Assembly: GCA_947088865.1 (NCBI GenBank)
Contig: CAMUHY010000004.1
Coordinates: 1-64,000 of the forward strand
Length of the DNA stretch: 64,000 nucleotides
Source: an uncultured Eubacterium sp.
Lineage (GTDB): Bacteria; Bacillota; Clostridia; Lachnospirales; Lachnospiraceae
Direction: 5' to 3'
Below the pieces are notes generated by a model that did not search any database, was not told where the DNA came from, and saw nothing but the letters and a program-made list of their open reading frames with translations. The number at the start of each line of letters is the position of its first letter. Within the stretch, counting starts at the first letter, position 1. A program made the position numbers and the translations under genes. Positions 1 to 64,000 of this stretch are shown here, piece by piece.

Positions 1-100
1 AATAAGGATATATAAACAAATAAAAGAATATATATATAAATTAATAAAATTATATACATATTATTAATATATAAAAAGAGTAAAAAGAAATATTTAAAAA

Positions 101-1279
101 TTAAGCAACTTTAAAATTTTTATTAAGTATTTGCATAATTATAGTTCGTACTAATCCTCCAAGATTGTTAATAGTACGTTCTTTTATATAATATTTATTG
201 TATACATAACTTAAGGCATATAATACATTATCAAATGAATACTGCATTGAAAGCTGTGCCAAGTCTTCAAGTTCATAGTCTTTAAATTTAAGAGGTTTAA
301 ATAAAAATTCTTCTGAATCTTCAAAAAAGTAGTTATAATTAGTATCATCGGAACTTATAATGATACTGTTTTTGTTATAAACTGTATTGTTAAAACTTTT
401 TATAAAGTCATTCAGCATATTTAAATAATTATCAAAACATTTTTGTTTTTGCAATTTGCAATTAAATGTTTGATGAATTTCAAATCGAATAGAAGTATCC
501 GTAAAACTAATATTAAAAATATCATTAAAATTTTTAACAGAATTTTTAATGATTTTAGGTTTACAGTATTCTGGCAAAGTTCTTTTAAGTTCTTTAAAGC
601 TTTTATATATAGCCGAATAATCTGTTTTAATGCTTAATGTATCAAATTCTGCTAACTGTCTTAAATGAATTCTAAGGGATACAATATTATTGATTTTGAT
701 TAAACGGGTAAATAATTCTAAAGAAATAATAATAAAACCACGTCCTCCCTTATTGGCAGGAAGGTAATAAGATTCATAATCATTAAGACACACTGAAATA
801 GTATGGGCATCTTTTTTAGAATAAGAAAGATAACCATACATTGTTAATATATCAAGATTATTAATAATAGTTTTTATATTACAATGCAAATATTGTACTA
901 AATCCTCTAAAGATAGATTGTTAATAATACCAAATTTATTAGGATTATAAAAATGCAATAATATAAATAGCTTAATTGCATTAGATTTTAATCGAGGTTT
1001 GTATCCATATTTATTTTTTTCATTATAATATACTTTTTTATAAGTATTTTGTAGAGTAGTTGTCCTATATTTGCATGTAGTACATATATTGGTAGCTGTA
1101 CTATAAACAGGTGATGTGGATGGAAAGGACTGAATAAGTGCGCATTGTTTACAATTAGAGCAATGAACATTATTATAATCTGTTATTTCTTGTGTGCTTT
1201 CTATTATTTCAGAATAATTTTTCTGAAGTCCCAATGCCTGATATAAAACAGCTTTTCCGATGTTTGTAAATAAATTCAT
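101..1279 (-). CDS. Candidate iteron-binding replication initiator or regulator
   Basis: About 392 residues. I do not recognise a named family. The N-terminus has two paired-cysteine motifs (CSNCKQC near residue 40 and CTTC near 67) that could bind zinc. Residues about 115-160 read as a winged helix-turn-helix (SLEDLVQYLHCNIKTI) and a second helical domain follows. The ATG at 1279 is preferred over an upstream in-frame GTG at 1291 because AGGTGG lies 8 bases before it. The upstream 700 bases hold an array of iteron-like repeats, the classical arrangement of an initiator gene next to its origin, so I infer a Rep-like or autoregulatory DNA-binding role. An alternative is an ordinary repressor of its own promoter. 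Confidence that it is a gene is high; function is inferred from context. Confidence 0.6.
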   Translation of the reverse strand: MNLFTNIGKAVLYQALGLQKNYSEIIESTQEITDYNNVHCSNCKQCALIQSFPSTSPVYSTATNICTTCKYRTTTLQNTYKKVYYNEKNKYGYKPRLKSNAIKLFILLHFYNPNKFGIINNLSLEDLVQYLHCNIKTIINNLDILTMYGYLSYSKKDAHTISVCLNDYESYYLPANKGGRGFIIISLELFTRLIKINNIVSLRIHLRQLAEFDTLSIKTDYSAIYKSFKELKRTLPEYCKPKIIKNSVKNFNDIFNISFTDTSIRFEIHQTFNCKLQKQKCFDNYLNMLNDFIKSFNNTVYNKNSIIISSDDTNYNYFFEDSEEFLFKPLKFKDYELEDLAQLSMQYSFDNVLYALSYVYNKYYIKERTINNLGGLVRTIIMQILNKNFKVA

Positions 1280-1342
1280 AACGTACACCACCTTTCCATT
1301 GCTATTTTAACAATTTTTGGGGTGAAAAATCAAATCGCGTTT

Positions 1343-1812
1343 TTTACTCTAAAAATATCTACATTTTTTCATTTTTTTCATTTTTTACTCTAAAAATGTC
1401 TACATTTTTAGTTATATTGATAAATATTGGCAATTTTTACTCCAAAAATGTCTACATAATTTCTTTAAAAATTTTTTTGTAGCACGAAAATTTGCATTTT
1501 GCGTTTTTTACTCCAAAAATGTCTACATTTTATTATCTCTTTTTACAAATTTATACAGAATCGGTGTAACCCTAGTATTTAAGGGGAAAATGTAGACATT
1601 AATAAATAATTTTTGAATAAAAAATGTAGAAAAACTATTCTTTTAATATTATATATATATTAATACATTCTATAATGCTGAATTTTTAAATAAAAAAGTG
1701 AAAAATTTACTCCAAAAATGTCTACATTTGAAAAATTTACTCCAAAACTATCTACATTTGATATGTAATTGAAGGAAATATTAAAAATTTACTCTAAAAA
1801 TGTCTACATTTT
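1343..1812. repeat. Iteron-like repeat array (possible replication origin)
   Basis: Seven direct copies of TTTACTCYAAAAATGTCTAC followed by ATTT begin at 1343, 1384, 1436, 1507, 1706, 1736 and 1788. Inverted partial copies occur at 1587-1600 and about 1621-1632, with a half site at 1974-1985. The core AAAATGT-CT-ACATTTT is itself a near-perfect palindrome, as expected for a site bound by a dimer. Spacing is irregular: 41, 52, 71, 199, 30 and 52 bases. Two copies differ at the same G-to-A position (1343 and 1736). The 220 bases after the last copy are very AT-rich and could serve as an unwinding region, although I see no good DnaA box there. The array fills the 750-base gap between divergent genes. 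Confidence 0.8.
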
Positions 1813-2031
1813 TTTTAAATAGAATGTTGTTAAGGAAATTTTGTATTGATGATTTAACATTTGAAAAAAATTAACAAATAATTTTGCAAATCATATGATA
1901 TATTTGTTATAAAGTGCTAAAATATTAAAAATATAGTAAAGTAAACATATTCCAAAAACGATATTGTTATGTTAAAATGTAGATATAGGAAGCGAATAGA
2001 AATACAGACAAAAAAGGAAAAGAAATAAATT

Positions 2032-2547
2032 ATGTTATTTAGAACAATTATGATTTTTCCACAATTTAATAATGAGAATATAATTAATGCAATTAGAAAG
2101 AAATATGACCCTTTATATAATTTAGTGAAACCTCATATTACGTTAGTTTTTCCCTTTCAAGATAAAATATCAAATATTGAATTAGAAAAGAAGTTAGAAG
2201 AGTGCTTCATTGAAATACCCCCTTTTAAAATAATATTACAGGGTATAAGCAGACAAAAGGACAATTATGGAAATTATATATTTTTGAATGTTAAGCAAGG
2301 TGAAAGACAAATTATAGATATTCATAATAATTTATATAGGAATATATGGAAACAAGAACAGGATGAACGATATATACCTCATATGACGCTTGGAAAGTTC
2401 CAATCAGAAGGGGAGATGATGGAGGCATACAAAGATGTAAAAGATTTAGATAGTTCTTTTGAAACATTTGTAGATAAAATCTCTGTTGAAGAAATTGGAA
2501 GGCGAGGTGAATCATTTGTTGTCATTGAAAAGCATTTATATAAATAA
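2032..2547 (+). CDS. 2H phosphoesterase (2'-5' RNA ligase / YjcG-like)
   Basis: The 171-residue protein carries two HxT motifs typical of the 2H phosphoesterase superfamily: PHITLVFPF near residue 34 and PHMTLGKF near residue 117. The length fits the small LigT/YjcG group. Members act on 2'-5' linked or cyclic phosphodiesters of RNA or nucleotides; the substrate here cannot be read from sequence. It is transcribed away from the repeat array, and a half copy of the repeat (1974-1985) lies in its leader, so its expression may respond to the same binding protein. AAAGGAAAAG stands upstream of the ATG as a ribosome site. A terminator follows at once. Tuning of second-messenger or RNA-repair chemistry are both possible roles. 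Confidence 0.8.
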   Translation: MLFRTIMIFPQFNNENIINAIRKKYDPLYNLVKPHITLVFPFQDKISNIELEKKLEECFIEIPPFKIILQGISRQKDNYGNYIFLNVKQGERQIIDIHNNLYRNIWKQEQDERYIPHMTLGKFQSEGEMMEAYKDVKDLDSSFETFVDKISVEEIGRRGESFVVIEKHLYK

Positions 2548-2552
2548 TATAT

Positions 2553-2594
2553 AAAACAGAGCTATTAACATCATTTTTTAAATAGCTCTGTTTT
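2553..2594. terminator. Bidirectional terminator
   Basis: A perfect 14-base stem AAAACAGAGCTATT / AATAGCTCTGTTTT with a 14-base loop sits between two convergent genes. Its A and T flanks let it work as an intrinsic terminator on both strands. Confidence 0.85.
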
Positions 2595-2600
2595 GTATTA

Positions 2601-3989
2601 TTAATTATTTATAGTGATTGATTTGATATTATTAGAATTTAAGTCTTCAATTTCAGCAGGAGATAGTGGTAAAAAGTTTAAAATAAACAATCCATTCTTT
2701 AAACAAAAGCTTTTAATAGCAATTTTGTTATCTACAAATTCTTGCAGACTTTCCTGTATTAACTGCATATTTTTTTTCTTGTTTTTCATTTTAAATCGTA
2801 CTATTTTTTGAAAGTACGTATAACTATATTCGTTTGTAAGTGTTTCTTGATTTGCAATTTGTTCACGTTTTAAAGCATAACAAATGATTTTAGACAAGTT
2901 ATTCTGTAAAACATCATAAGAAGCAGAAGAGATGGATATCAATTTTTTATTGATAATGGCATTGCTTAAAACTTCACCAAATTGAGCTATCGCGTAAGGA
3001 CTTTCAGCATCTTCTTTGATTGCAATATTATCAAACAAGTTAAAATACATTTTACTTCCTTCTTCTTCATATGAAAAGTTGTATTCTACTAGTTTTCTAC
3101 AAGAATTAGAAATTTTAGCAAGTACATTTTTGCCAACATGATAATCAACGACTTCTTTACCTAATGTATTTAAATCAACAATAACTGATTTTTCTCTAGA
3201 AAATTCCTGCATATTAATATTAGAAATAAAAGAATTAATTAATTTTAAATCGTTGGAGTCCATAGATTTAGGTGGTGTTAGTTTGCCATTATTTACAGTT
3301 ACCTCTAACAGCTCATGTCCATCATCATCTGTTATGATTTCTTTTAATAAATTATTAGAAGCAGTATCCATCATTAAAGTAAAAGAAGATGGACTAAATA
3401 AAGGTTTATCTAAAAGTTGTTCAGGAAACATACGCATATAAGCATCAATATTGCCAGCAAGGTCTGTTTCAATATATTTCCAAGCGCTGATAATTAAGTC
3501 ATTTTTTAATGAGTTATAGATTGATTTATTTGTAAAACTTGAAAGACCTGGAAATGTTATTAATAAACTGTTAGGGTTATCTTTCCAATCATTAACTTTT
3601 TTTCGGTAATCTTCAATAATGTCATTAGTGTCCATTGTCCCAAACATTGTGGTATATTGGTCAATTGGCAAAGAACGAGCAACTTTAAAGATATTGGCAA
3701 GAGGGTGTTTAGAATCATCAATATTTAGTGTATTAATATCAGTTATATAAGACTTGTACCATCTTGCTCTTTTTTGTAATCTTGATTTTTTAATTTTGCT
3801 GACGATAGGTATTAAATCTTCACGGCTTGTTTTTCCTTCTAAGTAAGTCATAAGCGTTTCATCAATCAATTCTACGATAGAAGAGCAGGGAAAACTAAGA
3901 ATGTTATTTTTCATATTGAAAAAGTCAATAATAGCAGGGTCTATATTTTTTGATAATTCTTCTATAAATTGTCTTGAATATTGTTCCAT
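2601..3989 (-). CDS. Unknown protein, possible initiator-like C-terminal fold
   Basis: About 462 residues; I do not recognise the family. An in-frame TTG at 4061 would give 486 residues, but ATG 3989 has AGAAAGG twelve bases upstream and is preferred. There are no membrane segments or signal peptide. The C-terminal 120 residues (from about NKKLISISSASY to NFLPLSPAE) have the alternating helix and lysine-rich pattern seen in winged-helix plasmid initiators, including a stretch KNKKKNMQLIQESLQEF. That resemblance is my impression, not a match. It sits between the iteron region and a recombinase, which makes a plasmid maintenance or replication role plausible. A phage-type or structural protein is equally possible. 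Confidence 0.5.
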   Translation of the reverse strand: MEQYSRQFIEELSKNIDPAIIDFFNMKNNILSFPCSSIVELIDETLMTYLEGKTSREDLIPIVSKIKKSRLQKRARWYKSYITDINTLNIDDSKHPLANIFKVARSLPIDQYTTMFGTMDTNDIIEDYRKKVNDWKDNPNSLLITFPGLSSFTNKSIYNSLKNDLIISAWKYIETDLAGNIDAYMRMFPEQLLDKPLFSPSSFTLMMDTASNNLLKEIITDDDGHELLEVTVNNGKLTPPKSMDSNDLKLINSFISNINMQEFSREKSVIVDLNTLGKEVVDYHVGKNVLAKISNSCRKLVEYNFSYEEEGSKMYFNLFDNIAIKEDAESPYAIAQFGEVLSNAIINKKLISISSASYDVLQNNLSKIICYALKREQIANQETLTNEYSYTYFQKIVRFKMKNKKKNMQLIQESLQEFVDNKIAIKSFCLKNGLFILNFLPLSPAEIEDLNSNNIKSITINN

Positions 3990-4156
3990 AGAATAACCAT
4001 ACCTTTCTAAATATTCAGATGAATTATAAGTAATTATAAGATTAAATGAAAATAAATGCAAATGTTAAATCGTAAGATTTTAGGAGCGAGGTATATGTCT
4101 TAATTATGGTTGATTTGGTGGGGTAGAGGAGTGGTGGGAAATTTTATTTATAATGT

Positions 4157-4185
4157 TTGACATATGTCGTCATAAACAGTAAAAT
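4157..4185 (+). promoter_or_regulatory. Sigma-A promoter of the recombinase gene
   Basis: TTGACA (4157-4162) and TAAAAT (4180-4185) are separated by 17 bases. The -35 box is embedded in the perfect palindrome GACATATGTC (4159-4168), a possible operator. GGAGG follows at 4211-4215 before the ATG at 4222. Confidence 0.7.
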
Positions 4186-4221
4186 GATATTAAAATATAG
4201 AGTAATTTTAGGAGGTTCATT

Positions 4222-5169
4222 ATGACAGATGAATTTTTGTATTCTATTTGGACATTTTTTGAAGCAAACCTTTCCAAACGAACAAGAAAAAACTATTTTC
4301 AAGTTGTAAAAAATTATGTAAATGTTACCAATATTTCACCAGAAAATCTAACGAATGAAGCTGCTTTAAAATATTTTAATTATTTAACCAATAAAGTTAA
4401 AAATAATGAATTATCTTATAATACAGCAGCAATGCGCTTATCCGTTATGCGAAAATTATGCGATTATATTAAATATAAAAAAGATTTGGAAAAAGAACCC
4501 TATATTAATTATTTTAAAGAATATGCTATACCTGAAAAAGATAAAACATTAAAAGAAGAGGATATTCCAACAGATAAGGAGTTAGACAATTTGCTTTTAC
4601 TAGCAAGCGAAGTTAATGACAGTCTATTTTATATCGTATTATCCTTAGTAATCAAATGTGGATTGCGAACCAGTGAAATTTGTCAGCTTACAAACAAATC
4701 CATATATCTTGATAAAGACAATACCATTTGTTTAAAGATTGATAAACAAAAAAAAGTAGGAAGATTAATCAAACTGCCAAAGGATGTAGATTTTTTATTT
4801 AAAAATTATTTGCAAATTCATAATATAAAACAATATAGTGATTTACAGCCGGATGATGTGCAGTATATATTTATGAATAAACGAAATACCAATTTAAAAG
4901 TACGCGATGCAGAGCGTCTATTAAAAAAATATATAAGAAAAGGCGTTGATGATAAACGAATTTCAAAAGAATATACATTACAAGATATCAGGCATTCTGC
5001 AATAAAATATATGTTATTAGGCGGAGCTGGACAAGATTCTGTCGCAGATTATTGCGGAATTACTGAAAGATGGATGACACGGTATAATAGAGTTGTCAAT
5101 GAATCAAGCAGTCTTCTTGCTGCAGATTTAAGCGTTATTACCATTAAACCATCCTCCTTTTTACCATAA
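4222..5169 (+). CDS. Tyrosine recombinase / integrase (XerD-like)
   Basis: The 315-residue protein has an N-terminal SAM-like core-binding domain (about residues 5-100) and a C-terminal catalytic domain. The catalytic Arg I lies in CGLRTSEICQL (R149), a lysine-containing beta hairpin follows near 176, Arg II and the following His are in LQDIRHS (R257, H258), and the nucleophile is Y288 in WMTRYNRV. The first residue of the HxxR box is glutamine (Q254), and the usual LGH before the tyrosine reads YCG, so the active site departs from consensus. The family cuts and rejoins DNA for integration or dimer resolution. Its position at the junction between repeat-bearing DNA and housekeeping genes suggests an element-borne enzyme. 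A strong promoter and AGGAGG precede it. Confidence 0.85.
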   Translation: MTDEFLYSIWTFFEANLSKRTRKNYFQVVKNYVNVTNISPENLTNEAALKYFNYLTNKVKNNELSYNTAAMRLSVMRKLCDYIKYKKDLEKEPYINYFKEYAIPEKDKTLKEEDIPTDKELDNLLLLASEVNDSLFYIVLSLVIKCGLRTSEICQLTNKSIYLDKDNTICLKIDKQKKVGRLIKLPKDVDFLFKNYLQIHNIKQYSDLQPDDVQYIFMNKRNTNLKVRDAERLLKKYIRKGVDDKRISKEYTLQDIRHSAIKYMLLGGAGQDSVADYCGITERWMTRYNRVVNESSSLLAADLSVITIKPSSFLP

Positions 5170-5190
5170 TATTTGAAAGGAATAAACACT

Positions 5191-6408
5191 ATGAAACTTC
5201 ATGTACCACATTATTATGATAAGTTTGTATGTATTGCTGATAAATGTATTGATAATTGTTGTTTTGGCGGCTGGGAAATCAATGTAGATGAAGATACGGT
5301 TCATTATTATCAGACCTTAAACTCTCCATTTGGTAAAGAAATTATAGACAATCTTGACTATACCGATGAATATTGTTTCAAATTAAAAGATGGTCATTGT
5401 CCATTTCTGGACAAGCATAATCTATGTATGATATATAAAAATCTTGGCGAAAGTCATTTAGGGGTAGTATGCGCTCAATTTCCAAGATATACAGAATATT
5501 ATGGTGATATAAAAGAAACTGGAATAGGATTAGCCTGTGAGGAAGCCGCACGAATCATTTTTAAAGATACTAGTCCTTTTGTATTAAAAACTTCTATAAT
5601 AGAAGAACCGCCAGATACCAGTTCTGAGTATGACAAAGAGTGGGGGACATTTCTCTTTAATATAAGAAACGTCTTTTTTGACCTTTTAAACAATAATCAA
5701 TATAATCTTAATGACAAGCTTATTATAATGATTCATATTGCATCTGAAATTCAAGAATATATAAATCATAATGATAGAAATCATTTAAAAGCATTATCCG
5801 AAAATTTAATAAATGATACCAATTCATTTAAAAAATATATTAATAATGATAGTACTATCAATGATGCTAAAAAAATAACAACGAATGAAATTTATTCTAA
5901 TACGATAAAAACAAAAAAGCATATTATTGATATAGAGGATTGTATGTATAAAATATGGGCTATTTATCTTGATTTAGAATCCATAAATAACGAATGGGAT
6001 ATAGTAAAAAATGATGTTATACAATTGCTTCATTCAAATAATAAAAAAAATTATCCAACTATTTTAAATCAATATCATACTTATATTTTAAACCATACTG
6101 CAATCAAATATGATAATCTAATAAAATATTATATATATCGATATTTTATGAAAGCTGCATATGATTATAATATATTAGGTAAAATTCAGCTTACAATTTC
6201 TAATTATCTTATTGTACAAGAACTTGATATGGCTCAATTTATAAAAAACAATGGGTCTTTTTCCTCTCAAGACCAACTAGATACCATCCATATTTTTTCT
6301 CGTGAAATAGAATACTCTGAAGATAATATTGAACAATTATATGAAGAATTTGTTTTTGATGATATATTTAAAACTGAAAACTTGACAAAATTATTAATGG
6401 TTTTATAA
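5191..6408 (+). CDS. fliB: Flagellin lysine-N-methylase (FliB family)
   Basis: About 405 residues. The N-terminus has the cysteine pattern of the FliB family: CIADKCIDNCCFGGW near residue 11, then CPFLDKHNLCMIYKNLGE near 70 and VCAQFPRY near 95. These cysteines are thought to hold an iron-sulfur cluster, and the enzyme methylates lysines on flagellin. ATG 5191 follows GAAAGG with 11 bases spacing; an in-frame TTG at 5173 lies before it and is not needed. It begins 21 bases after the recombinase and may be co-transcribed. No flagellar genes are in the window, so its target must be encoded elsewhere or the protein may act on another substrate. The C-terminal half is AT-rich and poorly conserved in appearance. 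Confidence 0.8.
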   Translation: MKLHVPHYYDKFVCIADKCIDNCCFGGWEINVDEDTVHYYQTLNSPFGKEIIDNLDYTDEYCFKLKDGHCPFLDKHNLCMIYKNLGESHLGVVCAQFPRYTEYYGDIKETGIGLACEEAARIIFKDTSPFVLKTSIIEEPPDTSSEYDKEWGTFLFNIRNVFFDLLNNNQYNLNDKLIIMIHIASEIQEYINHNDRNHLKALSENLINDTNSFKKYINNDSTINDAKKITTNEIYSNTIKTKKHIIDIEDCMYKIWAIYLDLESINNEWDIVKNDVIQLLHSNNKKNYPTILNQYHTYILNHTAIKYDNLIKYYIYRYFMKAAYDYNILGKIQLTISNYLIVQELDMAQFIKNNGSFSSQDQLDTIHIFSREIEYSEDNIEQLYEEFVFDDIFKTENLTKLLMVL

Positions 6409-6450
6409 TAAACAACAGAAAATTTCTAAATAACACTGGGAGGAAAAATA

Positions 6451-7458
6451 ATGATTAAAGAGGCTATTGCATTACTAGTAAATCGCCAGGATTTGTCTGC
6501 CAAGATAATGATAGACGTTATGGAAGAGATTATGACAAATCAGGCAACCGATGCTCAAAAAGCTGCTTTTCTTACAGCATTAGCTATAAAAGGTGAAACA
6601 ATTGAAGAAATTACTTCCGCTGCGAAAGTAATGCGTTTACATTGTGAACGATTTTTAAATGACATGGATGTTTTAGAAATTGTTGGAACTGGCGGAGATG
6701 GCTCGAATACTTTTAATATATCAACTTTATCGGCATTAGTTGTATCTGCCGCAGGTATTCCGGTAGCTAAACATGGAAATCGTGCTGCATCAAGCAAATG
6801 TGGTACTGCTGATTGCCTTGAGGCACTCGGCGTTAAAATTGATATTGCACCTGCAAAAAGCGCTCAATTATTAACAGATATTGATATTTGTTTTTTGTTT
6901 GCGCAAAAATATCATACTGCCATGAGATTTGTCGGAAATGTGCGAAAAGAAATCGGAATTAGAACCTTATTTAACATTCTTGGTCCGCTTGCAAATCCAG
7001 CAGGCGCAACAATGCAGTTATTAGGCGTATACAATGAAGCGCTTGTTGAACCTCTTGCTCATGTTCTTCATAATCTTGGTGTAAAACGCGCTATGGTGGT
7101 TTATGGCACCGATTGCATCGACGAAATATCATTAAGCGCACCTACAAAAATATGTGAATTTAAAAATGATAACTTTAAAACATATGAAATAACGCCTGAA
7201 CAAGTAGGCTTAAAACGATGTGAAAAATCAGAACTTGTAGGCGGCGAACCAGAAGAAAATGCAGCTATTGCAAAAGAAATTCTTTTAGGTAAAGAAGGAG
7301 CCAAAAAAGATGCCGTACTTTTAAATGCTGGCGCTGGAATTTATATTGCTTCCGATAATATTACATTAGAACAAGCTATCAGCAAAGCCCGCAACATTAT
7401 TGACAGTGGCGCTGCAATGAAGCAGCTGGAAACATTTATTGAAAAAAGCAACTCATAA
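6451..7458 (+). CDS. trpD: Anthranilate phosphoribosyltransferase
   Basis: The 335-residue protein has the full family signature: [14 protein letters not shown] near residue 81, [21 protein letters not shown] near 107 and the Mg/substrate segment [14 protein letters not shown] near 170. It transfers phosphoribose from PRPP to anthranilate in tryptophan synthesis, in the cytoplasm. GGGAGG lies upstream of the ATG. It stands alone here: no trpE, trpG, trpC or trpAB neighbours, and FliB precedes it by 42 bases. The gene therefore either completes a dispersed pathway or is a relic of one. A strong terminator follows. Composition is less AT-extreme than FliB before it. Confidence 0.95.
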
Positions 7459-7515
7459 TTTATATAAGAACAACATATATATTGAAATTTTAATATAATC
7501 AATAAATAGATAAAC

Positions 7516-7566
7516 AAAAAAGATTATTGAAAATAGCTATTATATAGCATTACAATAATCTTTTTA
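7516..7566 (+). terminator. Intrinsic terminator after trpD
   Basis: The stem AAAAAGATTATTG / CAATAATCTTTTT encloses a smaller hairpin and ends in a T-rich run. It closes the plus-strand unit ending with trpD. Confidence 0.8.
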
Positions 7567-7634
7567 TTTATTCGCACCTTTAATTTCGTTAAACTAGACT
7601 TTAGCGAAATTTTGTATTTTACTCTCATCATTTA

Positions 7635-7811
7635 CTATTGATAATTCTTATATTTTTTAGCATATTTAATAATGCAAATGGGACATACACATTTATCATT
7701 ATTAAATTTCCATCCCTTTTGTCCAAGCATAACTTTAACAGCTGTATCTGCTGTATAAGGAATGGTGTCAATTCTAGCACATTGTTCACATCGAGCTCCA
7801 GCAACTATCAT
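7635..7811 (-). CDS. Small zinc-ribbon-like protein (58 aa)
   Basis: A short open frame encodes 58 residues with CEQC near residue 8 and CVCPIC near residue 41, followed by a basic tail (KYAKKYKNYQ). The paired cysteines suggest a single zinc-binding unit. ATG 7811 has GAAAGG about 14 bases upstream, a somewhat long spacing. Codon use resembles the neighbours. I do not recognise a named family, and a nucleic-acid-binding or redox role would be a guess. It is convergent with trpD across the terminator and monocistronic. The regular cysteine layout is the main reason for calling it a real gene. Confidence 0.6.
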   Translation of the reverse strand: MIVAGARCEQCARIDTIPYTADTAVKVMLGQKGWKFNNDKCVCPICIIKYAKKYKNYQ

Positions 7812-7971
7812 AATGTATAATCAATCCTTTCATTTTTTAATGATATAGCAAACTATTATTTATATAGCATTCATTTATATATTATATAAATAAACCCACA
7901 CATTTGTTTGTTACGATTTTAACAAAATCAATAAAAAGTTTCAATAAAAATCATAAAAAATTTTTATAAAT

Positions 7972-8781
7972 TTAAACCTTTAAAATATCTACTATATGTG
8001 CGCCTGCCCCCAATAAATCCGGTCGTTCACATACAGATAATTGATATTGAATAAACAAATTAAATTCGTCTTCGGACATTTTATTTAAAAATGGTCTTAT
8101 ATAATTAGCTGGTCCATCGGGTGATAAAATCTTATATCGTTTTAATCCACATATATTATTATATTCATTAATGTCTTCCACTCTAACATAATCATATAAA
8201 TCGGAAGGTGAATTATGTGTATGAAAGTCTGATGAAATTTTATTATCGTTCCATGCTTCTATTATATGTCTTTCCTTAAAACCATACGTAATTATGCTAT
8301 ATTCATTCATCACATAAGCTACTAGAATATAGCCCCCAGACTTCGTAATTCGTTTTGCTTCGCGTAATGCCTGAACCTTATCTTCTATATTAAATAAATG
8401 ATACATTGGACCAAACAATAAGGTTATATCAAAAGCCTCATTATCAAATCGTTTTAATTTTAAGGCATTTCCTTGATACGCTTTTACAGTACTATTTTTA
8501 GCTTTTAACAGTCCAAGATTATGCTTTACCAGTTCAACTGCGGTCACATCATACCCTTCGTCTGCAAGAGCAATTGAATATCTCCCTGTTCCAGCGCCAA
8601 TATCCATTATTTTAATTTCATTATTGGTTATAATACAATTTTTATCACTTTTACACAAATTAATACACTCATGTATATATTTCATTGAAATATCAAATTC
8701 AACTTTGCCATGTCTTGAATCTAAGCGTTTTTCTTCATTGAATTTATTATAATATTTTTCTAAATCGGACATTGATGCCAT
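7972..8781 (-). CDS. Class I SAM-dependent methyltransferase
   Basis: About 269 residues. Motif I is IMDIGAGTGRYSIALAD near residue 58, followed by the acidic motif II VTAVELV and motif IV-like ITLLFGPMYHLF near 120. These place it in the class I Rossmann methyltransferases. The FGPMYHL motif is shared with a group of small-molecule or unassigned methyltransferases. The substrate cannot be told. ATG 8781 is chosen because GGGGA stands six bases upstream; ATG 8793 and 8772 are alternatives. The leader is formed by repeat element E. The gene is downstream of the histidine kinase on the same strand but separated from it by the palindrome. Confidence 0.85.
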   Translation of the reverse strand: MASMSDLEKYYNKFNEEKRLDSRHGKVEFDISMKYIHECINLCKSDKNCIITNNEIKIMDIGAGTGRYSIALADEGYDVTAVELVKHNLGLLKAKNSTVKAYQGNALKLKRFDNEAFDITLLFGPMYHLFNIEDKVQALREAKRITKSGGYILVAYVMNEYSIITYGFKERHIIEAWNDNKISSDFHTHNSPSDLYDYVRVEDINEYNNICGLKRYKILSPDGPANYIRPFLNKMSEDEFNLFIQYQLSVCERPDLLGAGAHIVDILKV

Positions 8782-8864
8782 ATTAATCCCCATTCTTACT
8801 CAACCTGCACGTTTGTTTGGGCATAAGCACAAACTTGCGTGTAAAAAATTTATTTTTCACACGA
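8782..8864 (-). repeat. Repeat element E, copy 1
   Basis: Read on the minus strand, this 83-base segment starts with the palindrome GTGTGAAAAAT-AA-ATTTTTTACAC and ends in a Shine-Dalgarno (GGGGATTAAT) just before the methyltransferase ATG. The same layout recurs at 31286-31383 before the Hsp90-like gene: matching palindrome, a TTTGTG segment, a TATGC segment, and a final AATGRGGATTA. The copy here lacks about 20 internal bases. Confidence 0.65.
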
Positions 8865-10934
8865 TTACTCCAAAACAATCTTTTTTATCGTTTCGAGAAC
8901 AATTTTTACATCAATTGGTTTAGCAATGTGTGCATCCATTCCTACCTCAAACGATTTTTTCTTATCTTCTTCAAACGCATTGGCTGTCATGGCAATAATT
9001 GGTATACGGCGTATTGTATTATCAGGAAGCATACGAATTGCCCTAGCTGCTTCTAATCCATTCATAACAGGCATCTGTATATCCATTAAAATCACTTTAT
9101 AATAATTTGGCGTTACATTTTGCATAATTTGAACAGCCTCTTTGCCATTTAACGCAGTTTCTACAATAAGTCCTGCATCTGTTAATATTTCTGTCGCAAT
9201 TTCACGATTCAATTCATTGTCTTCCACTAAAAGAATCCTCATATCTTTTAATAAATCACTATCTTTATTGTCATTATTTACAAAAGCATCTTCTTTCATA
9301 ATCGATATATGAGGCTCACATAATCGAAATTCAATATCAACAATAAATTCACTGCCAATTCCTTCTTGGCTTCTAACAGAAATGGTGCCACCCATCATTT
9401 CCACAAGACTTTTTACAATAGCAAGACCAAGACCTGTGCCTTGAATACCGCTAATTGTTGAATTGTTTTGTCTCTCAAATGGTTCAAAAATATGGTTTAA
9501 AAAATTTTTACTAATCCCAATTCCTGAGTCTTTTATTACAAATATATATCTTCTATGTGTATTTGCGGTTCCTTCTTTTTCTTCAACTTTTAATGTGACT
9601 GTTCCATATTGATTCGTATATTTAACCGCATTGGACAATAAATTAAGCAATATTTGACTAACCTTTAATTTATCACAATAAACCATACGATTTTGAATGT
9701 TGGATATATCCATATTAAATCGTTGATTTTTTTCCAAAGTTTGATTTTGAATAATGCTGCCTGTATTTTCAATAATTGATACAATATCATTTTGAGATGC
9801 CTCTATATGTGTTTTTCCGCTTTCTATACGCGACATATCCAAAACATTATTAATTAAATTGAGCAAATGCCCGCTTGAATCTAGTATTTTCATCAAATGG
9901 TCTCTGACAAGGTCAATATTATCCATATGTTTCACTGCTAAATTGGCAAACCCAATAATCGCATTCATTGGTGTACGAATATCATGTGACATATTTGATA
10001 AAAATTTGCTTTTTGCAGAATTAGCAGTCTCTGCAAGTACAAGAGCATCTTCTAATTTCTTTTTTTGCTCCATCTCTCTTTTAACTTCTTCATCTACACT
10101 CTTAAAACCAATAACTACCTGCGATGGCCAAATGGTATTGCCCACTTTTACAACCTTCATCTGCCAAAATTCAAAATAATTATCCTGTACCATTCTAAAA
10201 TTAACATAAAAGGAATCTTGTGTTTCAATCAAAGACCTTATATAATCATTTTGACAAACTTGTTGAATCAATGGCTTGTCCTGAATATAGACATTTTCAA
10301 CCATATATTTTTGTACAACGGATGCAAAATTATCATTATGGTCAATATCAATATTGCCATGATTAAATTCCGTAGAAACTCTATAAGGATATACGGTCTC
10401 TTTGTCTAAATCGACAAAAAATACAGACTTAAAATCTTCACTTAAGCCCTGTATCATCTCTGACTGCCTTGTATAGTCTTCCTCTCTAATCTTATCTTTC
10501 GTTATATTTTTATCAATAGCAAGAGCATGAATATCTCCTGTACTTTCATCTTTAAATAAAATATAAGTCGTTCGCACATAACTTTTCTTTCCATCAAATC
10601 CATCAGCCCAATATTCCACATAAGGAAAAAAATCGCCCTCATAATACTTATTTAGCAAGTAATCAGGATTGCTTTTTTCTATAAAAAGTTTATTATTGCT
10701 AATTATTTTTTGAGCGCTGCAACGTCTTATAAATTCTCTAAAACTACAAGGTGCTGACAATCCAACAGTTTCTAACAAATCAATTTCTTTATTTTTAAAA
10801 AATTGACTTGCTATACCTGTCATAAGGTCTTTTGATACATTGATTTCATATACTGCCATTGACGTCGCCATTACAATATTTTTGTATAATGAATTTCTTT
10901 GTATCATATCATATTCGTTTGCTTTACTGTTCAT
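8865..10934 (-). CDS. Hybrid sensor histidine kinase / response regulator
   Basis: About 689 residues with no membrane segment, so probably cytoplasmic. Residues about 20-290 look like two PAS-type sensor domains. The HisKA domain has the phospho-acceptor His in NMSHDIRTPMN (near 317). The ATPase domain has the N box LLSNAVKYT, G1 DSGIGIS and G2 GTGLGLAI. The C-terminal receiver (about 565-685) begins ILLVEDNE and has the acceptor Asp in LMDIQMPVMNG. This layout is common in Lachnospiraceae. ATG 10934 lies 6 bases after GGAGAT. No separate output regulator is adjacent, so the pathway partner is unknown. It starts 17 bases after the DUF5662 gene and may share its transcript. Confidence 0.92.
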   Translation of the reverse strand: MNSKANEYDMIQRNSLYKNIVMATSMAVYEINVSKDLMTGIASQFFKNKEIDLLETVGLSAPCSFREFIRRCSAQKIISNNKLFIEKSNPDYLLNKYYEGDFFPYVEYWADGFDGKKSYVRTTYILFKDESTGDIHALAIDKNITKDKIREEDYTRQSEMIQGLSEDFKSVFFVDLDKETVYPYRVSTEFNHGNIDIDHNDNFASVVQKYMVENVYIQDKPLIQQVCQNDYIRSLIETQDSFYVNFRMVQDNYFEFWQMKVVKVGNTIWPSQVVIGFKSVDEEVKREMEQKKKLEDALVLAETANSAKSKFLSNMSHDIRTPMNAIIGFANLAVKHMDNIDLVRDHLMKILDSSGHLLNLINNVLDMSRIESGKTHIEASQNDIVSIIENTGSIIQNQTLEKNQRFNMDISNIQNRMVYCDKLKVSQILLNLLSNAVKYTNQYGTVTLKVEEKEGTANTHRRYIFVIKDSGIGISKNFLNHIFEPFERQNNSTISGIQGTGLGLAIVKSLVEMMGGTISVRSQEGIGSEFIVDIEFRLCEPHISIMKEDAFVNNDNKDSDLLKDMRILLVEDNELNREIATEILTDAGLIVETALNGKEAVQIMQNVTPNYYKVILMDIQMPVMNGLEAARAIRMLPDNTIRRIPIIAMTANAFEEDKKKSFEVGMDAHIAKPIDVKIVLETIKKIVLE

Positions 10935-10951
10935 GTCCAAATCTCCTTTTG

Positions 10952-11512
10952 TCAGAATACACGACGTTTTATTACTTTCTTTCGTATATATGCAAATGTA
11001 TATTCTTCTCCTTTTTCTGAAAGCATTTTTAACAATTTAAACAATAAAGCTTCTGTTTTAGGATGAATTACATAATGACTTTTACCTTTAAGGAAGTAAT
11101 CAAGTGCATCGGAATCCTTGTATTTTTCTTTATTATAATTTTTACTGGCAGCAACTCTATCACAGAACATTTCAACCACGTATTTTATTGGCATTTCCAT
11201 ACCGACCAGCCCTTCAGACTTATTGGTAGGATAATCAATCCAATATTCGTAATGATGCTTATTGCGCCCTTTATGATGAAGCCATGCCCCTGAACAGCCT
11301 TCTGCCTCACGTTGGGCATTGTTAGGACTTCTATCTCCTTGATAATATATAACACCTGGTATAAACTCACTTAAAGAATATTTAGATAAATCATGCAACA
11401 ATCCTTGCCTATATAATCCAACACGAAAACAATATTTCATAACTAACATTTTATGTGCATTAATTGTTTTTAAATGACCTTTAAAATTACGAAAAAATTT
11501 GCTTATATTCAT
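10952..11512 (-). CDS. DUF5662 family protein
   Basis: About 186 residues matching DUF5662 as I remember it: LLHDLSKYSLSEF near residue 40, YYQGDRSPNNAQRE near 60, WLHHKGRNKHHYEYW near 78 and a DRVAASKNY helix. The HD and HHxxxxxxHH histidines suggest a metal-binding hydrolase-like fold, but no activity is established to my knowledge. The start at 11512 has AAGAGGG 8 bases upstream; a longer frame begins at 11539 without a better site. It lies just upstream of the histidine kinase gene on the same strand (17-base gap). Confidence 0.8.
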   Translation of the reverse strand: MNISKFFRNFKGHLKTINAHKMLVMKYCFRVGLYRQGLLHDLSKYSLSEFIPGVIYYQGDRSPNNAQREAEGCSGAWLHHKGRNKHHYEYWIDYPTNKSEGLVGMEMPIKYVVEMFCDRVAASKNYNKEKYKDSDALDYFLKGKSHYVIHPKTEALLFKLLKMLSEKGEEYTFAYIRKKVIKRRVF

Positions 11513-11608
11513 TGATTTTCCCTCTTGAAATAATATCAATACAGCGCGTGATTATTATACCATAACTATATCCTATAAATCTATATGAAATGATATATTT
11601 TTATTGAC

Positions 11609-12796
11609 TCACTGTACATTCTCTTTGTTCTCTTTATTATTATATTTTTTATCATATATATTATTAATATATGTTCTAAAAAATGTATAGGCAATTGAAA
11701 AAATAGGTATAAATACTAACATTCCTATTACACCAAACAAATTGCCACCCAATGTAAGTGCTACTAATGTCCATAAACCTGGCAATCCCACAGAATTTCC
11801 AACAACGTGAGGATAAATTAAATTGCCCTCTATCTGCTGTAAGACAAGAAAAAGTACAAGAAACGCAACAGCCTTTAATGGGCTAACCAATGCAATAAGC
11901 AGCATCCCAATAATGAGTCCTATAAACGCACCTACAATAGGAATTAAAGCTGTAATAGCTATGGTAACACCAATTAATAAAGCATACGGCATACCACATA
12001 TAGACATACACACAACAAACAATAGTCCTAATATACAAGCCTCTAAACACTGACCCGACAAAAAGCTTGAAAAGGTTGAGTCAATAATACCAACACAATT
12101 TAAAAAACGCTGTATTTTATCTTTTTTAAACATAGCATATAAAACTTTTGTGATTTGTTTTCCAAGTCGTTCCTTTTGTATAAGGATATAAATAGAAAAT
12201 ACAAAACCGATTATAAATACTGTAAATCCTGAAATAATACTTGTTATTGCTCCAAATCCGCCCGAAATAAAAACTCCTACTGTGCCATCTGAAACAAACG
12301 TCATCACTTTTGATATAATCATATCCCAGTTAATATTAATATTTCCAATAAAAGAACTAAGCTGTGGAACAGAATGAAGCTTCTCCATAATAAATTGCTG
12401 TGCATGTGCAACTTGTTCTGGAAGAACTTTAATAAGCTCTGTTATTGTATTTGCAAGCTGTGGAATAACAACAATCATAGCAAAACTAATAACAACAATT
12501 ATTAACAATAATGTAATAAAAATGGACATTCCTCTTATTAAATAAAATATTTTATTGGAAAGCGGCTTTTCTTTATTTTTGCGAAGTTTTAACAATATTT
12601 TTTCTACTTTTCTCATTGGCACATTAATAATAAATGCAATGACTCCACCCACAATAAATGGTAAAATAACCGATATTATCCAATTAAAGGCAAGATATAA
12701 CGTTCCTATATTGTTTAATGCCCAATATACAAACAATAAAATTACGCCAATTGTAACACCTCGCCTTATATGGTCATCTTTAATTAATTTTTTCAT
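11609..12796 (-). CDS. AI-2E family transporter (PerM/YtvI-like)
   Basis: About 395 residues with roughly eight hydrophobic segments, arranged as two or three near the N-terminus, an amphipathic middle region and a dense C-terminal block. The conserved tail motif is recognisable: QQIEGNLIYPHVVGNSVGLP near 330, followed by GGxLxGxxGMLxxIP. The family is an inner-membrane exporter group whose cargo varies (autoinducer 2, sodium, or unknown). ATG 12796 has GGAGG at ideal spacing; an ATG 29 codons upstream lacks a ribosome site. It is monocistronic, divergent from the GltD-like gene. Confidence 0.88.
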   Translation of the reverse strand: MKKLIKDDHIRRGVTIGVILLFVYWALNNIGTLYLAFNWIISVILPFIVGGVIAFIINVPMRKVEKILLKLRKNKEKPLSNKIFYLIRGMSIFITLLLIIVVISFAMIVVIPQLANTITELIKVLPEQVAHAQQFIMEKLHSVPQLSSFIGNININWDMIISKVMTFVSDGTVGVFISGGFGAITSIISGFTVFIIGFVFSIYILIQKERLGKQITKVLYAMFKKDKIQRFLNCVGIIDSTFSSFLSGQCLEACILGLLFVVCMSICGMPYALLIGVTIAITALIPIVGAFIGLIIGMLLIALVSPLKAVAFLVLFLVLQQIEGNLIYPHVVGNSVGLPGLWTLVALTLGGNLFGVIGMLVFIPIFSIAYTFFRTYINNIYDKKYNNKENKENVQ

Positions 12797-12919
12797 ACCA
12801 ATCCTCCATTCATCCCCTAATCTTTCCCATGATTTTACCATTAATATACCTATAAAGTCTAGTAATTTAGTACACTTTGTCATTGTATTTCATTCATAAA
12901 TAATGTTATAATATTAAAA

Positions 12920-13060
12920 AGTCAAATATCGCACAATAAATTGCAATGCGTCCAAAGGGCGCTATGATATTTGACCTTTGCGGCAATGCTAAATGGACAG
13001 GCAAACATACCACTGACATATCCGCTTGGCTCGTTGCTCGCAAGAATAAAATTAAAAAGG
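12920..13060 (+). repeat. Repeat element B/C, copy 1
   Basis: The B half (12920-12974) is a palindrome with the outer stem GTCAAATATC / GATATTTGAC around an inner GCGTCC-AAA-GGGCGC. The C half (to about 13055) contains GGCAAACATACCACTGACAT and CGCTTGGCTCGTTGCTCGC. The same B+C order is at 57560-57691; B alone at 19944-20034; C alone at 23526-23580 and, decayed, at 46847-46895. It fills the leader of the GltD-like gene and ends just before its GGGGG ribosome site. Confidence 0.75.
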
Positions 13061-13076
13061 GGGAACTAGTAATAAT

Positions 13077-14309
13077 ATGGCTCTACATGTAATGGACGAG
13101 GCAAATCGATGCCTGCAATGCAAGGTACCACAATGTCAAAAGGGATGCCCAATTAACACAAATATTCCAAAAGCTATTAAATTACTAAAAGAAAATAAAT
13201 TAAATGAAGCTGGAAAGATGCTTTTTGAGAATAATCCACTCACAACGGTATGCAGTCTTGTATGTAATCATGAAAAACAGTGCGAGGGACACTGCGTACT
13301 TGGTAAAAAAGGCGCTCCTGTACATTTTTCAACCATTGAAAATTATATATCTTCTACATTTGCAGACCAAATGACAAATGGTCCTGCACCTTCCAACGGT
13401 ATGCGTGTTGCAATTATTGGCTCTGGTCCTGCTGGTATAACAATTGCAATTATTCTTGCACGATATGGATATCAAGTAACAATATTTGAAGGAAAAGATA
13501 AAATAGGCGGAGTGCTTCGCTATGGTATCCCAGAATTTAGATTGCCAAAAAATGTCCTTGATGATATTGAATACAGACATTTGCGATTAAAAGGCATCAA
13601 GATACGTCCAAATACATTAATTGGCGGCGCTATTGGCATTGAAGACTTGTTCAGAGACGGCTATAAAGCAATATTTGTAGGCACAGGTGTATGGAAACCA
13701 AACTCATTACACATTAAAGGGGAAACATTTGGACATGTTCATTTTGGTATACACTACCTCAATAATCCAGACAGTTATCATCTTGGACAAAATGTTGTTG
13801 TAATTGGTGCGGGCAATGCCGCTATGGATGTTGCCCGAACAGCGATGCGCAAAGGCTCTACCAACATTACCTGCTTTTCTATCACAAAAGAAGTTGCTGC
13901 CAGTCATTATGAATTTAGTTATGCACAGCTTGAAGGCGTCCAATTTGAATACAACAAGCGTCCTATCGAAATAACAGACGAAGGTGTTATCTTTTGTGAT
14001 GTTGTTGAAAATGAAGATGGTTCTTTTACAGATGTTGAAGGCTCTAATAAATTATTTAAGGCAGACAGCGTTATTATTTCTATCAGTCAAGGTCCTCAAA
14101 ACAGACTTGTAAATAATACAGAAGGATTAAAAGCCAACGAGCGTGGACTTCTTGATGCTGATGAGACAGGACATACCTCAAGACCAGGCATCTTTGCTTC
14201 AGGCGATGTTATTTATGGAGCAAAAACCGTTGTTGAAGCCGTTGCTCACAGCAAAATCGTTGCTGAATCTATGCATCAATATATGCAAAGCCTTCCAAAA
14301 GAAGATTAA
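13077..14309 (+). CDS. Glutamate synthase small subunit-like NAD(P) oxidoreductase
   Basis: 410 residues. The N-terminal Fe-S domain has the cysteine pattern CLQCKVPQCQKGCPI and CSLVCNHEKQCEGHC. An FAD site follows, VAIIGSGPAGI near residue 110, and an NAD(P) site, VVVIGAGNAAMDVA near 243. The C-terminal GIFASGDV closes the FAD domain. This is the GltD/SudA-like architecture; the partner may be glutamate synthase large subunit, but no gltB is nearby, so a stand-alone NADPH-linked electron-transfer role (as in NfnB-like proteins) is possible. It is somewhat shorter than typical GltD (about 450-490). GGGGGA lies upstream of the ATG, directly after a B/C repeat. Confidence 0.88.
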   Translation: MALHVMDEANRCLQCKVPQCQKGCPINTNIPKAIKLLKENKLNEAGKMLFENNPLTTVCSLVCNHEKQCEGHCVLGKKGAPVHFSTIENYISSTFADQMTNGPAPSNGMRVAIIGSGPAGITIAIILARYGYQVTIFEGKDKIGGVLRYGIPEFRLPKNVLDDIEYRHLRLKGIKIRPNTLIGGAIGIEDLFRDGYKAIFVGTGVWKPNSLHIKGETFGHVHFGIHYLNNPDSYHLGQNVVVIGAGNAAMDVARTAMRKGSTNITCFSITKEVAASHYEFSYAQLEGVQFEYNKRPIEITDEGVIFCDVVENEDGSFTDVEGSNKLFKADSVIISISQGPQNRLVNNTEGLKANERGLLDADETGHTSRPGIFASGDVIYGAKTVVEAVAHSKIVAESMHQYMQSLPKED

Positions 14310-14344
14310 GATATTTTAAATATCTTTATTAAAATCTAACATCA

Positions 14345-14386
14345 TCAACGAAGTAGTGTAGCGGATTATGAATATCCGCTTAACTG
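14345..14386 (-). repeat. Repeat family A, short form
   Basis: Read on the minus strand it gives AAGCGGATATTCATAATCCG, then CTACACTACTT and GTTGATGATG. This is the left hairpin of family A joined directly to the right end, like the copy at 55933-55981. Confidence 0.7.
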
Positions 14387-14402
14387 CCTATCAAATAACA
14401 TA

Positions 14403-14448
14403 GGGACTGTCGCAAAATAGAACTTAAAATTCTTTTTGTGACAGTCCC
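14403..14448. terminator. Bidirectional terminator
   Basis: GGGACTGTCGCAAAA pairs with TTTTGTGACAGTCCC around a 16-base loop, between convergent genes. Confidence 0.8.
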
Positions 14449-14464
14449 ATATTTACTTGCAAAT

Positions 14465-14965
14465 TTATTTATAACCTTCCATTTGTGTTGCAATAGATTT
14501 TAACTCTGATTGGGTAAATTTAAAATACTTCCGCCCTGTTTCCTGTTTTGCGCCTAATCTTTCATAAAATTCAATTGATGATTTATTCCAGTCAAGACAA
14601 CTCCACTCCATTTCTGTATATCCATCTGCAAGTACAATTTCAGCTATTTTAGCAAGAAAAAGTCTGCCTATACCATAGCCGCGAAAATTCGGCTGGATAA
14701 AAATATCTTCTAAATGTATTTTTCCTATGGCAGAAAATGAACCAAAAATAGGATAATAAAGCGCATATCCTACAACCTCTTTTTCATATTCGGCAATCAA
14801 GACTGTGGCAACTTTTCTTTCAAAAAGCCAATACCTCAATTGTTTCTCTGTTCCTGTCATATCCTGTGGCCTTTTTTCATAGGATGCTAAACATTTTATC
14901 AGATATTGTATTTGTGGTATATCCTCTACATGCGATTTACGAATAATTAGGTGCTTTATATTCAC
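14465..14965 (-). CDS. GNAT N-acetyltransferase (diamine/SSAT-like)
   Basis: About 166 residues from a GTG at 14965 preceded by GGGAG with 9 bases spacing; an ATG at 15022 gives a longer frame with no ribosome site. The acetyl-CoA loop is FRGYGIGRLFLAKIAE near residue 100, preceded by LEDIFIQP and followed by MEWSCLDWNKSSIEFYERLGA, which is the pattern of the spermidine/spermine acetyltransferase-like subgroup. It would transfer acetyl from acetyl-CoA to an amine. The substrate is not established. It is on the same strand as metY but about 95 bases downstream. Confidence 0.85.
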   Translation of the reverse strand: MNIKHLIIRKSHVEDIPQIQYLIKCLASYEKRPQDMTGTEKQLRYWLFERKVATVLIAEYEKEVVGYALYYPIFGSFSAIGKIHLEDIFIQPNFRGYGIGRLFLAKIAEIVLADGYTEMEWSCLDWNKSSIEFYERLGAKQETGRKYFKFTQSELKSIATQMEGYK

Positions 14966-15064
14966 TCTGTTTTTCTCCCTTTGTAAACTATACTTTATCA
15001 AAACGGATATTGACAATCCCACATACGGTTTCCTTTATAATGTTAAAATTGCTTATAACCCTTT

Positions 15065-16369
15065 TTATAAAGATTTAAATGCCTCTTCTAAATCTTCAAT
15101 AATATCATCAATATTTTCAATACCGATAGAAAGTCTGATTGTGTTCTGTTTAATACCTTGTTCTACCAATTCATCAGCATTTAATTCAGAATGTGTTGTA
15201 GAAGCTGGATGAATTACAAGAGACTTTGCATCCGCAACATTTGCAAGAAGTGAAAATAATTCAAGATTATCAATAAATTTTTTAGCCGTATTTTCATCCC
15301 CTTTTATTTCAAATGTAAAAATAGAGCCTCCCCCTTTTGGAAAATATTTTTTATAAAGGCTCTGTTGACTCAAATCATCGGATACAGATGGATGATTTAC
15401 TTTTTCAACAAGAGGATGCTTTGATAAATAATCCACAACTTTAAGAGCATTTTCAACATGACGTTCTACTCGCAACGATAATGTTTCAAGCCCCTGCAAA
15501 AATATCCAACTATGTATTGGTGACAATGTTGCACCTGTATCTCTAAGGAGAATAGCTCGTATTCGTGTCACAAAAGCTGCCGCTCCCGCTGCTTCGGTAA
15601 AACTAACGCCATGATAACTTTCATTTGGCTGTGTTAATTGAGGAAACTTTCCAGAAGCTTTCCAATCAAATTTACCGCTATCTACAATAACGCCGCCAAT
15701 CGTTGTGCCATGTCCACCAATAAATTTTGTAGCTGAATGTATAACAATATCTGCTCCATATTCGATTGGTTTTACAAGATATGGCGTTGCAAATGTATTG
15801 TCAATAACAAGCGGTATATGATGTGCATGTGCAATTTTTGCAATAGCTTCAATATCAACAACTTCTGAATTTGGATTGCCAAGCGTCTCAATATATAAAG
15901 CTTTTGTATTATCTTGAATTGCTTTTTCAAAATTTTCAATATCAAAAGGGTCTACAAACGTTGTTGTCACACCATAGTCAACAATTGTATGCGCAAGATA
16001 ATTATAGGTTCCTCCATATATATTTTTTGCCGCAACAATATGTTCGCCTGCAACTGCAAGATTTTGAATGGTGTAAGATACTGCGGCAGCTCCAGAAGCA
16101 ACCGCCAAAGCAGCTACCCCGCCCTCAAGCGCTGCAATTCTTTGTTCAAATATATCTTGTGTGGGATTTGTAAGTCTTCCATAAATATTGCCTGCATCCT
16201 TTAATGCAAATCGGTCTTGTGCATGTTGTGCATTGTGAAACACAAATGAAGATGTCTGATAAATTGGAACAGCTCTTGCATCGGTTACAGAATCTGCATA
16301 TTCTTGTCCTACATGCAATTGTAATGTCTCAAATTTAAAATCTCTGTCCTTATATGTTTTTTTTGCCAT
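15065..16369 (-). CDS. metY: O-acetylhomoserine aminocarboxypropyltransferase (sulfhydrylase)
   Basis: About 434 residues. The family hallmarks are present: LQLHVGQEYADSVTDARAVP at the start, the PLP-binding lysine in SATKFIGGHGTTIGG near residue 212, and the Cys/Met metabolism PLP-enzyme signature. It makes homocysteine from O-acetylhomoserine and sulfide, in the cytoplasm, in the methionine/sulfur pathway. ATG 16369 follows AAGGA by 6 bases. A good sigma-A promoter lies 137 bases upstream. No SAM riboswitch is visible in the leader. CysE at the window's other end and the Rrf2 regulator at 22 kb belong to the same sulfur theme. Confidence 0.93.
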   Translation of the reverse strand: MAKKTYKDRDFKFETLQLHVGQEYADSVTDARAVPIYQTSSFVFHNAQHAQDRFALKDAGNIYGRLTNPTQDIFEQRIAALEGGVAALAVASGAAAVSYTIQNLAVAGEHIVAAKNIYGGTYNYLAHTIVDYGVTTTFVDPFDIENFEKAIQDNTKALYIETLGNPNSEVVDIEAIAKIAHAHHIPLVIDNTFATPYLVKPIEYGADIVIHSATKFIGGHGTTIGGVIVDSGKFDWKASGKFPQLTQPNESYHGVSFTEAAGAAAFVTRIRAILLRDTGATLSPIHSWIFLQGLETLSLRVERHVENALKVVDYLSKHPLVEKVNHPSVSDDLSQQSLYKKYFPKGGGSIFTFEIKGDENTAKKFIDNLELFSLLANVADAKSLVIHPASTTHSELNADELVEQGIKQNTIRLSIGIENIDDIIEDLEEAFKSL

Positions 16370-16505
16370 AATCATTCCTTCTTTCTTTAATATCCATTTT
16401 ATATAGATTACTATACAATATAAATGCGTTACAAACAACTCTCACAAATTTATAAAGCAAGCAATCATTATCTTATAAATGTAATGGTATATTGTAATTT
16501 TCTAT

Positions 16506-16534
16506 AAAATACCACTTTATTCATATTATGTCAA
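16506..16534 (-). promoter_or_regulatory. Sigma-A promoter of metY
   Basis: On the minus strand TTGACA (16534-16529) and TATTTT (16511-16506) are 17 bases apart. AATAATTCATATAATTCC just upstream of the -35 box is an imperfect inverted repeat that could be an operator, for example for a CymR-like Rrf2 protein; that link is a guess. Confidence 0.55.
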
Positions 16535-16564
16535 TAGGAATTATATGAATTATTGGTAAATTTT

Positions 16565-16628
16565 ACAGTTTAGCCATTATAATGATATATTTTTATTATA
16601 TATCGTTATATTACAATGACTAAACTGT
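16565..16628. other. Long imperfect hairpin between metY and the coiled-coil gene
   Basis: ACAGTTTAG (16565-16573) pairs with CTAAACTGT (16620-16628), with further inner pairing of ATTATAATGATATA-type sequence. There is no T-run, so it may be a processing or rho-independent-like end of the upstream minus-strand gene. Confidence 0.5.
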
Positions 16629-16655
16629 TCTCAACACAACATATCACAATAGATA

Positions 16656-17660
16656 TTAAACATTTTGGTCAACGGCTGCGCCTTTTAAATCTTCTTGACT
16701 TAATTGCAACTCTGCAACAATAAGGTCTAATGATTTTTTCATATCATTAGAGCTGTTTCGATTATTATTTTTAGAAAGCTCCAAAATATCTTGTTTCAAT
16801 TCATAAATTTTTTCTAGCTTTTCTTCATCTTCCTTACTTTGTTCTTTTGACTTTTCTATTCTATCTTCAATAATCTCTTCTTCTTTTGCCTTATCCTCTG
16901 CCTTTTGTTTTTCATCTTCATACTTATCATCAATATCTTTTTTAGCCTCATCAATAATGGTTCCCATAACCTCTTTATTAGCAGCTTTAATAACCTCATC
17001 GCCCTGCTTTTTTGCATCGACCATCTCATGATATTTTAAACGTTCCAATGCAATTCCTCTTGCCGTTCCATATTCTTTACGTATATTTTCTTTATTTTCG
17101 TCAATTTTTTCGTTTAATTCAAATTTTTCCTCATCAAGCTTTAACATCTTCTCTTGATATTCCGTAAGACTTTTGTTCTTTATTTTTGCCAGTTCAGCAT
17201 TCTCTTCTGGCGTAAGCTTAACTTCATCTGGATGACGGATGCTCTCTCTTTCCTTGATAAGCAAATCTAAATCCTTTTGTTCTTTGCTATCGCTATCCAC
17301 ATTATGTATTTCTTTTAAATTTTCTTCTTCATCTTGAATGTCCGATAAAAGCATAGAATATTCTTCATTTTCCTTTTTATGTATCTCGGCTCTTTCATTA
17401 CATTGCTCAATTTCCCTATCAATGTCATTATCACGCTTAAACGCATTTCCCATCAATTCCATTGCTATCTTTTGCGCCTTTTTCTTTTTTTCTTCAATGC
17501 TTTCATTCCCAAGATTTAGCTGGCTGCCATCAATCGTCATTCCTGAATTGGTAGAAGTTGCACTTTTATCATTTTTTGAATTTTTTTCTTTTACCTCGCT
17601 ATTTTTAGTTAAGTCCATATTATTTACTGAATTTATATCCGAATATCCGTTAACTTTCAT
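16656..17660 (-). CDS. Coiled-coil protein of unknown function
   Basis: 334 residues, very rich in Glu, Lys, Asp and Asn. Long heptad-like stretches run from about residue 55 to 310, and the first 50 residues are low-complexity polar. There are no cysteines forming motifs, no signal peptide and no membrane segment. The composition points to an extended helical cytoplasmic protein. I do not recognise the family; similar Asn/Lys-rich coiled coils occur as uncharacterised proteins in Lachnospiraceae. ATG 17660 is preceded by an AGAGGG ribosome site. It is transcribed alone, divergent from the HD-domain gene. Confidence 0.75.
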   Translation of the reverse strand: MKVNGYSDINSVNNMDLTKNSEVKEKNSKNDKSATSTNSGMTIDGSQLNLGNESIEEKKKKAQKIAMELMGNAFKRDNDIDREIEQCNERAEIHKKENEEYSMLLSDIQDEEENLKEIHNVDSDSKEQKDLDLLIKERESIRHPDEVKLTPEENAELAKIKNKSLTEYQEKMLKLDEEKFELNEKIDENKENIRKEYGTARGIALERLKYHEMVDAKKQGDEVIKAANKEVMGTIIDEAKKDIDDKYEDEKQKAEDKAKEEEIIEDRIEKSKEQSKEDEEKLEKIYELKQDILELSKNNNRNSSNDMKKSLDLIVAELQLSQEDLKGAAVDQNV

Positions 17661-17850
17661 AATAAAACCCTCTTTTCTATATTATTTTTAATAAATTAAT
17701 CCACATCAAACAACTTATAAATATTATTTATTATTTCGACATAATAAATAAAAATATTAACTATTACTTGTGTAAAAATTCGGCTTGTGATACCATAAAC
17801 AATACAAATTTCTTATCACAAACTTATAATAAAATAAACAGGAGGAATCC

Positions 17851-18462
17851 ATGAAAGAAAATAAAGAATTTACTGATTTAGAAAAAATATTTCAATTTTG
17901 TTTAGAAATTGATAAAGAAAAAATGATAAAAAGACAAACTTATCTCTCGGATGGCAGTATAAAAGAAAATGATGCAGAACATGCTTGGCATATGGCAATC
18001 ATGGCTGTACTACTGTCTGGTTATGCCAATGAAAAAATTGATGTATTAAAAACTATAACCATGTTATTAATACATGATATTGTTGAGATTGATGCAGGTG
18101 ATACATACGCATATGACCCTGAAGCCAAAAAAACACAAAAGGAACGCGAATTAAAAGCGGCTGACAGGATATATTCCATCCTGCCAAAAGAACAAGGCGA
18201 TTACTTAAGAAGTTTATGGAATGAATTTGAAGAATGCAAAACGCCTGAAGCCCAGTTTGCAAGAACATTAGATAATATACAACCTACTATGCTAAATCAT
18301 GCCACCCACGGAAAAAGCTGGCTGGAAAAAAAGGTAAAGCTTTCTCAAATATTAGATAGAAACCAAAACACAGCTAAAGGCTCAGAGACTCTATGGGATT
18401 ATTCTTATAATCATTTTATTAAACCTAATGTAGATAAAGGTAATATTATTAATGACATATAA
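17851..18462 (+). CDS. HD-domain hydrolase (YfbR/HDDC2-like)
   Basis: 203 residues. The HD motif is complete: the first His in AEHAWHMA near residue 42, HD in LLIHDIVEIDAGDT near 75 and the last Asp in ARTLDNIQP near 141. The spacing and the EIDAGDT tail match the YfbR/HDDC2 group, which dephosphorylates 5'-deoxynucleotides. A role in nucleotide pool balance is therefore likely. GGAGG lies before the ATG. A terminator follows 30 bases downstream. There is no operon partner. Confidence 0.88.
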   Translation: MKENKEFTDLEKIFQFCLEIDKEKMIKRQTYLSDGSIKENDAEHAWHMAIMAVLLSGYANEKIDVLKTITMLLIHDIVEIDAGDTYAYDPEAKKTQKERELKAADRIYSILPKEQGDYLRSLWNEFEECKTPEAQFARTLDNIQPTMLNHATHGKSWLEKKVKLSQILDRNQNTAKGSETLWDYSYNHFIKPNVDKGNIINDI

Positions 18463-18494
18463 TATATTATTTTATTAAATGAAAGGACTGTATC

Positions 18495-18526
18495 AAAAGA
18501 TAATTTACTTTTTAGATTATCTTTAT
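18495..18526 (+). terminator. Intrinsic terminator after the HD-domain gene
   Basis: AAAGATAAT pairs with ATTATCTTT around an 11-base T-rich loop. Confidence 0.6.
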
Positions 18527-18603
18527 ATAAGTCAGATAGGCTTCAATTGCCAAAACATTGATTATTATAACTTTGACTTATCATTCACGGAAAGTAAAAC
18601 ATT

Positions 18604-19929
18604 ATGAAAGACTTAACAAATGGAAAACCTTTAAAACTTATTTTAACATTTGCAATACCTCTATTTATTGGACAGCTATTTCAATTATTTTACAGCTTGG
18701 TAGACACGCGAATTGTCGGCGAAATTTTGGGTGAAACCTCTCTTGCCGCAGTTGGTTCAACAACTTCCTTAAGCGATATGCTTGTAGGCTTGCTTAATGG
18801 TTTAACAAATGGTTTTGCTATTATTATCTCTACATTTTATGGCGCAAAAGATTACATTAATATGAAAAAATCCATTGCTGCAACCTTGCTTTTAAGCATT
18901 GGCTTTACAATTATTATCAGTATATTATGTCTTTTATTAAACAATCAAATATTAAGTATTTTAAATGTATCCGATGCAATACTATCACAGGCAAAAAGTT
19001 ACATCTGTGTTATCCTTGCAGGACTAATTGCCTCAACTATCTATAATGCGTATGCTGCCATTTTAAGAGCAATTGGCGATTCCTTTACCCCGCTTATATT
19101 TCTGGTTATCTCTACAATAACCAATATTGCACTCGATTACATATTTATATTATGGTTTAATATGAATGTGGCAGGCGCTGCATTTGCAACCGTTGTATCA
19201 CAGGGAATTTCGGCTGTTTTATGTTTTTTCTATGTCAAAAAAAGATACCCTCAATTATCTTTAGAAAAAAAAGACTATTTGCCTGCTAAAAATATCTATA
19301 ATAAACTGATTAAAACAGGACTTTCTATGGGATTTATGGTATCCTTTGTCAATATTGGAACGGTTGCATTACAGACAAGCATCAATACCTTTGGAACCAA
19401 TATTATTGTTGCACACACTGCGGCAAGAAAAGCTACCACTATGTTTATGTTACCTTTTTCTGTTTTTGGCACAACATTGGCAACCTATTGCGGTCAAAAT
19501 CTTGGTGCAAAAAAATATAATCGTATTAAACAAGGAATCAAACAAACTGTATTATTGACATTTGTATGGTGTGCATTGGTAGTAATTATAGCTTATACGA
19601 TTGCACCAGCTATTATCCGTATTATCACTGCTTCAGATATCCAAGAAGTGATAGATACAGCTTCTTTATATTTAAGAGTCAATACTTCTTTATATTTTGT
19701 GCCAGCCGTTATCTGTCTATTTAGAAATAGTATGCAGGGATTTGGCGATTCCAAAACGCCTGTATTTTCAAGTTCCTTAGAGTTAATTGGGAAAGTTTTA
19801 ATTGCTTTCTTTTTAGCCCCGCATATTGGATATTGGGGAATTATTATTGCAGAACCTATTGTTTGGATTATCATGGTAATACCACTTATTATAAATATGT
19901 ATCGAAATCCAATTTTTAAGAAAGCTTAA
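18604..19929 (+). CDS. MATE family efflux transporter
   Basis: 441 residues with about twelve hydrophobic segments in two similar halves. The N-terminus MKDLTNGKPLKLILTFAIP and the following FQLFYSLVDTRIVG are typical of Clostridia MATE exporters of the NorM/DinF type. The motif LRAIGDS near 160 and MQGFGDSKTP near 380 mark the two repeats. It would export cationic drugs or metabolites by sodium or proton antiport; the cargo is unknown. GGAAAG precedes the ATG. The B-type repeat after the gene doubles as a terminator. Confidence 0.92.
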   Translation: MKDLTNGKPLKLILTFAIPLFIGQLFQLFYSLVDTRIVGEILGETSLAAVGSTTSLSDMLVGLLNGLTNGFAIIISTFYGAKDYINMKKSIAATLLLSIGFTIIISILCLLLNNQILSILNVSDAILSQAKSYICVILAGLIASTIYNAYAAILRAIGDSFTPLIFLVISTITNIALDYIFILWFNMNVAGAAFATVVSQGISAVLCFFYVKKRYPQLSLEKKDYLPAKNIYNKLIKTGLSMGFMVSFVNIGTVALQTSINTFGTNIIVAHTAARKATTMFMLPFSVFGTTLATYCGQNLGAKKYNRIKQGIKQTVLLTFVWCALVVIIAYTIAPAIIRIITASDIQEVIDTASLYLRVNTSLYFVPAVICLFRNSMQGFGDSKTPVFSSSLELIGKVLIAFFLAPHIGYWGIIIAEPIVWIIMVIPLIINMYRNPIFKKA

Positions 19930-19943
19930 AGATACTACAAGTC

Positions 19944-20034
19944 AAAACGACTGCCGCAAAGGTCAAATATTATAGCGTCCTTTGGACGCATTGCAGTTTG
20001 CTATGGGATATTTGTCTTTGCAACAGTCGTTTTT
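19944..20034. repeat. Repeat element B acting as bidirectional terminator
   Basis: AAAACGACTG pairs with CAGTCGTTTT at the outside, then GCAAAGGTCAAATA with TATTTGTCTTTGC, around an inner GCGTCC-TTT-GGACGC palindrome. The roughly 90-base hairpin ends in T4 on each strand and separates convergent genes. The inner part is shared with the elements at 12920 and 57560. Confidence 0.75.
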
Positions 20035-20055
20035 ATAAAATTTTATATAATTGTT

Positions 20056-21828
20056 TTAAACCGTAAAAAATTCAATATCTTCATTGATACCATCAGAAAT
20101 GGATTTTAAATCTTTTGCTGTCTGTGCCAGCAAACTGATAGTTGCATTCAGCTCTTCCATAGAAGCTGTTGTCTGCTGTGCCGATGCAGCGTTTTCTTCA
20201 GAAATAGCAGATAAATTTGAGATAACATCATTAATCTGCGCACGAGCGCGGTTACATGATTGTGTATTGCCATAAATGACATCTGTATTTTGTTTTGTAA
20301 CATCAATACCACGATTGACTTCATAAAAACTATTTTTCGTATCATTTAATTTACTTTGCTGTTCATATATAAGCTTCTGCGTTTCGTCCATAGCGGCAGT
20401 TGTCTTTGCTGCTTCCTCCTGAAGTGTCAATATAATCGCTTGTATATCTTTCGCCGCTTCATCAGATTGTGCAGCAAGCTTCTGAATCTCTGTGGCCACA
20501 ACGGCAAACCCCTTGCCCGCCTCACCTGCTCTTGCTGATTCAATCGAAGCATTCAAAGCAAGAAGACTTGTTTGGTCTGTAATATTGGTAATCAACGAAG
20601 CTGCACCGCTAATTCTTTCAACAGATTGGTTTGTAATATCTAACTGTTCTGCTATTCTCTTTATAGCCATTGTTGTATGGTCATTGGATACACTGAGTTC
20701 ATCTACTGTATGAACCGATTTATCACCCGCTTTTTCCATATTGCCAGCTATTTTTGTAAGATTGCCGACATTTGATACAATATCTTCTATCAATTCTCCT
20801 ATGGAAGCAATTTCTGCAGAAGCCGTCTGTATTTCTTCTGCCTGTGAAACAGCACCTTTAGAAATATCTTCCACAGCGCTGCTTATCTCCTCAGAAGCCA
20901 TTGAAGACTGACTTGCCATGCCGTCAAGATTTTCACCAGACTCATTGAGCGTATATGCAGACTGTTTTAATTCCGACACAATTTTTTTGAGTTTCTCAAT
21001 AAGAGAGTCAATAGCCACTCCCATAGCTCCAATCTCGTCTTTTCTTTTTGTGACTGTTCTATCAATTCCTACGGTAAGATTACCTTGTGCAAGACTGTCC
21101 AAAGAATTTTTAGCCTTGATAAGACAATTTGAAATCGCTCTTGAACTCCAAAATCCAACAATAGTTGAAATCACCAAAGCCAATAATGCAATCAATGCAA
21201 ATCCAAGAACCTTACTATCAATATACGACTGAATATTTGTTCTTGGCTGACCGGCAAATACCATACCAATAATATCACCTGATTGATTTTTAAGAGGAAT
21301 ATAGACTGCCGAATAACTTATATTATTAATCGTTATATTCGATGTTCTATATGTATTGCCTTTTTTTACGGTCTCCCATATATTCGGGTCGCCTTTTGTT
21401 CCAACAATTCTTTCTCCATTTGCATCTTTAAGAGAAGTTACCATACGTGTATCTTGCCAGAATAATGTAATATCAGCATGACTACTCTTTACATATTCAT
21501 CAATATGGCTCATGTTGGCAGATAAATTGACATTACCTTTCCATAAATTTCCAGAAGAATCAGCCTTATAATCTCCGTCCAAATTTCCATAACCTGCCAT
21601 TGTTGCCTCTGCCGCTAAAGCAAGACCATTTTCAGCTTCCTCATTCAATCCATCAATAAGACTGATTTGAGCAAATATAAGCAGAACTAAAGAAACAATA
21701 AGTGATGGTACAAACGCTAACATAAGCAATTTAAACTTAATACTAAGCCCTTTTGTTGTAGAATTTTTCTTCTTTAATTTCACACCTGCCTGTACTTGAT
21801 TGGTGTCTACTTTTTGTATTGTTTCCAT
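20056..21828 (-). CDS. Methyl-accepting chemotaxis protein with Cache-type sensor
   Basis: About 590 residues. TM1 is near residues 33-55, an extracellular single-Cache-like sensor follows to about 205, then TM2 (about 208-230), a HAMP domain and a long cytoplasmic signalling coil. The hairpin tip reads [21 protein letters not shown], split here as TSLLALNAS and [11 protein letters not shown], with [10 protein letters not shown] following. It would report a periplasm-side ligand to CheA/CheW, which are not in the window. ATG 21828 lies six bases after GGAGG; the earlier ATG 21834 touches the ribosome site. Transcribed alone. Confidence 0.92.
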
Positions 21829-21974
21829 ATCCATCCTCCAATTAGCACAATTTTTTGATATTGTAACATAAAAAATATAATTTTAGCAATATTAATTCTT
21901 GTGTTAAAATGGATATACCATCTATTTTTTATCGCGCTTATTCCTATATACTATTTACATTTTATTTAACATTA

Positions 21975-22394
21975 TTATATATTATGGACTTGCAAATCAA
22001 CTAAATCAGCAAGCGTTATACTGTCAACAACATCATTGACTGCATCATTTATTTTTTTCCACACAATATATGTCGCACAATTATCTTGTCTCTTACAAAT
22101 ATCCCCATCTTCTTCTACACAAGACACAGGTGCTAATGACCCCTCTATAAGCCTTAAAATCATTCCTACGGTATAGTCTTGTGGGGCTTTTTTTAACATA
22201 TAGCCTCCTTGTGCGCCTCTTACGCTTTTTACAAATCCTCCCTTATTTAAAACGGAAATAATTTGTTCTAAATATTTATCTGAAATTTCTTGACGTTTTG
22301 CTATATCTTTAATACTTACAGCTTCGCCCGTATTATGGATTGCAAGGTCTAACATCAGTCTTAGAGCATATCTTCCTTTTGTTGAAATCTTCAT
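21975..22394 (-). CDS. Rrf2 family regulator (CymR/IscR-like)
   Basis: 139 residues beginning MKISTKGRYALRLMLDLA, the standard Rrf2 start; ATG 22394 has GAAAGG upstream. The wHTH recognition region is ISDKYLEQI, followed by the wing RGAQGGY. Three cysteines (spacing C-x7-C-x5-C, in VSCVEEDGDICKRQDNC) could bind an iron-sulfur cluster, as in IscR; CymR proteins lack them and instead bind CysK. It is 23 bases downstream of mnmA and surely co-transcribed. The regulon is not shown; sulfur or Fe-S genes such as metY and cysE are candidates by analogy. Confidence 0.9.
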   Translation of the reverse strand: MKISTKGRYALRLMLDLAIHNTGEAVSIKDIAKRQEISDKYLEQIISVLNKGGFVKSVRGAQGGYMLKKAPQDYTVGMILRLIEGSLAPVSCVEEDGDICKRQDNCATYIVWKKINDAVNDVVDSITLADLVDLQVHNI

Positions 22395-22417
22395 AATAAA
22401 CCACGCCTTTCTGTCTC

Positions 22418-23494
22418 TTACAAAATCGTTCCTCCCCCAAGACATATATCTTCATTATACAAAACAACAGCTTGTCCTGGTGTAATTGCTCTTACAGGCT
22501 CATCAAATATACATTCAAGCGTATCATTATCTATCATTCTTACAAGACAATCACTTCCTTTGTGACTATATCGCACTTTAGCTTGAACTTTAATAGGATT
22601 AGTGATATTTTCTATCCCCATAAAATTAACATTATTTGCATACAACTTATCAGAAAAAACATCTGTATCATCACCAATAACAACTTCATTTGTTTCTGGT
22701 CTTATCGCAACAACAAACACGGGCTTTCCCATTGATAAACCAAGTCCTTTGCGCTGCCCAATGGTATAGTGAATAATCCCTTTATGTGTACCAATAATAT
22801 TGTTATGAACATCAACAAAATTACCAAAATCACATCTATAATTGGTCTTATCAACAATATATTTTGCATAGTCATTATCAGGAATAAAACAAATTTCCAT
22901 GCTATCTTGTTTATGTGCTACTTGAATACCTATTTTTTCAGCAATTCCTCGAATTTCATCTTTTGTATAATCACCTATGGGCATCAGTGTATGCTTTAAT
23001 TGTTCTTGTGTAAGTTTATATAAAGCATAAGTTTGGTCTTTAACCGATGTCGCTGATTTTTTCACAGCATATCTTCCATTAGAAAGCTGGCGAATTCTTG
23101 CATAATGACCTGTTGCAATATAATCTGCCCCTATTTGAGAACCATATTTTAACAACTCTTCCCATTTAATATAACGGTTGCACACAATACATGGATTTGG
23201 TGTTCTGCCAAGTTTATATTCCTCTGTAAAATAATCAATCACCTTACACTTAAATGATTCCTTCATATCAATAACATGATGTTGAATTTGGAGTTGATTT
23301 GCAACTCTCCTTGCGTCATCAATTGCTGATATTCCACAGCTTTTTTTGTCTTCTTCCTCATATAATGTCGTATCTTGCCATATCTGCATAGTCACGCCAA
23401 TAACATCAAATCCTTGTTCCTTCAGTAAATATGCCGCCACAGAAGAATCAACTCCTCCTGACATGCCAATGACTACCTTTTTCTTCACATTCAT
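22418..23494 (-). CDS. mnmA: tRNA-specific 2-thiouridylase
   Basis: About 358 residues. The PP-loop GMSGGVDSSVAAYLLKEQGF is at the start, the catalytic cysteines are in TPNPCIVCNRYIKW near 100 and MEICFIPDNDY near 200, and TGHYARI lies between them. It thiolates U34 of tRNA Lys, Glu and Gln, using sulfur relayed from a cysteine desulfurase. ATG 23494 abuts GAGG, so the GTG at 23488 (MKKKVVIGMSGG) with 6 bases spacing may be the real start. No iscS is adjacent, although rrf2-iscS-mnmA is the usual order in Firmicutes. Confidence 0.93.
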   Translation of the reverse strand: MNVKKKVVIGMSGGVDSSVAAYLLKEQGFDVIGVTMQIWQDTTLYEEEDKKSCGISAIDDARRVANQLQIQHHVIDMKESFKCKVIDYFTEEYKLGRTPNPCIVCNRYIKWEELLKYGSQIGADYIATGHYARIRQLSNGRYAVKKSATSVKDQTYALYKLTQEQLKHTLMPIGDYTKDEIRGIAEKIGIQVAHKQDSMEICFIPDNDYAKYIVDKTNYRCDFGNFVDVHNNIIGTHKGIIHYTIGQRKGLGLSMGKPVFVVAIRPETNEVVIGDDTDVFSDKLYANNVNFMGIENITNPIKVQAKVRYSHKGSDCLVRMIDNDTLECIFDEPVRAITPGQAVVLYNEDICLGGGTIL

Positions 23495-23525
23495 CCTCAT
23501 TTCTTTTTTGGTTTCTATACAAAAA

Positions 23526-23580
23526 GTCAAACATGCCGCAAGCATGTCCGCTGGGCTTCGTTGCTCGCAGGAATAAATAT
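23526..23580 (+). repeat. Repeat element C, isolated copy
   Basis: CAAACATGCCGCAAGCATG followed by TCCGCTGGGCTTCGTTGCTC is nearly identical to the C half of the 57560 element. CATGC-CGCAA-GCATG forms a small hairpin. It separates mnmA from the thiE fusion gene. Confidence 0.7.
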
Positions 23581-23591
23581 TTTTACCAAAG

Positions 23592-24860
23592 TTAAAGAAC
23601 ATCTAAATTTATAAAATCATCTGCTTCCAACACAATATCATTCCATAATTTTTCTGAATCCTTGTCAAATACTGCAATTGTTTTACAACCTGCCGACTTC
23701 GCTGTTTTAACAGCATGATAAACATCTTCATATACAATGGTTTCACTTGGATTAAATCCCATCAATTCACATATCTTTTGATAACTTGCAGGATTCTTTT
23801 TATTGATTCCTATATTATAAGAGGTTGTTATCAATTCAAAACAATCTCTTATTCCCATACGTTTGCAAGCCATATCGGCACATTTTTCATCTGAATTTGT
23901 AAAAATGCACATTCTGCTTCCAATTTCTTTTTCTTTTTTTATCAACCGTCTCATACCTGGCTTCATAGGAATATCATAAGCATAGTGTTTTTCCATAATT
24001 TTTAATACTTCTTTTTTTAACGTATCCGTTTCAATATCAATATTTAATACGGTTTGAAAATAATGACAACATTCATTCATATCCATCGTATATGTCACTT
24101 CACTAAAATCGTCTGGAAGCTCGATTCCTCTTGACTGTGCATATTCTCTTGAAATACTGCTCCAAAATGGCATAGAGTCAAACAATGTTCCATCTAAATC
24201 AAATATAATATTCTTTTTTTGATAATCAAATATTTTACTTGCTTTCTGATGCAATTGACTGGCAGCTGTTTTGATGTCATTAGCACCAAATATAGCAGAC
24301 ACAACTGCCACTCCTGAAACGCCTGTATTTTTTAAATAATCCATATTATCATAAGCAATGCCGCCTATTGCCACTACTGGAATATCCACACTGTCAGCTA
24401 TATCAATAAGTGTCTTTTTATCCATTCGGATGGCATCTTTTTTTGTATGGGATTCAAAAACAGCTCCTGTACCAATATAATCAGCCCCCATATGCTGCGC
24501 CTGTTTTGCCAATTCAACCGTTTTGGCAGTAACGCCAATAATCTTATTATGCCCAAGAATTTCACGAGCCTTTTCATACGCCATATCACTTTGTCCAATA
24601 TGAACCCCATCTGCATCGGCTTCTTTTGCCGCCATTACATCATCATTGACAACAAAAGGAACATTAAATTCTTTTGCAATTTTCTTTAAGGCAACTGCTT
24701 TCTTTACCAATTCATCATGGCTTGCTTTTTTATCTCTTAGCTGTAAAAATGTTGCTCCTCCCTCCAACGCAAGCCGCACCTGTTCTTCTAATGATATACC
24801 ATTTAAACAATGATTATCTGTTATTGCATACAAAAGCATGTCTTTATGTAAAACGTTCAC
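23592..24860 (-). CDS. thiE: Thiamine-phosphate synthase fused to a HAD phosphatase
   Basis: 422 residues from a GTG with GGAGG six bases upstream. Residues 1-210 are ThiE: QLRDKK near 41, NDDVMAAKEADADGVHIGQ near 72, GTGAVFESHTKKDA near 130 and VVAIGGI near 165. Residues about 217-420 are a HAD-like phosphatase: motif I FDLDGTLFDS, motif II IFTNSD, lysine in NKKNPASY, motif IV VYEDVYHAV. ThiE joins the thiazole and pyrimidine moieties to thiamine phosphate; the fused HAD could remove the phosphate to release thiamine, or act in repair. No THI-box riboswitch or other thi gene is seen. It overlaps no neighbour and lies 16 bases after the Nudix gene, in the same operon direction. Confidence 0.9.
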   Translation of the reverse strand: MNVLHKDMLLYAITDNHCLNGISLEEQVRLALEGGATFLQLRDKKASHDELVKKAVALKKIAKEFNVPFVVNDDVMAAKEADADGVHIGQSDMAYEKAREILGHNKIIGVTAKTVELAKQAQHMGADYIGTGAVFESHTKKDAIRMDKKTLIDIADSVDIPVVAIGGIAYDNMDYLKNTGVSGVAVVSAIFGANDIKTAASQLHQKASKIFDYQKKNIIFDLDGTLFDSMPFWSSISREYAQSRGIELPDDFSEVTYTMDMNECCHYFQTVLNIDIETDTLKKEVLKIMEKHYAYDIPMKPGMRRLIKKEKEIGSRMCIFTNSDEKCADMACKRMGIRDCFELITTSYNIGINKKNPASYQKICELMGFNPSETIVYEDVYHAVKTAKSAGCKTIAVFDKDSEKLWNDIVLEADDFINLDVL

Positions 24861-24876
24861 AATAATCCTCCATTTA

Positions 24877-25731
24877 CTATGTATCCAACGCTGCTATTAT
24901 CGAATTTTTAAATAACTTAAATCTTCCCTTCTCTGAAGGAACAAATCGGTCTGACTCAACCAATTTAACAAAATCATTTAAACTAAGAAAAGTATAATCC
25001 ATCGTTTCCCCAATTTGAAGATGAATTTGTGTTGCTGTTGAAATATGTACTAAATAGGTATGATAGATACAATGCCTTATATCATCTACATAACAATATA
25101 ACTCAATAAAATCCCTTACATCAGCTTGAATACCTGTCTCTTCAAACAATTCTCGTTTTGCACCTTCAATAGGCGTTTCTCCAGAAAGTATCGAACCTCC
25201 CGTTATCTCCCACTTTAATGGATATGTCTTATTTCTTGACCTCTGTGTTGTCAAGACACACCCATCACTTCTCAATACATAGACATTAACAACAATATGA
25301 TAAACACCTTCATTTAACGACTTTGCCATACTTCTTGGAACTTGATACCCTAGCTGATTTCCTTGTCTATCATAGGCATCCCACATTTCTTCATTAAGCA
25401 TCTCAATATTGCTGTCAAATCGTTGTTCTGCAAAATAAACCATCTCTTCAATTTGCTGCTTGTTAAACGGCATATTTTCAGGAGCAATCACCCATTGTTC
25501 ATCATCTCCAACTCGATGAATAATTGCTATTTTTTTTCCAGCAAATCGGTCAACAGGTGTATCTACTCCAACAATATATGCACCTTGTCTTCCTCCATTA
25601 TTTGATTCTACTCCATCTACATATCCATAATTAACCGAATATACAATTGATGGATGTTCAGGATGGGATGTACCAATTGGTCGCTCTATACTAATGTCAT
25701 ATATATAATCATTATCTGTGCCTTGTTCCAT
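24877..25731 (-). CDS. Inorganic pyrophosphatase-like domain fused to Nudix hydrolase
   Basis: About 284 residues. Residues about 10-110 resemble the small Firmicutes proteins annotated as inorganic pyrophosphatase (RPIGTSHPEHPSIVYSVNYG, GAYIVGVDTPVDRFAGK, AIIHR). Residues about 145-280 form a Nudix domain with a complete box: GGSILSGETPIEGAKRELFE then ETGI. Nudix enzymes cleave nucleoside diphosphates linked to X; the fused part may bind or hydrolyse pyrophosphate released. ATG 25731 has AGGAGG close upstream. An AT-rich 315-base leader with hairpins precedes it, and the thiE fusion gene follows. Confidence 0.85.
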   Translation of the reverse strand: MEQGTDNDYIYDISIERPIGTSHPEHPSIVYSVNYGYVDGVESNNGGRQGAYIVGVDTPVDRFAGKKIAIIHRVGDDEQWVIAPENMPFNKQQIEEMVYFAEQRFDSNIEMLNEEMWDAYDRQGNQLGYQVPRSMAKSLNEGVYHIVVNVYVLRSDGCVLTTQRSRNKTYPLKWEITGGSILSGETPIEGAKRELFEETGIQADVRDFIELYCYVDDIRHCIYHTYLVHISTATQIHLQIGETMDYTFLSLNDFVKLVESDRFVPSEKGRFKLFKNSIIAALDT

Positions 25732-25870
25732 AAGACCTCCTAACGTCAAAGGATATAAATATATCATCACAGCTTATTAATCATCAAAAATAGCCATATT
25801 TCTGTAAAATATTAAAATAAAGAATAAAAATCAGTAGTTTTTATAATCATGCAGTGCTATATTCTGTTTA

Positions 25871-26042
25871 ATGTAATAAATTACTATATCGTTGTTATAA
25901 ATGTAGTTTATTACATTATATAATTACTGTTGCTCCACCTGCAACAATAATTATAACAACCTCTCATTTTTTGGTATATAGCAGCGACCACCTTCTTTAT
26001 CCCCCTCTTAATTAATTTAGGTGGTTGTTGGCTATATTTTTT
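25871..26042. other. Structured intergenic leader between gltX and the Nudix gene
   Basis: Three hairpins lie in 172 bases. AATGTAATAAA pairs with TTTATTACATT (25871-25916). GTTGC-TCCACCT-GCAAC follows (about 25929-25945). A large stem, ATATAGC plus GACCACCT with AGGTGGTTGTTG and GCTATAT, ends in T7 on the plus strand (25974-26042). The last could end a plus transcript, but no plus gene is there. It may instead be a 5' structure of the minus-strand Nudix-thiE unit. No known riboswitch consensus was recognised. Confidence 0.5.
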
Positions 26043-26046
26043 TATG

Positions 26047-27699
26047 TCAAAGTACAGTCTCAATTCGTTCTCTCATCTGTGCCTCCCCCATAATATGAAC
26101 AATTGTCCACAAATCTGGCGTATTTGCACGTCCTGTAACAGCTATTCTTATCACCTCTGCCACATCCGACACATTTCCCTTAAAATTTTCAGGAGAAGCT
26201 TTATAGGCTTTCATATCGGATGCATAACCTAAAGAATCTGCAATTTCTTTTAACTTATTAAACCATGCACTATTGTCATCTGCATGATTATAGGATTCAA
26301 GATATTTTGTAAGAATTGCATGAACTTCATCCATATCTAATTTAAATGAATCTTTTTCATCTGTTTTTGAACCGTCAAAAAAGTACGAAAACAATTCAAA
26401 TATCTGCTTTGCATACACAAGGTCTTTTCTTCTTCGCTTCATGCCAACACCCATATAAAGTCTTAGAATACGTAACATTTTTTCTTTATCTGCAAACCAA
26501 ATATCTTTATTTTCAGGTTCATAATCGCTTGCCCATTGATATAAGAAATCATATACTTCATTTTCAGAAAGTTTTGACAATTCATTTTTACAGATATTGT
26601 GCAATTTATCCTTATCAAAAAGCGCACCTGATTGATTCATCTTATCAATAGAAAATGGAAATTCATTAATATCTTTATCGGCAAATTTTTCATGCCATTC
26701 CTCAAAATTAGAATTTAATAATGTCATCAAATACACTTTCATACAATAAGGATGATATCCATCCTTCTTATAATAATCTAATGATAATTCAGGGTCTTTT
26801 CTTTTTGAGAGTTTTCTTTTACCACCTGTCTCTTCATCAATTTTCATTAAATGTGCCGTATGTGCATATTTTGGCATCTTAAATCCAAGAAGATGGAAAA
26901 GCTCATAGTGAATAGGAGCTGATGCAAGCCATTCTCCGCCTCTTACAACAACGGTTGTCCGCATCAAATGGTCGTCAATGGCATGTGCAAAATGATACGT
27001 AGGAATCCCATCTCTTTTTAACAATACAATATCATGGATATTTTCAGGCAGTTTTATCTCACCTTTTATGGCATCTACAAATGTAATTTCTTTTTCTGGA
27101 CTTCCCTGTGAACGCAGTCTTAAAACATAAGATTTACCTGCTAAAAGATTCGCCTCAATTTCTTCTATTGTCAAATTACGGCAAACAGCATACTTTCCAT
27201 AATAACCAGTCAATTCTTTTTGTTCTTCCTGCTCTTTTCTTACACTGTCAAGTTCTTCTTCGGTGCAAAAACAAGGATAAGCCAGCCCTTTTGCAACTAA
27301 ATTTTTAGCATACGCATGGTATATATCTACTCTCTGTCTTTGAAAATAAGGTCCATATGCGTTTGTCTGCTCATTTTCATCAAAACCAGCGCCCTCGTCA
27401 AATTCAATATCAAAGTATCTCAAGGTATCAATAATTAATTCAACGGCGCCATCTACTTTACGCTTTTCATCAGTATCTTCAATTCGCAAATAAAATACAC
27501 CTCCATTTTTATGGGCAATTCGCTCGTCTGCCAATGCACTGTAAAGATTGCCCAAATGAATAAATCCAGTAGGACTTGGCGCCATACGTGTCACCTCTGC
27601 ATTATTTGGAAGTTTTCTCTCGACAAACTTTGCTTCATAAAATTCAGGTGTATTTGTTACATTAGGAAATAACATATCTGCTAACTTATTGTAATTCAT
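26047..27699 (-). CDS. gltX: Glutamyl-tRNA synthetase
   Basis: About 550 residues. The HIGH-like motif is PTGFIHLGNL near residue 45 and the KMSKS-like motif is KRKLSKRKD near 300. The GluRS-type Rossmann core (RIEDTDEKRK, PYFQRQR, YPCFC) is complete, and the anticodon-binding helical domain forms the C-terminus. It charges tRNA Glu. ATG 27699 follows GAGG by 6 bases. It begins 15 bases after the PIN toxin gene, so it is very likely on the same transcript. The length is longer than the usual ~480-500 residues and resembles the Clostridia variant class. Confidence 0.93.
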   Translation of the reverse strand: MNYNKLADMLFPNVTNTPEFYEAKFVERKLPNNAEVTRMAPSPTGFIHLGNLYSALADERIAHKNGGVFYLRIEDTDEKRKVDGAVELIIDTLRYFDIEFDEGAGFDENEQTNAYGPYFQRQRVDIYHAYAKNLVAKGLAYPCFCTEEELDSVRKEQEEQKELTGYYGKYAVCRNLTIEEIEANLLAGKSYVLRLRSQGSPEKEITFVDAIKGEIKLPENIHDIVLLKRDGIPTYHFAHAIDDHLMRTTVVVRGGEWLASAPIHYELFHLLGFKMPKYAHTAHLMKIDEETGGKRKLSKRKDPELSLDYYKKDGYHPYCMKVYLMTLLNSNFEEWHEKFADKDINEFPFSIDKMNQSGALFDKDKLHNICKNELSKLSENEVYDFLYQWASDYEPENKDIWFADKEKMLRILRLYMGVGMKRRRKDLVYAKQIFELFSYFFDGSKTDEKDSFKLDMDEVHAILTKYLESYNHADDNSAWFNKLKEIADSLGYASDMKAYKASPENFKGNVSDVAEVIRIAVTGRANTPDLWTIVHIMGEAQMRERIETVL

Positions 27700-27714
27700 T
27701 TTTATCCTCATTTC

Positions 27715-28119
27715 TTAATTGTTATATTTTTCTAAAAAATCAACCATTGTCACTATTTCAGGCTGTTCAATATCTAAAACATGAAAGTCTTTATCGCCTG
27801 TAATAAATATATCTACATTTTCTATAATTGCTGTTGCTAATATGGGAGAATCTTTTATGTCTCGCATTATATTTAAACTTTCTGGACTTAAATTTCTTGG
27901 AGTGTAAACCATATCAAAAGGCAATTCAATAAAAAATTGATTTAATAAATTTATTTTTTTAGGAAATTTTCGTTGTGTGACTAATCTTAATTCTTCAATT
28001 ACATAATCACATAAAACAATTTTATGATAAATAGCTAATTGCTTTGTCAATTGTTTAGTGATATCTGAAGGAAAGAAAATTATTGAAACTAAAATATTTG
28101 TATCTAACATTACCCTCAA
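27715..28119 (-). CDS. PIN-domain toxin (VapC-like)
   Basis: 134 residues. The PIN core is visible: first Asp in MLDTNILVS, Glu in VIEELRLV near 45, and the pair of acidic residues in KDSPILATAIIEN and FITGDKDF near 90-112. PIN toxins are magnesium-dependent RNases that often cut tRNA or mRNA. The start is a TTG (28119) that places MRVMLDTN first, three bases after the antitoxin stop; ATG 28110 is the alternative. Partner and spacing make a type II toxin-antitoxin pair. It reads directly into gltX. Confidence 0.85.
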   Translation of the reverse strand: MRVMLDTNILVSIIFFPSDITKQLTKQLAIYHKIVLCDYVIEELRLVTQRKFPKKINLLNQFFIELPFDMVYTPRNLSPESLNIMRDIKDSPILATAIIENVDIFITGDKDFHVLDIEQPEIVTMVDFLEKYNN

Positions 28120-28122
28120 TAA

Positions 28123-28380
28123 TTAGTACCCCCTCACTTCTTTGCGAATTTCTCTCATATAATCTTGCATTTCATCTTCGGAATTAAAACCTGCCTCAAT
28201 CGCAGCACCTTTAAAATCATTAGCAACTTTAGAGAATGCCATGAGCGCAGAATTTTCCATATAAAATCTACCATTTTCTTCAAGAATTACAACTTTATCA
28301 CCTGCTTTTAATTGTAATTTTTTTCTTATAGACATAGGAAGAGTTATTTGTCCTTTATCTGATAATTTTGTAATTTCCAT
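28123..28380 (-). CDS. AbrB/MazE-family antitoxin
   Basis: 85 residues. Residues 3-47 are a SpoVT/AbrB DNA-binding domain (KGQITLPMSIRKKLQLKAGD). The tail would neutralise the PIN toxin and bind the promoter. A GGGGG ribosome site stands five bases upstream of ATG 28380. The gene lies 31 bases after the RelA/SpoT-domain gene and shares its direction. It is the first gene of the TA pair. Confidence 0.88.
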   Translation of the reverse strand: MEITKLSDKGQITLPMSIRKKLQLKAGDKVVILEENGRFYMENSALMAFSKVANDFKGAAIEAGFNSEDEMQDYMREIRKEVRGY

Positions 28381-28411
28381 ATAAGTCCCCCATTCTCATT
28401 ATTTTTATTAA

Positions 28412-30235
28412 CTATTTTATATTATTTTCTCGAATATCTGCAACTAATCGTCTTCTATATGCCCTACATCCATTCTCATTCCAATATTTTTTTTGCTCTA
28501 ATTTAATCACTTCAAAGGTTGTATCCATAATATCAGAACCATAACTTGTTTGCGGTTCTTCTCCTGCATATAATACAGTTATTGAATCTTGATACCGATT
28601 CATATCCAAATGATACTGCATAGCAAATCGTTCTTGACAAGACAAGTCTTCAATAATTCGTATATGCGCATAATATCCCACAAGATATGAAAAATAACCA
28701 ATATCAAACTTATCAAGCCATTTTTCTTTGTTGCCTATAAATAAAATCACTGGAAAATGTCTGTTTGCATTATGTATGAGACCTACAAACTCATCATAAT
28801 TGCTATCAGTGATACATTTCACATTTTCTTTTAATCGTTCGCAGTCACAAATGCCTATATTATCTGCAATTTCACCATAAAAATTGGGTCTTGAAAATAA
28901 AACATTGTCTGTATCCCGATATTTTTCCTTAGGCTCTGCATATACGTTAGAAACAACAAATTGTATACCATCCGATGTTTTCTTTAAAACAGCTTTTGAT
29001 ATCCATATTCTATTGGCAATCTTTGCATCAATATGTGTTGATTCTTGGGCAAAATACATATCTTTCTCATTATATACAATATCAACAGAATAACCAGGTT
29101 CATTCCCAGAATAATTATTAACATATTCAGGAAGCCCATCTAACGCTTCATTATATCTTGATTTAATCCACGCATATATATATCCTGAAGCCTTCTTAAA
29201 TGCATCCATCTCGGTAACATTGCTTGTATCTAAATAGGTTTCTGCCTTAAATACAGTATATGTCCCCAATCTTTTAAACGGTTCAAATTTTTTTCGTTTA
29301 TTGTTACAATCATCAACGCCTAATTTTCCTTCTATATTAAAAAAAGCTTCTGAAATTTTATCATTACATGGTCCAATGGTATTAACAATATAAATAATAT
29401 AATTTACGGAAAGATTTGGCGGTCTGTCTGATGTATTGTTCCACAATTTTGTTATTGCTTTCTCTCTGCTAAATTTATAAAACGCCTTTGCAAGATTAAT
29501 ATTATTATCCAGTATATTGGCAATTTCAGGGTTAATGTCTTCATTGTTAAGTTTTAAACGATAATGACATCGAATCATATCCGACCAATTATGGTCTTTA
29601 TAATGCTGATGTCCTAAATCTTCTATCAAATTGACTAGGGAATCATCGCATAATTCTAATGTTGCCAAAATACTGTTCATCTTTCTTGCTAAATGCTCAT
29701 TGCCATCTCCAAAAGCAGAGCCTTTGTAACGCAAATCATGTTCTATCTCATGCCACCCTTCAAAAGAGTTCGTTCGCACTTGAACCTCAAATGTATCATC
29801 TATATAGTCTTTTAATAAAGGATTTACAATGGTTTTAGCAAGATAACCAGGCAGCTTAAATATACCATTAACTTTCATTGCCCTAAATTCATATTCATTT
29901 GCTTCTGTTGTCTCCCAAATTCCAGGCTCTATAAATAATGTATCTAATAGATTTCTACATATAGATACATCATCTTCAAAATAGAGAATAATCCGAATTC
30001 CAATCAAATCCTGCATCTTTTTATCTTCATTATCTGATGCTTTTTTTCGATACTCTTTGCGCCTAAGCTTATCTACTATGGAATCAACAGACTTTACTCG
30101 ATAAGCAACTCGATAATAAAATCCTGCCTTTTTTAACTTTTCTTCTATAATACTAAGCAAATCTTCTTGAACTACCTCTGGAACGATAATTTGTTGAGCA
30201 CATTTTTTACAAAACAAATCACTATTATATACCAT
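28412..30235 (-). CDS. RelA/SpoT nucleotidyltransferase-domain protein with long unknown C-terminus
   Basis: 607 residues. The N-terminal CKKC (residues 9-12) may bind zinc. Residues about 20-215 are a (p)ppGpp-synthetase-like domain: YRVKSVDSIVDKLRRKEY near 42, MQDLIGIRIILYFEDD near 75 and FEVQVRTNSFEGWHEIEHD, then LRYK, near 150; these catalytic-type residues look intact. No HD hydrolase or TGS domain is present. The last ~390 residues are unlike a Rel regulatory region and I do not recognise them. Known relatives include small alarmone synthetases and toxic synthetases (toxSAS, CapRel). ATG 30235 follows AAAGG. The TA pair and gltX follow on the same strand, so the region may form a stress or defence unit. 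Confidence 0.8.
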   Translation of the reverse strand: MVYNSDLFCKKCAQQIIVPEVVQEDLLSIIEEKLKKAGFYYRVAYRVKSVDSIVDKLRRKEYRKKASDNEDKKMQDLIGIRIILYFEDDVSICRNLLDTLFIEPGIWETTEANEYEFRAMKVNGIFKLPGYLAKTIVNPLLKDYIDDTFEVQVRTNSFEGWHEIEHDLRYKGSAFGDGNEHLARKMNSILATLELCDDSLVNLIEDLGHQHYKDHNWSDMIRCHYRLKLNNEDINPEIANILDNNINLAKAFYKFSREKAITKLWNNTSDRPPNLSVNYIIYIVNTIGPCNDKISEAFFNIEGKLGVDDCNNKRKKFEPFKRLGTYTVFKAETYLDTSNVTEMDAFKKASGYIYAWIKSRYNEALDGLPEYVNNYSGNEPGYSVDIVYNEKDMYFAQESTHIDAKIANRIWISKAVLKKTSDGIQFVVSNVYAEPKEKYRDTDNVLFSRPNFYGEIADNIGICDCERLKENVKCITDSNYDEFVGLIHNANRHFPVILFIGNKEKWLDKFDIGYFSYLVGYYAHIRIIEDLSCQERFAMQYHLDMNRYQDSITVLYAGEEPQTSYGSDIMDTTFEVIKLEQKKYWNENGCRAYRRRLVADIRENNIK

Positions 30236-30323
30236 ATCTCCGCCTTTATTAAAATAAAATATTTTATATTATTATACAAATCAACATCAAAGGGCAACAT
30301 TATAAACGAATGTCATAATAAAC

Positions 30324-30342
30324 GCCACAGCTACGCTGTGGC
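30324..30342. repeat. REP-like palindrome overlapping the pflA stop
   Basis: GCCACAGC-TAC-GCTGTGGC is a perfect 8-base-pair hairpin; a second copy with ATA in the loop lies at about 41143. On the minus strand it encodes the last residues and stop of PflA (GCC ACA GCG TAG). Confidence 0.75.
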
Positions 30343-31095
30343 TATTATATCATAATCTGCCGTGTGAAGCAAATCATTGGCAATCTTTATTTCTTCATCA
30401 GTTGGCGACTTTACATCATCTAAAGTATATTCAATACCTAATTGCTTCCATTTAAAAATACCTAATGTGTGATATGGCAAAACTTCAAATCGGCGCACTG
30501 TTTTTAGTCCCTTTACAAACTCTGAAAGCTTTTTCAAATCTTCTTCATCATTTGTTACGCCAGGCACCAGCACATGTCTTATCCACATATCTTTGCCGCT
30601 ATCTGAAAGATACGTTGCCATATCAAGAATATTTGCATTATCCTTCATTGTAAGGTCAATATGCTTTTGACTGTCAATATGTTTTATATCCAGCAAAAAT
30701 AAATCGGTATATTTCATCAACTCTTGGAATTTACTAAAAAAAGGTTCTTCTCTTGTAAATGGTCCTCCAGAAGTATCCAGTGTTGTATTGACACCTTTTT
30801 CCTTTGCCAAACGAAACAGCTCGGTCACATAATCAATTTGCAGCAAAGCTTCTCCTCCACTTACCGTAATGCCACCATCATTTTTCCAGTATGCTTTGTA
30901 TCTTAATGCTTTATTTAGAGTATCCTCTGGCGACTCTTCATACGCATTTTTATCATTTAAAGCCCATGTATCTGGATTATGGCAATATCTGCATCTCATT
31001 TTACAGCCCTGTAAAAATATAATATAACGCACTCCTGGTCCATCAACTGAACCAAAACTTTCCACAGAATGAATGATTCCTTTAATATCAGACAT
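30331..31095 (-). CDS. pflA: Pyruvate formate-lyase activating enzyme
   Basis: About 254 residues. The radical-SAM cluster motif is CKMRCRYC near residue 28 (CxxxCxxC), followed by HNPDTW, GGITVSGGEALLQ near 75 and the LDIKH segment near 135. It uses S-adenosylmethionine to place the glycyl radical on pyruvate formate-lyase. ATG 31095 follows GAGG; an upstream in-frame start exists without a better site. pflB is not adjacent. The protein ends inside a REP palindrome. It supports an anaerobic mixed-acid or formate-forming metabolism. Confidence 0.92.
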   Translation of the reverse strand: MSDIKGIIHSVESFGSVDGPGVRYIIFLQGCKMRCRYCHNPDTWALNDKNAYEESPEDTLNKALRYKAYWKNDGGITVSGGEALLQIDYVTELFRLAKEKGVNTTLDTSGGPFTREEPFFSKFQELMKYTDLFLLDIKHIDSQKHIDLTMKDNANILDMATYLSDSGKDMWIRHVLVPGVTNDEEDLKKLSEFVKGLKTVRRFEVLPYHTLGIFKWKQLGIEYTLDDVKSPTDEEIKIANDLLHTADYDIIATA

Positions 31096-31252
31096 ATTTT
31101 TCACCTCGTATTAAATAATTCGTCTTTCTACAATAAATTATATTTCTAAAAAAATAGTATTTATCTTTAATTTAGTATAATCAAGTACCTATACATTATA
31201 CCAGTTTTTATGATATACTGTCCACTATAAGTTGTTTTGTCAAATTTATAAC

Positions 31253-31283
31253 AAAGTGTACCCTACGCTTTGGAATGGAGGAT
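31253..31283 (+). promoter_or_regulatory. Leader motif F, copy 1 (displaced from its gene)
   Basis: GTGTACCCTACGCTTTGGAA followed by TGGAGGATTAG matches motif F at 45905 and 51087. It contains a strong GGAGG, but element E separates it from the Hsp90-like start at 31384 by about 100 bases. Confidence 0.6.
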
Positions 31284-31285
31284 TA

Positions 31286-31383
31286 GTGTGAAAAATAAAT
31301 TTTTCACACCACAATTTGTGTCTGCGCGTTGCTTGACACAAAGTTGTTTATGCGCAAAAAGCAGCGCAGAAATGAGGATTATT
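31286..31383 (+). repeat. Repeat element E, copy 2
   Basis: It begins with the perfect palindrome GTGTGAAAAAT-AA-ATTTTTCACAC and ends in GCAGAAATGAGGATTATT, giving the Hsp90-like gene its GAGG ribosome site. A related element precedes the methyltransferase gene at 8782-8864. Confidence 0.7.
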
Positions 31384-33162
31384 ATGAAAGATACATTTAA
31401 TTTCCAAGTAAATCTTGGAGGTATGTTAGATATTTTATCAAACCATTTATACAAAACACCTGACGTTTTTATACGAGAATTATTACAAAATGGCGTTGAT
31501 GCTATAACACAACGCAAGCTATTGCAAAAAGATTGGGATAATGGAAGTATTCATATAAAAGTAGAACCACATCGAAAAATCATTTTTAAAGATAATGGTT
31601 CAGGGCTTAACGAAAAAGAAATTCATCATTTTCTTGCAGTTATTGGACAATCCTCTAAACATGATTTAATGGACGAATATGAATCGGAAGATTTTATCGG
31701 ACGTTTTGGAATTGGATTACTTTCTTGTTTTATGATATCGGATGTTATTGAAGTTCACTCAAAATCCATTGATGGCAGTCCTGCACATATTTGGAAGGGA
31801 TTTCCAGACGGTACATACACACTTGAAGAAGTAACTGAACTTTCCCTTGATGACAGCACACAGACAATGGATGCTGGCACAACAATTATACTATATGCTA
31901 AAGACGAGTGCCAAAAATACTATAATTCTGAAAAATTACAAAGCCTTGTACAATATTATGGACTTACACTGCCTGTTCCTGTATATATTGATAATCTATC
32001 CAAACCAATTAACTATATGCCGCAAGAATTTACTCATTTAGGACAACGACAGCTTTTATCGTTTGGTGAATGGCTTTTTAATGAAAATTTCCTTGATGCG
32101 ATTCCTATTGAGACGCCGCATCTTTCTGGCGCAGCATTTATCCTGCCTTATCATACAAGCAGTTCTGTAAAAAAAGAACATCGAATTTATTTAAAACATA
32201 TGCTGCTTACAGAATCTGCCCAGCCATTACTTCCAGATTGGGCATTCTTTCTAAAATGCTGTTTGAATACAGCAGGACTTCGTCCTACTGCCTCACGCGA
32301 AAATTTTTATGAGGATTTTGAACTTGAATTAGCACAACAGGAATTTATCCTTCCTATCAAACAATATTTTAAAAAAATCAGCAAAAATAACCCTGATTTA
32401 ATGCAAAAAATTATTAGCATACATTCTTCTGCAATCAAATCAATGGCTATTTGGGACAATGATTTATTTGAATTATTTATTGATTATCTTACTTTTGAAA
32501 CATCGGAAGGCATAGTTACTGGCGCCTATTTAAAAACAGCGGGAGCTGCCAGTTATATAAGTGACATTTCTCGCTTTAAACAACTGCAATCCGTATTTTT
32601 TCAACAGGAACAACTGCTTATATGTACAGGATATACATCCGATGAACAATTAGTACGCAAGTTGGCTAATACCTATCAGCTTCCAATTAATCCAATGATG
32701 GAGGAAGATTTTGAGCTGATATTGGACGAACTTTTACCTGTCGAACAAATAGAGACTCGTTTTATAATAGAAGAAATCAATAAAGCATTAGAACCTTTTG
32801 ACTGTCAAGCGGATATGAAACGATTTTATCCAAGTGATTTGCCTGCACTGTACTATATGAATAATGATGTTGAGTTTATCCGCCAAGCCCAACAAGCAAA
32901 AGAATCAAGTTATGGTATATTTTCGGATACATTGTCCTCGCTTATTTCAAATAAATGCAATGAAGTTATTGCTACGGTCTATTTAAATATCAATAATCCT
33001 TTAATAGAAGAAATGCTTACAATAACCGATACACGCCTAATTCAGGCATTAGGCAAAATTTTGTATATCAATGCTTTGATAACAAGCGGGCAGCCCTTGC
33101 ACCACAACGAATTAAAAACATTCAACTCAGAATTATTATATTTAATATCAACAAAAATTTAG
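31384..33162 (+). CDS. Hsp90-like ATPase (HtpG-related)
   Basis: About 592 residues. The GHKL ATP site is plain: ELLQNGVDAITQRK near residue 32 (Glu, Asn, Asp), KDNGSGLNEKEI near 80 and GRFGIGLLSCF near 118. The middle domain has the arginine-bearing segment GLRPTASRENF near 300. The C-terminal half is divergent from HtpG and carries no clear dimer end, and the total is somewhat shorter than usual (about 620-640). Chaperone activity is likely; the accessory setting suggests a specialised client. ATG 31384 has GAGG six bases upstream, supplied by element E. An AT-rich gap follows with a long-range inverted repeat. Confidence 0.85.
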   Translation: MKDTFNFQVNLGGMLDILSNHLYKTPDVFIRELLQNGVDAITQRKLLQKDWDNGSIHIKVEPHRKIIFKDNGSGLNEKEIHHFLAVIGQSSKHDLMDEYESEDFIGRFGIGLLSCFMISDVIEVHSKSIDGSPAHIWKGFPDGTYTLEEVTELSLDDSTQTMDAGTTIILYAKDECQKYYNSEKLQSLVQYYGLTLPVPVYIDNLSKPINYMPQEFTHLGQRQLLSFGEWLFNENFLDAIPIETPHLSGAAFILPYHTSSSVKKEHRIYLKHMLLTESAQPLLPDWAFFLKCCLNTAGLRPTASRENFYEDFELELAQQEFILPIKQYFKKISKNNPDLMQKIISIHSSAIKSMAIWDNDLFELFIDYLTFETSEGIVTGAYLKTAGAASYISDISRFKQLQSVFFQQEQLLICTGYTSDEQLVRKLANTYQLPINPMMEEDFELILDELLPVEQIETRFIIEEINKALEPFDCQADMKRFYPSDLPALYYMNNDVEFIRQAQQAKESSYGIFSDTLSSLISNKCNEVIATVYLNINNPLIEEMLTITDTRLIQALGKILYINALITSGQPLHHNELKTFNSELLYLISTKI

Positions 33163-33279
33163 GTTGCACAAATCAATGGCTAATAGGTGACATAAAATTA
33201 TCACTTAAATAAATATAAATTATTTGCAGATAAAATAGTAAATTTTGAAATCATACAAATAATTATAATTAATAGAATA

Positions 33280-33378
33280 AAAAAATATTGTGTCAAAATA
33301 TTTTCTTGTATAAGATACCAACATTTATTTATACTATATCAAATCTTATCAAACATTTCTTTTGCCACAATATTTTTT
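33280..33378. terminator. Possible terminator with a long loop
   Basis: AAAAAATATTGTG (33280-33292) pairs with CACAATATTTTTT (33366-33378) across a 73-base AT-rich loop between convergent genes. The long loop makes it a weak candidate. Confidence 0.4.
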
Positions 33379-33392
33379 ATTTTTATACAATT

Positions 33393-34483
33393 TTATTCTA
33401 TTATTTTTGGTTCCATCATTGCCAATTTAAAATTTTCATTATAGCTATCTGTGCCGTTTCTTGCATCAAAACTGTCAGCAATACTTTTTACAGTATCATA
33501 GTAATGGTTTTCTAACTCAACAATATTATAAATATCACTATCATTTTTTAATGCAAAATTAGGAGGCATCTTGATAGAAATGGTTTCTTGTGTTTTTGAT
33601 AAATGATGCATAAGCACCCAAGCACTTTTATAAAAATCATAGGCAAGCTTGCAATCCCAAATTCCAATAACCCACTCCATACCTTGCTCTAAAAACTGTA
33701 ATGCTATTTGTGGTTCAAAATAAGTCATACATCGTATAACAGCGCCCATATAGGATAAATCATGTTTATCTCTATGTCCCATTCCTTTTAATTCATACGC
33801 ATAAGGTCTTGCAGCTTTGGCATTGCCCTTATTCATATAATATTCAATGTAATCTCTATGCATTAAATGTGGCGTGTCATGGCAAAACCACATACGTCTT
33901 GATTTTATTGGCTTCGCCATCTCATTAGCGCCTTCCTCATCATCAATTAACAGATGCATACGTATAGCATGACAGCGGTCGCACGTCCTGCAATCGGACA
34001 TACTGTCTCTTCCCGTTTTCCAAAATCGCTCAAAAAGTTCATAGGCTTTCTTTTATCCAAATACACATAAAACTGACACATTTGCCACCAATATGTACGA
34101 TGTCCTAAATTATAACGCTTTACAAGCTTATAATATTGTTCAATCATACCCTGCCATTGTTCAAAAGGAATCTGAGGAAGTGACACAATAGGGTCAATTG
34201 CCATCTGCATAATCATAACATACATTTCACCGCCATCTGGTCCTAATACATCTGGATATTGTTCAAAAATAGTACTAAATTCGATAGCAACTGGCATTGC
34301 CTTTGGAGGGTCGTCATGGAATGTCGCTTCATAAGCATATAAATATCGAAAAAATAGTCGATAATAATGCTCCTCTTCCTCATCTGCCTGTCTTATAGCC
34401 TCTAAAATTACAGACATTTTTTTAGAGCCTTGTGTTGTGTCAATTTTTTGCTGCCAAACCCCCGCATCAAATTTCTTTGCCAT
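33393..34483 (-). pseudogene. Cysteine-motif protein split by a frameshift
   Basis: Two frames are joined by their content. The first (34483 to 33947) starts MAKKFDAGVWQQK with AGGAG upstream and ends in an unconvincing tail. The second (ending 33393) reads upstream of MSDCRTCDRCHA as AYELFERFWKTGRDS, which continues the first. Adding one A to the run at about 34054-34057 (GATAAAAG) joins them as LDKKKAYELFERFW. The joined protein would be about 363 residues with the cysteine cluster CRTCDRC in its middle. I do not recognise the family. Sequencing error, recent inactivation or slippage are all possible; no canonical slippery heptamer is seen. Confidence 0.65.
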
Positions 34484-34502
34484 TATCTCACTCCTATCTT
34501 AT

Positions 34503-35729
34503 CTACCTTATCTCAAAATCTTCATCTACACTAAAAGCAATCGCAACTGCCGACGCATCTTTTAAATCAGAACCTTTTTCCTGCATCTGCGCAAAAACAG
34601 AATAGGTAGCACTACTGCCAATATATTCTCTATAAATATCATCTGTCAATTCGCCAAATGTTCCGTCATTAAATACAGTTAATATCGCTCTTTTTAAAAG
34701 TTCATAATCGGCTAATTGACTTTTATAGACTTCTATCATAGGACCGCTTGGATATGCAAAATTCACTTTTTCTGAATACGTCGCTTCACCAAAAGCATGT
34801 TCGGTACATATTTCTGGCAAAAAGGAAAAACATTCTATTCCTAACACTTTATCTTGCAATGCTTCTCCTAATCGCTCAGGCAAAGACTGATATAATTCTT
34901 CTGTGTCACTCTCATGAAACATCTTTGCAGCAAGCGCAACTTTATCCTTTAATAACTGAAATCCTGCTTCCCCTTCGTAAGGATAAGGCAAAGTTGTACT
35001 CTCTTCCTGTCGAATAAAGAAAAATTGTTTTTGTGAAACAAAACCTTCAACTTGCCATTTTGAAACAATATCCGCCACTTTTTTACTTAATTCTGGACTG
35101 ACAACATCATCAATTCTACATTCCCCAGTAACATCATCGCCCATCTTAGAACCAAATATTTTAACATAACATAATTTTTGATTGCCAAGACGCTTTTTAA
35201 TATCTTCTTTTAATGCGTTCCAATATGTATCTACATCTGTAAAGTTTTCATTTTTTCCCATTCCGACAATATCGGTTTTATAAACGTTCCATTGATGCGT
35301 CTTTTTTGAAAAGGATGTCGTAAGCGCAATGCCTTCCTTCTTATTTTCCATTGCTTCAATTCCTTTCATAAAGGCAAATATAAAAGAACCTAATGCAAGT
35401 CCAATATTGCTTTGAGGGTCACTTCCCATACCAACACTACATTCATATAAAGACTTTCCCCACTGAGGCGCTTTAATATAAAGGTCTAACACAACACCTC
35501 TTTCATCAACCTGCTGTACATCTGGATAAATAGACACATTCCACTTTGGAATCAATACACTGTTTTCTCGTAATTGTGTTTCTTCCTCAATTAAATCAGC
35601 AATCTGTTTTTTTACAAATTCCTTTACATTTTCAGGAATTGTTAAATCAACACCATCAAAATCTTGACTGTTCATTGCATTTTGCATCTTTTCTTGTTTC
35701 TTGTTCTTTAATTTGTCAAAAAATCCCAT
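34503..35729 (-). CDS. DUF6348-like protein of unknown function
   Basis: About 408 residues starting MGFFDKLKNKKQEKM, with GAGGAGC just upstream of ATG 35729. There are no membrane segments. The central segment has mixed alpha/beta character (YECSVGMGSDPQSNIGLALG near 110). It resembles the DUF6348 group in my reading, with moderate certainty. It ends 19 bases before the split gene starts on the same strand, so the two are likely one transcript. The neighbours (Hsp90-like, split gene) suggest an accessory locus. Function unknown. Confidence 0.7.
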   Translation of the reverse strand: MGFFDKLKNKKQEKMQNAMNSQDFDGVDLTIPENVKEFVKKQIADLIEEETQLRENSVLIPKWNVSIYPDVQQVDERGVVLDLYIKAPQWGKSLYECSVGMGSDPQSNIGLALGSFIFAFMKGIEAMENKKEGIALTTSFSKKTHQWNVYKTDIVGMGKNENFTDVDTYWNALKEDIKKRLGNQKLCYVKIFGSKMGDDVTGECRIDDVVSPELSKKVADIVSKWQVEGFVSQKQFFFIRQEESTTLPYPYEGEAGFQLLKDKVALAAKMFHESDTEELYQSLPERLGEALQDKVLGIECFSFLPEICTEHAFGEATYSEKVNFAYPSGPMIEVYKSQLADYELLKRAILTVFNDGTFGELTDDIYREYIGSSATYSVFAQMQEKGSDLKDASAVAIAFSVDEDFEIR

Positions 35730-35820
35730 ACTGCTCCTCACTTCTATTATTTTCCGTTATTTTATCTTTATAATAACATAACTTTATTTAAATGAATATA
35801 ATTTGCATTAAAATTTATTT

Positions 35821-37170
35821 TTACTTAATAAGTTCCATCCCCTGATATATGATAGATGGGTCATCACCTATTTGGTCTTGATTTTTATAATACAACTCTT
35901 CCCAACGATTACCGTCACCATAACAGTCCTGCGCTATACTATATAAACAGTCTCCGCTTTGCACAATATATATATCTGTTATTATCTCATCAAATTCTTT
36001 TTCTTTCCATATAAGTTTATGTTTTTTATCAAACTCATATTGACTGATTACTTGTCCTGCACTGTCAACTCTTATAATATCTGTAAGATAATTGGTTTCA
36101 TCTTTATAAAATGATATGGTACTTCCATCGCAAAGATGATATTTTAATCCTCCATAAATGCTATAATGAATTTCTCTGCATACTTTATCACCATCTCCAT
36201 ATAAATACTGTTCACCATATATCTTGCTACCTGACAATGTTATATAAGTATGCCATATTATCTTTCCTGAATCATCATAATCATTAAATTCATAACTTAA
36301 CGCATTGTATCCATTAATATCTTTTGTCCTTGCATTAAATAATTCTTCAATAATATTTCCATTATAATAATTGGCAACATAATATGGCTTACCCATTTGT
36401 TCAACCTTTTGATATGTTAAATTGGCAGAATCTAAATTCCCCTTATACCACACGCCAGAAACTTGCTGCCAATCTTTATTATATTGGTCTGCCCACACAA
36501 CATACGTATTTTTTTTAAGCTGCATAACTTCCACGCTTTGATAAGCATCATAATCCCAATAAATCGTTGCAGCTTTTGAAACAGTATCCTTATTATATGT
36601 ATCAATATGTGTTAATTTTCCATTTTTATCATAAGTATAAATCTCTTTATCATTTTTATTAATTAACAGTCCATTTTCATCATACGTTTCAACAACATCT
36701 TTAATCTTACTATAATTATAATGCTTTTTTGTGCCATCATTGGTATCACTTTCATTATATGACTTTCTTTTAACATAAGAACTATCTGCATTATAAGAAT
36801 AAGTTGTAATGCTTCTAGGCTCTTTTCTGCTGATATAACTTAAATAATATTTATCTTCAATCAGCCTTCCTTTATTATCATATGTATAAACATTTTCATA
36901 TTGCAAAGACCAATTTCCACTATTGTCATCTTTTTCATGGTAGCCATATGTATGTATCAGCTTACCTTCGTCATCATATTGATAATCAATAATTTGATTG
37001 CACTTTGCAAAATCTTCAATATCATATTCTTTTCCATTAGGTATATAATCTTTATTTTTTTCTTTGTCAAATAATATAAATTCTCCCCAAAAAAATATAC
37101 AAAATTGTACTAATATAATCGTTATAATATATCGTATCATTGCTCCCCACTTAAAATTTTGATTTTTCAT
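35821..37170 (-). CDS. Membrane-anchored protein with YD-like repeats and C-terminal LysM
   Basis: About 449 residues. One hydrophobic segment lies near residues 12-32 (IRYIITIILVQFCIFFWGEF), then a series of tyrosine/aspartate-rich units (YDDEGKLIHTY, YTYDNKGRLIEDK, YTYDKNGKLTHID), and finally a LysM domain (about 405-449: YIVQSGDCLYSIAQDCYG). LysM binds peptidoglycan or chitin-like glycans, so the protein is probably exposed on the outer face. The repeats resemble those of Rhs/YD proteins, but no toxin domain is visible. A GTG at 37179 is an alternative start. It is transcribed alone. Confidence 0.75.
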   Translation of the reverse strand: MKNQNFKWGAMIRYIITIILVQFCIFFWGEFILFDKEKNKDYIPNGKEYDIEDFAKCNQIIDYQYDDEGKLIHTYGYHEKDDNSGNWSLQYENVYTYDNKGRLIEDKYYLSYISRKEPRSITTYSYNADSSYVKRKSYNESDTNDGTKKHYNYSKIKDVVETYDENGLLINKNDKEIYTYDKNGKLTHIDTYNKDTVSKAATIYWDYDAYQSVEVMQLKKNTYVVWADQYNKDWQQVSGVWYKGNLDSANLTYQKVEQMGKPYYVANYYNGNIIEELFNARTKDINGYNALSYEFNDYDDSGKIIWHTYITLSGSKIYGEQYLYGDGDKVCREIHYSIYGGLKYHLCDGSTISFYKDETNYLTDIIRVDSAGQVISQYEFDKKHKLIWKEKEFDEIITDIYIVQSGDCLYSIAQDCYGDGNRWEELYYKNQDQIGDDPSIIYQGMELIK

Positions 37171-37462
37171 ATCTTTCACACTCTTTATAAACCAAATGAT
37201 ACAAAAAATTATAACATATTATTTATAAATTGCTAATAGCTAATATTGATATAAAATTGACAAAGTTAAATACCTCTTATATAATAATTTCATTAAATTT
37301 ATAAAAAATCACTAAAATACTAAGGATTTTTTATAAGTGTACAATAAATTGTTCAAAAAGAGGTGATACATACTATTTTAAAAATATAAAAACAGTTATT
37401 TATATAATAAAAGTGGAATAATTCATTATAGTATATTTATGTAAGTTTTAGGAGGAATTGAA

Positions 37463-39013
37463 ATGAGTACAGAAAAAAAATATAAATCTGCATTAGATGA
37501 TTATATAAACAAAATTTATGTTCTTATATTATTATTAGTTCCAGGAGCCTGCCAGTGTGCTGGTCTATTATATACAACAGAAAAAATCTTTGGATTATTT
37601 CCAACAGTTAATTGGGCTGCATTAATTACTTTTGATATTACATGTTTAATTTACTTATTAATAGGAATTTATTTTATAAAAACAGGTTCTATAAATGGTT
37701 TTGTATCTCCTAATAAATTAAAAGCTGCGAAAATATTTTTGGTTATTATTATGTTTATACAGTATAATTTTATTCTCTATATGATTCCTTCAACAGAGTT
37801 TTGGGGATATGCGCTTTTATTTGTAATAGCCGTAGCTTTCTTTATAGATGTAAAAGTTGTAATGATAACTGCTTCAGAAATAACGCTATCGCTAATTATA
37901 TCTTGGTTTATAAAAGGAGATACCCTTCTTCCAATAAAAGATGCATTATTTATGCCTAATATTATTTCAAGAATTGTCTGTCTTTTCTTAACATTATTAT
38001 TTATTGTTATTTTGACATATTTAATAAGGAAATTTCTTGTTAATGCAAAAAAAGATGAAATAGAGCGAAATACAGAACAAGTAAAAAATGTTCTTATGGC
38101 AGTTCAAGCATTATCTGAAAATTTATATACCGCTGGTTTATCACTCTCACAAATATCTGAAAATGAGAGCGCTTCTGCTGAAGAATTGGCAGCTACAAGT
38201 GAACAGTTAGTTGAGAGCAGTAACCTCTTAAGTGATAAAACAAATGAAAGTATGGCAAATCTTAAAGAACTTAGTCAATGGGAAAATGTTGTTGCAGATA
38301 ATGTAAAAAAAGTAGAAACTACATCCAGAAATCTTCTTGATAAATCTGGAGAAAATGAAAAATTTTTAAACGATTTACATACAATTAATGATGAAGTATC
38401 CAACTCTATGAGTGAAACTACAAATATAACACAAAAGTTATCTGAAGCTGTACAAGAAATCGGAGTGACATTAAATCTTATAAATGATATTTCATCATCT
38501 ACTAATTTATTAGCCCTTAATGCTTCTATTGAGGCAGCTAGAGCAGGGGAAGCCGGCAAAGGATTTGCAGTTGTTGCAACAGAAGTCGGAACACTTGCAA
38601 ACAACACACAAGAATCGTTAAAAGTTGTGCAAGAAGTCATTGAACGAATACAGCAAAATGTAAAAGATATTGCTTTTCAGGTAGAAGAAAACTCTGCAAA
38701 ATTAGGTATTCAAAACAACTACCTTGAAAATGTATTTAAATATATGAAAGATATGACAGAACTTCTAAATATTTCTGTAAATGCTATTGAAACAATGGGA
38801 GAAGCTCATCGGAAGCAGGCAGAGGTTATTAAACGAACCATCTTTATTAATCAAAATATAGCAGAAAGCATCCGAAATGAAAACGAACAGTTTAATTCCA
38901 TTAATCATATGGTTGAAAATAATGCAAATAACACAACTGAAGTGGCAAATCAAGCAAATGCCATAAATGATATGGTTGACAAAATAACAAAACTGTTAAA
39001 ACAAGACGAATAA
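37463..39013 (+). CDS. Methyl-accepting chemotaxis protein with multi-TM sensor
   Basis: 516 residues. The first 195 residues contain about six hydrophobic segments and no extracellular Cache or 4HB domain. No HAMP is evident. The signalling domain (about 225-516) has the tip [20 protein letters not shown] followed by [20 protein letters not shown]. This class senses through its membrane segments, or with partner proteins, and acts on the CheA array. GGAGG lies before the ATG. A good terminator follows. It is divergent from the LysM protein gene. Confidence 0.9.
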
Positions 39014-39025
39014 AATATTTTTTAA

Positions 39026-39080
39026 AAAGAGGTATCCTATTAAAAAAATACAAGTTTATCTTTAATAGGACAGCCTCTTT
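39026..39080. terminator. Terminator after the chemoreceptor gene
   Basis: AAAGAGG plus TCCTATTAAA pairs with TTTAATAGGA plus CCTCTTT, with a T-rich end. The downstream gene is convergent, so it probably serves both. Confidence 0.75.
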
Positions 39081-39099
39081 ATCTTTATTGTTATTTGCT

Positions 39100-40866
39100 T
39101 TATCTGTTATATTGAAGGTTATACAATTCCGCATACCGTCCATTCTTTTCAAGCAAATCTTTATGTGTTCCTACTTCAACAATTTCTCCATTATCCATTA
39201 CAACAATTTTATCTGCATTGATAATCGTACTTAACCGATGTGCAATAACAATTGATGTTCTTCCCTCCATAAGCTGGTCTAATGCCTGTTGCACTAACAA
39301 TTCGGATTCAGAATCCAGCGCGCTTGTTGCCTCATCTAAAATTAATATTCTAGGATTTCGCAAAAATATTCGAGCAATTGCTATCCTTTGCTTCTGCCCT
39401 CCCGACAGACCAATTCCACGCTCACCAAGTATGGTCTGCCACTTGTTTGGACTATTCATAATAAAATCATACGCATTTGCAAGTTTTGCTGCTTTCTCTA
39501 TTTCTTTTTGACTGGCATCCTGTTTTCCATATCGTATATTTTCTTCTATTGTTCCAGAAAATATAATTGTATCTTGAAAAACCATACCCATCTGATGATA
39601 TACACTGTTTAACTTATAATGTTTAATATCATTGTTGCCAATCCAGATACTTCCTTTGTTCACATCATAAAATCTTGTTAAAAGGCTAATCAATGTTGTT
39701 TTACCGCACCCACTTGAACCTACTACTGCAACACGCTCACCTTCATTAATAGAAAGATTTAAATTTGAAATATTCCAATTTTTTTGTTCTAATTCATATT
39801 TAAAATAAACATTTTTAAACTGAATATTTGCAGGTTCATCCGGTTCAAAATTAATTGCTTCCTTAGAGTCTCGTATATCTACGGGCATATCCAAAATTTC
39901 AAACACGCGCTCAATCTTAGCGATACTTTGCGCATAACTGACATTTAACTCTGCAAATCTACGCAATGGTGTCATAAAATAACCAAGATACGACTCAAAA
40001 ACAATCAATTCACCTATTGTCATTTGATTGCCTATAATAAACAGTGCTGAAAGCCCTATAACAATCGTGCTGATAACTTCTGAAAATGAACCATTTATTG
40101 CCTCACCCAATGAAAAAAACTTATTTGTCTTTTTTCGGTATTGATAAATAAGGTTAGAATATTCATTAAATTTCTTTCTTTCATATTGTTCCATATTAAA
40201 CAGTCGAACTGTTGAATAACCTGTCATTCTCTCCTGCATATAGCCAGATATCTCTGAAATATTTGCCTGAACTTTTCTGCTGTTGTTTCTGATATGAGCA
40301 CGTATTTTTTTAGTGATAATAACAGAAGTCGGCAGCGCTATACAAGCAATAATTGTCAAAGGAATATTCATTGAACCCATTAATATAATATAAATAATAA
40401 CAACAATTCCATCAATCCATACATTGGTAGCTACATTCCATATAAATTCATGAACACCCTCCACATCACTATTTATCCTAGTGACAAGATTTCCTGATTT
40501 ATATTCTTGATGAAATTTTGCAGACATTTTTTGCAGATGCTCATACAGTTGACAACGCATTGTATTCATAATTCTGTTGGAGACTTCCGTTGCCCCTATT
40601 TGTCTAAAAAAAGCTGCTGGTATGTATACAACTGTGTAGAGTGCTAACAATATAAATATCCATTTTACTACTTCATAGACCTGCTCATCATGCGTAAATG
40701 TCGTATTTGGCATTAAAACAACATCTGTAAAATACTTTACTACTTGTGGCAAAATCAATGGCAATGTAAGCTTTAAAATTCCTGCAATTGTAGATGCAAC
40801 AATTAAATACCAATGAGGTTTTACATAGCTTAAAATCCTAAATATTTGTGATTTGTTTTTTTTCAC
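39100..40866 (-). CDS. ABC transporter, fused permease and ATPase
   Basis: 588 residues. Six hydrophobic segments (residues about 15-310) precede an ATPase with Walker A GSSGCGKTT near 378, Q-loop YHQMGMVFQD, signature LSGGQKQRIAIAR near 485 and Walker B RILILDEATSALD near 505. It is the MsbA/BmrA half-transporter type, expected to act as a homodimer exporter of lipids or drugs. The start is a GTG 9 bases after AGGAG. The AraC regulator at 41210 is divergent and is the natural candidate for its control. Only this half-transporter is present. Confidence 0.92.
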   Translation of the reverse strand: MKKNKSQIFRILSYVKPHWYLIVASTIAGILKLTLPLILPQVVKYFTDVVLMPNTTFTHDEQVYEVVKWIFILLALYTVVYIPAAFFRQIGATEVSNRIMNTMRCQLYEHLQKMSAKFHQEYKSGNLVTRINSDVEGVHEFIWNVATNVWIDGIVVIIYIILMGSMNIPLTIIACIALPTSVIITKKIRAHIRNNSRKVQANISEISGYMQERMTGYSTVRLFNMEQYERKKFNEYSNLIYQYRKKTNKFFSLGEAINGSFSEVISTIVIGLSALFIIGNQMTIGELIVFESYLGYFMTPLRRFAELNVSYAQSIAKIERVFEILDMPVDIRDSKEAINFEPDEPANIQFKNVYFKYELEQKNWNISNLNLSINEGERVAVVGSSGCGKTTLISLLTRFYDVNKGSIWIGNNDIKHYKLNSVYHQMGMVFQDTIIFSGTIEENIRYGKQDASQKEIEKAAKLANAYDFIMNSPNKWQTILGERGIGLSGGQKQRIAIARIFLRNPRILILDEATSALDSESELLVQQALDQLMEGRTSIVIAHRLSTIINADKIVVMDNGEIVEVGTHKDLLEKNGRYAELYNLQYNR

Positions 40867-41066
40867 ATTTTTATGCTCCTATCTTATAATTTGTAATTTT
40901 TTAACCCAATGTACATTTGGTGATTTTGAATGACATATTGATGATATATCTTTATATCAATAACTTCCATTAAAATAATGTTCATTATAAAACTTTACAC
41001 TTATAATTTCATTTCTATTAATGACATATTTCATATAAAAAACTTTAAAATTATGATATAATAATC

Positions 41067-41200
41067 TCGGCTAAAGCCGAGCTATATAAGTTTGCTGCGC
41101 AAACTTCTGGCTTACTGCTATATATTAAATTATAATATAATAGCCACAGCATAGCTGTGGCATAATAATCTCGGCTAAAGTCAAGTTATATAAGTTTGGA
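41067..41200. repeat. REP hairpin cluster between ABC and AraC genes
   Basis: Three perfect palindromes line up: CTCGGC-TAAA-GCCGAG (41067-41082), AAGTTTG-CTGCG-CAAACTT (41089-41107) and GCCACAGC-ATA-GCTGTGGC. A decayed copy of the first repeats at about 41168 (CTCGGCTAAAGTCAAG, TTATATAAGTTTG). The region is the divergent promoter span, so it may carry operators or attenuate one of the transcripts. Confidence 0.7.
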
Positions 41201-41209
41201 GAACATTTT

Positions 41210-42055
41210 ATGCCTATACCAATCCCTAATGGACAGCATATTTCAATAGAAAAACGGTTGCTTTCACCCGATTTTTGCATGTCTTCAATGCAAGTTATGG
41301 TTGATTATTACAATATTGGATATATCATCTCGGGAGACCGATATGTTATTACTCCCATAGAAACATACCGTTATCATAAAGGAGATATCGCTTTAGCGCC
41401 TCCGTTATTTTTTCATAGGACTTTTTCAGATTCCAATGAACCTTATGAGCGTATTCTTATTAAGTTTACACCAGATTTTGCCAAACCTTTTGTTGATGTT
41501 ATCGGTGAAAATGAATTTAAAAACTTTTATAATAGTAAGGTATTTCATTTTACCAAAAATACACAGCAAAAGATTTTAACTATATTTGAAGATATGCTAA
41601 GTGAATATCAAAAAAAGACTTGTTATAAAGAATTGATTTTACAAGGAATGCTTTTTCGTCTTTTTGCTACTATTATAGAAGAACATATACCTTCTAATAA
41701 TATAAAAAAAGATAGTACACCTTTAACTAAACCAATTATCGAAATCTTATATTATCTTGAATCCCATTATCAAGAAAATCCAACATTATCGAAAATAGCA
41801 AAAATGGCAAATATCTCTGAAGGGCATTTATCAAGATTATTTCGCGCTCAACTAGGTATACCTTACTCAAAATATTTAAACAATTTAAAAATTGAACATG
41901 TAAAATTATTCTTATTAAAAACGGATAAATCTATTACAGATATCGCTTTAAGCACAGGATATTGCAATAGCGAATACTTGTCAGCCAATTTTAAGAAAAA
42001 TACGGGTATGACGCCCAAAGATTTTAGAATACAAGGAAAAAAACTGCTATATTAA
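41210..42055 (+). CDS. AraC family transcriptional regulator
   Basis: 281 residues. Residues about 5-155 form a cupin-like ligand-binding domain. Residues about 175-278 form the double HTH of AraC/XylS: IAKMANISEGHLSRLFRAQL, then ITDIALSTGYCNSEYLSANF and KKNTGMTPKDFR. Such proteins bind DNA at the neighbouring operon in response to a small molecule. It is divergent from the ABC exporter, which is its likely target. GGAG lies upstream of the ATG. Confidence 0.92.
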   Translation: MPIPIPNGQHISIEKRLLSPDFCMSSMQVMVDYYNIGYIISGDRYVITPIETYRYHKGDIALAPPLFFHRTFSDSNEPYERILIKFTPDFAKPFVDVIGENEFKNFYNSKVFHFTKNTQQKILTIFEDMLSEYQKKTCYKELILQGMLFRLFATIIEEHIPSNNIKKDSTPLTKPIIEILYYLESHYQENPTLSKIAKMANISEGHLSRLFRAQLGIPYSKYLNNLKIEHVKLFLLKTDKSITDIALSTGYCNSEYLSANFKKNTGMTPKDFRIQGKKLLY

Positions 42056-42150
42056 GCTTTAGTTCTCTTGCTTAATATGACAGTTTTTTAATAAATATGC
42101 AAATATCATTTAAGTCATTATTTGCAAGAATACATTTATTAATATTAGTT

Positions 42151-42306
42151 AAGCGGATATTCGCAATCCGCTACGCTACTTGCTCAAACCCGCTAGCTAC
42201 TATTGTAGCTTTTCAGTGGGAGCTTATACTCCTACTGAAACAAGCAAGTCCCCCCACTTATGCCTTTGCAGCATTAAAGTGGGGGACTTCCTTGATGAGG
42301 TTAAAT
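42151..42306 (+). repeat. Repeat family A, full-length copy
   Basis: About 155 bases with four stems: GCGGAT-ATTCGCA-ATCCGC at the left end, AGCTAC-TATT-GTAGCT, TTTCAGT...ACTGAAA, and AAGTCCCCCC...GGGGGACTT at the right end, finishing GATGAGGTTAAA. The GC content is far above the surroundings. Subterminal hairpins at both ends without a gene are what one expects of an IS200/IS605-derived mini-element. It lies between convergent genes and could also stop transcription. Confidence 0.75.
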
Positions 42307-42309
42307 ATT

Positions 42310-42801
42310 TTATAAATTAATATAGTGTGGAATAATATCTTCATATGTTCCATCTTTTAACATAAATCCTTTTGGAATGATGCCAAGTTGAATAAACCCT
42401 AATTTTTTATATAATGCTAGTGCGGCTGTATTGCTTTTAACTACTGCATTAAACTGAAGAATTTGAAATTCCAATTCTTTCGCTTTTTTCATACAATCTT
42501 TTACTAATAATTCTCCTATATGCTGCCCACGTCGTTCTTTTTTAACCGCATAACTTGCATTACAAATATGACTACATCGTCCAACATTATTAGGATGTAA
42601 TATATATAATCCCACAACTTCATTTATTTCTTTATCAACTGCTATTCCAGTATATGATTGTTGATTAAAAAAAATTTTTCCTGTATCTTTATCAAGAAGT
42701 TCTATTTGTGGAAATGCTACTCCATCATCAACTACAACATTCCATATATGGATAACTTCATATAGCTTGTCTTCTGACAAAGCCTCTATCTTTATTTTCA
42801 T
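42310..42801 (-). CDS. GNAT family N-acetyltransferase
   Basis: 163 residues. The acetyl-CoA loop is RRGQHIGELLVKDCMKKAKE near residue 85, flanked by ASYAVKK and followed by QFNAVVKSNTAALALYKKLGF. It acetylates an unknown amine or amino acid. The start has AAGG with a suitable gap. It lies 13 bases downstream of the DUF4253 gene and on the same strand, so it is probably the last gene of that unit. Confidence 0.85.
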   Translation of the reverse strand: MKIKIEALSEDKLYEVIHIWNVVVDDGVAFPQIELLDKDTGKIFFNQQSYTGIAVDKEINEVVGLYILHPNNVGRCSHICNASYAVKKERRGQHIGELLVKDCMKKAKELEFQILQFNAVVKSNTAALALYKKLGFIQLGIIPKGFMLKDGTYEDIIPHYINL

Positions 42802-42814
42802 ATTTAAAGCCTTA

Positions 42815-43552
42815 TTAATCCCACCAAAAATACCAAACTTTAGAATTTATCAAGGTAGCTGCAACTTCATTAATTGTTCCGCTGGCTGTGCCTTGGTCTA
42901 ATCGGTCTGTACAAAAAGCATAATGTTCCTTTGCAAGTTCAAGGGCTTCTTCTTCATTATCAACAGGATTTTCGACAAAATACTGCAACACATCTCTTGT
43001 TATAACAGCTGGCAGAGCATGATATTTTTCATACCAATAATGGCTGATTGCCATCATATCGTCAACCCATGGACATTCATTCCAGCCACCCATTGGAAAC
43101 CAAGCGATTACCTCCCAAGGATTCTTTGTTGGCACCTCAAAAAGCACAATTTCCCTTTCACCAAGAAAAGAAAATTCATTGATAGCACCTTCGTCGCCTT
43201 CATCAAATTCATCTTCCAATGCTTCTGCCCAATTTTCATTGCTTACTTCATCTAGCCAATCTTCCCCAAAATCTTCTGTATACTCCCGAAATCTCTCATT
43301 TAAAATTTCTTTTCCATCTCCTAATTCTTTAGCAATCTCTTCTTCTTTTGAATAATCTTCACCAGCAGGAGCATCAAGCCAAAATTCTAAATCTTCCTCC
43401 TCTGCAATAATAACAGGTGTAAAACCTTCTTTTTTGCCTCTTTCCAACGCTTCACAATATGCCTTTAATATCTCTTCTTCGAGATTATCAGTCACTTCAA
43501 AGACTTTGCAAGGGCATCCTACTTTTTCCATAATTAATTTTTCTTTGTCCAT
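42815..43552 (-). CDS. DUF4253 protein
   Basis: 245 residues. The C-terminal ~110 residues match DUF4253: PWEVIAWFPMGGWNECPW near 145, a HYWYEKYHALPAVIT helix and a closing EHYAFCTDRLDQ with VWYFWWD. The N-terminal half is acidic. DUF4253 occurs beside SUKH and other immunity-type proteins, which fits this neighbourhood. No catalytic motif is evident. AAAGGA stands before the ATG. It leads a short two-gene unit with the GNAT gene. Confidence 0.8.
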   Translation of the reverse strand: MDKEKLIMEKVGCPCKVFEVTDNLEEEILKAYCEALERGKKEGFTPVIIAEEEDLEFWLDAPAGEDYSKEEEIAKELGDGKEILNERFREYTEDFGEDWLDEVSNENWAEALEDEFDEGDEGAINEFSFLGEREIVLFEVPTKNPWEVIAWFPMGGWNECPWVDDMMAISHYWYEKYHALPAVITRDVLQYFVENPVDNEEEALELAKEHYAFCTDRLDQGTASGTINEVAATLINSKVWYFWWD

Positions 43553-43613
43553 TTTAAATGATTCCTTTCTTTTAATATTTTAAGTGCATTGAAACACTAC
43601 AAATCAAACTTTT

Positions 43614-44288
43614 TCATGCTATATACTGACAAATTTTCCTATACTTTTCTACCATATCTTCATAAGAATTTCTCAAAAAATGCCACTTTGGTTCTAATAA
43701 CCAGTTTATATGATTATCTTCTTGTATAAATGGCTTCATATAATTAGAAAGCCTGCGAAAATGCTCCTCTTCCCAACACTGATTATCATTGAGCCAATGT
43801 GTAAATTCACTGCTGTTTACCTTCATCCAAGCAACATCACCGCCATATAAATCCCAATCTTTTTGAGTATATGCCTCAACATATAAGAAACCCGATTCAC
43901 ATTCTTTAGCACTATTATACTCTGACCAATCAACTAAACCTATCCTATCCCAATAAACATTGGTGTTTGTTTTTCGGATATGTGCTACAATAACAATACA
44001 ATTCAAGTCACAATCATCCTCACAGACTAACACAGGAACATTTAACGCTTCTTCACTGTCAATTAAACTCCATACAAAACGATTTTCAGCTGTCATTATT
44101 AATTTGCCTGACCATGCTGGCATAAGTCCAAGAAAATCACCATTGTATTTTAATTTATTTTTTATATCAAATGACACTTGTTCTTCTAAATATTCAACCA
44201 ACGCTTTGCCATCAATACAATGATAATATTCTTTATAAAAATACTTTGTCCGTTTATAGATTACTTGTATTTGGTTTTCTTTTCCCAT
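43614..44288 (-). CDS. Unknown protein, immunity-type size and context
   Basis: 224 residues with no membrane segment. The middle has LVCEDDCDLNCIVIVAHIRK and a tryptophan-rich stretch from about 135. I do not recognise a family. It starts 17 bases after the membrane gene at 44306 on the same strand, so the two probably form one unit. Acidic, tryptophan-rich small proteins with no enzyme motif are common among immunity genes, and that is only a contextual hint. AGGTAAG may serve as the ribosome site. Confidence 0.65.
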   Translation of the reverse strand: MGKENQIQVIYKRTKYFYKEYYHCIDGKALVEYLEEQVSFDIKNKLKYNGDFLGLMPAWSGKLIMTAENRFVWSLIDSEEALNVPVLVCEDDCDLNCIVIVAHIRKTNTNVYWDRIGLVDWSEYNSAKECESGFLYVEAYTQKDWDLYGGDVAWMKVNSSEFTHWLNDNQCWEEEHFRRLSNYMKPFIQEDNHINWLLEPKWHFLRNSYEDMVEKYRKICQYIA

Positions 44289-44305
44289 CTGCTCTTACCT
44301 AATTT

Positions 44306-45559
44306 TTAAACGTCTGATTTATTGATGAACTCACAAATTGGCAAATCGCCCATATACTGAACAGCAATTCTATTTTCTGGCTTTCTGTCTACTAGATATA
44401 ACACGATAAGAAAACACCATTCTAACGGCTTCATTACAAAATAAATAAAATCAGCTATGTACTTAGAATGAATTAATTTACTAATGGGGAATCCATATTT
44501 ATCATAAAATCCTCTGATTCGCTTATGAAACGTTGGCGTTCTCTCCTCAAGAATCTGCTCAAAAGCATTGGCAATGCAAAGCTGTCTATTTACTATAACC
44601 TCATGTCCATGCCGTTGTCCTAATCGAATCGGCTTTACTATCTTTTTATGCCCTCCCGCTGCTACTGTACAAAGATAATGCTCATCAACTTGTATATTTT
44701 GTGGTGCAATTCTATTTGATAAATTCCAATCGGCTGTTTCTGTCCAAGCTTTAATAATTGCATCAGGCGCCTGTCCCAGTAAAGTAAGAAAAGAAATCAA
44801 TATTCCTAAGAGTGGCCACATCAGTAAAAAAGCTAAAAATGGCCATGTTTCTGATTTTTCTAAAATCCTCTTACAGATAGACAGACTTGTTGAATGTTGT
44901 ACTTTATTTTTTTCAAAAGATAACAACTTCCATTGTCTTACTTTTACCATCACGGTTCTTGCTGTAATAAAAACACAATTTAACGGAAATAAAAGATAAA
45001 AAAAATCAAAATCAACTGGTACTGTCTGAATTGCCCATATCACTGCTTCTGCACAGCCAAGATACATAGCAGCTATGCCAAACACAATTAAAAGAGGAGG
45101 CATTTTTTGCATTGGTATAAAACTGACAATCATATATCCGATAAATCCAACCAAAGCTATACACATAATTGTAGGAAGTGTTTGTGTATTGATTGGAGCA
45201 TGTTTTTGATTGTTAATTAATACTTCGTACCAATCTTTCCACTCAACATCAAATAAAACATAAAAAACAGTATATACAAATCCAAGCACTAAGGTAATAA
45301 CATCAATATAACGCTCTCTCTTATGAAGTAAATCTCCACACCTTACCGTAAATAAAAATATCCCTTCTAAAAATGTTAAGATAAAAGGATAAATAACAAG
45401 AGTACCTACAAATTCTCCCATTGGTACTATCAATAACATTCTTTTTATATCCAGACTGTATACAAAAGGTACAAATAAAATAACAATACCTAACACCCAA
45501 GAAATTAACAGTGGTAAAATTACCATATGTCTGGAAAAAAAGTTGTCCCGTTCTCTCAA
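44306..45559 (-). CDS. DUF6688-like membrane protein
   Basis: 417 residues from a TTG with GGGAG 8 bases upstream. Six or seven hydrophobic segments occupy residues about 12-275. The C-terminal ~150 residues are soluble and conserved in appearance (YLCTVAAGGHKKIVKPIRLG, RHGHEVIVNRQLCIANAFEQ, FYDKYGFPIS). This matches the DUF6688 group as I remember it, whose role is unknown. It lies in a cluster of immunity-type genes and heads a unit with the 224-residue gene. Confidence 0.75.
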   Translation of the reverse strand: MRERDNFFSRHMVILPLLISWVLGIVILFVPFVYSLDIKRMLLIVPMGEFVGTLVIYPFILTFLEGIFLFTVRCGDLLHKRERYIDVITLVLGFVYTVFYVLFDVEWKDWYEVLINNQKHAPINTQTLPTIMCIALVGFIGYMIVSFIPMQKMPPLLIVFGIAAMYLGCAEAVIWAIQTVPVDFDFFYLLFPLNCVFITARTVMVKVRQWKLLSFEKNKVQHSTSLSICKRILEKSETWPFLAFLLMWPLLGILISFLTLLGQAPDAIIKAWTETADWNLSNRIAPQNIQVDEHYLCTVAAGGHKKIVKPIRLGQRHGHEVIVNRQLCIANAFEQILEERTPTFHKRIRGFYDKYGFPISKLIHSKYIADFIYFVMKPLEWCFLIVLYLVDRKPENRIAVQYMGDLPICEFINKSDV

Positions 45560-45904
45560 TTATTTATCTCCCATCTTCTAAATTTCTATCTTGTATTATA
45601 GCGAAAGTTTATATAATAATCAATAAAAAAATAGAAATAAATAGAACATTTGTTTTTATTGCAATTCTATTTATTCCTTTTTAAAAAGTTACAATTTTAA
45701 TACGTTTTCTTTTTCAAAAAAGAATAATTTTATACAAATAATTTTATTTTATAACAACAAAACCTTGTAATAGTAAGAAAAATATTATAACATATCCATA
45801 GTTGACGAACCAATTTTTTACAAACAAATTTGTTATCTATTTGTGCTAAAGCGTCACAAATAAAATTTACTGTGATAATAAAAATAACCTTCACAAATTT
45901 GTAT
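45560..45904. other. AT-rich gap before the 286-residue gene
   Basis: The 345 bases are strongly AT-rich with many short T-runs and imperfect inverted repeats (ACAAATTTGT at about 45893, CAAACAAATTTGTT at about 45829). TTGACG at about 45802 may be a -35 box, but no confident -10 was chosen. I see no gene. Confidence 0.4.
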
Positions 45905-45940
45905 TGTACAATTCCTACGCTTTAGAATAGGAGATTTACT
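45905..45940 (+). promoter_or_regulatory. Leader motif F, copy 2
   Basis: TGTACAATTCCTACGCTTTA followed by GAATAGGAGATTTACT ends immediately before the ATG and contains the ribosome site AGGAG. Copies 1 (31253) and 3 (51087) share YCTACGCTTYRGAATRGRAG. Confidence 0.65.
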
Positions 45941-46801
45941 ATGAATATAAAATTAACACCTTATGATTCAGAACTTTGGGATACATATCGAGGTGCATAT
46001 GGTAACGTATGCGAAATAGTACAGGTTATAATGGGTGATTTAGAGCCTTCTCCAAATCCACTTAAATTAAGACGGTTAGACCCCGAAGATAAAGATAATT
46101 ATCGAATTGTCTTTGATAATCTTTTTGAAAATTTAACCCATCAGTTAAGTTTTTATGAAGCTACTTACCTTGTAATGCCTTATATGGTAAAACTTTTAGA
46201 GAAAAAGAAAGCAGAAAACGATTTTGATTGGCAGCTTGTTATTATTTGCGAAATGGGCATATGTCTTGCAACAGATATTCCAAATAACATAAATTTTGAA
46301 ATAAAAAATGAAGAGATTATGGAAAATTATAAAGCTAGTGTTGCCCTTTTTAAAGAACAAACCAAACAATTTTTAAACGAACACATGGAACAATTACAAT
46401 CGTTAAACGACAATACAAAATCCATGTTTGTCACTGCTCTTATGGCAATCTTTGTAGATAGAGAAACGGCTTTTATCTTAGCCTCAGGTGCTTGGGAAGA
46501 AAGCGAAATATTTTGCAGTACATGTGAAAGTGAAGGATATATTTCTTTTAACAGTGATTTTGATGACGACGATTCCGATGAAGGATTATCCGATGAGGAA
46601 TTTTTTGAGGTTTCCCTAAAAGATATTACACCTGCCACAAGCGGCAATGATGCTTATAACTGGTATATCGATATTTTAAATAAACTTCAAGCTGAAGATG
46701 AAGCTGCTATTATTCCATATTATTATGGAACGTTTACTTGCCCGAAATGTAAAACAACAAAACCTGTAATGAATTTTGTAAAAGATTTTTATGCTTCCTA
46801 A
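45941..46801 (+). CDS. Unknown protein with C-terminal CxxC pair
   Basis: 286 residues, largely helical. Near residue 190 it has FCSTCESEGYI and near 265 FTCPKCKTTKPVM, two cysteine pairs likely forming a zinc-binding module at the end. A run of aspartates (residues 204-210) separates them. I do not recognise a family, though similar helical proteins occur among Firmicutes immunity loci. It is the only plus-strand gene between AraC and the small peptide at 51.6 kb. The leader motif F provides its ribosome site. Confidence 0.65.
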   Translation: MNIKLTPYDSELWDTYRGAYGNVCEIVQVIMGDLEPSPNPLKLRRLDPEDKDNYRIVFDNLFENLTHQLSFYEATYLVMPYMVKLLEKKKAENDFDWQLVIICEMGICLATDIPNNINFEIKNEEIMENYKASVALFKEQTKQFLNEHMEQLQSLNDNTKSMFVTALMAIFVDRETAFILASGAWEESEIFCSTCESEGYISFNSDFDDDDSDEGLSDEEFFEVSLKDITPATSGNDAYNWYIDILNKLQAEDEAAIIPYYYGTFTCPKCKTTKPVMNFVKDFYAS

Positions 46802-46846
46802 TAAACATTGACACAAAAATAACTTTTATTATACATACTACCCTTG

Positions 46847-46895
46847 CAGTGAGCCAAACGGTCATACAAGCATGTCCGCTTGACTCATTGCTTTT
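46847..46895 (+). repeat. Repeat element C, decayed copy
   Basis: CATACAAGCATGTCCGCTTG followed by ACTCATTGCTTTT aligns to the C half of the B/C element. It lies between two convergent genes and forms no strong hairpin. Confidence 0.5.
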
Positions 46896-47771
46896 CTAAT
46901 AAAGTTTAATTTCTTTGCTTTCATTCGCAAAAGATATTTTATTTATCTTAGCATATTGTTCTGCCTGCGAACCTGGCACACCTATTATTTGAAAAAAAGA
47001 AACAGTGTTGTATCCTTTTATTTTAAAAGTCATATGTGTTTTATCATACTCTCTGTCTTCCATAATGCCAACCGCCATTTTGCCAAACTTCTTGACACTT
47101 TCAGGAATCCTCAATACTTTTAATGCAGGACAATGAAAAAACGCATAATCACTTAATTCACAAATGCCGTCTTCAAGCTCTACATGTTCTAATACCTCAC
47201 AATCAGCAAATGCTTCATCACAGCTTATTACCGTTTTAGGTATCACTACACTGCGCAAATATTCAGAATCAGAAAAACAACTATCAATTATTTTTGTTCC
47301 TTGTGGAAATTCAAAATGTTCTATTGCGGTTCCTCCAAATGCCTGTGAAAAATCTTCAACGCTATTTGGAATTTCGATATGTTTTAATGAAAAACAACTA
47401 TTAAAAGCATATGTCAAATCTTTAACACCTTCTGGCAAAGTGACTTTTTCAAGACCTTCACAGCCATAAAAAGCGCCAATAATAGACACTATACCTTTTG
47501 GAATCACTACACTTTTCAACTCATAAAATCCATCAAATGTTGAATCAAGAGAAACTACCTTTTTGTTATCAACCATTTCTGGCACATGAATATGAATCTC
47601 ATTTCCATTATAGCGCAATAATTCAATACCATCTTCTACTATATCATATGTCCACAGACCGTCCAGACTGGTAAATATTTGATAATCTTCTTCATCTTCA
47701 AACTTGTAAAACCAATCATAACTTTCCCCTGTTGCATATCTGCCTCTATTATCACTGTAATATGGTTTCAT
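46896..47771 (-). CDS. Leucine-rich-repeat protein (BspA type)
   Basis: 291 residues. About nine BspA-type repeats run from residue 60 to 245 (LKSVVIPKGIVSIIGAFYGC, LEKVTLPEGV, LKHIEIPNSVEDFSQAF, LRSVVIPKTV, LKVLRIPESVKKFG). No signal peptide or anchor is present, so it may act inside the cell or be released by another route. Such repeats bind proteins. It overlaps the upstream membrane gene by 4 bases and is its operon partner. GGAGG lies before the ATG. Confidence 0.85.
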   Translation of the reverse strand: MKPYYSDNRGRYATGESYDWFYKFEDEEDYQIFTSLDGLWTYDIVEDGIELLRYNGNEIHIHVPEMVDNKKVVSLDSTFDGFYELKSVVIPKGIVSIIGAFYGCEGLEKVTLPEGVKDLTYAFNSCFSLKHIEIPNSVEDFSQAFGGTAIEHFEFPQGTKIIDSCFSDSEYLRSVVIPKTVISCDEAFADCEVLEHVELEDGICELSDYAFFHCPALKVLRIPESVKKFGKMAVGIMEDREYDKTHMTFKIKGYNTVSFFQIIGVPGSQAEQYAKINKISFANESKEIKLY

Positions 47772-48334
47772 TTATAACCTCCATTATATTGTTTGCATTG
47801 ATTCCATATGACCAATGTACTTATCACATCAAGAATTGGAATAAATTGCAGCAAGTAATGAATACTGCTTATATTTTGATACGAATACGGTAAAACAGAT
47901 GAATTTACCATCAACTTATATCTTAAACTATTAATATAAAATGCACTAACACAGCCACTTTGATAAATAAAGGTACATGTCAATATAATCGGAATTGGAA
48001 CCAAAAGAATAAAAATGCCTCTGCTGGCAACAACTAATATAAACCATACAAAAAAGCTATAAAAAAAATTCACAATATAAAATGGAATACTGCCTAATTT
48101 TAAAAGAAGCCATGCCTTTTTTAGCTCGTTATATTTCTGGTCTTTATTTGCCAAAAATGCCATCACTACGGTAACCCACCCTGTTATCACAACTACTGCA
48201 ATCATTAACAAATAAAACCAAAAAAATAATATTGCAAATCCACCCCATTGGTCTATAAATAACATAACAAGCACTAAAATACTAAGTATTAAATGTATAT
48301 GTAATCCTATAAAAAATAGCTTTGCACTTTTCAA
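47768..48334 (-). CDS. Small multi-pass membrane protein
   Basis: 188 residues from a TTG with AGGAG about 8 bases upstream. Four hydrophobic segments are evident (residues about 5-27, 33-60, 80-118 and 150-170). No transport motif is recognised. It shares 4 bases with the leucine-rich-repeat gene. Its promoter region contains a run of nine G, discussed separately. The pair could form a surface or membrane-associated unit, but function is unknown. Confidence 0.75.
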   Translation of the reverse strand: MKSAKLFFIGLHIHLILSILVLVMLFIDQWGGFAILFFWFYLLMIAVVVITGWVTVVMAFLANKDQKYNELKKAWLLLKLGSIPFYIVNFFYSFFVWFILVVASRGIFILLVPIPIILTCTFIYQSGCVSAFYINSLRYKLMVNSSVLPYSYQNISSIHYLLQFIPILDVISTLVIWNQCKQYNGGYK

Positions 48335-48373
48335 AATGGGTTCTCCTTTATTCTATAACATTATTAAAACTTT

Positions 48374-48411
48374 ATTTAACCTTATCGCAATGGGGGGGGG
48401 TATAAAGTAAA
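48374..48411 (-). promoter_or_regulatory. G9 tract in putative promoter spacer (possible phase switch)
   Basis: On the minus strand TTTACT (48411-48406) and GATAAG (48386-48381) are 19 bases apart and the spacer contains C9 (48400-48392). One or two fewer C would give the ideal 17. The tract lies about 58 bases upstream of the membrane gene start and is striking in AT-rich DNA. Confidence 0.5.
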
Positions 48412-48437
48412 CAGTAAAGCAAATTACAACTATCCAT

Positions 48438-49037
48438 TTAACTAAAGTTTAAGAAACTATCCTCAAATTCTTGTTCTGTATATGTAAAAACTTCCTGAAA
48501 ATATAATTTTTCAAATCGTTCCAAGCCAAATCGAATATATTTCTTTTTGGCTTTAGAATAAAAATACTTGCCAATTCTAGCTTTTGAACTGTCTTGATTT
48601 TTTATTTTGCAATCTTTAGATGAATTTTTATTATCATAATCCTCAGATGAATTTTTACCTTCATTATATACTAATATAAAATTCACATGCTCTCTGCAAA
48701 ACGATATATTTTTCCCAACAATATCATTAAATATCAAAAGACTGTCATATATTTTATTATATACATTAAAAATTGTGTGAGGTTTTATTATTCCATTTTT
48801 AAACTCAATAAAATACAACTCTCCATTTTTATCAATATAAAGTGCATCATTTGAACAAGGTGTATAAGAAAGTTTCATACCTTTAATATAACTTTCTTTC
48901 ACTTTATCAAAATTAACAACTTGCATTTCTGAATTTGTCATACATTCAGGATTGGGGCTATCGGAATCTTTTGATGTTTCCTTTAAGGAAGACATATTTT
49001 CTTTAAAAAGTGCTATCTTATCATATTGTATTTCCAT
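48438..49037 (-). CDS. Putative PD-(D/E)XK-like nuclease partner of the AAA ATPase
   Basis: About 199 residues. NDALYIDKNGELYFIEFKNG near residue 64 matches the restriction-type core (D...ExK, here IEFKNG). I see no other family mark. The start at 49037 follows GGAG with eight bases. The gene overlaps the AAA gene's end by 17 bases, so the two are translated together. The pair has the layout of nuclease-ATPase defence modules, though TOPRIM and HNH are absent. The C-terminus is lysine-rich. Confidence 0.55.
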   Translation of the reverse strand: MEIQYDKIALFKENMSSLKETSKDSDSPNPECMTNSEMQVVNFDKVKESYIKGMKLSYTPCSNDALYIDKNGELYFIEFKNGIIKPHTIFNVYNKIYDSLLIFNDIVGKNISFCREHVNFILVYNEGKNSSEDYDNKNSSKDCKIKNQDSSKARIGKYFYSKAKKKYIRFGLERFEKLYFQEVFTYTEQEFEDSFLNFS

Positions 49038-50313
49038 TTTCATACTCCAAATTTTCTAGCTTTTGTAATGGCTGTGCCAATTTATCATAAAGAACTTCTG
49101 TTTTACCTGTAACATCTAAAATAACAGCATTTCCATCTTGGTCTTCAGCAAGATAATATTTACATTTATCATCTATTCCATACTTTTGAGAATAAACTTC
49201 TATCGCATTCAAAAAATAAGGACTATGCGTATTTAAAAGAATATTAGCATCAAATTCTTTCTGAATTAAAACAATACTTTCAGCAAATTTCAACTGCCAT
49301 TCTGGATGTAGATGTATTTCTGGCTCATCAAGAATAATCATTCCATGTTCATCAATTATTCCGCTTTGCAATAATTGTTTTAAAATAACAAAACTTTTCA
49401 TTCCTGTTGAAAGGTTTACCATATCTAAACTACCATTGAATTTTTCTTCTTTGTATACAAAATCTTTTCCTTCTTCTGCCTGTAAACTGCCACTACAAAC
49501 ATCATTCATTATTTTTAATATTTTTTCTAACTTTTTTTCAGCAATAATTTCATCAATAATCGTAAAAGCAAAGGGGTCTTTTTCTTTTCCATTCACTATT
49601 TTATTAAGCAAATCTGCTCTATGCTCAAATGCTGTAAATCTTGTAAATATCATTCTTATATTTAAATCTTCCAATACAAATGGGTCATCTATATAAATAA
49701 TTTCCTTTGTTAAACTTATATAATTATTTATATGAATTTCTTTGTTTTTTACAATTTCAAAATCAATCATATTATTTTTTACAGTTAATTTTACAGTTGT
49801 TTTTCCATCATCTTCAATATTATTCAAGTTACCAACATTCATTGCAAATTCAGCTTGTAATCTTTTTCTTAAAATAGTTTTTCCTATTTCATTATCTTCT
49901 AATTTTAAAAATATACAAATTTTTTCAGCTAATTTTTCTAATTCTGCCTGTGGTATGGATTGTTGTATTTTTTCTCCATTATCTGTATAAAATTGTTCTA
50001 ATTCTTTTATTAAACCAGACCTATCTATAAGAAATATCTCTTTAGAACTTAGTATCTTTTTTGCAAGAAGTTTTATATCAGCAAACCTTATAAAAGGATT
50101 AGCATAATCAAAAGTTGACAATACTCTTTCCATTGATTTTATTCGTTCTTCTCGAATCTGCTCTTCAATTTCGTAAAAAGAATGAAATATACAAAAAAGC
50201 ATTTTTCCAACGGTACTTTTTCCAGTATTATTTTCGCCGGCAATAACCGTAATACCATTTAATTCAACATCTGCATATTTTATTTTTCCTACATTTTTTA
50301 ATTCTAAATTCAT
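49021..50313 (-). CDS. AAA ATPase (AAA_15/OLD-like, ABC-type)
   Basis: 430 residues. Walker A is GENNTGKST near residue 27, the signature-like NLSTGMKSF near 300, Walker B MIILDEPEIHLHPEW near 330 and the following H-loop NTHSPYFL near 357. The central helical region is the SMC-like arm. There is no TOPRIM, so the nuclease function would come from the overlapping downstream gene. Relatives occur in anti-phage and mobile-element systems. ATG 50313 is preceded by a weak site. It leads the two-gene unit. Confidence 0.85.
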   Translation of the reverse strand: MNLELKNVGKIKYADVELNGITVIAGENNTGKSTVGKMLFCIFHSFYEIEEQIREERIKSMERVLSTFDYANPFIRFADIKLLAKKILSSKEIFLIDRSGLIKELEQFYTDNGEKIQQSIPQAELEKLAEKICIFLKLEDNEIGKTILRKRLQAEFAMNVGNLNNIEDDGKTTVKLTVKNNMIDFEIVKNKEIHINNYISLTKEIIYIDDPFVLEDLNIRMIFTRFTAFEHRADLLNKIVNGKEKDPFAFTIIDEIIAEKKLEKILKIMNDVCSGSLQAEEGKDFVYKEEKFNGSLDMVNLSTGMKSFVILKQLLQSGIIDEHGMIILDEPEIHLHPEWQLKFAESIVLIQKEFDANILLNTHSPYFLNAIEVYSQKYGIDDKCKYYLAEDQDGNAVILDVTGKTEVLYDKLAQPLQKLENLEYENGNTI

Positions 50314-50384
50314 ACTATCACCTAATGTCTTATATTCTTATTGCTAAAGTTTAAGTTTTACTATCTATCTAATATCTTACATTC

Positions 50385-51086
50385 TTACTGCCAAAGCTCC
50401 ACTATCCAAGTATCCTCTAATTTATTAACAATATCCGGCAAAATATTCATATAGCTTCCACAATGATTTAAAATAATGGCATCACTGCTAATTACACCTG
50501 ATAATTTCTGCAATGTTCGGTCTACATCATGTATAACAATCACTTCAACCATGATAGAATACTCTTTTGCAGCTTCCAAAATTAACAATTTTAATCTGCC
50601 TGAATTAGAGACAGGCGCATCTAAATAAAATACAGCATTTTCAACATCTTTATTTTCTAATTCTTTAAAAAGAAGATGAATGGCTGATTGAGTTTGCTCT
50701 ATAATGCGATAGGTGCCGCGAAGCCCTGCTAAATCTCTTATTGTACCATCCATACACCGCATAAGAAGAGAATGAGACAATGCTACCTCTAAAGTAATAA
50801 TTGTATTAAACCCATCAATATGAACTTCTTTACATAAGGTTTCTTTTTTCTTTCTTTTTTCTACATCTATATCGGGCGATATACTGCGTGCCAACGCCAA
50901 ACGCTGACGCTCGGACAGCATATAATGATTGCCGACAAATGTTGTTGCATTTTTTACGGAATAACCACGATTAAGCAAATACAATGTATCTTTTGCCGCC
51001 TCTTTTAATTTTTGCAGCTCAACGCCCATAAATTGCAATCTATCCTCTGGCACATAACCACGTCTTGCATTTTTATCATCATACAT
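50385..51086 (-). CDS. DUF434/DUF5616-type protein
   Basis: About 233 residues. The N-terminal third (RGYVPEDR...LYLLNRGYSVKNAT, VGNHYMLSERQRLALARS) is the DUF434 pattern, and the rest (DGFNTIITLEVAL, RDLAGLRGTYRIIEQT, YLDAPVSNSGRLKLLI, DAIILNHCG) matches the associated DUF5616-like domain. The invariant aspartates suggest a nucleotide- or RNA-related enzyme, but no activity is known to me. ATG 51086 is used; the preceding bases are leader motif F, which supplies GGAAG. No partner gene is on its strand nearby. Confidence 0.75.
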   Translation of the reverse strand: MYDDKNARRGYVPEDRLQFMGVELQKLKEAAKDTLYLLNRGYSVKNATTFVGNHYMLSERQRLALARSISPDIDVEKRKKKETLCKEVHIDGFNTIITLEVALSHSLLMRCMDGTIRDLAGLRGTYRIIEQTQSAIHLLFKELENKDVENAVFYLDAPVSNSGRLKLLILEAAKEYSIMVEVIVIHDVDRTLQKLSGVISSDAIILNHCGSYMNILPDIVNKLEDTWIVELWQ

Positions 51087-51120
51087 ATTATTCTTCCATT
51101 CTGAAGCGTAGAAATTGTGC
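51087..51120 (-). promoter_or_regulatory. Leader motif F, copy 3
   Basis: On the minus strand TTGCACAATTTCTACGCTTC then AGAATGGAAGAATAAT runs directly into the DUF434 ATG. It matches the leader motif of the 45941 gene and the displaced copy at 31253. Confidence 0.65.
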
Positions 51121-51249
51121 AATAAAAATTCATAAAAATAATTCCTATTATCACATTAAACCCTATCTATAACACTTTGATACAAATAGGCAACAAACTT
51201 ACGCAAAATAATTTATTGTTAAAATATTTTTTATAAAAATATATATTAG

Positions 51250-51370
51250 TCAAACGGATATTCGCAATCCGCTACACTACTTGCTCAAACCATCTAGCTG
51301 CTATCGCAACGCAAGTCCCCACACTTATACCTACAACATTGAAATGGGGGACTTCTTTGATGAGGTTAAA
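51250..51370 (+). repeat. Repeat family A, shorter degenerate copy
   Basis: CAAACGGATATTCGCAATCC begins it and GATGAGGTTAAA ends it. The right-end hairpin (AAGTCCCC...GGGGGACTT) is kept, while the inner TTTCAGT stem of the 42151 copy is lost. Confidence 0.7.
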
Positions 51371-51612
51371 TAAATTAAAATTTAACTTGCCACATATATA
51401 CTTAGATTACACACCATTTAAAATATATATATTTTATTTAGTATATCATTGTAAAATATAAATGTCCAGTTAAATACTGCTCGTGGAAATAAATCGCGGA
51501 AATAAATTACATTTGGATATTGACATTTTAAAATCCTTTCGCTATACTTTCCACAAATGGTATAAAAATCCATAAATAAAACAATAAACCATAAATTGAA
51601 AGGAGGACAATT

Positions 51613-51687
51613 ATGAAACAGTTAATAAAACACAAAAATAATTTAATAGTAGTTAATAGAGGTCTAGTTGTCCTATTACAATTTTAA
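51613..51687 (+). CDS. Possible 24-residue leader peptide
   Basis: ATG at 51613 follows a strong GAAAGGAGG and encodes 24 residues with a basic start (KQLIKHKNN) and a hydrophobic end (LIVVNRGLVVLLQF). It stands at the head of a 340-base untranslated stretch before the MoxR gene. It could be a regulatory leader, a small membrane peptide or a toxin of a type I pair. Coding status rests only on the ribosome site. Confidence 0.45.
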   Translation: MKQLIKHKNNLIVVNRGLVVLLQF

Positions 51688-51689
51688 GG

Positions 51690-52025
51690 TTTTATATAAA
51701 TTATCTTTTTTATATATGTAATAAATATTTGTTATACATTTATTATATATAAAATCTTTATCTAATTTTATTAAACATAAGAATAACTTACAAAGTATGT
51801 TATTCATTATGTATTATTCATTATTCTTATAGCTGTATGTTTTAAATACACTGCTACAAAAGGATTTCTAGTCTCTGCTAACCTACTATAAAATAAGAAT
51901 TTTATATCCATCAGCAAATCAATAAATGTAATTTTTCAATATATTATAATGAAATATCCTGCAATAAGCGATTTGCTGTTTTATCAAAAATTTAAAAATT
52001 ATAGAAAGGTTATAGTTATCTATAT
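51690..52025 (+). other. AT-rich leader before the MoxR gene
   Basis: 336 bases without a gene. Inverted pairs include ATAAGAATAAC / GTTATTCATTATTCTTAT (about 51778-51838) and AGCAAATC / GATTTGCT (about 51923-51975). It may be a structured 5' region or an attenuator after the small peptide. No known riboswitch consensus recognised. Confidence 0.4.
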
Positions 52026-53108
52026 ATGAATTTACCAATCACAGTTACACAAAACGATTTATTAGAAATACTTTTAAATGTTGCACTTGTTCGACCAGTG
52101 TTTATATGGGGTGCGCCCGGAATCGGAAAATCAGCACTTGTTGAACAGTTCTCCAAAGAAATAGGAATGCCTTGCGTCTCACTTTTAGGAAGCCAACTTG
52201 CACCAGAAGATATTATTGGCATTCCACAAATTCAAAATGATGTAAGTACATTTTTACCACCTAAAATGATTGCAAGAAAAGAACCTTATGTACTTTTTCT
52301 TGATGAATTAAATGCTTGCTCACAAGAAGTACAAAAAGCATTTTACAGTTTAATCCATGAACGCCGAATCGGTGAATATCATCTTCCAGAAGGCAGTGTT
52401 GTAATTGGTGCTGGAAACCGCACACAGGATTCTGCTATTGTAAAAACGATGTCATCTGCACTGATTAACCGAATGTTTCATGTACAGCTAAAAGCCGATA
52501 CCAAACAATGGCTGAAATGGGCAAACAACTCTGGCATTCATGCTTGGGTCATTGATTATCTTACACAGCGCCCAGACCATTTATTTTCAGAGCCGCCAAA
52601 AACAGAAGAACCTTATTCTACCCCACGTTCTTGGCATATGTTAAGCGATGCACTCACTGAATATGGTGCTGGAAAAAGAGAAATTTCGCAAGAAATTTTG
52701 CGTGTGCTTACTTATGGAACAATCTCACCTTCCCATGCAAGTATGTTTCTTGCCTATACAAAACAACTGAAAAATACCCATTTATTAGATGATATTATCG
52801 CACAAAAAGCAAAATGGCCAAGCAAACCAGAAGAACGCGATATACTCTATTTTCTCGCTCAGTCTTTCAGAGCAAAATTGCTTCGAGAACTGCCTGAAAA
52901 TAAACAGTCAACAGGTGGAAATATCCTTTCTTTTGTTTACAGGGTAAAGACAATGATAAAAGAGCTTGCAACGATTAATTTTGAAATTGCACAGATGGTC
53001 GTATCCGCCAATGGTGATGAGGTTTTGCCCGATTGGTTTATGGTGGAGATTATTCGAGACTTACCAAGATTAGTCAATCAGAGTGCAGAAAAGAGGTATC
53101 ATGCCTAA
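52026..53108 (+). CDS. MoxR-type AAA+ ATPase
   Basis: 360 residues. Walker A is GAPGIGKSALVEQ near residue 30, Walker B YVLFLDELNAC near 90, sensor 1 GAGNRT near 130 and the arginine finger region AINR-like (ALINRMFHVQ) near 146. MoxR ATPases remodel partner proteins, usually a VWA protein encoded next to them. The ATG overlaps nothing upstream; AAAGG precedes it. The next gene begins 8 bases before this one ends, so the two are coupled. Confidence 0.92.
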   Translation: MNLPITVTQNDLLEILLNVALVRPVFIWGAPGIGKSALVEQFSKEIGMPCVSLLGSQLAPEDIIGIPQIQNDVSTFLPPKMIARKEPYVLFLDELNACSQEVQKAFYSLIHERRIGEYHLPEGSVVIGAGNRTQDSAIVKTMSSALINRMFHVQLKADTKQWLKWANNSGIHAWVIDYLTQRPDHLFSEPPKTEEPYSTPRSWHMLSDALTEYGAGKREISQEILRVLTYGTISPSHASMFLAYTKQLKNTHLLDDIIAQKAKWPSKPEERDILYFLAQSFRAKLLRELPENKQSTGGNILSFVYRVKTMIKELATINFEIAQMVVSANGDEVLPDWFMVEIIRDLPRLVNQSAEKRYHA

Positions 53109-54954
53109 TTTACATTATTACCGCTATGTTGCTCCTAATGAGAAAATCCCATATAATGAACAAATTTTTCTGCAAGGCTGGAATTTAATAGAGAATCATC
53201 CCTTGTTTGGAAAATTATTAGGGCATATCTACTTAAAACAAAAATATACATATGATGCAGACAGCGCCGCAATTGTTGATAATAAAGGTAATATTTATAT
53301 CAATATCTACTGTAAAAAAACTCGTGACGAATGGTTTTATATTATGGCTCATTGTCTGCTTCATCTGGCATTTGCACATTTTGATAAAGATACAATTCCA
53401 TCGGATGTCTATGTTGGAGATAAAATTGAAAGGAACCTTGCTGTTTGGAACAAAGCATGTGATATCTATATCACACGATTCCTTATGGATATTCAAATCG
53501 GTACACCTACTTGTAACGACCCTTCCAACGACTATACAATAAAATTAAGCAGTGAAGAAAAAATATATAGACATTTACTCTCTTTAGATGAAGATGGAAC
53601 ATTGCAGCCTTATGGCACGACTTCACATCTTCATATGGATATGATTGGTCTTAACCATCCCAATGAATATAAAAATAATGAATCCAACTCCTATGCTGCA
53701 ACATTTTATTATTCTATCTCTCACTTAACTTCTGAAACATTAAGCGATGTGGGCGGATATGTGTATGATGAAAATAAAAATACACCAACACTAAAGGCAG
53801 CCCGATGGTTTATGGGAAACTTTCCTCTTCTTGGAAGTATGGCAGCCTCTTATAAAATCATTGAGGATTATTCACTATGTATCCGAAATGAAATTGAGAT
53901 TGCCGCTGTTGATGCCATTCGAGGTGAAATATATGTAAATCCCACATGTGGGTTTAATGAAGAAGAATGGAAATTTGTGCTGGCACACGAATTTTTACAT
54001 GCAGGACTTATGCATCATAAACGATGTCAAGGAAGAAATGCGTATCTTTGGAATATCGCATGTGATTATGTTATCAATGGCTGGCTGCATGAAATGAATA
54101 TTGGTATGATGCCATCGAAAGGGATTCTTTATGATGAGGAATTAAAAGGCTTATCAGCAGAAACGATTTACGATAAAATCATAAAAGATTTAAAAAAATA
54201 TTCTCGTTTGTATACATTTCGAGGTTATAAAAAAGGAGATATTCTCGCTGATGAACTGCCAACATTTGGCGGACTGCATGAAGGTGTCCGATTAGATGAA
54301 TTTTATCGCAATGTACTTCGCGAAGGTCTGGATTTCCAGATGGAACGAGGACGCGGCTTTTTGCCAGAAGGCTTAATTGAAGAAATTTATGCCTTATCTA
54401 TGCCCGCTATTGCTTGGGACGTAAAACTTGGAAAATGGTTTGATACCTATTTTCCCCCTCTTGAAAAACATCGAACATATGCTAGACCAAGCAGACGCCA
54501 AAGTGCTACGCCAGATATTCCCCGCCCAAGAACAGTACTTTGTGAAATCGATGAAAAAAATCGGACATTTGGCGTTATTATTGACACTTCAGGCTCTGTG
54601 TCAACAAGAGAGCTTGGTATGGCATTAGGCTCTATTGCAAGTTATGCTGTGGCAAAAGACGTCCCTTTTGTCCGTGTCGTTTTTTGCGATGCCAGCGCAT
54701 ACGATGCTGGTTATCTTTCCCCAGAAGATATTGCAAGGCAAGTCGAAATTAAAGGACGCGGAGGAACGATTTTACAGCCAGCCGTCCATCTTCTTGAACA
54801 TGCAGACGATTTTCCTAATGATGCGCCTATTTTAATTATAACAGATGGGTTTATAGAAGAAAATTTACATGTTCACCATGAACATGCTTACCTTTTGCCA
54901 AAAAATGGAAAGTTACCTTTCCATACAAAAAGCAAGATATTTTATTTTGAATAA
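53101..54954 (+). CDS. Duplicated metallopeptidase-like (DUF2201) protein with C-terminal VWA
   Basis: About 617 residues. The first half repeats the module in the second: MAHCLLHLAFAHFD then WNKACDIYITRFL (near 82-130), and LAHEFLHAGLMHH then LWNIACDYVINGWL (near 295-330). The second keeps HExxH and looks catalytic; the first has Cys for Glu and is likely inactive. The C-terminus is a VWA domain with MIDAS DTSGS near 498, the GGT motif and ITDG near 586. MoxR ATPase and VWA peptidase act together; known relatives include ternary conflict systems, but no third component is evident here. ATG 53101 has AGAGG upstream. Confidence 0.88.
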   Translation: MPNLHYYRYVAPNEKIPYNEQIFLQGWNLIENHPLFGKLLGHIYLKQKYTYDADSAAIVDNKGNIYINIYCKKTRDEWFYIMAHCLLHLAFAHFDKDTIPSDVYVGDKIERNLAVWNKACDIYITRFLMDIQIGTPTCNDPSNDYTIKLSSEEKIYRHLLSLDEDGTLQPYGTTSHLHMDMIGLNHPNEYKNNESNSYAATFYYSISHLTSETLSDVGGYVYDENKNTPTLKAARWFMGNFPLLGSMAASYKIIEDYSLCIRNEIEIAAVDAIRGEIYVNPTCGFNEEEWKFVLAHEFLHAGLMHHKRCQGRNAYLWNIACDYVINGWLHEMNIGMMPSKGILYDEELKGLSAETIYDKIIKDLKKYSRLYTFRGYKKGDILADELPTFGGLHEGVRLDEFYRNVLREGLDFQMERGRGFLPEGLIEEIYALSMPAIAWDVKLGKWFDTYFPPLEKHRTYARPSRRQSATPDIPRPRTVLCEIDEKNRTFGVIIDTSGSVSTRELGMALGSIASYAVAKDVPFVRVVFCDASAYDAGYLSPEDIARQVEIKGRGGTILQPAVHLLEHADDFPNDAPILIITDGFIEENLHVHHEHAYLLPKNGKLPFHTKSKIFYFE

Positions 54955-54957
54955 AAA

Positions 54958-54982
54958 TGTGTTATAAAAAACACCTTTTTAA
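54958..54982 (+). terminator. Terminator after the MoxR-VWA pair
   Basis: GTGTT-ATAAAA-AACAC followed by CTTTTT ends the plus unit. Confidence 0.65.
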
Positions 54983-55007
54983 TATATAGGCAAATCTTTA
55001 GTAAACT

Positions 55008-55910
55008 TTAGGTTTGCTTACAAGTATAAACTTGTTCTTTAGGCAATAATGGTTGAATATCCATTCCTGCATTTTTTTTATTATATAAATCTTTCACATA
55101 AGCTGTAATATCTTCAATATGAACAATCCATTCATTTACATAAGATTTTACAGCTTTTCTTCTAAGCCCTAATTGTATAGAACGGATTTCTAAAGGATTT
55201 CCATCAATATCCCGTTCCGGGTCCCACTGACATCTTATATCAGATTTTTGTACTTGCTCTTTCCATTCTTCAAAGCTAATCCCCATATTTTCATTATGTG
55301 TAGACGCAATAGCATGTTGGACAATATAGTCAAATCCTTCTCTTTTTATATCAATTGCTAACACTCTCTCCTGACCACTTTTTGTTGCCCAGCCGCAGCG
55401 ATACATCATCCAAAGAAAAGAAGGTTTAATCCATGTCATTCTATCCATTTTAAATTTCTTCCCAAATGTGCCTAACTGGATAGCCTCATCTGCAATATCA
55501 TCACAATAAGCCTGATATACACGAATGGTGTTTTCAGAATAAACTGCTCGAATTTCTTTTTTATTCATTTTTGCCACCCCTATTAATTTTTCTTTGATAT
55601 TTCTTAAAAAGGTCATTTCTAAATCTTGAAATTTCCATTCTGTCTCTTTTTCATAAAATAAAATATATTGGTCAATAATTTCTATCAAATGCTTTTTGCT
55701 TCCACCTGCCGAAATATAATTTTTCGCATCATCAAGGCATCTTTGCTCATATTTATCACCGCCCAACTTACCTTGTGCAAATCTTCCCCCAGTCTCTATT
55801 ATCATGCCATCATATGACTGAATTTTTCTTTCAAACTCAGTTAAATATTTCATCTTCGTATGATGACAATTCCATTTTTTCATCCATTTTTCACTCATTT
55901 TTTCGCCCAT
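55008..55910 (-). CDS. DUF4291 protein with an extra N-terminal domain
   Basis: 300 residues. Residues about 115-290 match DUF4291: IRAVYSENTIRVYQAYCDDI, IQLGTFGKKFKMDRMTWIKP, FLWMMYRCGWATKSGQERVL and IQLGLR. Residues 1-110 are an added helical part (FERKIQSYDGMIIETGGRF, LDDAKNYISAGG). DUF4291 proteins have no established reaction to my knowledge. ATG 55910 has GGGAGG four bases upstream. It is convergent with the MoxR-VWA pair. A family A repeat lies upstream. Confidence 0.8.
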   Translation of the reverse strand: MGEKMSEKWMKKWNCHHTKMKYLTEFERKIQSYDGMIIETGGRFAQGKLGGDKYEQRCLDDAKNYISAGGSKKHLIEIIDQYILFYEKETEWKFQDLEMTFLRNIKEKLIGVAKMNKKEIRAVYSENTIRVYQAYCDDIADEAIQLGTFGKKFKMDRMTWIKPSFLWMMYRCGWATKSGQERVLAIDIKREGFDYIVQHAIASTHNENMGISFEEWKEQVQKSDIRCQWDPERDIDGNPLEIRSIQLGLRRKAVKSYVNEWIVHIEDITAYVKDLYNKKNAGMDIQPLLPKEQVYTCKQT

Positions 55911-55932
55911 TTTTCCTCCCGTTTTTACATAG

Positions 55933-55981
55933 TAAAGCGAATATTTACAATCCGCTTTGCTACTTGCTTGATGAGGTTAAA
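55933..55981 (+). repeat. Repeat family A, minimal form at a stop codon
   Basis: AAAGCGAATATTTACAATCC joins directly to GCTTTGCTACTTGCTTGATG and AGGTTAAA. The central part of the family is missing. Its final TTAA supplies the SUKH gene's stop codon on the other strand. Confidence 0.65.
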
Positions 55982-56639
55982 TAGCTTCTCCAATATCCGA
56001 CAACAAGCTTTCCATTCGCTCTAATTCTTCCTCAGAATTTGCCGCATACGTCATTTGAATATCATCTTCTCCATCCATATCCATCAATGCTATTCTGCAA
56101 TTATCATTGCCATATAATATAATCTCGTATTTTTTATCAATCCATCCCTTTATAGTTTCTGGTCTTTTTGTAAATCGTTCTTCTATCTTTTTTTGTTCTT
56201 CTCTTGATACAAAAAAAATATCTTCAGGATTATATTCAAGAGCAATACTTGCCTGGTAACCATACATAGCAACCATAAAATCCGACAATTTATCTGCGGC
56301 AAGATTCCATTCATTATCATCTATACTAATATATACAGGCGGGTCTATCAATGAAACATCCGATTTTTTAACAGCAGCTTGGCAAATCCCTTGATTTTCA
56401 TTAAAAAATGCTAAATAATTGTCATTTAATCGTGCGGGATACTTGTTGGGCAACATCAACTCATCCTGAAAAAATGAAAACGTTTTTCCATATTTTTTAT
56501 AAAAAAATTTTAAGGCTTCTGGCAATTCTCCAACACATTTGATAACATCGTCAAGTTCTTTGTTACTGTATCCACAAGGATTATTTTCATCAAACAATCT
56601 ACATATTTCTTTATATTTTCTTTTAATTTCTTCCATCAT
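55977..56639 (-). CDS. SMI1/KNR4 (SUKH) immunity-type protein
   Basis: About 220 residues. The SUKH pattern is readable: ELDDVIKCVGELPEALKFFYKKYG near residue 30 and LPNKYPARLND/YLAFFNENQG near 70, followed by PPVYISIDDNEW. SUKH proteins neutralise contact-dependent toxins or act as scaffolds. It starts at ATG 56639 with GGAGAGG upstream and lies 15 bases after the CbrC gene, so the two are co-transcribed. The stop codon falls in a family A repeat. No cognate toxin is visible. Confidence 0.8.
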   Translation of the reverse strand: MMEEIKRKYKEICRLFDENNPCGYSNKELDDVIKCVGELPEALKFFYKKYGKTFSFFQDELMLPNKYPARLNDNYLAFFNENQGICQAAVKKSDVSLIDPPVYISIDDNEWNLAADKLSDFMVAMYGYQASIALEYNPEDIFFVSREEQKKIEERFTKRPETIKGWIDKKYEIILYGNDNCRIALMDMDGEDDIQMTYAANSEEELERMESLLSDIGEAI

Positions 56640-56654
56640 TTTTAACCTCTCCAA

Positions 56655-57203
56655 TTAATCTGCATCAACCCATAACAAATGCTTTCCACAATGCAGACAT
56701 TGAAACAGATAACCTTGTATTGAACCGCCGTCTGTAACAGAACCATCCCGAATCCACTCTTTTGCTGTGTCATCTAACATATTATCATCTAAAACTTCCT
56801 CAAGAAGATTCATCTGCTTTAATTCTTTTGTTCCCACTCCACCTAAATAAGCGCAATAGTCGTCGCAATGCGCTCTCCAATACTCTTGCTGCCAACCGCA
56901 ATAACCTGGCGTTCTATGTATCAATTCATCTGTTTTTGCTTCGTCACTTACCTCATCTGTTGAATAGGCATCCTGAAATTCGCCATCAAACTTTTTAGCA
57001 GCCTCACCATTGGCAATACATTCTGGACAAAATATATCAATATCTTCTATGGAATAAAATGGTGCGTTATAACAAATCAATGTTTCTTTTCCGCAACAAT
57101 CGCATATAACTGGCTCATCTTCTTCAATAAATGCACCAGTATCTAAAGGGTTGGGATGATATTTAAACTTTGGCAGCCTGCTAATTAAATCTTCATTTTC
57201 CAT
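56655..57203 (-). CDS. CbrC family protein
   Basis: 182 residues. LPKFKYHPNPLDTGAFIEED begins the CbrC pattern, followed by CDCCGKET, the FYSIEDIDIFCPECIANGEAA motif and a tail HCGKHLLWVD. Four cysteine pairs suggest two zinc sites. CbrC in E. coli affects colicin tolerance. It lies in an operon with the SUKH gene downstream and the 105-residue gene upstream, on the same strand. ATG 57203 has GAAGGGAG upstream. Confidence 0.88.
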   Translation of the reverse strand: MENEDLISRLPKFKYHPNPLDTGAFIEEDEPVICDCCGKETLICYNAPFYSIEDIDIFCPECIANGEAAKKFDGEFQDAYSTDEVSDEAKTDELIHRTPGYCGWQQEYWRAHCDDYCAYLGGVGTKELKQMNLLEEVLDDNMLDDTAKEWIRDGSVTDGGSIQGYLFQCLHCGKHLLWVDAD

Positions 57204-57223
57204 CTTTACAACGACACTCCCTT

Positions 57224-57541
57224 CTAATCCTTTGGATATACTTTTTCACATTCCTCTAATTTTGCAATATCTTTTTGTGAAATATAAATTTCTGCTGTTT
57301 TAGACAAATCATTACCACATACTTTTTTCTTAGAAATATATTCAATTACTTTTGGATAATCTTCTTTAGCATGTTCGGTAGCTAACCATATTCCAACAAT
57401 GGTATTGGTTAAATAATCGTATCCATTATCGGTTACTTTATTTCTTGTATATTTCTCTAATTTTTCTGGTAATTCATAAAAAATACTTATCTCGGGATTT
57501 TCCATTTTTTGTGAATCCAACTTTACAATTATCGTCTCCAT
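57224..57541 (-). CDS. Small protein of unknown function
   Basis: 105 residues, mixed alpha/beta. YELPEKLEKYTRNK near 25 and the pattern of charged residues give no family. The gene begins after an AAAGG ribosome site that immediately follows a B/C repeat. It starts a unit with CbrC and SUKH (spacing 20 and 15 bases). Immunity-type function is a contextual guess. Confidence 0.6.
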   Translation of the reverse strand: METIIVKLDSQKMENPEISIFYELPEKLEKYTRNKVTDNGYDYLTNTIVGIWLATEHAKEDYPKVIEYISKKKVCGNDLSKTAEIYISQKDIAKLEECEKVYPKD

Positions 57542-57559
57542 AAACTGCCTTTCTTATTT

Positions 57560-57691
57560 TTATTTTTGCAAGCAACAAGCCCAGCAGACATGCTTGCGGC
57601 ATGTTTGCCTTTCCATTTGGCGACTGCCGCAAGGGGCAAATACCATAGCGTCCTTTGGACGCATTGTAGCTCTGCTATGGGGTATTTGACT
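57560..57691 (-). repeat. Repeat element B/C, copy 2
   Basis: Read on the minus strand, the order is B then C exactly as at 12920-13060: TCAAATACCCCATAGC, GCGTCCAAAGGACGC, GGTATTTG, GGCAAACATGCCGCAAGCATG split here as GGCAAACATGCC and GCAAGCATG, then GCTGGGCTTGTTGCTTGC. It overlaps the SUKH gene's last codons at one end and abuts the next gene's ribosome site at the other. Confidence 0.8.
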
Positions 57692-58316
57692 CATCTTTTA
57701 AAATACCTGCAATTTCAGCATAACCAAAAAAATCATCATCATCTAACTCTAATGTTCTATCTACATAATACTCTAACCAATCCAGAAAATCCATTGTTTT
57801 GCCATTTTTAGGGTTAATTAAAGGAAGCGTTCCTGCATCATTGGCAAAATCAAAATACCAAACGGTACCATACGTTTCTTCATCTTCCGAGTTTACTATA
57901 AGAATACTATCCATTCCACAGCCTTCCGTACATAATGGAACAAATCCACAATCTAAATTCTCATAAATTTTATCACATTCCTCATCATCTAACTGTTCTA
58001 TCTCTTCATAAAGAAGAGGCTTTCTTACTGTTGCAATAAATGGCTTATCAAATGCTGGGCGTTTTATACTTTTGTCGAACAAACTATAAAGCCCATAAAA
58101 CGGCTGGGTTCCTGCACTGGCAACCGTTGTAATAAATCTTCTATAATCGGGTGGCAGTTTAATACCATTCTTTTCTTCAAACTTAGCTACTCTTTCTTCT
58201 TTAAAAGGCTTGTCCCATTTTGGAGGAAATTCTCCACAACTATATTCAGGATTCTTTGAAGCAGAAAGTTCCTCCATTTTTTTCATAATCACTTTAATTC
58301 TCTCATCAATATCCAT
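57675..58316 (-). CDS. SMI1/KNR4 (SUKH) immunity-type protein
   Basis: About 213 residues. The SUKH core is clear: RVAKFEEKNGIKLPPDYRRF near 50, FITTVASAGTQPFYGLYSL near 65 and VPLCTEGCGMDSILIVN near 120, then GTVWYFDF. ATG 58316 follows GAGG; ATG 58328 is an alternative. The C-terminal residues and the TAG stop lie inside repeat B/C (TCA AAT ACC CCA TAG). No toxin gene is adjacent. It is on the same strand as the CbrC/SUKH unit but separated from it by the repeat. Confidence 0.85.
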   Translation of the reverse strand: MDIDERIKVIMKKMEELSASKNPEYSCGEFPPKWDKPFKEERVAKFEEKNGIKLPPDYRRFITTVASAGTQPFYGLYSLFDKSIKRPAFDKPFIATVRKPLLYEEIEQLDDEECDKIYENLDCGFVPLCTEGCGMDSILIVNSEDEETYGTVWYFDFANDAGTLPLINPKNGKTMDFLDWLEYYVDRTLELDDDDFFGYAEIAGILKDESNTP

Positions 58317-58372
58317 TTTAAACCTCATTTCTGTGTTATTTTTAACGTTCTTTTTTCTTATATATTTTTGTT

Positions 58373-58753
58373 TTATCTACCACCAATTACTGCAAATTCA
58401 AAATTCTTACACGTAACTATATACGCCCAATCATATGTTTCTATTATTATAGTTCTTAAATCTATTTTATCATTCGATATATCCAACACTTCCGAAAAAC
58501 TGCTTGGCGTCTCTATTTTTTTCTTATAAAAATCCTCAATATTTATAGCACTATATTCTTTCACTCCCTTTATCGTTAAACGATACTTATACCATTTATA
58601 TTCTGAAGACTTTTTCTCACACCACTTTGCATATACCTCCCCCAGTAATATCAATATATTATTTTCTTGTTGAAATGAATCCAAATAAATTGCGTCTCTT
58701 TTTGCCTCAATATAGCCAACTTCTGTACGAATTTTTTTGTATATACTTTCCAT
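58373..58753 (-). CDS. Unknown small protein, immunity-type context
   Basis: 126 residues with a short aromatic-rich core (EYKWYKYRLTIKGVKEYSAI). I do not recognise the family. AGGAAG precedes the ATG. It lies between two immunity-type genes on the same strand, 56 bases upstream of the SUKH gene. A toxin-binding role is only a contextual guess. Confidence 0.6.
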   Translation of the reverse strand: MESIYKKIRTEVGYIEAKRDAIYLDSFQQENNILILLGEVYAKWCEKKSSEYKWYKYRLTIKGVKEYSAINIEDFYKKKIETPSSFSEVLDISNDKIDLRTIIIETYDWAYIVTCKNFEFAVIGGR

Positions 58754-58831
58754 TTTATTAACTTCCTAATATATCTCTAAACTTGCAGTGTTCGCTCTCT
58801 GTTAAATATAAATTTATTAATAACTTAAGAT

Positions 58832-59365
58832 TTATGATGTCTCAAAATTCACCCAATTTTTAAACAGCGTGCCGCACTTTTCACACTGAATATCTATATT
58901 TATCCAATTAAATGCATCAACAAAATCGTCTATAACATACCTTTCTTCTAAATATAAATCTTCAACTACTTCTTCCTGAAACTGCTCCATATCTTCTAAT
59001 TCTAACCCAATCTGGACTTGGAAACAATCATGTTTACATACAGGACAAAAATAGGATTCTAAATCAACGCCATCAACAGCTATTCCCTCATGGCATACAA
59101 ACCCATTATATCCATGTTTGGACATATCAAATAAATCATAGTCTGCACCACAGGAAGAACAAATGCCACAAACTCTAAATCCCCAATCATTCTTATACCG
59201 CTTTATAGCAACATAATTGTCATGTTGATTAGCATATATCTTTAACTTTATTGAATCACACCCACATGTACATTGTATTTTTCCATCAAGCTCATTGCTA
59301 TTTATATCAAATTCCGCTTCGTCAACCTGTAAAATGTTTTTTAAATGAGTTGGTATTGGTAACAT
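58832..59365 (-). CDS. Multi-zinc-ribbon protein
   Basis: 177 residues with three cysteine-pair groups: CTCGC near 31, CGICSSCGADYD near 68, CPVCKHDC near 112 and CEKCGTLF near 161. Zinc ribbons of this spacing usually bind nucleic acid or stabilise protein folds. A family name is not recognised. GGAGG lies upstream of ATG 59365. It lies 24 bases after the Imm26-like gene and shares its direction. Confidence 0.7.
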   Translation of the reverse strand: MLPIPTHLKNILQVDEAEFDINSNELDGKIQCTCGCDSIKLKIYANQHDNYVAIKRYKNDWGFRVCGICSSCGADYDLFDMSKHGYNGFVCHEGIAVDGVDLESYFCPVCKHDCFQVQIGLELEDMEQFQEEVVEDLYLEERYVIDDFVDAFNWINIDIQCEKCGTLFKNWVNFETS

Positions 59366-59389
59366 AAATCCTCCTATTCCATACTATCT

Positions 59390-60940
59390 TTACCAATCTT
59401 CACGCATTTCATCGAGCCAATCAAGCACTTGTTCTAATGAAACTTCCTTGCAGACAGGCAACTTCTTTTTTACACAATGTTGATATATAGTTTCAAGTGC
59501 TTTAAATAAATCATCACGTTCTTGAGTCTCTATAAATAAATCATATTTTTCATTTAATTTATTAAGTGTACCAGCAAATTTTTGTACTGCCATATAGATA
59601 TCTTTCTTATTATCAGCAGCTAAAAACTGTTCCAATGTTTTTTTATACTGCTTTTCAACTGCCTGATAGGCTTCTGTTGGTATAAATTCGTTGCCATCCC
59701 AATGACGTAATGGATTTTCAAGATTTTTCTCGAGCCAATCCTTCTTTCTAAGTTTACCTACCTCAAAAAAATCCATTTTTTTCTTTAATACATCTTTTGC
59801 ATAGACGCCTGCTTCATATGGAATACTCTCAAGATTTAAATAATGTAAATTTGGCAGTTCATCCAATACCGCAAAGTCGATTTCTGAATATCCAAACATA
59901 TCCACCAATGCAAGACTTTTTAATTTTTTCAATTCTCTTATCATATAAAATTCTGTTATTACGCCTGGATATCCTATAAGAGTCAATTTTTCAATATCTG
60001 GATACTGACAAACAATGTCCCTCATGGATATATTTTTGATAGTGTCAATATTTAATTGTCGCACTTTTTTCATACCATAATTGCGTATACCATATTTATC
60101 GGATTGCTGTATAAAGATAATAGGATTTTTACAAAAACTATCATCAATTTTTAAACGAATATTTATATCACCACACAATTCTAGGCTTGTTGCTGTTTGA
60201 GGAAGAATAATACGCTTAATATTGGTAACATCTGCTTTTATTGAAACAAAACAAGAATAACTTAAATCAATAACATCCAACTCATTGCTATTTTCTGTCT
60301 TTGTAATATCAATACTCCTTACAAGTGGCGCACTATGAGTTGCTAATGAAAGCTCCATTATATAAGGATAATTTGATGTAATCTGTACAGAATTTACACA
60401 AGGAAATTCATGTAAAACAACGTTTTCTTCCATCGCCATAAGCTCTTTTATCCCAAGTGTCTGCACTCTTCGATAAATACTTAATTTTTTTCCGGACTTG
60501 CCAACTTCATAGGATTCACCGCTTGTCCTATATTTCTTATAACGTATATTAAAATCCTCACCGAGCGATTTCCAAAATTCTTCTTGTATATATTCATGCC
60601 CTCTGCTAAAATCCGATGAAAATGTATGACATTTTTTGTAATCTGCAATAGGCGCGCAAATTCCACAAAAAATAAAATCTGCCGGAATCTTATCATTGGA
60701 TATATACGATATTGCGAGCGTATGATGATATCTGTAACGCTCCATATATAATGGCTTTAAATCAGACAATTGTTGATTTGTTGGCGGCTGTACTTCAAGA
60801 TAATCAAGTGCAACATAACAAATACTATTCTCTTTTTTATCTGTCTTTAAAATTTGATAAGCGCCATATTTTTTCAAATCTTCTATGTATAATGAATAAA
60901 CACCATTTTCGACAGGTTCTTGTGGTAATTTTTTGTCCAT
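59390..60940 (-). CDS. Imm26-like protein with leucine-rich middle and helical C-terminus
   Basis: 516 residues. Residues about 8-100 have the Imm26-like pattern (GVYSLYIEDLKKYGAYQILK and AISYISNDKIPADFIFCGI). Residues about 175-370 contain leucine-rich-repeat-like units (IEKLTLIGYPGVITEF, LKSLALVDMFG, LHYLNLESIP). The last ~140 residues are helical and end in CKEVSLEQVLDWLDEMRED, which resembles the tail of several immunity-associated proteins. It would bind a toxin or other partner. ATG 60940 follows AAAGGGG. Confidence 0.65.
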   Translation of the reverse strand: MDKKLPQEPVENGVYSLYIEDLKKYGAYQILKTDKKENSICYVALDYLEVQPPTNQQLSDLKPLYMERYRYHHTLAISYISNDKIPADFIFCGICAPIADYKKCHTFSSDFSRGHEYIQEEFWKSLGEDFNIRYKKYRTSGESYEVGKSGKKLSIYRRVQTLGIKELMAMEENVVLHEFPCVNSVQITSNYPYIMELSLATHSAPLVRSIDITKTENSNELDVIDLSYSCFVSIKADVTNIKRIILPQTATSLELCGDINIRLKIDDSFCKNPIIFIQQSDKYGIRNYGMKKVRQLNIDTIKNISMRDIVCQYPDIEKLTLIGYPGVITEFYMIRELKKLKSLALVDMFGYSEIDFAVLDELPNLHYLNLESIPYEAGVYAKDVLKKKMDFFEVGKLRKKDWLEKNLENPLRHWDGNEFIPTEAYQAVEKQYKKTLEQFLAADNKKDIYMAVQKFAGTLNKLNEKYDLFIETQERDDLFKALETIYQHCVKKKLPVCKEVSLEQVLDWLDEMREDW

Positions 60941-61033
60941 TATTCCCCTTTCTTCTAACTAGACAAATACCAAACATATCATTAACCTAACTAATACTTA
61001 CAAATATAAAATTTTGTAACATTGGGGGTTAAT

Positions 61034-61781
61034 TCAGACAAATATCCATTCATATAATATTCCATACAATTCTCTTATATAATATGTTGGAAACAAAAAT
61101 ATAAATGTATTGGCAGGTATAGCTGCCGCCTGATAACCAAATGATTCTGCAATTTTCAATGCCCTATACGCGTGAAATTCATTTGTCACAATCCCAATTT
61201 TGTCACTTAAATGCTGTTGTATAATAATATCATGTGAAAAAGCGATATTTTCTTTAGTAGATGTAGATTTATCTTCCATATATAACCGATTTGCATCAAT
61301 ACCATGTTCTATAAGATAGGAAAACATACACTCCGCTTCTGAAATCTCCTCATCAGCACCCTGTCCGCCGGAAAGCACCGCAACCGAGTCTCTATGTTCA
61401 CTTAGATAGCGAAATGCCGCCTCTAATCGTTCCTCTAGCATGGTACTTGGCTGCCTTCCTACCACTCTGCAGCCTAAAACAATAAGAGTCTTTGGTTCAT
61501 ATGGTTTCTTCGTTGCTGCATATATCATAAAACCAGTACAAACAACAACTATGATAAAAATAATACTAATTATTGATAAAATAATTATTTTTACAGGCTT
61601 ATTTAATTTCTGCTCTATTTTTTCTTGAAATATAGCATAAAGCAATATTGCCAAACACACAACAAAACCTGTAATGTTGCCAATATTTCTAGTTCCAAAT
61701 GTAAGATATGGTCCTATAAATAATAGACAACCTATTATTCCAACAATAAAACATATCGTCCGTATTACTTTTTTAATCATA
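61034..61781 (-). CDS. DUF218 (YdcF/SanA-like) membrane protein
   Basis: About 248 residues. Three hydrophobic segments lie in residues 5-95, then the DUF218 fold: LIVLGCRVVGRQPST near 100, VLSGGQGADEEISEAECM near 138, STSTKENIAFS near 175 and IVTNEFHAYRALKIAE near 198. YdcF-type proteins occur beside cell-envelope genes and SanA affects vancomycin tolerance in E. coli. ATG 61781 overlaps the upstream gene's region by none; GGAG lies ten bases before it. It is 16 bases after the DUF1963 gene and likely in its operon. Confidence 0.85.
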
Positions 61782-61797
61782 AAAAGTGTACTCCATC

Positions 61798-62718
61798 TTA
61801 ACAGCAATCCCAATTATATAATATATCATTAAAATTTTTATTCTTTAAATCTTCGTGATTAATAAAGAAATTGCCAATTCCACAATCGCCCCACAACACG
61901 CATTCATCTTCACCATAATCGGAATCAATCTGAAGTAAGACAATATCATATTTTTGTAATTTTTTATTGCCTCCTCTTGGGTCAAATTGAGTAAAGTCGG
62001 CATATCCCATCATATGATGCTGATATTTTCCCAACTCTTCTTTTTCTTCCTCTCGTTCTTCTTCCATCTCATCAATCATTTCATAAATATCATCATCTAA
62101 AATATCATACATGCAGTAATCTTGTGGAACAACAATTTCAAACTTTTCTTTTAACAATTGGATAAACAACTTATCCCATTGATAATTACTCATGTCAAGC
62201 GAAGTCTCGTCTATATACAAATCAATTGCTGTCGTTTTTAATATTGGCGTACAATCTTTGTCAACATCATCTGTTGTCTTAATATTTAATGCTCTTATCT
62301 GTTCTTCTGTTACGCTTCTGTCAATCGTTTCATGGTAGACAACCTTATACCCTTTGTTGTTTTTTAAATCACATCCTGTATCCGCATCAAAATCAAATCC
62401 ATATAAATCATCTACTGCATGGAAAAATTGAAGCATCCCTTTTTGTGGAAGCTCAATTCCATCACTGTTATTAAGACGTTTTAAACCATCCAGATTAATC
62501 TGTGCAAGCAACACTAAACTATCACCATTTTCATCTCTTGGATATTCTTTGCTCAAGTCCCAATAAGGAAGCCCTCCAAACTTATCATCAAAAAGACCTG
62601 CTTCTCTTTCATGATTAACCACAATATGATACTCATTTTTTGTCGTTCTTTCCTCAATGTCTTTTATAATGCTTAATGCTTGTTCTTTTGTGATATTAAA
62701 TTCTTTGTCTTTTTCCAT
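61798..62718 (-). CDS. DUF1963 (YwqG) protein
   Basis: About 306 residues. The YwqG pattern is readable: KFGGLPYWDLSKEYPRDENG near 50, LVLLAQINLDGL near 72 and LQFFHAVDDLYGFDFD near 98, then VVYHE, HHMMGYADFTQFDPR near 230 and LLQIDSDYGEDECVLWGDCG, then IGNFF near 270. DUF1963 is one of the families found in polyimmunity loci. ATG 62718 follows AAAGG. It heads the unit that continues with the DUF218 gene. A family A repeat lies just upstream. Confidence 0.88.
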   Translation of the reverse strand: MEKDKEFNITKEQALSIIKDIEERTTKNEYHIVVNHEREAGLFDDKFGGLPYWDLSKEYPRDENGDSLVLLAQINLDGLKRLNNSDGIELPQKGMLQFFHAVDDLYGFDFDADTGCDLKNNKGYKVVYHETIDRSVTEEQIRALNIKTTDDVDKDCTPILKTTAIDLYIDETSLDMSNYQWDKLFIQLLKEKFEIVVPQDYCMYDILDDDIYEMIDEMEEEREEEKEELGKYQHHMMGYADFTQFDPRGGNKKLQKYDIVLLQIDSDYGEDECVLWGDCGIGNFFINHEDLKNKNFNDILYNWDCC

Positions 62719-62765
62719 ATAAATGACCATACCTTTCTATTAATCTGTAAATTTAATGAAGACAG

Positions 62766-62803
62766 TTAAGCGGATATTCGCAATCCGCTACGCTACTTGC
62801 ACA
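62766..62803 (+). repeat. Repeat family A, left-end fragment
   Basis: TTAAGCGGATATTCGCAATC then CGCTACGCTACTTGC is the left hairpin only; the right end is lost. It lies between the DUF1963 and cysE genes. Confidence 0.65.
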
Positions 62804-62827
62804 TAGGACTAAATTGTTCATTTATTA

Positions 62828-63727
62828 TCAAGTCTTTCTGCTTTTTAACATTAATTCAGGAATGTAAGCAGATACTTTTGTGTTTGGTGGTATGGATTCT
62901 GTTACAAAAGAGTTACCTGCCACCACAGAATTTTGCCCAACTACCGTTTCACCGCCTAAAATGGTAGCATTTGCATAGATAACAACATTATCCTCAATCG
63001 TAGGATGTCTCTTTACCCCCGAAAGCGCCTGCCCTTGACTGAGCGATAATGCGCCAAGCGTAACACCCTGATATAATTTTACATGTTTGCCTATAACGGT
63101 TGTCTCTCCGATAACAATTCCTGTTCCATGGTCTATAAAAAAATACTCTCCAATCGTTGCGCCTGGATTAATATCAATCCCTGTTTTGCCGTGTGCATGT
63201 TCTGTCATAATTCTTGGAATAAAAGGAACTTGTAATTGATAAAGTTCATGTGCAACGCGATATACAAAGATTGCATATATGCCTGGATATGAAAAAATAA
63301 TCTCCTCTCTGCTGTTTGCTGCGGGGTCTCCCTCTAATTCAGCCTCAATATCTTTTAATATAAGCTGTTGAATGGTAGGGATTTGTTCTAGGAAATTTAA
63401 TGTCAATTCCTGCGCCATCTTTTCAATATCTGACTGTTGTTTTTCTAATGTATGATACGATAAAGCCACATAAATTTGCTTATAAAGCTTTTCATATATT
63501 CCTGCAAGCGTATTGCCCGCAAAACTATTTAAAGAGACATAGGCTGTATTTTCCGTGCCAAAATATCCAGGAAATATAATTCTTCTCATCTCATTAAGGA
63601 TATCAATAATCTCTTCTCTTTTTGGAAGATGTTGGTCAACTTCAAATTCAAAAAGCCCCTGTTTTTTATAATTATCACTTAATCTATCTGCAATCTGTGT
63701 AATTTGATTTTTTATATTATATTCCAT
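62828..63727 (-). CDS. cysE: Serine O-acetyltransferase
   Basis: 299 residues. The left-handed beta-helix repeats (HAHGKTGIDINPGATIGEYF, FIDHGTGIVIGETTVIGKHV, QGVTLGA, KRHPTIEDNVVIYANATILG) form the C-terminal half, and the SAT-type helical N-terminus precedes them. It makes O-acetylserine for cysteine synthesis. The catalytic His in TEHAHG and DHGTG is kept. GAGAG precedes the ATG. Its companion cysteine synthase is not in the window. With metY it marks a sulfur-assimilation capacity. Confidence 0.93.
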   Translation of the reverse strand: MEYNIKNQITQIADRLSDNYKKQGLFEFEVDQHLPKREEIIDILNEMRRIIFPGYFGTENTAYVSLNSFAGNTLAGIYEKLYKQIYVALSYHTLEKQQSDIEKMAQELTLNFLEQIPTIQQLILKDIEAELEGDPAANSREEIIFSYPGIYAIFVYRVAHELYQLQVPFIPRIMTEHAHGKTGIDINPGATIGEYFFIDHGTGIVIGETTVIGKHVKLYQGVTLGALSLSQGQALSGVKRHPTIEDNVVIYANATILGGETVVGQNSVVAGNSFVTESIPPNTKVSAYIPELMLKSRKT

Positions 63728-63782
63728 AATAATCTCTCATTCTTACTAAATTTGTGAAAAAAACAGCCTATCATTGTTTTTA

Positions 63783-63885
63783 TGAAGCAAATATTCGCAA
63801 TGCTCTTTGTCGCTTGCTTAAACTATCTTGCTGCCCCGCAACATTTTTCAACAGACAAGCCTAATTTTTTTGATGAGATTAAAAC
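63783..63885 (+). repeat. Repeat family A, decayed full-length copy
   Basis: It begins GAAGCAAATATTCGCAATGC and ends GATGAGATTAAA. The left hairpin has lost pairing and the right stem is gone. It lies upstream of cysE, at the window's right end. Confidence 0.55.
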
Positions 63886-64000
63886 AAACTTGTTCGATGA
63901 AAAAATCCTTTTACATCATCAACATATCTTTTATTATATTTATATAGTACGATATATCACTATTTGTATTATTATATAATGCGAACATTTGTTTGTCAAT

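Follow-up and report, generated by a model that had tools for sequence, protein, structure and literature searches.

The seven direct repeats near the left end of the window (the whole stretch of 64,000 nucleotides that was analysed) probably mark where replication starts on a second, chromosome-like circle in gut Lachnospira, and the initiator is probably P1 rather than P2, the protein encoded directly beside the repeats. The explanation that best accounts for the locus, and which we regard as very likely, is that it is the origin of a secondary chromid-like Lachnospira replicon with P1 as the iteron-binding initiator and P2 in an auxiliary role; the initiator function of P1, its partnership with the iterons and the direction of the fork are what we infer. 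The window begins at the end of a 155-kb contig (C4) of a draft genome in 48 contigs, and the left arm of the replicon lies off this contig. The following features are referred to below.

101..1279, minus strand: P2, companion protein, 392 aa, with an N-terminal CxxC...CxxC, two predicted winged helices and a helical C-terminus
1343..1811, plus strand: iteron array, seven 24-bp copies in two clusters
1583..1599, minus strand: box B, a lone inverted half site (ATGTCTACATTTT...) separating the two iteron clusters
1974..1986, minus strand: second inverted half site, a 13-mer with 1 mismatch
2032..2547, plus strand: gene for a 2'-5' RNA ligase-like protein, located between the array and P1 (Pfam 2_5_RNA_ligase2, E 4.3e-23)
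2601..3989, minus strand: P1, proposed initiator, 462 aa, ATG at 3989
4222..5169, plus strand: Xer-like tyrosine recombinase adjoining P1
8001..64000, no strand assigned: right-hand arm with negative GC skew and genes mostly on the minus strand
26047..27711, minus strand: gltX, one full-length copy in the genome

The iteron array and the inverted half sites

The preliminary description of this DNA reported seven direct repeats, and these are indeed present as 24-bp copies of TTTACTCYAAAAATRTCTACATTT, all seven in the same orientation, at 1343-1366, 1384-1407, 1436-1459, 1507-1530, 1706-1729, 1736-1759 and 1788-1811, one copy having AACTATC and one a final AA. A 22-base form of the repeat, allowing up to 4 mismatches, matches seven times in 1280-2031 and nowhere else in the window, and not once in 200 dinucleotide shuffles of 1280-2031, and a blind count of 20-mers gives 8 for the array region, where none of 60 shuffles exceeded 6. 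The 5 matches to the 16-base core in the 3.29-Mb genome, allowing up to 1 mismatch, all fall within 1352-1812, but since the reversed pattern yields 4 sites the genome-wide number means little by itself and the weight lies with the clustering. The array has a GC fraction of 0.21. Repeats were likewise found beside homologues in many other loci, but the palindromic AAAATGT-CT-ACATTTT core of the preliminary description was not: it is exact in four of the seven window copies, but just 2 of the 60 copies taken from 11 further Lachnospira loci have it in exact form, which rules it out as a conserved element, and the conserved part of the repeat is instead the asymmetric pair GTAGA.A and GAGTAAA.

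Inverted half sites had also been described and are found at 1583-1599 and 1974-1986. Box B lies 242-303 bp upstream of P2, with at most 4 mismatches, in all 13 Lachnospira loci for which a single contig includes both P2 and the gap, and a 17-base box is found 687-733 bp upstream of P2 in 10 of these 13; at this 17-base length the second half site is absent from the window. DnaA boxes were rejected as a general feature, being scattered and missing from 10 of the 18 loci scanned. An Rfam search returned nothing at gathering score and a tRNA search found none.

Pairing of the array with P1 and P2

Iteron arrays adjoin P1 in all 20 loci examined, at most 800 bp away in 18 of them (12 shuffles each, maximum 5) and separated from it by one inserted gene in the remaining two loci, those of the window and of Terribacillus (for either, 0 of 60 shuffles). 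The inserted gene in the window, the 2'-5' RNA ligase-like gene, was not matched on the L. eligens replicon at the thresholds applied and is probably an insertion outside the replicon core. On the other side of P1 the Xer-like recombinase is found in 13 of 14 Lachnospira loci (it is absent from L078), and a role in dimer resolution is possible. Likeness between P1 proteins is furthermore correlated with likeness between iterons (Mantel r 0.68 for 21 loci and 0.56 for 18 less redundant ones, both p 0.0002), P1 likeness being confounded in this test with host kinship. When the less redundant set is limited to the 10 loci that encode both P1 and P2, the correlation is 0.33 for P1 (p 0.026) and 0.19 for P2 (p 0.11), a modest margin, so that P2 may bind as well.

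The preliminary description took the 101-1279 protein to be the binder of the repeats, and the corresponding explanation, with P2 as initiator and P1 as accessory, must be weighed. The start of P2 is 63 bp from the nearest iteron, with similar array-to-start distances in several Lachnospira species, the P2 model contains two winged helices predicted with fair confidence, and outside Lachnospira 10 of 18 P1 loci also have P2. In the other 8 of these 18, no P2 was found in the stretch fetched, and when whole records keeping P1 and the array were searched, 5 of 8 gave no P2 match. Conversely, plasmid pCd5_2 carries P2, but no P1 was found in the 13-kb stretch fetched and no array of at least 3 copies in the parts scanned. 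Homologues lacking the repeats, which the preliminary description would have held against its proposal, are in this way seen for P2 alone and not for the P1-iteron module. As the iterons also track P1 better and no Rep initiator is among the best 50 Foldseek matches listed for the P2 model, we consider it unlikely that P2 is the initiator.

A less easily dismissed alternative, to which we would give roughly one chance in three, is that P1 and P2 are co-initiators, one acting on the direct repeats and the other on the inverted boxes, and both required in Lachnospira. There are indeed two classes of sites at similar positions across the genus, and P2 is present in 14 of 22 genus genomes. The array nevertheless seems to be functional without P2 outside Lachnospira, and box B contains the ATGTCTAC block of the iteron, so that a single protein might bind both. 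We accordingly retain P1 as the probable initiator. It would bind the seven iterons and then open the DNA or load the replisome, as initiators of iteron plasmids do, and P2, as a second winged-helix protein, could assist or regulate, perhaps by way of the inverted half sites; any role of P2 in the replication module is a guess.

The P1 and P2 proteins

The listed P1 open reading frame is 486 aa long and begins at a TTG upstream of the ATG given above. P1 is present in 16 of 22 Lachnospira genomes and in 13 of 13 with a completeness of at least 90% and a contamination of at most 5%, and homologues occur on large plasmids of many Bacilli (21 plasmid records with the window protein as query, 34 with a Paenibacillus query), where the gene is called "hypothetical protein" in most records listed; one relative, WP_289237070.1, is annotated "replication initiator protein A". 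The predicted structure of P1, in which the N-terminal part, about 180 residues long, is helical, is poor (pLDDT 58.5), and although the first five Foldseek matches are all Rep initiators (pPS10 RepA, two MSBI1.176 chains, RctB and RepE), all matches of this model are weaker than E 0.001. Against viral folds nothing was found at E 0.001, a protein for "initiation of plasmid replication" appearing in row 11 (prob 0.57). The preliminary description recognised no named Rep family, in agreement with the lack of any Pfam or NCBIfam Rep match above cut-off: Rep_3 (PF01051) matched none of 17 members of the P1 family and neither of the two genomes searched, the window genome and L. eligens, PF06970 (RepA_N) is not among the rows listed for P1, and a search of L. 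eligens for RepA_N and Rep_3 gave no match. The window genome contains one RepA_N match, on contig C6 and thus apart from C4.

P2, best read as the open reading frame 101-1279, had been described as winged-helix-like with zinc-type cysteines, and this description holds. By our reading of the secondary structure its model (mean pLDDT 79.6) comprises two winged helices, and the four CxxC-type cysteines are invariant in all 15 sequences aligned (12 from Lachnospira and 3 from C. difficile phage), but are missing in some Bacilli relatives, e.g. in Virgibacillus and Exiguobacterium. P2 remains below the cut-off for HTH_36 (E 0.0037, 17.5 of 25 bits), and PF06970 is not among the best 25 of its 28 rows. 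PDB sequence searches gave nothing better than E 0.17. P2 does match phrog_13905 over almost its full length (E 1.2e-14). Homologues were found in 14 of 61 relatives searched (its own genome counted), all of the genus Lachnospira, and elsewhere in 16 plasmid records and 4 C. difficile phage records; a genome-contig search with P2 and a viral-contig search with the Paenibacillus P2 gave nothing informative.

A chromid-like replicon

In L. eligens the locus is found on a circular record of 626,744 bp. The preliminary description left open whether the region is integrated, a chromid or at a contig end, and regarded it as an origin or the relic of one. It is indeed at a contig end, and an origin is in agreement with the arrays and with the skew switch near P1 described below, but an integrated plasmid or relic is disfavoured by the circular L. 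eligens record. The replicon is chromid-like, since gltX, a core gene, is missing from the chromosome: its single full-length copy (above cut-off for NCBIfam gltX_bact) is carried by C4 in the window genome and by the 627-kb replicon in L. eligens, other matches being partial, 26-30% identical and located on C11 and C1. Likewise, no full-length mnmA is found outside C4 in the window genome or outside the 627-kb replicon in L. eligens, the L. eligens copy having one in-frame TGA that is taken to precede the true start. ParA and ParB genes adjoin the origin in L. eligens, and the window genome has only a weak ParB match (E 0.001).

GC skew and direction of replication

In the right arm of the window the GC skew is negative in every 2-kb bin from 8 kb, and at 10-kb resolution it continues negative on C4 to 155 kb. 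In all three Bacilli megaplasmids sampled a switch in the sign of the skew is found no more than about 15 kb from P1. The skew minima are located some 5-14 kb away from the locus, which rules out an exact coincidence with the iterons, and the switch is accordingly placed near P1.

These switches bear on the notion that the array is only an operator or a parS-like partition site, with the true origin elsewhere on the replicon. Direct repeats do serve partition in some plasmids, and ParA and ParB are encoded near the locus in L. eligens. Such an explanation is made very improbable by the skew switches near the locus, by the absence from L. eligens of matches to RepA_N and Rep_3, the two families searched, and by the small number of annotated Bacilli plasmid stretches, 3 of 14 in incomplete tables, for which ParA is listed.

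With the array as origin, the Bacilli sampled would fire it in both directions. The L. eligens replicon instead has a single skew polarity nearly all the way round its circle, as befits a unidirectional replicon: the skew sums to -43,845 over 626,744 bp and is negative in 30 of 32 stretches of at most 20 kb, the positive ones being at 300-340 kb; at 10-kb steps one extra bin, located some 100 kb to the left of the origin, reads +0.06. Of open reading frames of at least 120 aa, 428 are on the minus and 99 on the plus strand. The L. eligens chromosome is balanced, with 10 positive and 10 negative samples, and together with the single polarity of the replicon this implies near-unidirectional replication. 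The circle thus seems, from its sequence, to be copied almost wholly one way, and in Lachnospira, most clearly in L. eligens, a single fork moving leftward in window coordinates would copy almost the entire circle.

Large inversions, or a bias in gene orientation of some other cause, could in principle also produce a uniform skew. Inversions near the origin do occur, as the gltX-NUDIX-thiE-mnmA-metY block has opposite orientations in the window and in L. eligens, and the right arm differs among species. Nonetheless we find this alternative improbable, since one polarity extends over almost the entire complete 627-kb circle, since both sides of the origin have the same polarity on single contigs of three genomes (G015, G016 and G006), and since the L. 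eligens chromosome is balanced at 10 to 10. One-way copying thus remains the preferred reading for L. eligens, but a strict claim does not extend to the genus, since 5 of the 11 Lachnospira contigs that include 10 kb or more of right arm (partial contigs for species other than L. eligens), L. eligens included, have a positive or mixed skew there over 15-45 kb or as far as the contig end.

Relation to known replicons

Iteron theta plasmids of the RepA/RepE type carry direct repeats of about 20-24 bp beside the gene for a winged-helix initiator, and the present locus likewise has direct repeats beside the gene for a candidate initiator, with one gene between in the window. The likeness to the Rep_3 replicons pPS10 and F lies in the direct repeats and in the first and fifth Foldseek matches of P1 (pPS10 RepA WH1 and RepE). 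The 17 P1 members and the two genomes are however without a Rep_3 match, P1 has its long N-terminal helical region, and P1 loci often have a second winged-helix gene across the array. RepA_N replicons are similar in their Gram-positive host range and in the annotation of the P1 relative, but PF06970 is not among the rows listed for P1 or P2; RepA_N origins sit within the rep gene. As for phrog_13905, it is a phage family of unknown function, whereas P2 is placed here in a proposed replication module, together with an array and a relative of P1.

Vibrio chromosome 2, with its RctB/ori2 system, is bidirectional. RctB is likewise a secondary-chromosome initiator and is the fourth Foldseek match of P1 (prob 0.54), but P1 has no sequence match in the PDB search. 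Vibrio chromosome 2 is furthermore reported to use a crtS checkpoint (PMC11711613). Another parallel is with the Pseudoalteromonas chromids (RepA/ori2), which are reported to be copied one way, to have their terminus near the origin and to have bidirectional relatives (PMC7858055). The same paper reports no significant matches of their RepA beyond the genus; they belong to another phylum, and the P1 family extends to Bacilli plasmids with an apparently bidirectional pattern. In that paper 77 replicons, some of them from Firmicutes, are predicted to be copied one way (Table S1), and the L. eligens replicon may already be among them. Among the matches listed from open-access titles and abstracts, none names the P1/P2 family or the direction of the L. 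eligens replicon.

The P1 module would represent an unnamed initiator family on large Bacillota plasmids and C. difficile phage-plasmids, and it is reasonably probable that this family drives Bacillota megaplasmids and chromids of up to 1.4 Mb, from an origin that is one-way in Lachnospira and bidirectional in Bacilli. In Lachnospira a replicon of about 0.6 Mb with the sole glutamyl-tRNA synthetase gene would be copied mainly by a single fork, its origin and terminus being close together. Megaplasmids like those of Paenibacillus, Priestia and Niallia, C. difficile phage-plasmids and the second gut Lachnospira replicon thereby acquire a candidate initiator and a candidate origin, and the P1-iteron module is a possible vector origin for Lachnospira. 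If one-way copying is true, Lachnospira would provide the Firmicutes with an equivalent of the Pseudoalteromonas chromids, and since relatives in the same family look bidirectional, the evolution of fork direction would become directly testable, the P1 family serving as a convenient system in which to compare what turns an origin one-way.

The iteron array and its setting

The window covers the first 64 kb of C4, a contig of 155,081 bp in a draft assembly that totals 3.29 Mb over 48 contigs, and we take the genus to be Lachnospira. The features are as follows.

101-1279, minus strand: P2, a two-winged-helix companion protein of 392 aa
1343-1811: iteron array, seven 24-bp direct repeats
between the array and P1: RNA ligase-like gene
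2601-3989, minus strand: P1, the proposed initiator, 462 aa
4222-5169, strand opposite to P1: tyrosine recombinase adjoining P1
15065-27711, minus strand: gltX-NUDIX-thiE-mnmA-metY block (metY being our short name for the match to OAH/OAS sulfhydrylase)
42815-62730: several uncharacterised proteins in a row, acidic in part, that may form a cluster of immunity genes

In L. eligens ([Eubacterium] eligens ATCC 27750) the homologous gene is found on plasmid record NC_012780.1 (626,744 bp), entered as 'unnamed'; this plasmid is known as pEubeli2. The Lachnospira loci furthermore come from L. multipara, L. pectinoschiza, Lactobacillus rogosae and uncultured Lachnospira, Eubacterium and Eubacteriales.

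The seven direct repeats reported in the preliminary description are clearly above chance (seven matches versus a maximum of zero in 200 local shuffles), and no iteron matches occur elsewhere in the window. Across the whole genome the 16-base core has five sites, all at the array, versus four for a backward control pattern, so that it is the clustering and not the count that matters. The proposed palindromic core is exact in four of the seven window copies but in just 2 of 60 copies from other loci, and the best-conserved parts of the iteron are GTAGA.A and GAGTAAA (67 repeats, 12 loci). As for the inverted half sites, all 13 loci have a lone inverted box between the two iteron clusters, at a distance of 242-303 bp from P2, and 10 of the 13 have a further one 687-733 bp from P2. 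The iterons lie 508, 456, 426 / 227, 156, 104 and 63 bp from the P2 start in the window, similar to L. eligens (484, 440, 410 / 209, 137, 96) and locus L079 (483, 439, 409 / 208, 137, 96, 54) and somewhat unlike the L. multipara-pectinoschiza group (494, 451, 421 / 149, 118, 66), the P2 proteins of all these being just 43-54% identical to that of the window.

Identity of the probable iteron-binding protein

Twenty loci were examined, namely the window, that of L. eligens and 18 more, and in 18 of the 20 the fixed 800-bp windows beside P1 contain arrays of 6-23 copies, 12 shuffles of each giving at most 5; these arrays are downstream of P1 in 16 loci and upstream in 2. In the window and in Terribacillus the array lies past one gene from P1, a result reached by none of 60 shuffles. 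Repeats do accompany homologues elsewhere; the iteron sequence varies from genus to genus. Beside P1 of Priestia megaterium pFDU301A (L105 5522-6227 onward) there are at least 23 repeats about 32 bp apart.

An HMM scan of 19 loci outside Lachnospira detected P1 in 18, P2 in 11 and both in 10, but part of the lead that P1 has here was built in, since 13 loci were fetched because of P1 and four P1 and six P2 proteins were already in the models. A fairer test is the whole-record search, in which five of eight records had no P2 match at E 0.001 and all five have arrays. In phage phiCDIF1296T, a locus reached through P2 and not P1, a P1 relative (HMM E 2.7e-33) adjoins an array. Furthermore, the C. 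difficile plasmid pCd5_2 provides a P2 homologue lacking the repeats (L023 5983-7182), P1 being absent from the 13 kb retrieved and arrays of at least three copies from the parts scanned, and P2 may therefore have another role. Paenibacillus doosanensis has, where P2 would be expected, a 517-aa protein (L088 12309-13862) that matches neither P2 nor, above cut-off, any family.

Iteron likeness correlates with P1 likeness in Mantel tests (r 0.68 for 21 loci and 0.56 for 18 less redundant ones, p 0.0002 for both); with both proteins present the values are 0.77 for P1 and 0.62 for P2 (13 loci), or 0.33 (p 0.026) and 0.19 (p 0.11), respectively, for 10 less redundant loci. The closest cross-host iteron pairs include Virgibacillus-Niallia, P. 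thiaminolyticus-P. doosanensis-Brevibacillus and Aneurinibacillus-Rossellomorea, each having a partner without P2. Since iterons follow P1 in arrays without P2, in the Mantel tests and in these pairs, we name P1, and not P2 as originally proposed, the putative iteron-binder, its margin over P2 being modest and the Mantel correlations not separated from host kinship.

Family relationships and distribution

No named Rep family had been recognised initially, and this holds for both proteins, P2 giving HTH matches below threshold only and P1 nothing above cut-off in Pfam or NCBIfam. The P2 model (pLDDT 79.6) has two winged helices, but its 50 best Foldseek rows are mostly generic winged-helix regulators and contain no Rep initiators, which speaks against P2 as a Rep-type initiator. 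The P1 model is poor (pLDDT 58.5), and Foldseek rows 1-5 are all Rep initiators, namely pPS10 RepA WH1 (top row, prob 1.00, E 0.028), MSBI1.176 WH1 (two chains), RctB and RepE; nothing passes E 0.001, and this likeness is a lead, not proof. Elsewhere in the genome, contig C6 (19634-19858) codes for a RepA_N initiator domain, and the strain may thus hold a further plasmid.

Other Lachnospira loci carry P1 at 73-83% identity, and it is present in 16 of 22 genus genomes, including 13 of 13 with at least 90% completeness and at most 5% contamination. An even draw of 398 phylum genomes, whose GTDB phylum we suppose leaves out Bacilli, gave besides the window's own a single short and weak match (E 3e-4). 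Tblastn retrieved 21 plasmid records with the window query and 34 with a Paenibacillus query, the largest being 1.44 Mb (Niallia) and 1.08 Mb (Priestia).

Chromid-like character and probable direction of replication

A chromid was among the options considered at the outset. The gltX gene has a single full-length copy in each genome, carried by C4 in the window genome and by the 627-kb replicon in that of L. eligens; the same is true of mnmA, whose L. eligens match has an in-frame TGA that we take to precede the true start. Of the ORFs on C4, 121 are at least 150 aa long; at the thresholds used, 19 of these have their best match on the L. eligens replicon, 2 have it on the sampled L. eligens chromosome (400 kb of 2,144 kb) and 100 match neither.

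GC skew switches within about 15 kb of P1 in all three plasmids sampled, and these look bidirectional: P. thiaminolyticus (complete, 359,554 bp; cumulative minimum 172,898, P1 at 184,310), Aneurinibacillus (721 kb, 20 stretches of 20 kb; sign switch between bins meeting at 308 kb, minimum 322,878 within the surrounding 40 kb, P1 at 307.8-309.2 kb) and Niallia (1.44 Mb, 20 stretches; switch between 950 and 960 kb, of which 950-955 kb is unsampled, P1 at 951.6-952.9 kb).

Divided into 32 stretches of at most 20 kb, the complete L. eligens replicon has negative skew in 30 and positive skew at 300-340 kb (total -43,845). A local minimum, at 299,609, is some 5 kb away from the array; 10-kb steps over 300 kb round the origin add one bin of +0.06 about 100 kb to the left. 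Its ORFs of at least 120 aa number 428 on the minus and 99 on the plus strand, and the chromosome of the same strain has 10 positive and 10 negative samples of 20 kb. The gltX-to-metY block, which occupies the minus strand at 15-27.7 kb in the window, sits in L. eligens on the plus strand (309-328 kb) with its order reversed, and the local skew changes sign along with the gene strand. The positive stretch may thus be an inversion and not a second arm; in either case, judging from skew, one fork would copy more than 90% of the circle. The tyrosine recombinase, found in 13 of 14 Lachnospira loci, could resolve dimers at a terminus next to the origin.

In the window genome the skew is negative in all 29 bins of 5 kb that lie between +5 and +150 kb of the array, the left arm being off the contig. 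G015, another genome of the genus, is negative for 85 kb leftward (+0.03 in the bin adjoining the array) and 50 kb rightward, and G016 and G006 have negative skew leftward of the array and, to its right, from +10 kb onward. The skew is positive out to +15 to +45 kb in G003, G001 and G008, mixed in G019 and near zero on the right in G014 and G004, and these six may be copied two-way. Ten contigs have a left arm longer than 10 kb, and in all of them it is negative from -10 kb outward, save the one L. eligens bin.

A survey of GC skew in 16,103 large replicons predicts 77 to be unidirectional, Firmicutes included (PMC7858055), and that of L. eligens may be one of these. PMC7858055 also reports sequencing-coverage evidence of one-way copying in Pseudoalteromonas chromids. 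Single slopes in a few replicons, A. ampelinum Chr2 among them, are reported in PMC13342612. None of the titles and abstract openings listed names this initiator family. Iteron replication itself is known; here it would have an unnamed initiator family with a frequent winged-helix partner, and Lachnospira seems, from its skew, to be one genus that has turned it one-way.
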